Assembly: GCA_947627335.1 (NCBI GenBank)
Contig: CANQVQ010000003.1
Coordinates: 1-33,617, forward strand
Direction of reading: 5' to 3'
DNA from: an uncultured Clostridia bacterium
GTDB lineage: Bacteria; Bacillota; Clostridia; Oscillospirales; CAG-382
DNA: 33,617 bases
Positions 1 through 33,617 of the stretch are shown here, in pieces (the stretch's first letter is position 1; each line of letters opens with the position of its first letter). A model generated the notes under the pieces. That model did no database searches. It was not told the origin of the DNA and was given only the letters and a program-made list of their open reading frames with translations. Position numbers and translations under genes: made by a program.

Positions 1-380
1 AGCAGGTTGCCGAGGATAACGCACAGGTCCAGTTCCGAAACCGAGAGGGACACCGGAATCTTCGCTTCCGCCTTGACCCGGATCTGCTTTTCGGAAGCGA
101 GGGAGAGCTTGCTGTTGAGGATCGCGTCCACCATCTTGTTTCCGGTCTTGAGGACCGTTTCCACATTGGTCAGGTCGTCGTCCAGCATATCGAGGTACCG
201 GGCGATCTCGCCGTATTCGCCGTTCGCCGCGTGGACCTTCATGGTCTGGATATGGTGTCGGTAATCGTGCCGCCAGCCGCGCATCTTCGTATACATATTT
301 TCCACTTCGTTGTAGTATTTCTGCAGGATCTCGTTCTCAAAGGAAGCGACCCTTTTGGCGATCAGTTTGTCCAACAGCAT
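1..380 (-). CDS. GHKL-type sensor histidine kinase, N-terminal part (cut by window start)
   Basis: The ORF track misses this gene because it runs off the window. Reading the minus strand from the ATG at 380 gives an open frame to base 1. It begins with a short helical region and has a phosphoacceptor-like box, RHDYRHH, near residue 38, as in the Spo0B-like helical domain of GHKL (AgrC/LytS-type) kinases. The motif ELDLCVILGNLL near the cut end matches the start of the GHKL ATPase domain (N-box). No membrane segment precedes the H-box, so what is visible is a soluble kinase core; membrane parts are absent rather than lost upstream. The start lies 10 bp after the stop of the response regulator, with AAGGGG as ribosome binding site, so the two are co-transcribed. 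It presumably phosphorylates that regulator. The C-terminal ATPase half lies outside the window. Confidence 0.8.
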   Translation of the reverse strand, partial: MLLDKLIAKRVASFENEILQKYYNEVENMYTKMRGWRHDYRHHIQTMKVHAANGEYGEIARYLDMLDDDLTNVETVLKTGNKMVDAILNSKLSLASEKQIRVKAEAKIPVSLSVSELDLCVILGNL

Positions 381-390
381 GGCGTGCCCC

Positions 391-1092
391 TTACAGATAT
401 TTGATCAGTGAAGCGTGGATGTCGTCGTACATCCCGCGGCTGACGGGAATGCGTGCGCCGTCCAGCGTCGTAAGAAACGTGCGGGTGATCTTTTTGACGT
501 ATTTCAGGTTTACCGCGAAGGAGCGGTGCACCCTGAAAAAGGTCTCGTCCAGACTTTCACAGAGTTTCCCAAGGGACAGGCGTGTGCGGTAATTCCCATG
601 CACGGTATGGACGACGACGTACACGTTTTCCGCTTCGGCATAGACGATGTCCGCCAGCGGCACCTTGACGCTTCCCTCCGCCGTGGAAAGCAGGACGGAA
701 CGCTGCCGGTATTCCAGATTGTACACGGCCTTGTCCAGCACGGGGAAGAGTTTCGGCGCCTCCACCGGCTTGATCAGGTAGTGAAGCGCGGATACGTCGA
801 ACCCGTCGCTGAAGTATTCGTAAAACCCGGTGATAAAGACGATCTGCACGGTGGCGTTCTCGCGCCGTACCGCTTTGGCAAGTTCGATCCCGCTGATACC
901 GGGCATTTCGATGTCCAGCAGCAGGAGGTCGAAGTCCTTTTCCTCGGCGTAATCGAACAGGAAAGGGTTCGCTTCCGCGTACTGCTTCACCGTGAGCAGG
1001 TGGCGGTTCCGTTTCGCCCAGGTATGGACGAGTTCGGCGAGGTAGTCGCGTTGCTTCGCGTCGTCGTCGACGATGGCGAGTTTGTAGGGCAT
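391..1092 (-). CDS. LytTR-family response regulator
   Basis: This 233-residue transcription factor has an N-terminal receiver domain (acidic patch VDDD at residues 8-11, predicted phospho-Asp D60 in LLLLDIEMPG, Thr in FITGF, Lys in LIKPVE) and a C-terminal LytTR DNA-binding domain, recognised from the FFRVHRSFAVNL segment. The track's 256-residue version begins upstream; I chose the ATG at 1092 because GGAAAGGAG precedes it and the protein then starts directly with MPYKLAIVDDD. The track's longer start also lies upstream of the likely transcription start of the 1133-1161 promoter. It forms an operon with the GHKL kinase downstream, the usual AgrA/AgrC-like pairing. The target genes are not known; an AACGTTTAG half-site lies at 1285-1293. 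Confidence 0.93.
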   Translation of the reverse strand: MPYKLAIVDDDAKQRDYLAELVHTWAKRNRHLLTVKQYAEANPFLFDYAEEKDFDLLLLDIEMPGISGIELAKAVRRENATVQIVFITGFYEYFSDGFDVSALHYLIKPVEAPKLFPVLDKAVYNLEYRQRSVLLSTAEGSVKVPLADIVYAEAENVYVVVHTVHGNYRTRLSLGKLCESLDETFFRVHRSFAVNLKYVKKITRTFLTTLDGARIPVSRGMYDDIHASLIKYL

Positions 1093-1132
1093 ACGGCGCG
1101 CTCCTTTCCCGGGGTGGAATCCCCCTGCGTCA

Positions 1133-1161
1133 ATTATAGCGCAGGGCGGACGAAAAAGCAA
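1133..1161 (-). promoter_or_regulatory. Promoter of the LytTR/GHKL operon
   Basis: On the minus strand TTGCTT (1156-1161) and TATAAT (1133-1138) are separated by 17 bp. The -10 box lies in the loop of a short inverted repeat, CCCTGCG/CGCAGGG, which could be a regulatory site. The leader to the ATG at 1092 would be about 35 nt. Confidence 0.7.
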
Positions 1162-1491
1162 GCGTTTTCGGAAAATGCCGTGTCAACGGTGCGTGAAGTT
1201 GCCGGATTTCCAAACCTTGCAAACCCATATAATATTCAACTGTTTTCAGTATTTGATTCCTCCTCTCTTATGGGAACACCTGCTAACGTTTAGAAGAAAG
1301 AATTTGACGTCTGAAGTGTTTAACATCGCATTTTGCTTTGCAAAATCGCCGCTCGTGGCTTTGCATATCATCCGTCTTGTCACTTTTTTCAATACAAGGC
1401 TCTGCGGATGCTCTCCTGCGGTCATTTCCAACTTACAAGTAGCATACGAGGAGGAACACTATGCAGAAGACTGCCAGAGCGATATAATTCA
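1162..1491. other. Intergenic region of about 330 bp, no recognised gene
   Basis: This stretch is visibly more AT-rich than its surroundings and no ORF in it resembles a known protein. Two things stand out. A LytTR-like half-site AACGTTTAG lies at 1285-1293, with a poor second copy 12 bp further on. At 1461-1487 there is a nine-codon plus-strand reading frame (MQKTARAI, then stop) behind a very good ribosome binding site, GAGGAGGAA. It may be a leader peptide, a gene remnant or chance. No convincing terminator is seen for the lipoprotein gene ending at 1492. Confidence 0.4.
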
Positions 1492-2718
1492 TCATCGCGT
1501 TTTTCCGTTCGTGATTTCCATGGATTTCCCGGTGGTGACGTCGACGATTGCAAGGTCCTCGTTGCCGCGTTCCGAGGAAAAGGCGTTGTGGAAATTCAGA
1601 TACGTCCGGTACTGGATATACAGCACCTCCCCGTCCGCAAAGACGTAGTCGATGCGGTCGGGCTTCCCATCATGCGCGCCGTGATAGACGAGTTCGGGGG
1701 CTCCGCCAAATTCCTTGACGCGATACACGTTCCCGCAGGTGGGGTTGTCGCGGGAAAGGTATTCGTAGAGTTCATCGTCCTCCTGATAGACCTCTATCTG
1801 GGACCGATCCTCACAGCAGTAATAGATGTAGCCCGCACTCACCCAGTAATGGAGGGCGGAAGGGATCGCCGCGACGTCCACCATCTGATTGCCTTCCAAT
1901 TTCCGCAGAACGCCCGTGTCGTAGTCGTAATCGTACAGCTCCCCTCCGAAATTCGTCAGAAAGGTGACGTCCTCCACGACTGCGGACTTTTTCCCAAAAT
2001 CTTCCGAAAAGCGGTACAGCGTAAGCGTTTCCAGATCGTGCAGGTAAACCGTATCCCCGCTCGCGTAGTAGTTCGCGTTCGCGGGGTCCGTCAGCCGTTC
2101 GCTCCGTTCCGACGAATATGCGTACCGCCACAGGGAATACTGGGGCTTGTCGTCGACGTATTCCGTTTTTACCCAGTAAAGCCCTTTGTCCGTGTCGGAA
2201 AGCAGGGCGGCGTCGCTTGGGATCGAGAGCCTTTTCGCATTGTCCCCGTCCAAATCGGAAAAATACGTCTCCCCTTCTCCGAATTGCGGGGCAAAAAACA
2301 GGTGGTTCGCGCTGAAGGAGATTCTATTTCCCTGCGAAAACAGGCAGGATTCATGCGTACAGAACACATCGTGGCACGCGTAGGAGAATTTGCCGCTCAA
2401 TTTATCGTATTCCATGAGCGTCCAAACATATTTGTCGGTCGCGTAATTGAAAATCATGCGCGTCGGCGTATTCGCGCACAGCAAGGTCCCGTCCTTCCCG
2501 TGCAGGCAGGCGACCGAGCCGTCCTGCGAGAGTTGTTTCAGCCCGTCCTCACCAATGGATCGATAATATGAGGAAACGAATTCCGTTTGCAGAAGCCCTG
2601 TTTCGGCGGGACCCGCCTCGCCTTGCAAGGGATCGGGATCGGAATAGGAGTAATCCGCCGAGCAGGATGAAAAGAAGAACAGAAACAGCGACAGGCATAT
2701 CGAAATCACCTTTTTCAT
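1492..2718 (-). CDS. ABC-operon lipoprotein, probable beta-propeller-like (DUF5050-type)
   Basis: The 408-residue product starts with a lipoprotein signal, MKKVISICLSLFLFFFSSC, with Cys19 as the likely lipidated residue, so it should sit on the outer face of the membrane. The rest shows repeated short aromatic strands of the kind DGEVLYIQYR and DTVYLHDLE, suggesting a propeller fold. A Cys/His cluster, CHDVFCTHESC, lies in the first third; similar clusters occur in lipoproteins beside ABC transporters in gut clostridia. The start at 2718 has GGGGAGGT upstream; the track's 542-residue version extends into the permease gene in another frame. It is the third gene of the ABC operon, 14 bp after the permease stop. 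It may be an accessory or sensing subunit; the actual function is unknown. Confidence 0.75.
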   Translation of the reverse strand: MKKVISICLSLFLFFFSSCSADYSYSDPDPLQGEAGPAETGLLQTEFVSSYYRSIGEDGLKQLSQDGSVACLHGKDGTLLCANTPTRMIFNYATDKYVWTLMEYDKLSGKFSYACHDVFCTHESCLFSQGNRISFSANHLFFAPQFGEGETYFSDLDGDNAKRLSIPSDAALLSDTDKGLYWVKTEYVDDKPQYSLWRYAYSSERSERLTDPANANYYASGDTVYLHDLETLTLYRFSEDFGKKSAVVEDVTFLTNFGGELYDYDYDTGVLRKLEGNQMVDVAAIPSALHYWVSAGYIYYCCEDRSQIEVYQEDDELYEYLSRDNPTCGNVYRVKEFGGAPELVYHGAHDGKPDRIDYVFADGEVLYIQYRTYLNFHNAFSSERGNEDLAIVDVTTGKSMEITNGKTR

Positions 2719-2732
2719 ACAGACCTCCCCGG

Positions 2733-4799
2733 TTAAAATAATAAAAATACGGTAAACAGGACCGCCGACGACAGCAGGAACGTGAGCGCCTTGCTTTTGG
2801 TCACGCGGGAGAAAGCCGCGACGCCCAGCGAAAATCCGCACGCCGAAACGCACGTTGCCGCCGCCCGCAGGAGCGCGCAGGCAAAAAGCGGAAGGGAATC
2901 TAAAAAGGAGACGCCTTCGATGCTGGAAGCGCGGGCCGTGCACAGCGGCAAGGAAGCATAGCCGGCGATCATCGCGGCGTCGATCGCGGAAAACGCGAAA
3001 GCGCAGACCGCCGAAAACCCGATGCAAAACGTCAGTTTCGACTTCCGCAGCGCCCTGCGGTCGCAAACCGCGTACAGCAGGTGCATTCGGTTTCGATACT
3101 CGTCGCCGAAAAGACCGCACATGGCCGCGACAAGCAAAAGCCCGAGCGCAACGTCGACCCGAAACGCAAAAAGTTGATTCCAGCCGGTATCATACAGCAC
3201 GGACGGTTGTTTCCCATCCTCGGTCTGCGACCGAAGATACGCCAGCCGCTCCCGCACCCGGACGAGCGCTTTCTCATTTTGCTCCGCCTCGTAGAAACGG
3301 ACGAGATACCTTCCCATTTCGCTGCTCGTCACTTCCCCGGCACGGTACTTTCGTTCCATCTCCTCCTTTTGCCCCATGACCGCGTATAGTTCGGAGAGTT
3401 CGCCGTCAAGCGCTTCCTGCTTTTCCGCGGTATAGTCCCCTTCGATGGAGGTCAGATAGGAACGGTATTTCTGTTCCGTATAGGTAGGCGTAAAGCCGTA
3501 CACTTGCGCCGAAACATACAGCTTGAGGAGGACCGCGCCCACCAGTACCGGCAGGATCCTGTTGGCGAACAGCTGCTTTTGCCACTCGTAGGCGGACACG
3601 CTCTTGACACGGGTTCGGCGACGGGTGCGGCGCGGGACGGCGATCCGGAACGCCCTGTATTCCGCCGGTCTGTTTCGGTGCAGGACAAAAACCGCGCAGA
3701 GCGCAAGGGCGCAAAGCAGATACAGCAGAGAAACGACGACCATGCCGTACAGCACGATCCCGCCCACTACGACGGGATAGATATGCGCAAACAGCGTATT
3801 CCCATCGCAAAGGGACGCGAAGCTGCCGATGTTCCAAAGACTGCCCGCGACATACGGGTTCCCGATTTTGCCCGCGTACTGCGCCGCCACGACAACGACC
3901 GCACCGACCAGTGAAAACACGCGGTTTCCGCTGTATTTCCCGACGATGCAGGATACCATGCAGACGAAAAAGCAGGCGAGGAGCAGGAACGCCGAAAGGA
4001 CGCCGACCGCTTCCGATACGGTCAGGGGCAAAGGGAACAGGTAGAACGGTTCGCTGTTCTGCAGGAATGCGGCGAACGCGGAAAACCCGCTCGACACGGC
4101 GTACACCGCGACCGAAAGGACCACGGACGATACGCTCGCGACCGTGCAGCAGACCGCGCAAACGACGGTTTTCGCGAAGAAGCGGCGCCGCCTGCCGAAT
4201 CTTGCGGAGCGAAACAGCAGTTCGTTTCCGCGTTCCCGGTCGCTGAAAGCCGCCGTCGAGCCGAGGAACGCGCCGAAAAGCAGGAGCGGGAGGAGCAGCG
4301 CGGACAGGGTCTTAAAAAGCGATTCCAATCCGTGCATATCCGCTTGCCCCAAGCGGAGCGTTTTGTTCTTTTCGTAAACCGCGAGGAGCATCTCATTGAC
4401 GGCGTTCCCCCCGTCGTTTCCGACGGATTGCTGTTTTTTTAGTTCGCCGATGGTTCGTTCCAGCTTGTCGATATAGAAACGCTGCCGGTTTATCCGTTCA
4501 AAAGCGATCCGGTACTGCTCGAATTCGACCCTCCATTCCGGCGCGGCGACACCCGCGTATGCGTCGGGGGAATCGGCGTATGCTTCATACGCATCCTGGA
4601 GCGCCTGATACCGCGCAAGAACCGACTGCGGGTCCTGCCGGTATTCCTCCGCGATCCGCTGGACCGCGGCAGCGTCGTACGGCGGCTCCTCCGCAAAAAC
4701 GAAGCCGAGGAACGCGGAAACGGCGAGCAGCAGCAGGAGCATCCCCGCAAATCCCCTGCCGAGGACCGTCTTTTTCAACTCATACCCGATCTGTCTCAT
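2733..4799 (-). CDS. ABC transporter permease (ABC-2-like, large)
   Basis: This 688-residue membrane protein begins with a cytoplasmic stretch and a first membrane helix (about 17-36, GFAGMLLLLLAVSAFLGFVF). A roughly 130-residue extracytoplasmic helical region follows, then a block of hydrophobic segments (about 160-370), a second large soluble region (about 415-540) and a final block of helices (545-688). This duplicated helix/ectodomain layout resembles paired ABC-2 permeases fused in one chain. The start overlaps the last 20 bp of the ATPase gene, indicating translational coupling. With the ATPase it would form an exporter or lantibiotic/bacitracin-type transporter; the substrate cannot be read from the sequence. 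Confidence 0.85.
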   Translation of the reverse strand: MRQIGYELKKTVLGRGFAGMLLLLLAVSAFLGFVFAEEPPYDAAAVQRIAEEYRQDPQSVLARYQALQDAYEAYADSPDAYAGVAAPEWRVEFEQYRIAFERINRQRFYIDKLERTIGELKKQQSVGNDGGNAVNEMLLAVYEKNKTLRLGQADMHGLESLFKTLSALLLPLLLFGAFLGSTAAFSDRERGNELLFRSARFGRRRRFFAKTVVCAVCCTVASVSSVVLSVAVYAVSSGFSAFAAFLQNSEPFYLFPLPLTVSEAVGVLSAFLLLACFFVCMVSCIVGKYSGNRVFSLVGAVVVVAAQYAGKIGNPYVAGSLWNIGSFASLCDGNTLFAHIYPVVVGGIVLYGMVVVSLLYLLCALALCAVFVLHRNRPAEYRAFRIAVPRRTRRRTRVKSVSAYEWQKQLFANRILPVLVGAVLLKLYVSAQVYGFTPTYTEQKYRSYLTSIEGDYTAEKQEALDGELSELYAVMGQKEEMERKYRAGEVTSSEMGRYLVRFYEAEQNEKALVRVRERLAYLRSQTEDGKQPSVLYDTGWNQLFAFRVDVALGLLLVAAMCGLFGDEYRNRMHLLYAVCDRRALRKSKLTFCIGFSAVCAFAFSAIDAAMIAGYASLPLCTARASSIEGVSFLDSLPLFACALLRAAATCVSACGFSLGVAAFSRVTKSKALTFLLSSAVLFTVFLLF

Positions 4800-5658
4800 G
4801 CTCGTCCCCGTATAGCAGCATATATGCGTCCTCGAGCGTCGGTTCCGCTTCCGCCGCCGTTTCCGTCGGTTTGGCGGAAGAAAGCAGGCGGCAGCTCGTT
4901 TTTCCGCCCTCGCTGTTGATCGCGATCACGCGGAAACGCGCTTTCAAATCCCGAAGCGCGTCGCCGTCGACGGCGCAGGACCAAACCGATCCCCGTGCGG
5001 TTTCCGCCAAAACGTTCGGTTCTCCGCAGAAAATGGTTTTCCCCTTTTTCAGGCAGATCACCCCGTTGGCGATGTGCTCGATGTCGCCGATGATGTGCGT
5101 CGCGAGCAGGATCGTCCTGCCGAAGGACTGCTCCGCGATGAAGTTTTTCACCAAAACCCGTTGCCCGGGGTCCAACCCCGCCGTCGGTTCGTCCAAAAGC
5201 ACGATCTCCGGTTCGCCCAAGAACGCCTGGATCAGCATCAGCCGCTGCTTCATGCCCCCCGAAAGCGAGGAGATTTTTCGGTCCTTCACGTCGTCAAGTT
5301 CAAACTTACCGAGGAGGGAATCGATCTGCGCCGACGCCGCTTTTCGGTCGATCCCCTTCAAAACCGCCATATAGCGCAAAAAATCCAGGCAGGAAAATGC
5401 GGGGATCATCTCGCAGTACTGCGGCATATAGCCGATGCGGGCGCGGAACCGACCGTCTTCCCGTTTTATTTTTTCGCCGTCAAAAAGGATCTCGCCGCCG
5501 TCCCGCCGAATATTATCGGTCAGGATGTTCATGAACGTCGTTTTGCCCGACCCGTTCGGACCGAGCAGCCCGTAAACGCCCTCGCCCATGCGGCAGCTGA
5601 AATCGCAGATTGCCGGTATTTTGCCGTAGGATTTACGAATCTCTTTTATCTCCAGCAT
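4780..5658 (-). CDS. ABC transporter ATP-binding protein
   Basis: The 292-residue ATPase carries a full ABC cassette: Walker A GPNGSGKTT near residue 35, signature LSGGMKQRL near 133, Walker B IVLLDEPTAGLDP near 153-165 and the switch His in ATHI near 187. The C-terminal 80 residues form the extra domain common in CcmA/BcrA-type exporters. It is the first gene of a three-gene operon (ATPase, permease, lipoprotein) and overlaps the permease by 20 bp. It energises transport at the cytoplasmic face. The ribosome binding site (AGGGACGAG) is modest. The transported compound is unknown; drug, peptide or lipid export are all possible. Confidence 0.95.
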   Translation of the reverse strand: MLEIKEIRKSYGKIPAICDFSCRMGEGVYGLLGPNGSGKTTFMNILTDNIRRDGGEILFDGEKIKREDGRFRARIGYMPQYCEMIPAFSCLDFLRYMAVLKGIDRKAASAQIDSLLGKFELDDVKDRKISSLSGGMKQRLMLIQAFLGEPEIVLLDEPTAGLDPGQRVLVKNFIAEQSFGRTILLATHIIGDIEHIANGVICLKKGKTIFCGEPNVLAETARGSVWSCAVDGDALRDLKARFRVIAINSEGGKTSCRLLSSAKPTETAAEAEPTLEDAYMLLYGDEHETDRV

Positions 5659-5685
5659 CTGTCTCGTCCCTATTCCGCCACATCT

Positions 5686-5705
5686 ATCGTTTTATATCGT
5701 TTTAT
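5686..5705. repeat. Tandem 10-bp repeat in the leader of the ABC operon
   Basis: ATCGTTTTAT occurs twice in direct contact (5686-5695 and 5696-5705), one helical turn apart, between the promoter and the start of the ATPase gene. It could be a paired binding site for a regulator, but no protein can be assigned. Confidence 0.45.
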
Positions 5706-5807
5706 GCCTTTTGAACCTATATAGAATAACATCACGCACTTTCCCCGCATAGACGACTTTGATGGGTTCGTGCTTTGAAATCGTTATTGGGTTTCTGCCT
5801 GCACTTT

Positions 5808-5839
5808 ATTATATATCACGGCGTCATATGCGGTGTCAA
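5808..5839 (-). promoter_or_regulatory. Promoter of the ABC operon
   Basis: On the minus strand TTGACA (5834-5839) is followed, after 18 bp, by TATATA overlapping TATAAT (5808-5815). The leader would be about 145 nt and contains the 10-bp tandem repeat. Confidence 0.7.
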
Positions 5840-5962
5840 GTGGTTTTGAAATTTTTTGCTGAAAGCGAGGGGATTTCGTTCTATGTCATGCCTCACGGCG
5901 GACGACCGCCAAGGCGTCCGGATCGGGAATTTCCCGTTTCCGTCGTCGGGTTTTTTGAAAAG

Positions 5963-5981
5963 CGGGCAAACCGGTTGCCCG
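5963..5981. promoter_or_regulatory. Candidate operator palindrome upstream of the TetR gene
   Basis: CGGGCAA-ACCGG-TTGCCCG is a perfect 7-bp-arm inverted repeat just upstream of the likely TetR promoter. It has no T-tract, so a terminator is unlikely. The same half-site CGGGCAA appears at 6734-6740, in the leader of the DUF308/MMPL operon. Confidence 0.45.
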
Positions 5982-5985
5982 GGGG

Positions 5986-6014
5986 TAGATTTCTTCACAT
6001 TTTCATGGTACAAT
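5986..6014 (+). promoter_or_regulatory. Possible promoter of the TetR gene
   Basis: TACAAT (6009-6014) makes a good -10 box. A weak TAGATT lies 17 bp upstream as -35. The weak -35 and adjoining palindrome would fit a regulated promoter. Confidence 0.4.
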
Positions 6015-6076
6015 ATACAGCATACACCGTACCGCATTGCATCCCCCATCAAAAACAACCGGCAGGAGACGCGAAA

Positions 6077-6634
6077 ATGGCGAACTTTACGAAGAAAGCA
6101 ATTCAAGAGTCCTTTCTGAAATTACTGACGGAGCGACCGCTGTCCAAAATCACGGTGAAGGATATTGTGGCGGACTGCGGCATCAACCGCAATACCTTTT
6201 ACTACTACTTCGAGGATCTGCCCAAACTGATCGAAAGCATCGTCGAGGACGACGCCGAGCAGATGATCCGTTCCTATCCCACCATCGAGAAATTCGAGGA
6301 CTGTCTGGACGCGTCGATCACGCTTGCGCTCGCGAAAAAGCGTGCGGTGCTGCACATCTATCACTCGGCGAACCGGGAAATCTATGAGATGTACCTCTGG
6401 AAAGTCTGCGATCATACGGTCAACGCCTACGTCACGTCCGTCCTGCGTGGGAAAAAGGTTCGGGAGGGCGACCTTGCGATCGTCAAGGAGTACCTGTCCG
6501 GGCTTGCGTTCGGCATCTTTTCCAGATGGCTGAAAAACGATATGGACGACGACATCCGAAGTATGCTTTCCCGCCTTTTGGAGATCAAAAAGGGGATGAT
6601 CGAAGATCTGATCCTGTGCTGCGTGGAGGAATAA
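6077..6634 (+). CDS. TetR/AcrR-family transcriptional regulator
   Basis: The 185-residue protein has an N-terminal TetR helix-turn-helix: IQESFLKLLTERPLSKITVKD followed by the recognition helix segment GINRNTFYYYFED (about residues 37-50). The C-terminal all-helical half is the ligand-binding and dimerisation part. I start it at the ATG at 6077, after GGAGA; the 291-residue track version adds unlikely upstream sequence that would cross the promoter and palindrome. A strong terminator follows, so it is a separate transcript from the DUF308/MMPL operon, which it may regulate by analogy with TetR/MMPL neighbours elsewhere. The effector is unknown. Confidence 0.9.
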   Translation: MANFTKKAIQESFLKLLTERPLSKITVKDIVADCGINRNTFYYYFEDLPKLIESIVEDDAEQMIRSYPTIEKFEDCLDASITLALAKKRAVLHIYHSANREIYEMYLWKVCDHTVNAYVTSVLRGKKVREGDLAIVKEYLSGLAFGIFSRWLKNDMDDDIRSMLSRLLEIKKGMIEDLILCCVEE

Positions 6635-6654
6635 GTCGAATTTAGTCATTTTTT

Positions 6655-6691
6655 GTCCCGTGTCTGATAATCGGACACGGGACCTTTTTTG
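6655..6691 (+). terminator. Rho-independent terminator after the TetR gene
   Basis: A perfect 10-bp stem, GTCCCGTGTC / GACACGGGAC (6655-6664 and 6674-6683), is followed by CTTTTTT. Confidence 0.9.
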
Positions 6692-6695
6692 TCTG

Positions 6696-6724
6696 TAGGC
6701 AGAACCGGACCGGGCGACTATACT
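6696..6724 (+). promoter_or_regulatory. Possible promoter of the DUF308/MMPL operon
   Basis: TATACT (6719-6724) is a good -10 box; TAGGCA 17 bp upstream is a partial -35. A CGGGCAA half-site at 6734-6740 follows, just before the ribosome binding site. Confidence 0.45.
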
Positions 6725-6755
6725 GGTGACAAACGGGCAAAGGAGGTTTGCTTCT

Positions 6756-7364
6756 ATGAAGATGCGTTCCGTAGCGCCGATGCGGATCGCGAAGATCGGG
6801 TACATCGTCATGTCCGCCCTGTTTTGTGCCGCAGGCGTCCTTTTGATCGCCGCACCGGGACTTTCGCTGTCGGTCATCGGCGTTTGCATCGGGGTCGCGA
6901 TGATCCTCTTCGGCATCGTCAAGCTGGTCGGGTACTTTTCAAAGGATCTGTTCCGATTGGCGTTCCAGTTCGATCTGGAATTCGGGATTTTGATGATGGT
7001 CCTCGGCGGGACCGTCCTTTTCAACCCGGAAAACCTGATGGCGTTCATTTGCGTCGCCCTCGGGATCTCCATTCTGCTGGACGGACTGTTCAAGATTCGG
7101 ATCGCCATGGATTCCAAACGGTTCGGCATCAAAAGCTGGTGGCTGATTCTGGCTCTGGCGATCGTGACCGGCGGGACCGGCGTGATTTTGATTTTTGATT
7201 CGGTCGTCGGGGCGAAGGCTTTGTCGGTTTTATTGGGGCTGACGCTTCTTTCGGAGGGCATTTTGAATCTGTATACGGTGATCAGCACCGTCTTAATTGT
7301 GAAGAATCAATTGCCGGACGTCATTGAAGTAGAAGCATCGGAACCGAACGGAAAGGAAAGGTGA
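6756..7364 (+). CDS. DUF308 (HdeD-like) membrane protein
   Basis: This 202-residue integral membrane protein is made of six or so hydrophobic helices in two similar halves with short charged loops (for example KDLFR and DSKRFGIKSW), the pattern of the DUF308/HdeD family. Some HdeD members are linked to acid resistance in enterobacteria, but clostridial copies have no assigned role. The start at 6756 is set by AAAGGAGG nine bases upstream; the track's earlier GTG at 6726 lies before that site. It is first in an operon with the MMPL exporter, whose start lies 5 bp after this stop. A helper role for the exporter is only an inference. Confidence 0.85.
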   Translation: MKMRSVAPMRIAKIGYIVMSALFCAAGVLLIAAPGLSLSVIGVCIGVAMILFGIVKLVGYFSKDLFRLAFQFDLEFGILMMVLGGTVLFNPENLMAFICVALGISILLDGLFKIRIAMDSKRFGIKSWWLILALAIVTGGTGVILIFDSVVGAKALSVLLGLTLLSEGILNLYTVISTVLIVKNQLPDVIEVEASEPNGKER

Positions 7365-7369
7365 ATGCC

Positions 7370-9466
7370 ATGCGTTTTGCAAAAGCGGTCGTAAAATACC
7401 GCATTCCGATCCTGATCGTGACCCTGGTCCTCCTGATTCCATCGGTTTTGGGGATGATCGGGACACGCATCAACTACGATATGCTGACCTATCTGCCGGA
7501 GGATCTGGAAACCGTCGTCGGGCAGAACGAGCTGATGGCGGACTTCGACAAAGGCGCCTTCGCGTTTCTGGTCGTGGAGGATATGCCGGGCAAGGACGTG
7601 GCGGCTCTGAAGGAGCGGATCGAGCGGGTCGATCATGTGGATACCGTCCTGTGGTACGATTCCGTCGCCGACCTTTCCGTCCCGATGGAGCTGCTGCCCG
7701 ACGAGATCTATGACGAATTCAACACGGAAAACGCCACCATGATGGCGATCTTCTTCGACAGCTCCACCTCCTCCGACGTCACCATGGACGCGGTGCGGGA
7801 AATTCGGCAGATCGCCGGAAAACAGTGCTTCCTGTCGGGGCTTACCGCCATGGTGGTGGACCTGAAGGACCTGTGCGAACGGGAGGAACCCATCTATGTG
7901 GGCATCGCCGTGGTGCTGGCGCTTGCCGTCATGCTGCTTCTGCTGGACAACTGGCTGACGCCGTTCGTTTTCCTTTTGAGCATCGGCATGATGATCCTCA
8001 TTAACCTGGGGAGTAATTATTTCCTCGGTGAAATTTCCTATATCACAAAGGCGCTTTCCGCCGTTTTGCAGCTTGCCGTGACCATGGATTACTCCATCTT
8101 CCTCTGGCACAGCTACAACGAGCAGCTGACGAAACACGACGACCGCAAGGAGGCCATGGCGAACGCCATTCGGGAAACGCTGACTTCCATCGTCGGCAGT
8201 TCCATCACCACCGTCGCCGGATTCATCGCGCTTTGCTTCATGTCCTTCACCCTCGGTCGCGACCTCGGCGTCGTGATGGCGAAAGGCGTTATCCTGGGCG
8301 TGATCGGGTGCGTGACCGTGCTGCCCGCCCTGATTCTCGTACTGGAGAAACCGCTGCAAAAGGCAAAGCACAGGTCGCTGATCCCAAATATGCGCAAATT
8401 CGCCAAGGGCACGGTGAAGGTTTTCCCGGTTTTTCTCTGCCTGTTCGTGCTGCTGGTCCCGCCCGCCCTTTACGGGTACGACCGGACCAACGACGAGGTC
8501 TATTACAACCTTGCAAAGTCCCTGCCGGACGACATGGACTATGTGATCGCAAACAGCAAGCTGTCGGAGGAGTTCGACATCGCTTCGACGCATATGCTCC
8601 TTGTCGATAAAAATCTTTCGTCAAAATCCGTCCGGGACATGATGCGGGAAATGGAACAGGTGGACGGCGTCAAGTATGTGCTGGGGCTGGAATCGGTGAT
8701 CGGTCCCCGCGTGCCGGAGGAAGTCCTGCCGGAGTCGATCACCGGGCTTTTGCAGAGCGACAGGTGGGAACTGCTGCTCCTGAATTCCGAATATCCCGTG
8801 GCGAGCGACGAGGTCGATGCGCAGATCGATTCCCTGCATACCATCCTGAAAAAATACGACCCGAACGGGATGCTGATCGGGGAAGCGCCCTGCATGAAGG
8901 ATATGATCGACGTCACGTCCCACGATTTCGAGGTCGTCAACGTCATTTCCATCGCCCTGATCTTCCTTATCATCGCCTTGGTGGAACGCAGCGTCTCCCT
9001 GCCGTTTATTCTGATCGCGGTCATCGAACTGGCGATCTTCATCAACTTGGGTCTGCCGCATTACCTGGGGCAAAGCCTCCCGTTTATCGCACCGATCTGC
9101 ATCAGCACCATCCAGCTCGGCGCAACCGTGGACTACGCCATTCTGATGACGACGCGGTACAAGTCCGAGCGAATCCGCGGGCGGGACAAAAAGGACGCCG
9201 TGCGGACGGCGCTGACCGCGTCGATCCCGTCCATCCTGGTTTCGGGGTTCGGGCTGTTCGCCGCTACCTTCGGCGTGGCGCTCTACTCGGAAATCGACAT
9301 GATCCGTGCGATCTGTATGCTGCTTGCCCGTGGCGCCGTCATCAGTATGCTCTGCGTCATTCTGTTCCTTCCGGCGCTTCTGCTTTTGCTGGATAAGGTC
9401 ATTTGCGTCACCACACTGGGCATGAAAAAGAGAAACAAACCCGAACAGGAGGTCCTTTTGAAATGA
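7370..9466 (+). CDS. MMPL/RND-superfamily transporter
   Basis: The 698-residue protein has the two-fold RND layout of the MMPL family: one helix (about 14-35), an extracytoplasmic domain of about 130 residues, five helices (to about 330), then helix 7 (about 350-370), a second ectodomain and five more helices. The motifs TMDYSIFL in helix 4 and ATVDYAIL in helix 10 carry the Asp-Tyr pairs used for proton relay in MMPL proteins. Family members export lipids, siderophores or drugs. The start at 7370 follows AAAGGAAAGG; a GTG three codons earlier is possible. Its stop overlaps the next start as ATGA, so it is translationally coupled to the LxxG-repeat protein. Together with the lipid kinase downstream this suggests lipid or envelope work; the substrate is unknown. 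Confidence 0.93.
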   Translation: MRFAKAVVKYRIPILIVTLVLLIPSVLGMIGTRINYDMLTYLPEDLETVVGQNELMADFDKGAFAFLVVEDMPGKDVAALKERIERVDHVDTVLWYDSVADLSVPMELLPDEIYDEFNTENATMMAIFFDSSTSSDVTMDAVREIRQIAGKQCFLSGLTAMVVDLKDLCEREEPIYVGIAVVLALAVMLLLLDNWLTPFVFLLSIGMMILINLGSNYFLGEISYITKALSAVLQLAVTMDYSIFLWHSYNEQLTKHDDRKEAMANAIRETLTSIVGSSITTVAGFIALCFMSFTLGRDLGVVMAKGVILGVIGCVTVLPALILVLEKPLQKAKHRSLIPNMRKFAKGTVKVFPVFLCLFVLLVPPALYGYDRTNDEVYYNLAKSLPDDMDYVIANSKLSEEFDIASTHMLLVDKNLSSKSVRDMMREMEQVDGVKYVLGLESVIGPRVPEEVLPESITGLLQSDRWELLLLNSEYPVASDEVDAQIDSLHTILKKYDPNGMLIGEAPCMKDMIDVTSHDFEVVNVISIALIFLIIALVERSVSLPFILIAVIELAIFINLGLPHYLGQSLPFIAPICISTIQLGATVDYAILMTTRYKSERIRGRDKKDAVRTALTASIPSILVSGFGLFAATFGVALYSEIDMIRAICMLLARGAVISMLCVILFLPALLLLLDKVICVTTLGMKKRNKPEQEVLLK

Positions 9467-11670
9467 AAAAGTCTGTCACGAAGATCCTTGCGCTTTGCCT
9501 TTGCGTCCTTCTCGCGGTGGGCGGGATCGCCATGACCGCTTTTGCCTTGAACACCGATGAAAATACGACCGAAAAGCAGGCGGACCCCGAACCCGCATCC
9601 GTTTCCGACGATACCGGCGTCTCCAAGGACGAAACCGTGTATGTCCTCGCCGAGGCGGACGGCTCCGTTCGGAAAATCATCGTCAGCGATTGGATCAAGA
9701 ATTCCCTCGGCAATGCCGCGGTGAACGATCGGACCGAACTGACGAATGTGGAAAATGTCAAGGGCGACGAAACCTACACCCTGAACGGCGACGGTCTGCG
9801 CGTATGGGACGCCCAGGGGAACGACATCTACTACCGGGGCGACATCGAAAAGGAACTCCCGGTCGACCTTTCCGTCTCCTACAAGCTGGACGGGAAGCCG
9901 ATTTCGGCGGAAGAACTGGTCGGAAAGAGCGGTCGCGTGACCATTCGGTTCGACTACCGGAACAAGCAGTACGAAACCGTCGAGATCGACGGCAGGCAGG
10001 AGAAGATCTACGTCCCGTTCGCCATGCTGACCGGCGTCCTGCTGGATGACGACGTGTTCACCAACGTGGAGGTGACCAACGGCAAACTGATTAACGACGG
10101 CAGCCGCACCGCCGTGGTCGGGATCGCTTTCCCCGGTTTGCAGGAGAACCTTGCGATTTCCAAAGATAAATTGGAGATCCCCGATTCTGTGGAGATCTCC
10201 GCTGATGTGAGCGATTTCCGGCTTGCGATGACGGTGACGCTCGCGACAAACGAGCTGTTCAGCGAATTGGACGTGGACAGTCTGGACGACGTTTCGGAAC
10301 TCAGCGCCTCCATGGAGGAACTGACGAGCGCCATGGAGCAGCTTTTGGACGGTTCCTCGCAGCTTTATGACGGGCTCGCCACATTGCTTGAAAAGTCCGA
10401 TGAACTGGTGGAAGGGATCGATCGGCTTGCCGCCGGGGCGGAGAGCCTCAAAAACGGGACCGACAGCCTTGACGCGGGAGCGGCGGAACTGCAAGCCGGG
10501 GCGGCACAGCTGCACGAAGGGCTGAACACCCTCGCGTCGAACAACGACGCCCTGAACGGCGGGGCAAAACAGGTATTCGACACGCTGCTCGCCACGGCGA
10601 ACACCCAGCTTGCAGCCGCAGGACTGGACGTCCCGACCCTGACGGTGGAAAACTATGCGCAGGTCCTGGACGGCGTCGCCGCGTCGCTGGACGGGGACGC
10701 CGTGTATGCGCAGGCGCAAAGCCAGGTGACCGCAGCCGTGGAAGCGCAGAAAGATACGATCATGCAGCAGGTCGCGACCGCCGTTCGGGTGGAGGTCGCC
10801 GCACAGGTCACGACCGCCGTCCGGGAGGAAGTGACGGCGCAGGTGACGCAGGTCGTTCGGGAAACCGTGGCGGAACAGGTCGTTCAGGCGGCTCTGCATA
10901 TCGACAAAGCGTCTTATGACGCCGCCGTTGCCGCCGGGCAGGTAGATGCGGAAACACAGGGAAAAATCGAGGCAGTCATTGAGCAACAGATGCAATCCGA
11001 GCAGATACTTCAGCAGATTCAGGCGGGGGTAGACACGCAGATGGCGACCCAACCGATCCAAGATACCGTCACGGCAAAGACCGACGAGCAAATGCAAAGC
11101 GATACCGTCAAACAGACAATCGCGCAGCAGACGGAACTGCAGATGCAGAAGATCATCTCGGAACAAATGGAATCCGACGAGGTGCAGGCGCAGCTTGCCG
11201 CCGCCGCGGAGGGCGCAAAATCGGTCGCCGCGCTCAAAGCCTCTCTGGACAGCTACAACGGATTCTACCTCGGCCTGCAAAGCTATACGTCCGGCGTCGC
11301 CGACGCCGCGGCGGGGGCGGGGACCCTGCAGGACGGAACGGATACCTTGAAAGCCGGCGCTTCCGCGCTTGCCGACGGCGCTTCACAGCTTTACGATGGG
11401 ATCCTTACCCTGAAAAACGGGACGCCGGCTCTGGTGGACGGGATCACCCAACTTCGCGACGGCGCCATGCAGCTTTCCGACGGATTGAAAGAATTTGACG
11501 AGGAAGGCGTCCAAAAGCTGGCGGACGCGGTGAACGGCGACCTCGACGGACTGCTGACAAGGCTCCGTGCGACCAGAGACGTGTCCCTGCGCTATACGAA
11601 TTTTGCAGGCATGGGCGAGGACATGGACGGTCGGGTGAAATTCATTTATCGAACGGATTCCATCGGGTAA
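9463..11670 (+). CDS. Exported LxxG heptad-repeat coiled-coil protein, MMPL partner
   Basis: The 735-residue product starts with a signal peptide (MKKSVTKILALCLCVLLAVGG, cleavage after about residue 29). A globular beta-rich N-terminal domain of about 220 residues follows. Two blocks of heptad-like repeats of the form LxxG (LLDGSSQLYDGL, LAAGAESLKNG, LKAGASALADG) lie at about 290-370 and 620-690, the pattern found in YhgE/Pip-type and other MMPL-associated proteins. Between them is a long Gln/Val-rich helical region of VTAAVEAQ-like repeats, probably a coiled coil. No C-terminal membrane helix is seen, so it may be released or held by the exporter. The ATGA overlap with the MMPL gene indicates fixed stoichiometry. 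I infer a periplasm-like adaptor spanning the cell wall; the biochemical role is not known. Confidence 0.82.
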   Translation: MKKSVTKILALCLCVLLAVGGIAMTAFALNTDENTTEKQADPEPASVSDDTGVSKDETVYVLAEADGSVRKIIVSDWIKNSLGNAAVNDRTELTNVENVKGDETYTLNGDGLRVWDAQGNDIYYRGDIEKELPVDLSVSYKLDGKPISAEELVGKSGRVTIRFDYRNKQYETVEIDGRQEKIYVPFAMLTGVLLDDDVFTNVEVTNGKLINDGSRTAVVGIAFPGLQENLAISKDKLEIPDSVEISADVSDFRLAMTVTLATNELFSELDVDSLDDVSELSASMEELTSAMEQLLDGSSQLYDGLATLLEKSDELVEGIDRLAAGAESLKNGTDSLDAGAAELQAGAAQLHEGLNTLASNNDALNGGAKQVFDTLLATANTQLAAAGLDVPTLTVENYAQVLDGVAASLDGDAVYAQAQSQVTAAVEAQKDTIMQQVATAVRVEVAAQVTTAVREEVTAQVTQVVRETVAEQVVQAALHIDKASYDAAVAAGQVDAETQGKIEAVIEQQMQSEQILQQIQAGVDTQMATQPIQDTVTAKTDEQMQSDTVKQTIAQQTELQMQKIISEQMESDEVQAQLAAAAEGAKSVAALKASLDSYNGFYLGLQSYTSGVADAAAGAGTLQDGTDTLKAGASALADGASQLYDGILTLKNGTPALVDGITQLRDGAMQLSDGLKEFDEEGVQKLADAVNGDLDGLLTRLRATRDVSLRYTNFAGMGEDMDGRVKFIYRTDSIG

Positions 11671-11694
11671 ACCGGGAAAGGAACGGGGAACGAC

Positions 11695-12573
11695 ATGGCT
11701 GAAACGTATGTGCTGTATAACCCGATCGCGGGGGGCAACAGGGGATTTGAAAACGCTAAGAAGCTGGAGGCGGTTTTCCCGCAGAAAAACCTGCTTTACC
11801 GCGATATGACCGGCATTTCGGACTACGGCGACTTCTTCGGCTCGATCCGGGCGGACGACGTCGTCATCCTCTGCGGCGGAGACGGGACCCTGAACCGCTT
11901 CATCAACGCTACCGATTCCATGGAGATCGAAAACCCCATCCTGTACTACGCGACCGGGAACGGGAACGATTTCCTGCGGGACCTGGGGCAGACGGCGGAC
12001 GGACCGATCCAAATCAACGACTACATCAAAAATCTGCCTTCCGTCACGGTCAATGGGAAGAAACATCGGTTCCTGAACGGCGTCGGCTACGGGATCGACG
12101 GCTACTGCTGCGAAGTCGGGGACAAAAAACGGACGCAGTCCGACAAGCCGGTCAACTACGCCTCCATCGCTATTCAAGGACTGCTGTACGGGTATAAGCC
12201 GTCTGCGGCGGTCGTCACGGTGGACGGGCAGACCCGCACCTATCAAAAGGTCTGGATCGCACCGACCATGTACGGTCGCTATTACGGCGGCGGCATGATG
12301 CCCGCGCCGGAGCAGAGGCGCGGAAACGCGGAACGCACGGTGTCCGTGGCGGTCATTCACGATTCCGGGAAGCTGCGGACGCTTTGCGTCTTTCCGTCTA
12401 TCTTTCAGGGCAAGCACGTCACCCATACCGCTATCGTCGATGTGCTCAGCGGACATCGGATCACCGTGGAGTTCGACCGCCCCTCCCCTTTGCAGATCGA
12501 CGGCGAAACCGTCCTGAACGTGAAAAAATACGACGTGGAATCGGCGCCCGTCCCGGCGTACGCATTTGGGTGA
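11695..12573 (+). CDS. Diacylglycerol/lipid kinase family protein
   Basis: The 292-residue protein has the DAGK catalytic domain: YNPIAGG at residues 7-13, the nucleotide-binding GGDGTLN motif near 61-67 and the ATGNGNDFLRD motif near 91-101. The C-terminal beta domain typical of DgkB/YegS/BmrU enzymes follows. The family phosphorylates diacylglycerol or related lipids with ATP at the inner membrane face. The start has GGAACGGGGAAC upstream and lies 24 bp after the LxxG gene, so it closes the operon. Its company with an MMPL exporter suggests that the two act on the same lipid pathway. Whether it is the housekeeping diacylglycerol kinase cannot be told. Confidence 0.88.
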   Translation: MAETYVLYNPIAGGNRGFENAKKLEAVFPQKNLLYRDMTGISDYGDFFGSIRADDVVILCGGDGTLNRFINATDSMEIENPILYYATGNGNDFLRDLGQTADGPIQINDYIKNLPSVTVNGKKHRFLNGVGYGIDGYCCEVGDKKRTQSDKPVNYASIAIQGLLYGYKPSAAVVTVDGQTRTYQKVWIAPTMYGRYYGGGMMPAPEQRRGNAERTVSVAVIHDSGKLRTLCVFPSIFQGKHVTHTAIVDVLSGHRITVEFDRPSPLQIDGETVLNVKKYDVESAPVPAYAFG

Positions 12574-12667
12574 GGGCGAAAAAGACCGACACGCACCCGA
12601 ATCCGTCCGTTTTTCGTAATTTTGAAACAAATTATTGGAAAAACCTACAAAAATTATCCCGAAGCGC

Positions 12668-12697
12668 TTGACAAACATCGGCGCATTGTGCTATAAT
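12668..12697 (+). promoter_or_regulatory. Promoter of the zinc-ribbon membrane protein gene
   Basis: TTGACA (12668-12673) and TATAAT (12692-12697) are separated by 18 bp. The last three bases of the -10 box are also the first bases of a 14-bp inverted repeat. Confidence 0.85.
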
Positions 12698-12762
12698 ACG
12701 ACAGACAGGAACATTTGGGGGGATGCTGTCTGTCGTATTTTGATTTTGCCCCAAACCCCAAA
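12695..12762 (+). promoter_or_regulatory. Inverted repeat and pairable leader at the transcription start
   Basis: AATACGACAGACAG (12695-12708) and CTGTCTGTCGTATT (12726-12739) are perfect 14-bp arms around a 17-base loop. The loop holds TTTGGGG (12714-12720), which can pair with either of two adjoining CCCCAAA copies at 12749-12755 and 12756-12762. The left arm begins inside the -10 box. The element may be an operator, a terminator of the upstream operon (a weak T-rich tail follows), or a leader RNA switch. A further GCGAA/TTCGC stem lies nearer the start codon. Confidence 0.55.
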
Positions 12763-12889
12763 GGCGTGTTGAAGTCCGAAAAATTCCAATTCCGGATCCT
12801 TTGCTTTTTTCAGATTTGTTCGGGGAAAGCGAAAGAACCGGCGATCATTCGCAGCTTGGGATTTCTGAGATAAAAAGGAGGAATACGTG

Positions 12890-14038
12890 ATGTATTGTAC
12901 AAATTGCGGGACGCAAAATGCGGACGACGCTTCGTTCTGCCGGAATTGCGGATCGCCGCTCAAAAAAAGCCAGACCGGCTATCAGCAGCCGTATCAGGCG
13001 CCGCGGTACCGGCAGGCGCCGTATTCGCAGCGACCCGCATCGTCCGCGGGAACGGCGGTTTTGCGGAATGTTTGCTCTTCTCCCGAGGCGCTCGCGGCGA
13101 TCATCGCCTATACGGCGGCGGCCTTTTTCAGTTTTTTGAACGCGGTCTTCAACTCGTACGGCATCCTCAGCAACTTCTATCAAATTGCGGATCTGCTGGA
13201 TATGAGGAGTTTTTACCGTACTTTAAGCGGTTCCTTCGTTGCGCTGTCGATCATCGCGATGATCCCAACCGTTTTGATTGCCGTCGGCTTATGGCTCACC
13301 TACACCTCCGCGGCGAGCAAGACGAGCGCCGGGGTGAAAACGATCGGGCTGACGATCATAAAAGTGGTCCTGATCGTCAACCTCTCGATCATCGGCGGTC
13401 TTCTCGCGATCGTTGAGATCGTTGAGATTGTCGCCTTGTCTACAGTATCCCAAGTCAGCCACGGTTATTTCGGTTCCGCAATGATCGGTTCGCTCGTCGG
13501 CGTGATGATCGTCATTGCGATCGCCCTGGCATTGGTCATTCTTTTCTATGTGAAAGCGATCAAGACCGTCAACACGATCCGGCAGACGGCGCAAAGCGGG
13601 GTCCCATCGGATAACGTGTCCGTCTTTGTGGCGGTCATGTCGTTCATCATGGGCGGCTTTACGGTGATTTCGATCATCGGAAGTTATGGAGCGCTCGCCG
13701 TGCTTTCCAACCTGTGTTCCGCAACGGCATACATTACATTCGGTGTGTTTCTGCTCTCCTACCGTGGAAAAATGCGGACCGCGGTATACGGCGCCGGATA
13801 CGCGAATTTCCGGCAGCAGCCGTATACGTCGCAGACGCCTTACGGTACGCCGAACGACTTCACGGTGCAGGACACCACGAATTACGGGCAGTCCGCGGAT
13901 GCGGAGCAGGAGACGGCGGAGACAGGCGGGAACGCCCCGCAGCAGCTCGTCACCTGTTCGAGATGCGGTGGGCAGTACAACGTGTCCCAGGGACAGGAAT
14001 GCAGATGCCCCTACTGCGGCAACGTGGAAAACGAGTAA
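12890..14038 (+). CDS. Membrane protein with zinc ribbons at both ends
   Basis: The 382-residue protein starts with a zinc ribbon, MYCTNCGTQN...FCRNCGSPL, followed by a Gln/Tyr/Pro-rich linker (about 28-55). About six hydrophobic segments lie between roughly 65 and 300. A second zinc ribbon, CSRCGGQYN...CRCPYCGN, is at the very C-terminus. Both ribbons should be cytoplasmic, which requires an even number of helices. The ATG at 12890 is preferred; a GTG one codon earlier is closer to the AAAGGAGG site. It is monocistronic between its own promoter and a strong terminator, with a leader of about 185 nt. Such proteins are common in clostridia and unassigned; the ribbons suggest binding to protein or nucleic acid rather than catalysis. 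Confidence 0.8.
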   Translation: MYCTNCGTQNADDASFCRNCGSPLKKSQTGYQQPYQAPRYRQAPYSQRPASSAGTAVLRNVCSSPEALAAIIAYTAAAFFSFLNAVFNSYGILSNFYQIADLLDMRSFYRTLSGSFVALSIIAMIPTVLIAVGLWLTYTSAASKTSAGVKTIGLTIIKVVLIVNLSIIGGLLAIVEIVEIVALSTVSQVSHGYFGSAMIGSLVGVMIVIAIALALVILFYVKAIKTVNTIRQTAQSGVPSDNVSVFVAVMSFIMGGFTVISIIGSYGALAVLSNLCSATAYITFGVFLLSYRGKMRTAVYGAGYANFRQQPYTSQTPYGTPNDFTVQDTTNYGQSADAEQETAETGGNAPQQLVTCSRCGGQYNVSQGQECRCPYCGNVENE

Positions 14039-14114
14039 CCGGACAGCAAAGTTTTTTGACCGAAAAAACGGAAACGGGATTTTCCGTCGCACGGACGGGG
14101 TTTCCGCATGACAG

Positions 14115-14150
14115 GCAGGACCATCGGTTTACCGGTGGTCTTGCTTTTTT
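14115..14150 (+). terminator. Terminator after the zinc-ribbon gene
   Basis: A 14-bp stem (GCAGGACCATCGGT / ACCGGTGGTCTTGC, two wobble pairs) is followed by six T. Confidence 0.9.
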
Positions 14151-14213
14151 GCCGCACGGCGTCCGTTCCCGAAATTTTGCAAAAAAAAATCGAAAAAAGT
14201 TTCGCCCGGGGTA

Positions 14214-14263
14214 TTGACATCGTGTCAGAACCGTGCTATACTGACAATGCTGACACGGCGTCA
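14214..14263 (+). promoter_or_regulatory. Promoter and operators of the TetR/CMD-cupin operon
   Basis: TTGACA (14214-14219) and TATACT (14237-14242) are 17 bp apart. TGACAtcgTGTCA (14215-14227) is a palindrome overlapping the -35 box. A near copy, TGACAcggCGTCA (14251-14263), covers the start of the transcript, and a lone TGACA (14242-14246) touches the -10 box. This is the layout expected for autorepression by the TetR protein encoded next. Confidence 0.75.
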
Positions 14264-14303
14264 AAAAGTATACCGTTTCAAGCGGAAAGGGAGGGGACCG
14301 CCT

Positions 14304-14933
14304 ATGCCGAAAGGATCGCCGGAACTGACGGAGGCACGCAGGGAAGAGATCGTCAATGCCTGCGAAACGCTCTATCAGACCAAGAGTTTCAAGGAGATCA
14401 CGCTGAAGGACATCGCGAACGCCACCAGCTTCACCCGTACCTCGATCTACAACTACTTCCAGACGAAAGAAGAGATCTTCCTTGCCCTGCTGAAGCGGGA
14501 ATACGAGCTGTGGATCGCAGACCTCAATCAAATTATGGCGGAAAACGAGACGCTTACCAAGGACGGATTCGCGGACAGGCTGGCGCGTTCCCTTGAAAAA
14601 CGTGCGCAGCTGCTCAAAATCCTATCCATGAACCATTACGACCTCGAAAGCAGCAGTCGTCCCGAACGATTGGTCGAATTCAAGGTCGCCTACGGGAACT
14701 CCCTGAAAACGGTCATGCACTGTTTGGAGAAGTACTTCCCGGAACTGCCGATCGCCGAAAAGCAACGCTTCCTCTACACGTTCTTCCCGTTCCTGTTCGG
14801 GATCTACCCCTACACGTTCGTGACCGAGAAGCAGCGGACGGCGATGGAGGAAGCCGGGGTCAACTATGTGTTCCTGTCGATTTACGAGATCACCTACAAC
14901 TGCGCAAGAATGCTTTTGGGGGAATCCGTATGA
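14304..14933 (+). CDS. TetR/AcrR-family transcriptional regulator
   Basis: The 209-residue protein has a TetR helix-turn-helix, with ITLKDIANATSFTRTSIYNYF at about residues 32-52, and a long helical C-terminal part for ligand binding and dimerisation. The start at 14304 follows GGAAAGGGAGGGG; the track's longer form begins inside the promoter and is not possible. The ATGA overlap with the next gene shows it is the first gene of a three-gene operon. The two TGACA-N3-TGTCA-like sites in its own promoter are probably its operators. The ligand may be a substrate of the CMD/cupin enzyme; that is inference. Confidence 0.9.
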   Translation: MPKGSPELTEARREEIVNACETLYQTKSFKEITLKDIANATSFTRTSIYNYFQTKEEIFLALLKREYELWIADLNQIMAENETLTKDGFADRLARSLEKRAQLLKILSMNHYDLESSSRPERLVEFKVAYGNSLKTVMHCLEKYFPELPIAEKQRFLYTFFPFLFGIYPYTFVTEKQRTAMEEAGVNYVFLSIYEITYNCARMLLGESV

Positions 14934-15463
14934 AAAGAATCGGAATTTTGCTGACGGTGCTTTTTCTGCTCGTCTGCGTCGCGTCGTGCGGAGCGGAGGA
15001 AGCGCGGACCGAACCGGGCGAAACCGTCGACTCGTCCACGCAGGATACGCAGAGCGAACCGGGCGAAACCGTCACGACGGAAAACAAAACGGAAACGGAG
15101 GCGAAAACCGCCATGAAAATGAACGTGCAGATCGGGGATCGGACCTTTTCTGCGACGCTGGAGGACAACGACGCGGTGCGGGAACTTGTCGGGATGATGA
15201 AGGAGTCGCCCGTAACGCTCGAACTGCGGGACTATTCCGGCTTTGAAAAGGTCGGTCCGCTCGGCAGGAGCCTTTCAACGGACGACCGGCAGACCACGAC
15301 CGTCGCGGGGGACATCGTGCTGTATAACGGGGACCAGATCGTGCTGTTTTACGGGTCCAATTCGTGGAGCTATACGCGGGTCGGGCATATCGACGACCTG
15401 ACCGGCTGGGCGGACGCGCTCGGCAGCGGTGGGGTCACGGCGGTATTTACCCTTGCGGAATAA
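14930..15463 (+). CDS. Cyclophilin-like-fold lipoprotein
   Basis: The 177-residue product has a lipoprotein signal, MKRIGILLTVLFLLVCVASC, with lipidation at Cys20. A Thr/Glu-rich spacer carries two copies of EPGETV (about 26-60). The C-terminal domain of about 115 residues (MNVQIGDRTFSATLEDNDAV ... IVLYNGDQIVLFYGSNSWSYTRVG) matches the cyclophilin-like domain (Cyclophil_like2) often found beside reductases and cupins. That domain lacks proven isomerase activity. Translation is coupled to the TetR gene by an ATGA overlap, and the CMD-cupin gene follows 20 bp later. It should sit on the outer membrane face, unlike its two cytoplasmic neighbours. Confidence 0.85.
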   Translation: MKRIGILLTVLFLLVCVASCGAEEARTEPGETVDSSTQDTQSEPGETVTTENKTETEAKTAMKMNVQIGDRTFSATLEDNDAVRELVGMMKESPVTLELRDYSGFEKVGPLGRSLSTDDRQTTTVAGDIVLYNGDQIVLFYGSNSWSYTRVGHIDDLTGWADALGSGGVTAVFTLAE

Positions 15464-15483
15464 AAAAACGGGAGGTTTTCATC

Positions 15484-16239
15484 ATGGAAAAGATCACGCA
15501 GACCGCGGGCAGGGACCAACTCGGCGACTTCGCGCCGGATTTCGCCCACTTCAACGACGACGTTCTCTTCGGCGAGAACTGGAACAACCCCGACATCGAT
15601 TTGAAGACCCGGTGCATCATCACCGTCGTTGCGCTGATGGGTTCGGGCATCACCGATTCGTCGCTGACCTACCACCTCGAAAACGCGAAGGCGCACGGCG
15701 TGACCCGTGCGGAGATCGCCGCCATCGTGACGCACGTCGGCTTCTACGTCGGCTGGCCGAAGGCGTGGGCGGTGTTCCGGCTGGCGAAGGACGTCTGGAA
15801 CGAGCAAGAACCGGCGCTGACCGAGAAGGAGCGGTATCAGAACACGATTTTCTTCCCCATCGGTGCGCCGAACGACGGCTTTAAGCAGTATTTTTCCGGG
15901 CAAAGCTACCTTGCGCCGGTTTCCAAGGAACAGGTCGGCATCTTCAACGTGACCTTTGAGCCGGGCTGCCGCAACAACTGGCATATCCACCACGCCGACA
16001 AGGGCGGCGGACAGATCCTCGTCTGCGTCGGCGGGCGCGGGTACTATCAGGAATGGGGCAGGGAAGCCGTGGAACTGAAGCCCGGCGACTGCGTCAACAT
16101 CCCCGCGGGCGTCAAGCACTGGCACGGCGCCGCTCCCGACAGCTGGTTCAGCCACCTTGCAATCGAGGTGCCGGGCGAAAACGGCTCGAACGAATGGCTG
16201 GAGCCGGTGGACGAGCGGCAGTACGGACGTTTGCAATGA
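15484..16239 (+). CDS. Carboxymuconolactone decarboxylase-like/cupin fusion protein
   Basis: The 251-residue protein fuses two domains. Residues about 1-110 match the carboxymuconolactone decarboxylase (CMD) fold (RCIITVVALMGSGITDSSLTYH, then THVGFYVGWPKAW); the CxxC pair of AhpD-type peroxidase members is absent. Residues about 120-245 form a cupin barrel with metal-ligand motifs HIHHADKGGGQ and PAGVKHWHG, so a metal site is likely. CMD-cupin fusions are common in clostridia and thought to act on small organic acids or quinones, without firm assignment. The ATG at 15484 follows GGGAGG; the 291-residue track form begins inside the preceding gene. It ends the TetR-controlled operon. Confidence 0.9.
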   Translation: MEKITQTAGRDQLGDFAPDFAHFNDDVLFGENWNNPDIDLKTRCIITVVALMGSGITDSSLTYHLENAKAHGVTRAEIAAIVTHVGFYVGWPKAWAVFRLAKDVWNEQEPALTEKERYQNTIFFPIGAPNDGFKQYFSGQSYLAPVSKEQVGIFNVTFEPGCRNNWHIHHADKGGGQILVCVGGRGYYQEWGREAVELKPGDCVNIPAGVKHWHGAAPDSWFSHLAIEVPGENGSNEWLEPVDERQYGRLQ

Positions 16240-16325
16240 GAAACGGGACGTGCGTTCCGCCGCCCGACGGACCCCGTGCGTAAAAAAACGGAAACGCACA
16301 GGCGAACCGTCTTTTGCAAAATTTT

Positions 16326-16356
16326 CGCGCCGCACAGGTTTTTCCTGTGCGGCGCG
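16326..16356. terminator. Hairpin between convergent genes, probable bidirectional terminator
   Basis: CGCGCCGCACAGG and its exact complement form a 13-bp stem around a five-T loop. Tails are ATTTCT on the plus strand and AAAATTTT on the minus strand, so the U-tracts are weak. It lies between the CMD-cupin gene and the convergent cupin gene. Confidence 0.65.
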
Positions 16357-16398
16357 ATTTCTGCATACCGCTTCGGTACGCAGCGGAAGCCGGTCGGA

Positions 16399-16758
16399 TC
16401 ACGGATGGATCTCGGCGTCGTCAGCCGTGTATGCACCGAGCGAACCCGCTTTCACCTGGATACACACATAGCTGATCTCGGAATCGTCGGACGCAAAGAA
16501 TTGCCTTTTTGCCGCAGGCGCGATCCGAAGCCAGTCGCCCGCATGAAGCGCTACGGTTTCCCCGTCGATGACGGCTTTCCCTTGCCCGGAGAGGATCGCG
16601 TAGATCTCTTCGTTCTGCTTATGGGAATGGACAAACGGAACGCTTGCGCCGGCGGGAAGATGATTCACGCTGACCTCCGCCCCCGTAAGCGACAGCTTGT
16701 CGTGCAGTTCCGTCCGTGCTTCCTGCCCGACGGTTACTTTGCTGAAATTTTTCATCAT
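16399..16758 (-). CDS. Single-domain cupin protein
   Basis: The 119-residue protein is a small cupin barrel. Motif 1, FVHSHKQNEEIYAILSGQG (about residues 42-60), has the two His and Glu metal ligands; motif 2 (HAGDWLRIAP, about 71-80) carries a further His. Such cupins bind a metal and may be dioxygenases, isomerases or simple sensors. Two adjoining ATG codons (16758 and 16755) follow GGAGGGA. It has its own promoter with a palindromic operator and lies just downstream of the Rrf2 gene on the same strand, so it is the probable main target of that regulator. No substrate can be named. Confidence 0.85.
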   Translation of the reverse strand: MMKNFSKVTVGQEARTELHDKLSLTGAEVSVNHLPAGASVPFVHSHKQNEEIYAILSGQGKAVIDGETVALHAGDWLRIAPAAKRQFFASDDSEISYVCIQVKAGSLGAYTADDAEIHP

Positions 16759-16778
16759 TTGGGTCCCTCCGATAAAAA

Positions 16779-16846
16779 TATTGTTGTAATCTTTTCGATT
16801 ACAACAATAGTATAGCACATTCCGAATGTAATGTCAATAGTTACAT
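16779..16846 (-). promoter_or_regulatory. Promoter and operators of the cupin gene
   Basis: On the minus strand TTGACA (16832-16837) and TATACT (16809-16814) are 17 bp apart. Directly after the -10 box, covering the transcription start, lies a perfect palindrome with 13-bp arms and a five-base centre (16779-16809, core TTGTAATC-N5-GATTACAA). A second inverted repeat, ATGTAA-N9-TTACAT (16826-16846), brackets the -35 box. Repression by the neighbouring Rrf2 protein is the simplest reading. Confidence 0.75.
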
Positions 16847-16889
16847 CGAAATTTTTTGAAATTTTTTGCTCTTGCCGGGCGAAAAAGGG

Positions 16890-17327
16890 TCACGGCTCCG
16901 CGATACATTTTTCCGTATCCCGCTTGATGTCCTCCAAGGTGATGGACGCAAGCTCTTTTTCCATCGCATTCTGCACCCGCAGCAGCTTATCGTCCAGGAT
17001 CCTGTGGATATTGCGTCCGACCGGGCATTGCTCGTTTGGATTTTCGTGGAAGTGAAACAGCGTTCCGTTCTCCACACACGCGACCGCATGATAAATGTCC
17101 AGGAGGGTGATCTCCCGCAACGGCTTCGCGACGGAAACGCCGCCTGTGCCGCGTGCCACGGCGACAAGCCCCGCCGCCTTTAGTTGGGAAAGGATCTTGC
17201 GAATGACGACGGGATTCACGTTCGTGCTTCCCGCGAGGAATTCGCTTGTGACCTTATACGCGTCCTGAAAGGTGTCGATACAGGCAAAAATGTGGACGGC
17301 CAAGGTGAATCTGCTTGAGATCTGCAT
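16890..17327 (-). CDS. Rrf2-family transcriptional regulator
   Basis: The 145-residue protein has the Rrf2 winged helix: MQISSRFTLAVHIFACI at the start, the recognition segment NPVVIRKILSQLKAAGLV (about 38-55), and the wing GTGGVSVAKP. The C-terminal part has Cys residues (ACVENG near 83, NEQCPVG near 98) but not the three-Cys iron-sulfur set of IscR. A redox- or thiol-sensing role is possible only by analogy. The ribosome binding site is weak (AGGAG lies 18 bases away), and no in-frame earlier start exists before the promoter. ATTGTTGTA, half of the cupin operator, overlaps its own promoter, so autoregulation is likely. Confidence 0.9.
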   Translation of the reverse strand: MQISSRFTLAVHIFACIDTFQDAYKVTSEFLAGSTNVNPVVIRKILSQLKAAGLVAVARGTGGVSVAKPLREITLLDIYHAVACVENGTLFHFHENPNEQCPVGRNIHRILDDKLLRVQNAMEKELASITLEDIKRDTEKCIAEP

Positions 17328-17353
17328 GGAATGAGCGCCTCGCTTTCTCCTGT

Positions 17354-17382
17354 ATTATACAACAATCTTTCCGGAAAATCAA
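17354..17382 (-). promoter_or_regulatory. Promoter of the Rrf2 gene
   Basis: TTGATT (17377-17382) and TATAAT (17354-17359) are 17 bp apart on the minus strand. The sequence ATTGTTGTA, identical to half of the cupin operator, occupies 17358-17366, overlapping the -10 box. Confidence 0.75.
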
Positions 17383-17464
17383 GTGCCGTAACCGCGTCCT
17401 GCGCCTGCCGTGCGGGCGAATCCATGATCACGCGGACAATTTTTTTCGCAAAACCGGCAAAACG

Positions 17465-17496
17465 CAAACAAAACTTTAACAATTGCGTGCTAAAAT
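17465..17496 (+). promoter_or_regulatory. Likely activator-type promoter of the OmpR/HisKA operon
   Basis: CAAACAAAACTTTAACAATT (17465-17484) is followed by TAAAAT (17491-17496); no normal -35 box is present. A closely similar 20-mer lies at 20166-20185 before the last gene of this cluster, suggesting a shared regulator site. Confidence 0.5.
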
Positions 17497-17521
17497 GAGA
17501 AAAAAGCGGGAGGGACACGTT

Positions 17522-18193
17522 ATGTTCAAACTATTGGTGGTGGAGGACGACAAAGACCTGAATCACACGGTCTGTTCGTTCCTGAACGGGAGCGGGTATG
17601 AGGCGGTGGGGTGCCTTGGCGCGAACGAGGCGTACGACGCCATGTACGAAAATCCCTTCGACCTGATCGTTTCCGACATCATGATGCCCGGTATCGACGG
17701 TTATGAGTTCGCGAAAACCGTGCGGTCGCTCAATGCGGAGATCCCCATCCTCTTTATGACGGCGCGGGACGATTTCGCGTCCAAGCAGAAGGGCTACCGC
17801 ATCGGGATCGACGATTATATGGTCAAGCCGATTGATTTGGACGAGCTTTTCCTGCGGATCGGGGCGCTCCTGCGCCGGGCGAAAATTGCCACCTCCCACA
17901 AGCTGGAGATCGGCAAGCTGAAACTTGACATGGACGAGCGCACGGCGGTCTACGACGGCGAGGAGATCCCCCTGACAACGCGGGAATTCAATATCCTCTA
18001 CAAGCTGCTGTCCTACCCCGGCAAGACCTTCACCCGCACCCAGCTCATGGACGAATTCTGGGACGCGGAGACGAATACGGCGCCGCGAGCGGTGGACGTT
18101 TACATGACGAAGCTGCGCGGGAAGTTCGAGAACTGCACGGAATTTGCGATCAAGACCGTCCACGGTCTGGGATACAAGGCGGTGGTGAAATGA
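17522..18193 (+). CDS. OmpR-family response regulator
   Basis: The 223-residue regulator has a receiver domain (VEDD at 7-10, phospho-Asp D52 in IVSDIMMPG, T80, K102) and a C-terminal winged helix of the OmpR/PhoB type (LTTREFNILYKLLSYPGKTFTR, then RAVDVYMTKLRGK and TVHGLGYK). The ATG at 17522 follows GGGAGGG. Its stop overlaps the kinase start as ATGA. It is expected to bind as a dimer to direct repeats and to control its own operon and the small membrane gene at 20240. The stimulus is unknown; the membrane-protein neighbours point to an envelope signal. Confidence 0.95.
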   Translation: MFKLLVVEDDKDLNHTVCSFLNGSGYEAVGCLGANEAYDAMYENPFDLIVSDIMMPGIDGYEFAKTVRSLNAEIPILFMTARDDFASKQKGYRIGIDDYMVKPIDLDELFLRIGALLRRAKIATSHKLEIGKLKLDMDERTAVYDGEEIPLTTREFNILYKLLSYPGKTFTRTQLMDEFWDAETNTAPRAVDVYMTKLRGKFENCTEFAIKTVHGLGYKAVVK

Positions 18194-19284
18194 GCAGGGA
18201 AAAGAAGCGGCTGCTTGCCGCCATACGCCGGTATGTCGTGTTCTTTTTGCTGATCGCGTTTGTCATCTCCTGCTGTATGCTGCTTTTCCTGCACACCATG
18301 CAGACCTCGGTGGGCATCACGTTCACGGAAAAGGGGATCCGAACCGCAGCGATCCTGACGATGGGCAACGTGCTTCTCCTCAGCCTGCTTTGTACCGTCA
18401 TAGACGCCGTTCGCCGGAAGTTTACGGTGGAGCGCCCGGTGCGGCGGATCGTGCAGGGAGCGGAAAAGCTCATGCGGGGGGATTTTTCCGCACGCATCGA
18501 GCCGCTTCCCGGCATTACGGGCGAGGACGGCTTTGACATCATCATCGACTGCTTCAACCGCATGGCGCAGGAGCTTTCCGGCGTGGAAACGCTGCGGACG
18601 GACTTCATCGCCAACGTGTCCCACGAATTGAAAACGCCTCTCGCCGTCCTGCAAAACTACGGCACCATGCTCCAAAACCCCGATCTGACCGAAGCGCAGC
18701 GAATCGAATACGCAAAGGCGATCGCCGAGCAGTCACGTCGCCTCGCCGACCTTATCACGAATATTCTGAAGCTGAACCGTCTGGAAAACCAGCAAATTTA
18801 CCCAATTCCAAAGCGGTACGACCTCGGCGAACAGCTTGCCGCGTGCCTGCTGGATTTTGAAAGCACCTGGGAGAAAAAGGGCATCGACATCGAAACGGAC
18901 ATCGAGGAGGACGTGTTCGTGGAATCGGATGGCGAACTGCTGTCCCTCGTCTGGAACAACCTGTTCTCCAACGCCCTGAAATTTACCGAACCGGGCGGGA
19001 CGGTGTCCGTGACGCTGAAAACCGAGGGGGATCTTGCGACCGTCAAGGTGTCCGACACCGGCTGCGGCATCTCGCCGGAGACCGGCAGGCACATCTTCGA
19101 GAAATTCTATCAGGGCGACACCTCCCACGCCACGCAGGGCAACGGCTTGGGGCTGGCGCTCGTCAAGCGGGTGGCGGACATCGTGGGCGGCGACATCTCC
19201 GTGGAAAGCGAGGTCGGGAAAGGCAGTACCTTTACCGTGAAGATCGGGAGGGCGGTCGATGGAGACGTTCCGAAAGCTCCTTAA
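18190..19284 (+). CDS. Sensor histidine kinase (HAMP-HisKA-HATPase)
   Basis: The 364-residue kinase has two membrane helices (about 15-36 and 54-74) with only a short loop of about 17 residues outside, a HAMP linker (76-128), the HisKA box NVSHELKTPL with H145 as phosphoacceptor, and the ATPase domain (N-box NNLFSNALKF, G1 DTGCGIS, G2 GNGLGLAL). A sensor with so small an external loop usually senses within the membrane or through a partner protein; the membrane protein encoded next is a candidate. It overlaps the regulator by 4 bp and the next gene by 26 bp, so all three are translated together. Confidence 0.95.
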   Translation: MSREKKRLLAAIRRYVVFFLLIAFVISCCMLLFLHTMQTSVGITFTEKGIRTAAILTMGNVLLLSLLCTVIDAVRRKFTVERPVRRIVQGAEKLMRGDFSARIEPLPGITGEDGFDIIIDCFNRMAQELSGVETLRTDFIANVSHELKTPLAVLQNYGTMLQNPDLTEAQRIEYAKAIAEQSRRLADLITNILKLNRLENQQIYPIPKRYDLGEQLAACLLDFESTWEKKGIDIETDIEEDVFVESDGELLSLVWNNLFSNALKFTEPGGTVSVTLKTEGDLATVKVSDTGCGISPETGRHIFEKFYQGDTSHATQGNGLGLALVKRVADIVGGDISVESEVGKGSTFTVKIGRAVDGDVPKAP

Positions 19285-20158
19285 AAAGCTGTTCTGTCTG
19301 CCCCCGCTCCCGACGGTTCTGGTCTCGCTTTTCGGCTACGGGTTCGTCCTCGCGGTGGCGGTGTTCGACATTCGGACCCCCATCCTGCGATACGCCTCCT
19401 ATATCGCCTCCGCCTATGCGTTGGTCGTGACCGTTACGGGGTTTGTCTACCTGCCTGCGGCGAAGGAAGCCGTCAAAAGGCGGCTCTCCGGGCATCCGCT
19501 GATGAAGAAATTCCGCTCCACCGCGGTCGGGGAAAAATACATGACCGACGTGCGCTTCCGTGCGGGCATTTCCCTGTATCAGGGGTTTTTCATCAACCTG
19601 CTGTACATCGTCCTGAAGCTGGTGTCGGGGATCTACTACCGCTCCATGTGGTTCATCGCACTGGCGGTCTACTATATCCTGCTTGCCGTGATGTGCTTCC
19701 TGCTGGTGCGGCGCTTAAACGTGCAGGACGCGTCGGCGGAGCTGCGCCGGTACCGGCTGTGCGGGGTCATGCTCCTGTTCATGAATCAGGCGCTCGCCGG
19801 GATCGTGATCTTCATGGTGCGTCGGAACCGTGGGTTTGCGTATCCCGGGCTGCTGATCTACGCGATGGCGGCGTATGCCTTCTACGCCGTCATAGTCGCC
19901 GTCGTCCAGATCGTGAAAACGCGAAAGCACCAAAGCCCCGTCCTGTCGGCGGCGAAAGCGGTGAACCTTGTCGCCGCACTCGTTTCGATCCTGTCGCTGA
20001 CGACCGCGATGCTCTCCCGGTTCGGCGGAGAGGGGGACGGGGATTTTAACAGGACCATGACCGGCGCCGTGGGCGGTGGGGTCTGCACGATCGTGATCGG
20101 CGTGGCGGTCTATATGATCTGGCGGGCGAATAAAAATCTGAAAACCCTCCGAAATTAA
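19259..20158 (+). CDS. Polytopic membrane protein of unknown function, in two-component operon
   Basis: The 299-residue protein has about eight hydrophobic segments (for example LVSLFGYGFVLAVAVF, FIALAVYYILLAVMCFLLV, VNLVAALVSILSLTTAML) joined by short basic loops. I recognise no characterised family. The start lies 26 bp inside the kinase gene. This coupling and the kinase's tiny external loop make it a reasonable candidate accessory sensor, but that is inference. Confidence 0.75.
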   Translation: METFRKLLKKLFCLPPLPTVLVSLFGYGFVLAVAVFDIRTPILRYASYIASAYALVVTVTGFVYLPAAKEAVKRRLSGHPLMKKFRSTAVGEKYMTDVRFRAGISLYQGFFINLLYIVLKLVSGIYYRSMWFIALAVYYILLAVMCFLLVRRLNVQDASAELRRYRLCGVMLLFMNQALAGIVIFMVRRNRGFAYPGLLIYAMAAYAFYAVIVAVVQIVKTRKHQSPVLSAAKAVNLVAALVSILSLTTAMLSRFGGEGDGDFNRTMTGAVGGGVCTIVIGVAVYMIWRANKNLKTLRN

Positions 20159-20165
20159 CAATTCT

Positions 20166-20208
20166 CAAACAGAACTTGAACCTTTCGCAAACAGTCGTCT
20201 GTTACAAT
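20166..20208 (+). promoter_or_regulatory. Likely regulated promoter of the small membrane gene
   Basis: CAAACAGAACTTGAACCTTT (20166-20185) matches the box at 17465 at 16 of 20 positions. TACAAT (20203-20208) is the -10 box; no consensus -35 is present at 17 bp. The distance from box to -10 is 11 bp longer than at 17465, about one helical turn. Confidence 0.5.
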
Positions 20209-20239
20209 GTCCGCAGAAATCGGAAAGGAGCAAACGATC

Positions 20240-20623
20240 ATGGAAGAAAAAAAGGAAACCTTCACCTACACCTATTCCGCAAAGGAGCAGGAGGAGATCA
20301 AGGCGATTCGGGACAAATACGCCCCGCAGACGGGCGGGGAGACCCCGATGGAGCGGCTTCGCCGTCTGGACAGGAGCGCCGCAAGGGGCGCGACCGTCGT
20401 CTCGCTGATCGTCGGGATCGTCAGCGCCCTGCTTTTGGGCGTGGGGATGTGCTGTACGCTGCTACCCGGCTGGGAATCGTATTTCGTTCTCGGGATCGCG
20501 GTCGGCGCGGTCGGTTTGGCCGGTGCGGTCGCGACGTACCCGCTTTACAAGGGTATGGTCAAGCGGAAACGGGCGGAACTCGCGCCGGAGGTTTTGCGCC
20601 TGTCGGGTGAATTGATGAAGTGA
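20240..20623 (+). CDS. Small membrane protein with two helices
   Basis: The 127-residue protein has a charged cytoplasmic N-terminus (about 1-52, rich in Glu, Lys and Arg), two membrane helices (about 54-76 and 82-102) and a basic C-terminal tail. The start at 20240 follows AAAGGAG. It is preceded by the same type of box as the two-component operon and is followed by a terminator, so it is probably a regulon member transcribed by itself. No function is known. Confidence 0.75.
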   Translation: MEEKKETFTYTYSAKEQEEIKAIRDKYAPQTGGETPMERLRRLDRSAARGATVVSLIVGIVSALLLGVGMCCTLLPGWESYFVLGIAVGAVGLAGAVATYPLYKGMVKRKRAELAPEVLRLSGELMK

Positions 20624-20635
20624 TTTTCGCGAAAA

Positions 20636-20675
20636 ATTCCTTCCTGTCGGTGTTTTGGCAGGAAGGGATTTTTTT
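20636..20675. terminator. Bidirectional terminator between convergent genes
   Basis: ATTCCTTCCTG / CAGGAAGGGAT make an 11-bp stem with one wobble pair. Seven T follow on the plus strand and AATTTTT on the minus strand, so it serves both the small membrane gene and the sirtuin gene. Confidence 0.85.
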
Positions 20676-20681
20676 GTGCGG

Positions 20682-21551
20682 TCAGCGCATACGCTCCAGG
20701 ACGGCGGAAATGTCCGCGTCGATGCAGACGGAACGGTCGCGGATCTCCGGCGGGCAGACCGCGTCGCCGAAGTTGACGCAGGCGTAGGTCGCCGCCCGGT
20801 TCTGCGCGGTCATGCGCCAGAACGGGTATTTGATGATGCCCGGCGTGTTGTACCCGACGCCGAGCTCCCAAAACAGGATCCGTCCGTTTTTTCGCGTCCG
20901 CAGAAAGTTCTCGTACCGCTCCGCCGCACGGTGCCAGCCTTCGTCCTCGACGAATTTGTCGTCGGAACGGAGGTTCATGGTCAGGGGTCTGCCGCAGTGC
21001 GGGCAAAAGGGGAGGAGTTCGGTCGGGACCCGCATCTCCTTTTGCCGTTCCACCATCTGCCGGATCGTATCCTCGTTCGCAAAGGTCTCCTGACAGCAGG
21101 GTTCGGAACATTGGAACAGACCGTAGTCCCCCTGCGTATAGAACAGGCGTTTCTTGTCGAATCCCGCCTTTTGGAAGCAGTGGTCCACGTTCGTGGTGAT
21201 CGCGAAGTAGTCCTTGTCCCCGACCAGCGCAAGCAGGGTCTCGTACACCGGCTTCGGCGCGTCCAGATAGCGGTTGACAAAAATATACCGGCTCCAATAC
21301 GCCCAGAATTCCTCCGGCGAGGAATACGGGTAAAACCCGCCCGCATACATATCGGAAAAACCGTATTTGTCGGCAAAATCCGAGAAATACCGCCGGAACC
21401 GCTCCCCGGCATAGGTGAATCCCGCCGAGGCGGAAAGTCCCGCTCCCGCGCCGACGACTACGGCGTCGGCTTCCCGCAGGGCGACCCGCAGGCGGTCAAG
21501 AGGTTCCGAGAAGGTTTCGGTAGAGCTGTTCGTCCCGTTGCGTGAAAACAT
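20682..21551 (-). CDS. Macrodomain-linked sirtuin (SirTM-type, class M)
   Basis: The 289-residue protein has the sirtuin NAD-binding fold: GAGAGLSASAGF (about 34-45), TTNVDHCFQKAG, and a zinc-ribbon part with C-SEPCC and CPHCGRPL. The usual catalytic His is replaced by Gln in YTQGDYG. That replacement is characteristic of the SirTM class, which acts as protein ADP-ribosyltransferase rather than deacetylase. The gene lies directly after a macrodomain gene and overlaps it by 56 bp, the genetic link that names the class. The start at 21551 follows GAGGTG. Described SirTM operons also carry a lipoylated GcvH-like protein and a lipoate ligase; neither is visible nearby. The target protein is therefore unknown. 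Confidence 0.88.
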   Translation of the reverse strand: MFSRNGTNSSTETFSEPLDRLRVALREADAVVVGAGAGLSASAGFTYAGERFRRYFSDFADKYGFSDMYAGGFYPYSSPEEFWAYWSRYIFVNRYLDAPKPVYETLLALVGDKDYFAITTNVDHCFQKAGFDKKRLFYTQGDYGLFQCSEPCCQETFANEDTIRQMVERQKEMRVPTELLPFCPHCGRPLTMNLRSDDKFVEDEGWHRAAERYENFLRTRKNGRILFWELGVGYNTPGIIKYPFWRMTAQNRAATYACVNFGDAVCPPEIRDRSVCIDADISAVLERMR

Positions 21552-22272
21552 TGAAGATCACCTCGATTCCGCCGCCCGTTTCGGCTCTGTACGCGTCCAC
21601 CGTCCGCACGGCGATCTCCGCCGCTTTTTCGCCCGGGAATGCGAATACGCCGGTCGAAATGCAGCAGAACGCGACGCTTTTCAGCCTGTTTTGCACCGCC
21701 AGCTCCAGACAGGACCGATAACAGGAGGCGAGCAGTTCGCAATGCCGTTCCGTGAGGGGTCCCCGCACGATCGGTCCGACCGTGTGCAGCACATACCGGC
21801 AGGGCAGGTTGAAGGCGGGCGTGATCTTCGCCCCGCCCGGTTCCTCCGCGTGACCCTGCTTTTCCATGATTTCGGCGCAGGCGAGCCGAAGCTGCACGCC
21901 GGCGTAGGTGTGGATGCAGTTGTCGATGCAGTCGTGGCAGGGGACGTAGCAGCCGGTCATGCCGCTGTTGGCGGCGTTGACGATGGCGTCGCAGGCGAGC
22001 GTCGTGATGTCGCCCCGCCATAGGTAGATCCCGTCCCGGATCGGGTCCAGGTCGGCGAGCGTTGTGACGCCTTTTCGCCGAATCTCCTCCCGCAGGTAAG
22101 CGTCCTGCACGTCCAGAAATGCTTCCGACGCGGGAGCGGGCGGGCGGAGGTTCAAAAGGGCGCGAAGCAGCAGTTTCTGTCCCCGCTCGTCCGACGGGAC
22201 CCCGACGGTTTCCTGCGGTCGCTCCCGCAAGAGCGCCGTCAGCAGGTATGCGCGTCTGTCTTGCTGTGTCAT
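21496..22272 (-). CDS. Zinc-type macrodomain ADP-ribosylhydrolase
   Basis: The 258-residue protein has an N-terminal helical extension of about 80 residues and then a macrodomain: GDITTLACDAIVNAANSGM, CYVPCHDCIDNCIH and STGVFAFP. The Cys/His cluster after the AANS motif marks the zinc-containing macrodomains found with SirTM enzymes, which remove ADP-ribose from proteins. The start at 22272 follows AAAGGAG; the track's 323-residue form is too long. It overlaps the sirtuin gene by 56 bp, so writer and eraser would be made together. No promoter is evident in the 101 bp after the oxidoreductase gene, so all three may form one transcript. Confidence 0.9.
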   Translation of the reverse strand: MTQQDRRAYLLTALLRERPQETVGVPSDERGQKLLLRALLNLRPPAPASEAFLDVQDAYLREEIRRKGVTTLADLDPIRDGIYLWRGDITTLACDAIVNAANSGMTGCYVPCHDCIDNCIHTYAGVQLRLACAEIMEKQGHAEEPGGAKITPAFNLPCRYVLHTVGPIVRGPLTERHCELLASCYRSCLELAVQNRLKSVAFCCISTGVFAFPGEKAAEIAVRTVDAYRAETGGGIEVIFNVFTQRDEQLYRNLLGTS

Positions 22273-22373
22273 CTTCCGCTCCTTTCCGAATCGCGGCGCA
22301 AATAAGGAGAGCGGCGCGGAAAGCATTCCCGCTCCCCGTGCCGCCCGTTCTCTTTTTGCCGTGAAAACCGCTT

Positions 22374-23438
22374 TTACAGCCGGACTTCCCGACCCTCTGC
22401 GGCGGATTGATAGATCGCGTCGAGGATCCGCATGAGCACCACGCCGTCCTCGGCGGGGGAGATGCACGGAATGCCGTCGCGGACGCAGTCCACGAAATGC
22501 TTGATCTCCCGGTTGAACAGCCCGTTGAAGTCCAGCGCCGTGTTGCCGGCAGGCTTGATGTCGACGAACATCTTGTTCATATCCGAGAAGAATTCGATCT
22601 GCGGATCGATGCGGGCGCCTGCTTTGGTGCCGAACAGTTCGATGTTGCCGGTGTCCTGCTTGATGTTGAGGTTGAAGGAGGCTTCGACGTTGAGCGTCAT
22701 GCCGTTGTCAAAGCGGATCAGCGCCGTCGCGAAATCTTCGACCGTATACTTGAAATCGATGCCGAGGTTGTTCTGGGAGACCCAGCCCTTCTGGTTGTCG
22801 GCACGGTTGTCGCCGAGGTTGTCGTAGGTCACGCCGTAGACCGAGACCGGCTGCGGGCAGCCCGCGAGGTAGCGGCAAAGGTCGATGACGTGCACGCCCA
22901 GATCGATCAGCGGACCGCCGCCGGAATAGCGTTTGTCGCCGAACCAACCGCCGGGGCATCCGCTGCGGCGGAGGTAGGTCGCCTTGGCGAAGTAGATGTC
23001 GCCCACGGTGCCTGCCTGAATGAAGTTGCGCAGGATGTCCGCGTCGTTGCCGAACCGACGCACGAAGCCGATCATCAGCAGCTTGCCGTTGCGTTCGGCG
23101 GCTTCCTTCATGGCGAGCGCCTGCGAAGCGTTCATCGCCATCGGTTTTTCGCACAGGACGTTGCAGCCCGCGTTCAGCGCGGCGATGGTCGCTTCGGCGT
23201 GCGCGGCGTTCCAGGTGCAGACGGACACCGCGTCGAGTTCCTCTTTGGCGAGCATTTCGTTGTAGTCCTTGTAGGCACGGGGGAACCCGTTGACCTTCGC
23301 GTAGTTTTGCGCCTTCTGCTCGTCGATGTCGCACACCGCGACCAGCTCCACCTTGTCCGGCAGCGCCTTGTACCCGCCGAGGTGCGAATGGCTGATGTTC
23401 CCTGCGCCGATGATGCCGACGCGTAGCTTTCTGTCCAT
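22374..23438 (-). CDS. Gfo/Idh/MocA-family NAD(P)-dependent oxidoreductase
   Basis: The 354-residue enzyme has an N-terminal Rossmann fold (VGIIGAGNISHSH at 7-19, then VAVCDID) and the family's EKPMA motif near residue 96. The C-terminal half is the alpha/beta substrate domain. The motif DLGVHVIDLCRYLAG is also typical and includes the catalytic His region. Members oxidise or reduce sugars, inositols and related polyols. The start at 23438 is fixed by AAGGAAGC and by the promoter just upstream; the track's longer start lies before the promoter. It may be co-transcribed with the macrodomain and sirtuin genes. The substrate is unknown. Confidence 0.92.
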   Translation of the reverse strand: MDRKLRVGIIGAGNISHSHLGGYKALPDKVELVAVCDIDEQKAQNYAKVNGFPRAYKDYNEMLAKEELDAVSVCTWNAAHAEATIAALNAGCNVLCEKPMAMNASQALAMKEAAERNGKLLMIGFVRRFGNDADILRNFIQAGTVGDIYFAKATYLRRSGCPGGWFGDKRYSGGGPLIDLGVHVIDLCRYLAGCPQPVSVYGVTYDNLGDNRADNQKGWVSQNNLGIDFKYTVEDFATALIRFDNGMTLNVEASFNLNIKQDTGNIELFGTKAGARIDPQIEFFSDMNKMFVDIKPAGNTALDFNGLFNREIKHFVDCVRDGIPCISPAEDGVVLMRILDAIYQSAAEGREVRL

Positions 23439-23472
23439 GATCTTGCTTCCTTTCTCTTGTGCGTCTGACAAC

Positions 23473-23501
23473 ATTTTACACCCGCTTTCCCGGTTTGTCA
23501 A
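23473..23501 (-). promoter_or_regulatory. Promoter of the oxidoreductase/macrodomain/sirtuin genes
   Basis: TTGACA (23496-23501) and TAAAAT (23473-23478) are 17 bp apart on the minus strand, in the gap after the HAD gene. Confidence 0.75.
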
Positions 23502-23546
23502 GGGCAAAACACGGGGACGGGGAAAAATTTTGCGACAGGACCCGTT

Positions 23547-24257
23547 TCAGGTTCGGCGGACCTCCACGCCCAGAAGCGGCGGGATCTCCCACAGGCTGTG
23601 CAGTTCGCGGTCCACGCGCACGTCCTCCCGACGCGCCTGCCCCTGCGGATTGTACCACCAGCAGACGAGTCCCGCATTGTTCCCGCCTCGCATATCGCTC
23701 GTCAGCGAATCGCCGATGATCGCCGTCCGCGCCGGGTCGTAGCCGGTCTGCGCCCGCACCGAGCGGAAAAACGCTTCCGTCGGCTTCTGCGCCCCGACGA
23801 CCTCCGAGATAAACACCCCGTCCGCCAGCCTGTCCAGACCGCATTTCCGCAGTTTCGCCTCCTGCGCTTCGATACTGCCGTTGGTGACGAGGTATTGCCG
23901 GAAATGCTTTCCCAGTTCGCGGAACAGCGTCAGCGAGTCCTCCTGCGGGAAAGCCGATTCCCCGAGCGCCTGCTGATACCGGCGGTTGAACGCGTCGTAA
24001 TCGGTATAGCGAATGCCGTAACGGGCGAAAAATTCCACGAGCCGACCGGAACGGACCTCCCGCTGGGTGACCTCCCCCCGCTCGAACTTCTCCCACCATT
24101 CTCGGTTGATGGCGGAATAGACCGCGAGCATCTCCGCGTCCAGCTCCACGCCGATCTCCCGACAGCACTTCTCCATCCCGTACTTCTCCGCCGCCGAAAA
24201 ATCCAGCAGCGTCCCGTCCACGTCCCAAAGCAGGGTCGTGATGCTTCCGCCCGTCAT
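23547..24257 (-). CDS. HAD phosphatase, YjjG/YfnB-like
   Basis: The 236-residue enzyme shows all HAD motifs: WDVDGTLLDF (motif I, D12 and D14), VTNGS (II), GAQKPTEAFF with the conserved Lys (III), and IIGDSLTSDM (IV), with a helical cap between I and II. The wording of motifs II to IV matches the YjjG group, which removes phosphate from (non-canonical) pyrimidine nucleoside monophosphates. The start at 24257 follows GGGAGGAA. No own promoter is visible in the 78 bp after tRNA-Pro, so some expression may come from read-through of the tRNA terminator. Confidence 0.88.
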   Translation of the reverse strand: MTGGSITTLLWDVDGTLLDFSAAEKYGMEKCCREIGVELDAEMLAVYSAINREWWEKFERGEVTQREVRSGRLVEFFARYGIRYTDYDAFNRRYQQALGESAFPQEDSLTLFRELGKHFRQYLVTNGSIEAQEAKLRKCGLDRLADGVFISEVVGAQKPTEAFFRSVRAQTGYDPARTAIIGDSLTSDMRGGNNAGLVCWWYNPQGQARREDVRVDRELHSLWEIPPLLGVEVRRT

Positions 24258-24284
24258 ATTTTTTCCTCCCGTCCTTTTTTACGG

Positions 24285-24323
24285 AAAAAGGCAAATCGAA
24301 CGAGAGCCGTCCGAATTGCCTTT
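24285..24323 (-). terminator. Terminator after tRNA-Pro
   Basis: On the minus strand AAAGGCAA pairs with TTGCCTTT, with partial inner pairing, and runs into TTTTT. It lies between the tRNA and the HAD gene. Confidence 0.65.
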
Positions 24324-24335
24324 CCCTGTCCGCAA

Positions 24336-24411
24336 TGGTCTGAGTGACACGATTTGAACGTGCGGCCTCTACCACCCCAAGGTAGCGCGCTACCAACTGC
24401 GCCACACCCAG
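24336..24411 (-). tRNA. tRNA-Pro (anticodon GGG)
   Basis: The minus strand folds as a 76-base cloverleaf: acceptor CTGGGTG/CACTCAG (one wobble), D stem GCGC/GCGC, anticodon stem CTACC/GGTAG with loop TTGGGGT, T arm GCACG-TTCAAAT-CGTGT, discriminator A and an encoded CCA. The anticodon is GGG. C1-G72 and G37 are as expected for proline tRNAs. Confidence 0.95.
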
Positions 24412-24432
24412 ATACCCATTGGGAACGGGAGT

Positions 24433-24461
24433 ATTATAGCACGAATCGGCTCGCCTGTCAA
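24433..24461 (-). promoter_or_regulatory. Promoter of tRNA-Pro
   Basis: TTGACA (24456-24461) and TATAAT (24433-24438) are exactly 17 bp apart on the minus strand, a full consensus promoter. Confidence 0.92.
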
Positions 24462-24492
24462 GTCCTTTTTCGGCTTTTTCCGCCGCAACCGG

Positions 24493-24521
24493 TTGACTTT
24501 TTTCGTTTCGTATGGTATACT
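24493..24521 (+). promoter_or_regulatory. Promoter of the GIY-YIG gene
   Basis: TTGACT (24493-24498) and TATACT (24516-24521) are 17 bp apart. It diverges from the tRNA-Pro promoter with about 30 bp between the two -35 boxes. Confidence 0.8.
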
Positions 24522-24579
24522 GATACCGTTCAGGGGCGTTGCCGCCCCGGCAAACCTTTTTGATTGGGGGTTTTTAGAA

Positions 24580-25401
24580 ATGCCGTTCGGGAAGACCATA
24601 TCTTTGTTCCTTATCGACGGTGATCCGAATAAACGTTGGGTGTGTGAGTTATCCAACTGGAACGGAAAAGCCTATAAACTTCCCCGTATCTCCGTCAAAA
24701 ACTGCGACGACCGAGAGGATCTGTCCGCCTGCGGGGTGTATTTCCTGTTTGGTTGGGATGATTCCGATAAAAAAGGGATCGTATACATCGGAGAGGCGGA
24801 GGACGTTCTTTCACGCCTGAAGCAGCACGACGCGCCCAATGGAAAGGATTTTTGGAACGAGTGCATCGTTTTCATCAGCAATCGTCTCAATAAAGCGCAC
24901 ATTAAGTATTTGGAGCGTCGTTGCTATTTGTTGGCGAAAGCTGCCGGACGATATACCGTGGAAAACTCTACCGTTCCTGCAGACGCGTCACTGAACGAAC
25001 GGGAACAGGCGGAAATGGACGAATTCCTCTATAATCTTCGCATGATCAGCAATGTCCTTGGACACAAGGTGCTCGAACCGCTCATTGACCATGTGAAAAC
25101 GAATGCGGCGGAGGAAAAAAGCGAATTGCTTGCCATTTCCACGGCGCGGGGCGCTTGTGCAAAAGGCATGATGACCGGCGACGGATTTGTGGTCCTGAAA
25201 GGGTCCCGTATTGCCGAATCGGAAACGAAGTCCTGCAAGAAACACGTTTCCGCCTTGCGAAAAAAACTGATGCAGGAGGGAAAGATTCAGGATTGGGTTT
25301 TTACGGAGGATTATGTTTTCAGCAGTCCGTCCGCTGCTGCGGGCGTCGTTGAGGGAATGAGCGCGAATGGTCTGACTGAGTGGAAAAAGAAGTCGGATTG
25401 A
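24580..25401 (+). CDS. GIY-YIG nuclease-family protein with DUF4357
   Basis: The 273-residue protein has an N-terminal GIY-YIG domain (about residues 45-150): GVYFLFG for the first motif, VYIGEAEDVLSRLKQH for the second with the catalytic-type Arg and His, and the Glu in YLERRCYLL. The C-terminus is DUF4357 (GDGFVVLKGS ... SSPSAAAGVVEGMSANGLTEW). This pairing is widespread but its role is not known; restriction, repair and mobile-element links have been suggested. The start at 24580 is supported by the promoter; the ribosome binding site (GGGGG) is poor. The gene is more AT-rich than its neighbours and sits alone between two tRNA genes, which suggests acquisition. Confidence 0.9.
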   Translation: MPFGKTISLFLIDGDPNKRWVCELSNWNGKAYKLPRISVKNCDDREDLSACGVYFLFGWDDSDKKGIVYIGEAEDVLSRLKQHDAPNGKDFWNECIVFISNRLNKAHIKYLERRCYLLAKAAGRYTVENSTVPADASLNEREQAEMDEFLYNLRMISNVLGHKVLEPLIDHVKTNAAEEKSELLAISTARGACAKGMMTGDGFVVLKGSRIAESETKSCKKHVSALRKKLMQEGKIQDWVFTEDYVFSSPSAAAGVVEGMSANGLTEWKKKSD

Positions 25402-25438
25402 ACTTTCCGAACGTCCCGGAATATTTATGCATTCCTAT

Positions 25439-25521
25439 GCGGGCGTGGCGGAATTGGCAGACGCGCCGGATTTAGGATCCGGTGGGCAACCTTGCGGGTT
25501 CGACCCCCGCCGCCCGTACCA
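25439..25521 (+). tRNA. tRNA-Leu (anticodon UAG)
   Basis: Cloverleaf of 83 bases: acceptor GCGGGCG/CGCCCGT, anticodon stem CCGGA/TCCGG with loop TTTAGGA (anticodon TAG), short variable arm TGGGCAACCTT, T arm GCGGG-TTCGACC-CCCGC, discriminator A and encoded CCA. The first acceptor pair is G1-U72, unusual for Leu tRNAs, which normally have G-C. A possible weak promoter (TTGAAC, then ATATTT) overlaps the end of the GIY-YIG gene. Confidence 0.95.
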
Positions 25522-25523
25522 CG

Positions 25524-25560
25524 TCGCGGCAAGCCCTTTTGGCTTGCCGCGATTTGCTTT
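25524..25560 (+). terminator. Terminator after tRNA-Leu(UAG)
   Basis: TCGCGGCAAGCC and its exact complement form a 12-bp stem with a five-base loop, followed by TTTGCTTT. Confidence 0.8.
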
Positions 25561-25640
25561 CAAATCACGATTTCCGCTTTTGCGGAGGAATCCCCATACA
25601 TAACCGGCGCCGACATCCATTTTCAACAGGAGGAAGTCCG

Positions 25641-28184
25641 ATGAACACGGAAAAGAACAGACCCGACGAGCCGCGACCCGTCCCCGACCGCATTCTCGTA
25701 CGCGGCGGACGCGTGCACAACCTCAAAAACATAAACGTCGACGTCCCGCTGCACAAAATCGTCGGCATCGCGGGCGTATCCGGCTCCGGCAAGTCCTCGC
25801 TCGCCCTCGGGATCCTGTACGCGGAGGGGTCGCGGCGGTACCTCGAATCCCTCTCGACCTATACGCGACGGCGCATGACGCAGGCGGAAAAGGCGCAGGT
25901 GGACGAGGTGCTGTACGTCCCGGCGGCGCTCGCGCTGCGCCAGCGTCCCGGCGTACCCGGGATCCGAAGCACCTTCGGGACCGGCACGGAGCTTCTCAAC
26001 AGCCTGCGGCTGCTGTTTTCCAGACTTGCAAGCCACCGCTGCCCGAACGGACACGGCGTGCCGCCCTCCCTGAACGTGGCGGCGGGTCTGCCGCTGGTCT
26101 GCCCGGTGTGCGGCGAGACCTTCTTCGCGCCGGGGGCGGAGGAGCTCGCGTTCAACAGCCAGGGCGCGTGCAGGACCTGCGACGGCACGGGCGTCGTGCG
26201 GACCGTGGACGAATCGACGCTGGTGCCGGACGAATCCCTGACCATCGACGAGGGCGCGGTCGCGCCGTGGCAGACGCTGATGTGGTCGCTGATGAAGGAC
26301 ATCGCCCGGGAAATGGGCGTGCGCACCGACGTGCCGTTCCGGGAGTTGACCGCGAAGGAGCGGGACATCGTGTTCCACGGTCCGGCGGTCAAAAAGAACA
26401 TCATCTACCAGAACAAGACGAGCGGCGCCGCCGGGGACATGGATTTCACCTATTTCAACGCCACCTACACGGTCGAAAACGCCCTCTCGAAGGTCAAGGA
26501 CGAAAAGGGTATGAAGCGGGTCGAAAAATTCCTGCGGCAGGACGTCTGCCCGGACTGCGGCGGGACGCGGCTGAGCGAAGCGGCGCGAGCGCCGAAACTG
26601 CGGGGGATCTCCCTCGCGGACGCCTGCAAAATGACGCTTGCCGAGCTGACCGACTGGGTGAACGGCGTCCCGGATTCCCTGCCCGCGGAGATGCGCCCGA
26701 TGGCGGAAAGCATCTGCGATTCCTTCCGTTCCGCATCGAAGCGCCTGACCGACCTCGGGCTTTCCTACCTCACGCTCGACCGTGCCGCCTCGACGCTCTC
26801 CACCGGCGAACGGCAGCGGATGCAGCTTGCCCGTGCGGTGCGAAACCGCACGACGGGCGTCCTCTACGTCCTCGACGAACCGTCCATCGGTCTGCACCCC
26901 TCCAACCTCGAAGGGCTGACCGGCGTGATGCGGGACCTGCTCGCGGACGGCAACACGGTCGTGCTCGTGGACCACGACGTGCAGGTGCTCGCCGAGGCGG
27001 ACTGGCTCATTGAACTGGGACCGGGCGCCGGGGCGGACGGCGGGACGGTCCTCGCGCAGGGTCCGCTCGCGGAGGTCGTCGGCGATCCGCGTTCCCGCAT
27101 CGGCGGATTCCTGGCGGGGAAGTCGTCGGTCCGCGTCGGTTCTCCCGTCGGGCGGGAGAGCCTGTTCGCGCACGGGCGGATCCACCTGTCCACGTCCGCG
27201 ATCCACACGGTCAAACCGCTGGAGGCGGACTTCCCGAAGGGGCGGCTGATCGCGGTGACGGGCGTTTCCGGCTCGGGAAAGACCACGCTGATCCTGGAAA
27301 GTCTGGTTCCCGCGTTGGAAGCGTCCGTGCGGGGCAGACCTTTGCCGAAGCACGTCAGATCGGTCTCCGCCGACGGCATTTCGCAGGTCAAACTGATCGA
27401 CGCGACGCCGATCGGGGTCAACGTGCGTTCCACGGTCGCGACCTACGCCGACGTCCACGACGAGCTGCGCAAGGTGTACGCGAAAACGCCGGACGCGAAG
27501 GCGCACGGACGGAAAGCCGGGGACTTCTCCTACAACACCGGCGCACTGCGCTGTCCGACCTGCGACGGCACGGGCAGCATCGATCTGGACGTGCAGTTCC
27601 TGCCGGACGTGGAGATCCCCTGCCCGGACTGCGGCGGCTCGCGCTACGCGAAGGAAGCGAGCCTGATCCGGCGGATCCCGCGCCATGGCGGGACCCCCTG
27701 CTCGCTGCCGGAACTGATGGACAAGAGCGTGGACGAGGCGCTGCGGTGTTGCGAGGACCTGCCGTTGGTCTCCAAACGGCTGCGCGTACTGCGGGACCTC
27801 GGGCTTGGATACCTGACGCTCGGCGAGGGGACGCCGGGGCTTTCGGGCGGCGAAGCGCAACGGCTCAAGCTCGCCGGTGAACTGGGAAAAGGGCAGGCGG
27901 ACACGGTGTTCGTGTTCGACGAACCGACCATCGGTCTGCATCCGCTGGACGTGGAGGTGCTGCTGCGCGTCTTTTCGACGCTGATCGCGTCCGGCGCGAC
28001 CGTCGTCGTCATCGAGCACGACCTGGACGTGATCCGCAACGCGGACTACGTCATCGACATGGGACCGGGCGGCGGCGCGGAGGGCGGCGAGATCGTCGCC
28101 TGCGGCACGCCGGAGGAACTCTGCGCCTGCGAACGCAGCAAGACCGGGTTTTACCTGAAAAAATACCTCTCGTCCGGGCGTTGA
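25641..28184 (+). CDS. UvrA2-type ABC-ATPase (UvrA paralogue without UvrB-binding domain)
   Basis: The 847-residue protein has two ABC modules as in UvrA: Walker A GVSGSGKSS (K51) and GVSGSGKTT, signatures LSTGERQRMQLA and LSGGEAQRLKLA, Walker B VLDEPSIGLHP and VFDEPTIGLHP. Zinc modules are present (CPVCGETFF...CRTCDGTG; CPTCDGTG...CPDCGGSR). Between the first ATPase lobe and the first zinc module there are only about 25 residues where UvrA has the UvrB-binding domain of roughly 120. This is the hallmark of class II UvrA (UvrA2/DrrC), linked to drug and DNA-damage tolerance rather than core excision repair. The first signature is LSTGE instead of LSGGE. The start at 25641 follows AGGAGGAA. 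No promoter was identified in the 80 bp after the tRNA terminator. Confidence 0.92.
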   Translation: MNTEKNRPDEPRPVPDRILVRGGRVHNLKNINVDVPLHKIVGIAGVSGSGKSSLALGILYAEGSRRYLESLSTYTRRRMTQAEKAQVDEVLYVPAALALRQRPGVPGIRSTFGTGTELLNSLRLLFSRLASHRCPNGHGVPPSLNVAAGLPLVCPVCGETFFAPGAEELAFNSQGACRTCDGTGVVRTVDESTLVPDESLTIDEGAVAPWQTLMWSLMKDIAREMGVRTDVPFRELTAKERDIVFHGPAVKKNIIYQNKTSGAAGDMDFTYFNATYTVENALSKVKDEKGMKRVEKFLRQDVCPDCGGTRLSEAARAPKLRGISLADACKMTLAELTDWVNGVPDSLPAEMRPMAESICDSFRSASKRLTDLGLSYLTLDRAASTLSTGERQRMQLARAVRNRTTGVLYVLDEPSIGLHPSNLEGLTGVMRDLLADGNTVVLVDHDVQVLAEADWLIELGPGAGADGGTVLAQGPLAEVVGDPRSRIGGFLAGKSSVRVGSPVGRESLFAHGRIHLSTSAIHTVKPLEADFPKGRLIAVTGVSGSGKTTLILESLVPALEASVRGRPLPKHVRSVSADGISQVKLIDATPIGVNVRSTVATYADVHDELRKVYAKTPDAKAHGRKAGDFSYNTGALRCPTCDGTGSIDLDVQFLPDVEIPCPDCGGSRYAKEASLIRRIPRHGGTPCSLPELMDKSVDEALRCCEDLPLVSKRLRVLRDLGLGYLTLGEGTPGLSGGEAQRLKLAGELGKGQADTVFVFDEPTIGLHPLDVEVLLRVFSTLIASGATVVVIEHDLDVIRNADYVIDMGPGGGAEGGEIVACGTPEELCACERSKTGFYLKKYLSSGR

Positions 28185-28197
28185 GGCGGTTTTCCCC

Positions 28198-28226
28198 TTG
28201 ACATCGCCACGCGGACGGCGTATACT
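28198..28226 (+). promoter_or_regulatory. Promoter of the aldo/keto reductase gene
   Basis: TTGACA (28198-28203) and TATACT (28221-28226) are 17 bp apart, beginning 13 bp after the UvrA2 stop. Confidence 0.85.
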
Positions 28227-28253
28227 GGTTTTCGGAAAGGAGACGTGCGCACC

Positions 28254-29417
28254 ATGCTCTATCGACCCGACCGAAACGGCGAACCGATCTCCCAGCTCGG
28301 TTACGGCTGTATGCGGTTCACGAAAAAAGGGACCTCCATCGACTACGAAAAGGCGGAAAGGGAGGTCCTGCTCGCCATCGAACAGGGCGTCAACTACTTT
28401 GACACCGCCTACATCTACCCCGGCAGCGAGGAATGCCTCGGTCGGATCCTCGGCGAAAACGGGTGCCGCGACAAGGTGCGGATCGCGACCAAGCTCCCGC
28501 AATACCTGATCCGCTCGGGGGAGGCGGTCGAAAAGACCTTCCGCGAGGAGCTTTCCCGCCTGTGCACCGACCGGATCGACTACTATCTGATGCATATGTT
28601 CACCGATTTCGCCGAATGGGAGCGCCTGCGTGCGATCGGCATCGAGGATTGGATCGCCCGGAAGAAGGCGGAGGGGGCGGTGCGGAACATCGGATTTTCC
28701 TATCACGGCGACACCGCCATGTTCCTGCGTCTGCTGGACGCTTACGACTGGGATTTCTGCCAGATCCAGTACAACTACCTCGACGAGCACACCCAAGCCG
28801 GGCGGAAGGGACTGCAGGCGGCGTCGGCGAAGGGGATCCCGGTCATCGTTATGGAGCCCCTGCGCGGGGGCAAACTGGTCAACCTGCCGGAGAAGGCGAA
28901 GGAGGCGCTCGACGGCGCTTCGCCCGCCGAACTCGGTCTGCGCTGGCTGTGGGACCAGCCGGAAGTCACCTGCGTGCTGTCCGGCATGAATTCCGAGGAG
29001 ATGGTCCGCGAGAACATCCGCGTCGCGTCCGTTTCGTCGCCGGGGTGCTTCACGGAGGAAGATCGGGCGGTCGTCGAGAAGATCAAATCCGTCATTCGCG
29101 AGCGGGAGAAGGTCGGCTGCACCGGCTGTCGGTACTGTATGCCCTGCCCCAAGGGCGTGGACATCCCGGGCAATTTCTACTATTACAACCTGATGTACAT
29201 GGAGAAAAAGTCCTCCGCACGGTTGGAATTCGCCCAGAATTTAGGCATCCGCAAGGAGCCGGGCTTCGCGTCGCAGTGCGTCGGGTGCGGTCAGTGCGAG
29301 CGGCACTGCCCCCAGCATTTGCCGATCCGCGAAAAGCTCCGGGAAGCCGACCGCGCCCTGCGCCCGCTGCCCTATCGGCTCGGCATTCGCGCCGCACGGA
29401 AGATCATCCTTCGCTGA
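28254..29417 (+). CDS. Aldo/keto reductase with C-terminal [4Fe-4S] ferredoxin-like domain
   Basis: The 387-residue enzyme has an AKR barrel in residues about 1-275 (YGCMRF near 19, FDTAYIYPGSEECLG with the catalytic Asp/Tyr near 50, KLPQYL with Lys near 82, MHMF with the His near 115). The C-terminal part has two Cys clusters, CTGCRYCMPCPKG and CVGCGQCERHCP, for iron-sulfur clusters. Such AKR-ferredoxin proteins are typical of clostridia; most have no known substrate, and the clusters suggest electron transfer beyond NADPH. The ATG at 28254 is chosen over the GTG at 28245 because GGAAAGGAG is too close to the latter. Confidence 0.93.
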   Translation: MLYRPDRNGEPISQLGYGCMRFTKKGTSIDYEKAEREVLLAIEQGVNYFDTAYIYPGSEECLGRILGENGCRDKVRIATKLPQYLIRSGEAVEKTFREELSRLCTDRIDYYLMHMFTDFAEWERLRAIGIEDWIARKKAEGAVRNIGFSYHGDTAMFLRLLDAYDWDFCQIQYNYLDEHTQAGRKGLQAASAKGIPVIVMEPLRGGKLVNLPEKAKEALDGASPAELGLRWLWDQPEVTCVLSGMNSEEMVRENIRVASVSSPGCFTEEDRAVVEKIKSVIREREKVGCTGCRYCMPCPKGVDIPGNFYYYNLMYMEKKSSARLEFAQNLGIRKEPGFASQCVGCGQCERHCPQHLPIREKLREADRALRPLPYRLGIRAARKIILR

Positions 29418-29469
29418 ACGTTTTCGTCTTGCAATTCTGTCAAAATTTTCCTTTTAAGGAGGACATTTT

Positions 29470-29889
29470 ATGAATCCAATCGTTTCGGGTATGGGGTTCC
29501 ACCACGTCGCGCTGCGCGCAAGGTCGTTCGACGAGAGCGTCCGTTTCTACGAAGCCATCGGCTGCAAGGTCAGGATCGCGTGGGGGAGCGGCGAAAACCG
29601 TGCCGCCATGATCGACCTCGGCGACGGCGGCTGCGTCGAGCTGTTCAGCGGCGGCGCGGAAGCGGCGACCGAGTCCGACGTGCGGTACGGGGAATGGCTG
29701 CACCTCGCCGTGACCTGCGACGACCCGGACGCGGCGTTCGCGGCGGCGGTGGACGCGGGCGCGAAGGTCAAGTACGCGCCCTACGACGTGGACCTTTCGT
29801 CCGACCCGCCCTTGCCGTTGCGGATCGCCTTCGTGTACGGTCCGAACGGCGAGGTCATCGAGTTTTTCCACGTCCGGAAAAAAGAATAG
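29470..29889 (+). CDS. VOC-superfamily (glyoxalase-like) protein
   Basis: The 139-residue protein has two beta-alpha-beta-beta-beta modules: GFHHVALRARSFDESVRFYEAIGCK starts the first (metal-type His near 12), and GEWLHLAVTCDDPDAAFAAAVDAGAK the second. Glu in GGCVELFSGG and in GEVIEFFHV would complete a metal site. The family includes glyoxalase I, dioxygenases and drug-binding proteins; the reaction cannot be fixed here. The start follows AAGGAGGAC. A weak promoter (TTGCAA at 29429, TTTTAA 17 bp on) may exist; otherwise it is co-transcribed with the reductase 52 bp upstream. Confidence 0.88.
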   Translation: MNPIVSGMGFHHVALRARSFDESVRFYEAIGCKVRIAWGSGENRAAMIDLGDGGCVELFSGGAEAATESDVRYGEWLHLAVTCDDPDAAFAAAVDAGAKVKYAPYDVDLSSDPPLPLRIAFVYGPNGEVIEFFHVRKKE

Positions 29890-29891
29890 AA

Positions 29892-29924
29892 AGAAAAAGG
29901 GACCTTGCCGGTCCCTTCTTTTTC
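29892..29924. terminator. Terminator between convergent VOC and HAD genes
   Basis: AAGGGACC / GGTCCCTT form an 8-bp stem with CTTTTT after it on the plus strand and an A-rich flank that gives a U-tract on the other strand. Confidence 0.8.
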
Positions 29925-29945
29925 ACGCCGCTTATCGACGGCAAG

Positions 29946-30656
29946 TCATTCCGTCGCTTCCAAAAAGGCGCGAAGCGCGGCAAAATCCCCGTGCGGGACG
30001 TCCGAAAGATCGCGTTCCTTGCGGTTGATCAGGCAGTCCGTCAGCAGGAACACCTCCATTCCCGCGTCCCTCGCCGCGAGGTCCTCCTCGGCGTCGTTGC
30101 CGACCGTCAGGCAGTCCGCCGGGTCCGTCCCGAGCCGACGGGCGACCTCGGTGAAGTAGGCGGGATTCGGCTTGCACAGCCCGATGTTCTCGTAGGTCGT
30201 ACACAGGGCGAAATCCTCCGGCGCAAGCCCCGCCCAGCGGATCCGCAGCTCCGTCGCGACCCGCGGGAAGATCGGATTGGTCGCGAGCGCGACGGTCCAC
30301 CCCTTCGCCTTGCAGAATGCGACGGTTTCCCGTGCTTCCGGCGCAAATCCGCAGAACGCCTGCGCTTCGTCGAATTCCTCCCGGTAGAATTCCTCGAACA
30401 GCTCCCGGTCGCGGTCCACCCGCTCACCGAGCAGTTCGGCAAATCGCCGCCAGAAGGCGCTTTCGTTGCTTTCGCGTCCGTCGTTGGCGACCATGGCGGC
30501 GGTCCCGCCCCAGATCGCGTCGATAAGCCGCTTCGGTTCGTACCCGTGCGGGGCGAGCTTCTTTGCCAGCAGTCGGAAGTACCCCCCGGTGAATTCGTCC
30601 TGCTCCATCGGCAGGAGCGTCCCGTCAAGGTCAAACAGCACCGCTTTCCGTTTCAA
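29946..30656 (-). CDS. HAD-family hydrolase, TTG start
   Basis: The 236-residue enzyme has HAD motifs FDLDGTLLPM (I), LATNP (II), CKPNPAYF (III) and VGNDAEEDL (IV) with a helical cap of about 100 residues. It would be a phosphatase for a small metabolite. The track gives 256 residues from an ATG at 30716, but the promoter at 30684-30712 places the transcript start downstream of that codon. A TTG at 30656, six bases after GGAGGT, is the only start that fits both signals. It is transcribed alone and convergent with the VOC gene. Confidence 0.88.
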   Translation of the reverse strand: MKRKAVLFDLDGTLLPMEQDEFTGGYFRLLAKKLAPHGYEPKRLIDAIWGGTAAMVANDGRESNESAFWRRFAELLGERVDRDRELFEEFYREEFDEAQAFCGFAPEARETVAFCKAKGWTVALATNPIFPRVATELRIRWAGLAPEDFALCTTYENIGLCKPNPAYFTEVARRLGTDPADCLTVGNDAEEDLAARDAGMEVFLLTDCLINRKERDLSDVPHGDFAALRAFLEATE

Positions 30657-30683
30657 TTCCGCACCTCCGTTCGTTTCGGTTTC

Positions 30684-30712
30684 AGTATACCATGTTCGTC
30701 GGGATTTGTCAA
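30684..30712 (-). promoter_or_regulatory. Promoter of the HAD hydrolase gene
   Basis: TTGACA (30707-30712) and TATACT (30684-30689) are 17 bp apart on the minus strand. Confidence 0.88.
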
Positions 30713-30714
30713 CC

Positions 30715-30742
30715 AAAAAAGGACCCCGAAGGGTCCCTTTTT
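30715..30742 (-). terminator. Terminator after the PepSY-repeat gene
   Basis: On the minus strand AAAAAGGGACCC-TTCG-GGGTCCTTTTTT forms a stem capped by a UUCG tetraloop with a U-tract, directly after the stop codon. Confidence 0.92.
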
Positions 30743-30749
30743 GGAGGAT

Positions 30750-32600
30750 TCAGTCGTCGTTGTCGATGTCGAAATCCAGAATTTTCCCGGTTTCCGCGTC
30801 GATCGTGAATTCATACTCCAGACCGTTCGCACGGAACTCGATCTCGTACTCCAGACGACCGTCGTCGCGCTCCAGCTTCGAGCGGTAGCCGGTGATCTCG
30901 CTCTCGGACAGTTTCGCCTTTTCGAGGGCGATCTGCTTCGCCTGCGCCTCGGAGACGGTCGCCGTCCCGGTGCTTCCGCCGGACGTCGAATGGTGCGACG
31001 AGCGGTGGTCTTCCGTCTCATAGGAAAGGATTTTGCCGGTCCCCGCGTCGACGGTGTAGTCGTACTCGGTCGTTCCGACATAGAATTCGATTTCGTACTC
31101 CTTGCGGCCGTCGTCGTAGTCGGCTTTGCAGCGGTAGTTGGTGATGTCCGCTTCTTTTACGCCCGCGTGCGTCAGGACGGTCGCCTTCGCCTGCGCCTCG
31201 GAGACGGTCGCCGTCCCGGTGCTCCCGTCGGACGACGAATGGTGCGACGAGTGGTGGTCTTCCGTCTCGTAGGAGAGGATCCTGCCGGTCGACGCGTCGA
31301 CGGTGTACTCATACTCGGTCGTTCCGACGTAGAATTCGATCTCGTACTCCTTGCGACCGTCGTCGTAGTCGGTCTTGCAGCGGTAGTTCGTAATATCCGC
31401 TTCCGCGACGCCCGCGTGCTTCAGGACGGTCGCCTTCGCTTCCGCCTCGGTGACGGACGTGTCGGACGGGGTGTTTCCGCCGGACGTCGTGCCGGACGTC
31501 GTGGAGGACGAGGTCTTGTGCTCGTCGCGTTCGTAGGAGAGGATGGCACCGTTCGACGCGTCGACCGTGTAGTCATACTCGGTCGTTCCGACGTAGAATT
31601 CGATCTTATATTCCGTGCGACCGTCGTCGGTGTCGATCTTGCAGCGGTAGTTGGAAATATCCGCTTCCGCGACGCCGGAATGCGCCAGGACGGTCGCCTT
31701 TGCTTCCGCTTCGGTGACGGACGTGTCGGACGGGGACGTCGTGGAGGACGAAGTCTTGTGCTCGTCGCGCTCGTAGGAGAGGATTGCCCCGTTCGACGCG
31801 TCGATCGTGTAGTCGTATTCGGTCGTTCCGACGTAGAATTCGATCTTATATTCCTTGCGACCGTCGTCGGTGTCGATCTTGCAGCGGTAGTTGGAAATAT
31901 CCGCTTCCGCGACGCCGGAATGCCGCAGGACGACCGCTTTCGCTTCCGCCTCGGTGACGGAGGTGTCGGGCGGGGTGGTTCCGTCGACGATCCCGCAGGA
32001 CGGGTCCGTGTGTTCTTCCGTCTCGTGGGAGAGGATCTTGCCGGTTTCCGCGTCGACGGTGTAGTCGTATTCGGTCGTACCGACGCAGAATTCGATCTCA
32101 TATTCCTTGCGGCCGTCGTCGTAGTCGATTTCGCAGCGGTAGTTCGTGACATCCGCTTCCGCGACGCCGGCGTGCGTCAGGACGGTCGTTTTCGCTTCCG
32201 CTTCGGTGACGGTCGTGCCGGACGGGGTATTTTCGCCGGACGTCGTGCCGGTGGGTGCGGTGCTGCCGGTCGGCTGCACCGGCGCGTCGCTTTCAAAGTG
32301 CAGCACTTCGCCGGTCACGGCGTCGATCTCGCAGTCGTATTCGACCGAGCCGACCCAGAATTCCACGTCCCACTCGTCCCGACCGGTTTCGCGGTCGAAC
32401 ACGGCTCTCTTTTGGGTGACGGCGGTTTCCGTCACGTTCGCGTGCGCCAGAGCGATGCGGTAGGCTTCGTCCTCGCCGATGGGATCCGACGCCGCCGGGG
32501 ACGTCGTATTGGACGAGGCGCTGATGACCAGCACGAGGCTCCCTGCCGCGAGCAGGACCACCACGGCGGCGATGACGATGATAAGAATGGTTTTACGCAT
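30750..32600 (-). CDS. Membrane-anchored surface protein with seven PepSY repeats
   Basis: The 616-residue protein has an N-terminal membrane anchor (about 4-27, ILIIVIAAVVVLLAAGSLVLVI), so the rest lies outside the membrane. Seven PepSY-type repeats follow, each of about 60 residues: a helix such as EAEAKATVLKHAGV, then strands YDDGRKEYEIEFYVGTTEY and DYTVDASTGRILSYE. They are separated by Ser/Thr/Gly-rich linkers (SSSTTSGTTSGG). Repeats 2-6 each keep a Cys in NYRC; the first and last differ most. Known PepSY proteins usually have one to three copies and are thought to restrain peptidases or shape the cell-surface environment. The start at 32600 follows AAAGGAGA. No firm promoter was found (TAAGAT about 50 bp upstream is weak). 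Confidence 0.9.
   Translation of the reverse strand: MRKTILIIVIAAVVVLLAAGSLVLVISASSNTTSPAASDPIGEDEAYRIALAHANVTETAVTQKRAVFDRETGRDEWDVEFWVGSVEYDCEIDAVTGEVLHFESDAPVQPTGSTAPTGTTSGENTPSGTTVTEAEAKTTVLTHAGVAEADVTNYRCEIDYDDGRKEYEIEFCVGTTEYDYTVDAETGKILSHETEEHTDPSCGIVDGTTPPDTSVTEAEAKAVVLRHSGVAEADISNYRCKIDTDDGRKEYKIEFYVGTTEYDYTIDASNGAILSYERDEHKTSSSTTSPSDTSVTEAEAKATVLAHSGVAEADISNYRCKIDTDDGRTEYKIEFYVGTTEYDYTVDASNGAILSYERDEHKTSSSTTSGTTSGGNTPSDTSVTEAEAKATVLKHAGVAEADITNYRCKTDYDDGRKEYEIEFYVGTTEYEYTVDASTGRILSYETEDHHSSHHSSSDGSTGTATVSEAQAKATVLTHAGVKEADITNYRCKADYDDGRKEYEIEFYVGTTEYDYTVDAGTGKILSYETEDHRSSHHSTSGGSTGTATVSEAQAKQIALEKAKLSESEITGYRSKLERDDGRLEYEIEFRANGLEYEFTIDAETGKILDFDIDNDD
31501..31980. repeat. 240-bp tandem DNA repeat inside the PepSY gene
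   Basis: 31501-31740 and 31741-31980 align without gaps with about 20 mismatches by eye (about 92% identity); one 60-bp block (31621-31680 and 31861-31920) is identical. They encode repeats 4 and 3. This is a recent duplication within an older repeat family. Confidence 0.9.
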
Positions 32601-32711
32601 GGTTCTTTTTCTCCTTTTTTGGGGTTGGGTTTTCCTCTTTTCGCCCTTATCTTACCACGCGAACATGAGAGGAAGATGAAGAAACCGAAGTTTTTGAAAA
32701 ATTTTTTTTGC

Positions 32712-32740
32712 TTGACAAAATTCTCGCCGTATGGTAGAAT
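32712..32740 (+). promoter_or_regulatory. Promoter of the small Cys-rich protein gene
   Basis: TTGACA (32712-32717) and TAGAAT (32735-32740) are 17 bp apart. Confidence 0.85.
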
Positions 32741-32786
32741 GTGCTTGTCGGGAAATGCAGAAAAAAACGGAAAGGCGGGAAGAACC

Positions 32787-33011
32787 ATGCGGAACCAACC
32801 GGTCGAGGAGATCGAACGCGTCTGCGCCTACTGCGAGCACGCGACGCTGCTTGCGGGGGAGACGGCGTGCGTCTGCGACAAGCGCGGCGTCGTCCGGGCG
32901 GACGGGTGCTGCCGCCGGTTCCGTGCGGACCTGCTGAAGCTGCGCCCGCACCTGCCCCGTCTGCCGGAGGAAACGGATTGGTCGATGGATACGTTTACGA
33001 TCGAACCGTAA
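32787..33011 (+). CDS. Small cysteine-rich protein, probable metal binder
   Basis: This 74-residue gene is hidden in the track inside a false 1143-residue ORF. It starts at 32787 after a consensus promoter and a weak site (AAGGCGGGAAG). Six Cys are arranged as CAYC, CVC and CC (residues 13-42), followed by RRFRADLLKL, the pattern of a small clostridial protein family with a probable zinc or iron site and unknown role. It is followed by its own gap and the tRNA-Leu promoter. Confidence 0.8.
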   Translation: MRNQPVEEIERVCAYCEHATLLAGETACVCDKRGVVRADGCCRRFRADLLKLRPHLPRLPEETDWSMDTFTIEP

Positions 33012-33040
33012 AGATTCGGGAAAAATTTCTGCAAAAGGAC

Positions 33041-33068
33041 TTGACAAATCGAGAGAATCGTGTATAAT
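33041..33068 (+). promoter_or_regulatory. Promoter of tRNA-Leu(GAG)
   Basis: TTGACA (33041-33046) and TATAAT (33063-33068) are 16 bp apart. Confidence 0.88.
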
Positions 33069-33113
33069 GGTAAATGTGCCGCGTCCGGAAGGCTGCGGCG
33101 CAAAAAATGCCAC

Positions 33114-33197
33114 GCGGCTGTGGCGGAATTGGCAGACGCGCACGTTTGAGGGGCGTGTGGTTTATCCGTATGGGTTCAAGTCCCATCAGCCGCACCA
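33114..33197 (+). tRNA. tRNA-Leu (anticodon GAG)
   Basis: Cloverleaf of 84 bases: acceptor GCGGCTG/CAGCCGC, anticodon stem CACGT/GCGTG with loop TTGAGGG (anticodon GAG), a short variable arm, T arm ATGGG-TTCAAGT-CCCAT, discriminator A and encoded CCA. Confidence 0.95.
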
Positions 33198-33230
33198 AAA
33201 ATCGGCAAGGCGAAAGCCTTGCCGATTTTT
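33197..33230 (+). terminator. Terminator after tRNA-Leu(GAG)
   Basis: AAAATCGGCAAGGC-GAAA-GCCTTGCCGATTTT is a long perfect stem with a GNRA tetraloop ending in a T-tract. The A-rich left side makes it usable for the convergent gene too. Confidence 0.93.
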
Positions 33231-33277
33231 TAACGCTTCACGCTTCACGTATGTACGGGGGAGAAAGCAATTGTGTT

Positions 33278-33617
33278 TCATGCCCCGTTTTTCTCTATTT
33301 TTATTTTAATATCGCCCGTATCCGTAGTGATCTCACATCTGCCTCCGTCTGTCGTTTTGGGAACGTCAATACGCCCCGTATCGGTTTGCGTTATAAACAC
33401 CTTATCGGTAAGCAAACTGCCTGTAACATCGCCTGTATCCGTTTTGACGAAAATCTCAGCAGCATCCGAGCCGTCAAACTTCACATCGCCCGTGCTTCTC
33501 TCGATAGAAAATTTTTCTGTGGCAATAACATTATTCAAATAAATATCTCCCGTACTTCCGCTTGAGATAACATTTTTGCACCGGGTATCGGACAGATATG
33601 TTTTGCCCGTTGATACG
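33278..33617 (-). CDS. DUF4097-type beta-repeat protein, C-terminal part (cut by window end)
   Basis: The track starts this at a TTG at 33538, but the frame stays open to the window edge (reading VSTGKTYLSDTRCKNV at the edge), so it is the C-terminal 112 residues or so of a longer protein. It consists of short strands with repeated TGDI/TGDV/TGRI turns, such as STGDVKFDGSDAAEIFVKTD, the right-handed beta-helix pattern of DUF4097 (YvlB/LiaX-type, 'putative adhesin'). Such proteins are often linked to envelope stress and phage-shock genes. Its base composition is more AT-rich than most of the window. Confidence 0.8.
   Translation of the reverse strand, partial: VSTGKTYLSDTRCKNVISSGSTGDIYLNNVIATEKFSIERSTGDVKFDGSDAAEIFVKTDTGDVTGSLLTDKVFITQTDTGRIDVPKTTDGGRCEITTDTGDIKIKIEKNGA

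Follow-up and report, generated by a model that had tools for sequence, protein, structure and literature searches.

Why should a promoter carry, beginning inside its own -10 box, a perfect inverted repeat whose outer bases lie upstream of the RNA which that promoter is expected to make? The question is raised by a single locus in the window, by which we mean the whole stretch of 33,617 nucleotides analysed here, from an uncultured Clostridia bacterium of the order Oscillospirales (CAG-382). A sequence-only reading of the window had suggested that the locus could encode an undescribed leader RNA, an operator, or both. The results of the current analysis lead us to favour a different explanation, in which the repeat acts on RNA arriving from upstream, and brought to our attention a related and conserved element at the ylxM-ffh promoter.

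A perfect inverted repeat overlaps a consensus promoter

The promoter consists of the -35 hexamer TTGACA (12668-12673, + strand) and the -10 hexamer TATAAT (12692-12697, + strand), which are separated by 18 nt, are accompanied by TG ahead of the -10 box and agree with the consensus at 12 of 12 positions. Transcription is expected to start 6-10 nt past a -10 box, and from this distance the start zone is predicted at 12703-12707 (+ strand). The first arm of the repeat, AATACGACAGACAG (12695-12708, + strand), shares the bases AAT with the -10 box, such that promoter and hairpin overlap; it contains the predicted start zone and begins 8-9 nt ahead of the expected start. All 14 of its bases are complementary to the second arm, CTGTCTGTCGTATT (12726-12739, + strand), and the two arms are separated by a 17-nt loop (12709-12725, + strand). 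The loop carries TTTGGGG (12714-12720, + strand), two adjacent copies of CCCCAAA follow at 12749-12755 and 12756-12762 (+ strand), and the T-rich stretch TTTTGATTTT (12738-12747, + strand) forms an imperfect terminator tail at the end of the hairpin. The repeat sits 122 nt past the stop codon of a co-directional yegS/diacylglycerol-kinase-like gene (11695-12573, + strand; Pfam PF19279 and PF00781), which closes a co-directional run opened by an MMPL-family gene. Downstream of the repeat, a ribosome-binding site, AGGAGG (12876-12881, + strand), precedes the gene for a zinc-ribbon (PF13240) membrane protein (12890-14038, + strand), which begins at ATG 12890 or at GTG 12887. The arms beginning inside the -10 box, the TTTGGGG and CCCCAAA motifs and a leader of about 185 nt ahead of a zinc-ribbon membrane protein gene had all been described in the sequence-only reading, and our results agree with that description.

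A 14-bp repeat at this promoter is beyond chance, as no perfect repeat longer than 12 bp appeared in 1000 dinucleotide shuffles of positions 12600-12890. Background counts for the genome were taken from a sample of 20 stretches; in 433 kb, perfect repeats whose arms measure exactly 14 bp and whose loop spans 10-50 nt occurred twice, counting the promoter repeat and leaving aside a 27-bp repeat at the end of a contig, and the other was an ordinary hairpin flanked by A and T. The 7-nt match between TTTGGGG and CCCCAAA is not exceptional and is common by chance, since complementarity of at least 7 nt between loop and downstream sequence arose in 637 of 2000 shuffles (32%) and at 155 of 3000 positions drawn at random from the window (5%). 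The fold of the whole leader gave a z-score of -1.0, that is, a structure which is not unusual. As a separate observation, locus L162 contains another repeat, GCAAAGGAGGTATTCTTACAAATGAACCTCCTTTGC, in two identical copies at 9735-9770 and 10154-10189, 419 bp apart, with AGGAGGT in the arm.

The repeat is confined to one genome

Among 23 congeners, none carries a good homologue of the zinc-ribbon gene, and its homologues in other genera of the same family are 28-43% identical. The arms and the TTTGGGG/CCCCAAA pair were both absent from all the available leaders of these homologues (L033-L039). Comparison of the leader DNA with 149 relatives returned only matches of chance length, and the repeat pattern was not found in 148 relatives, save for an unrelated tight hairpin in one of them (G141). 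The whole inverted repeat had no counterpart in viral contigs; when shorter arms and a free spacer were allowed, 27 stretches with other loops were recovered from these contigs and rejected as unrelated by their sequences. No match was found in the plasmid search, and the promoter with its arm, searched in the organism’s own genome, gave mismatched sites only. In the Rfam search of the window, tRNAs alone exceeded the gathering score, and at a relaxed threshold the matches were weak, eukaryotic and attributable to chance. A literature search on zinc-ribbon proteins and leader RNAs found nothing. A tRNA-like gene was also observed elsewhere in the genome (L142; G000:C130:3181-3809), with a consensus promoter and a 5' leader, ACCCCTGT, complementary to ACAGGGGT, with which the tRNA region opens.

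The closest congeners do not have the repeat because the region around it is variable, lower in G+C and missing there. In the closest of them (G023), the match to the window, at about 93% identity and co-linear, runs only from 20.6 kb on (20.6-33.2 kb), and on this evidence we rejected mis-binning of the contig. Positions 1-20600 are missing in G023 and have a lower G+C and divergent tetranucleotides compared to positions 20600-33617; the left part of the window may be a variable region or may reflect a chimeric join near 20.6 kb. The DNA of the yegS-like gene is 82% identical to a gene in another genus (G036), and the similarity stops near its 3' end, at 12557. The repeat is real, non-random and confined to one genome.

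Predicted folding depends on the 5' end of the RNA

The full leader was folded by partition function with varied 5' ends. When the RNA began at 12700 or earlier, the hairpin formed with a pairing probability of 0.92-1.00; with starts at 12703-12707 this probability did not exceed 0.16, and the loop paired instead with the second CCCCAAA copy (12756-12762) at a probability of 0.63-0.78. RNAs starting at 12701-12702 still formed mostly the hairpin in the full leader, and therefore the start site matters. Folded by itself (12695-12770), the hairpin has a 14-bp stem and a minimum free energy of -24.9 kcal/mol. Because the repeat begins upstream of the expected start, RNA started at the promoter would not contain the whole stem. 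A competition between the hairpin and a loop-downstream pairing or pseudoknot had been envisaged from the sequence; such a competition is real in silico, but its outcome is set by the start of the RNA and does not constitute a switch inside one leader.

A proposed terminator within a promoter

We propose, with a probability of roughly 40%, that the repeat is a terminator-promoter overlap, which stops RNA coming from the upstream gene and spares RNA started inside it. Polymerase arriving from the MMPL/yegS-like operon would transcribe both full arms, and the nascent read-through RNA would fold into the 14-bp hairpin followed by UUUUGAUUUU, leading to a pause or to termination. Such termination would insulate the zinc-ribbon gene from the upstream operon. 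RNA started at the promoter would instead begin inside the first arm without the outer 8-12 nt, would form the hairpin poorly and would pass, and the G-run of its loop could then pair with the downstream CCCCAAA. A role of the CCCCAAA copies as an antiterminator is ruled out, because in both RNAs polymerase has already passed the T stretch at 12738-12747 when it reaches them. Were the repeat relevant to promoter-started RNA alone, its 8-9 perfectly matched positions upstream of +1 would call for a separate explanation.

A scan of the + strand from 12573, where the yegS-like gene stops, to 12890 detected no other terminator-like site, whereas in several relatives (L148, L149, L151, L156) the yegS homologue has an ordinary terminator-like hairpin within about 130 nt. 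These results fit a hairpin aimed at RNA of the yegS-like operon. The recurrence of this layout in the same genome, at clpC/ylxM-ffh (see below), also speaks for the overlap. The main doubt about the overlap is its weak strength as a terminator. Its best d score, the formula of which is reportedly that of d'Aubenton-Carafa, is 0.44 and lies at the threshold, with ordinary terminators in the same window scoring 18-39; a loop of 17 nt is long, and GA interrupts the T tract. The distance of 122 nt from the upstream stop codon and the absence of the repeat from all relatives also count against this reading. Terminator-promoter overlaps are a described kind of junction. For instance, at tufB-secE and at other ribosomal and rpo junctions in Salmonella, an upstream terminator-like hairpin and the next co-directional promoter occupy the same bases, as they do here (PMC7055797). 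Three features set the present case apart from the Salmonella overlaps: the predicted start falls within the first arm, the hairpin has the sequence of a weak terminator, and the junction shows no conservation.

Alternative explanations

The main rival is a DNA operator, in which a dimeric or tetrameric regulator would bind both arms across the -10 box and the start and block RNA polymerase; we regard this as possible, on the doubtful side. The perfect dyad does reach into the -10 box and upstream of the predicted start, the 31 bp between the arm centres correspond to about three helical turns, and the sequence of the loop would be irrelevant to such binding. This much of the sequence-only proposal of an operator stands; on the other hand, a second copy of the site was not found in the genome, half-sites occur in the window at chance level, no matching known regulator was found, and the dyads in the promoter of the neighbouring TetR-family gene (TGACATCGTGTCA, 14214 region) are built differently. 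Operators of the CIRCE/HrcA type are inverted repeats over the transcript start that can function at the DNA or the RNA level. The repeat shares with them its position across the start and the possibility of acting at either level, but differs in arm sequence and spacer and is present here in single copy. The PurR boxes of B. subtilis are 14-bp inverted boxes with a 16-17-bp spacer and a central CGAA (PMC8789054), and the 14+17+14 layout of the repeat is theirs in both arm length and spacer length. Unlike PurR boxes, the arms hold CGAC/GTCG and not a CGAA/TTCG core, there is no central CGAA in AT-rich surroundings, and the repeat is not located at purine genes. Nor was a full PurR found in the genome (82% complete), where the sole match to TIGR01743 is a piece of 124 positions scoring 47.6 bits against a cut-off of 258.7. 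The PurR box reading was therefore rejected.

Other sites of a regulatory appearance were seen in the window. The promoter of the TetR-family gene (14214-14275) has one dyad, TGACATCGTGTCA, on the -35 box and another, TGACACGGCGTCA, after the -10 box, and autoregulation of this gene is probable. A palindrome, TATTGTTGTAATCTTTTCGATTACAACAATA (16779-16809), lies upstream of a cupin gene (16399-16764, - strand) that adjoins the gene for an Rrf2-family regulator (16890-17327, - strand), and is likely to be a regulator binding site.

A neutral and recent origin of the repeat, by a template switch or similar event and with no selected function, is in our judgement rather unlikely. It would fit the occurrence in one genome only, the perfect arms without decay and the variability of the region among congeners, and one such repeat per genome is near the chance level given by the two repeats with 14-bp arms and long loop in 433 kb. 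It is harder to reconcile with the exact register of the repeat on a 12/12 consensus promoter, and with the finding that, of the 62 promoters in the genome that match the consensus fully, 3 have perfect repeats of at least 11 bp starting between -10 and +10, compared to none in 200 shuffled sets.

We consider improbable the original proposal that the zinc-ribbon gene has a regulatory leader RNA or a pseudoknot. In RNA started at the promoter, the UUUGGGG/CCCCAAA pairing has favourable energetics, but the chance frequency of 7-nt complementarity, a leader z-score of just -1.0, the lack of an Rfam match and the position of CCCCAAA behind the T stretch all speak against such a role. An undescribed and conserved leader RNA is unsupported, because every available homologous leader in the family, distant as these are, is without the arms and the TTTGGGG/CCCCAAA pair, and because the closest congeners are without the region. 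Finally, an ompA-like hairpin stabilising the mRNA at its 5' terminus is highly improbable, for although two promoters elsewhere in the genome (L208, G000:C44) have 11-bp hairpins 8-9 nt past the -10 box, here the stem begins in the -10 box and a normal start leaves a 5' hairpin of 5-7 bp that is outcompeted. The L208 promoters (G000:C44:4000-8000, - strand) are adjacent and near-consensus, one of them preceding the gene for a secreted Asp/Ser/Ala-repeat protein, and their hairpins, which have no T tail, are candidate 5' stabilisers.

A conserved hairpin at the ylxM-ffh promoter

One of the three consensus promoters with a repeat sits between clpC and ylxM-ffh (names given from the translations, and for YlxM also from PF04297), at 3670-3770 of L207 (G000:C103, - strand). 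The element has the form TTGACA-N17/18-TATAAT-N(2-6)-CTGTAAAG-N7-CTTTACAG and is found in about 30 genomes, from this family and from outside it (also L209-L233, L235, L238, L239 and L241), where it adjoins ylxM and is generally single per genome. Its loop measures 7 nt in 26 of 26 cases. The invariance of the core follows from how the sites were selected; even so, when they were retrieved through the protein, nearly every leader had the same core. The three outer pairs, located between the -10 box and the expected start, covary among 30 promoters, the first occurring as CG, TA, GC or AT and the third as AT, TA, TG, GC, GT or CG. Many copies have a T-rich tail, and the -35 box shares bases with the stop codon of clpC. 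We found no description of this element in the literature and no Rfam family for it.

That pairing is kept upstream of the local start points to selection acting on RNA that arrives from upstream, or else on the dyad symmetry, by the same logic as for the window repeat. The invariant core suggests recognition of its sequence, for example by the helix-turn-helix protein YlxM, and the element is a candidate YlxM operator and/or clpC terminator. It shares with the window repeat a perfect inverted repeat that begins directly after a consensus -10 box, a predicted start in the first arm and, in many copies, a T-rich tail; it differs in its arms, in a loop of 7 nt instead of 17 nt, and in being conserved and covarying across about 30 genomes instead of occurring in one. 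The ylxM-ffh element is a far stronger example than the window repeat. It is conceivable, although we think it unlikely, that the family uses hairpins gated by the start site generally, in which case the ylxM-ffh element would be the ancient, conserved example and the window repeat a recent one. In such gating, only read-through RNA would form the terminator, and locally started RNA would escape and refold.

If the overlap reading is true, one palindrome separates RNA that reads through from RNA started locally, according to the 5' end, which would provide a compact form of operon insulation. Taken alone, the window repeat is an isolated case, and its value lies mainly in having led to the ylxM-ffh promoter hairpin. 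The ylxM-ffh operon is that of the signal recognition particle GTPase, and the presence of the hairpin across the family lets the idea be tested by comparison.
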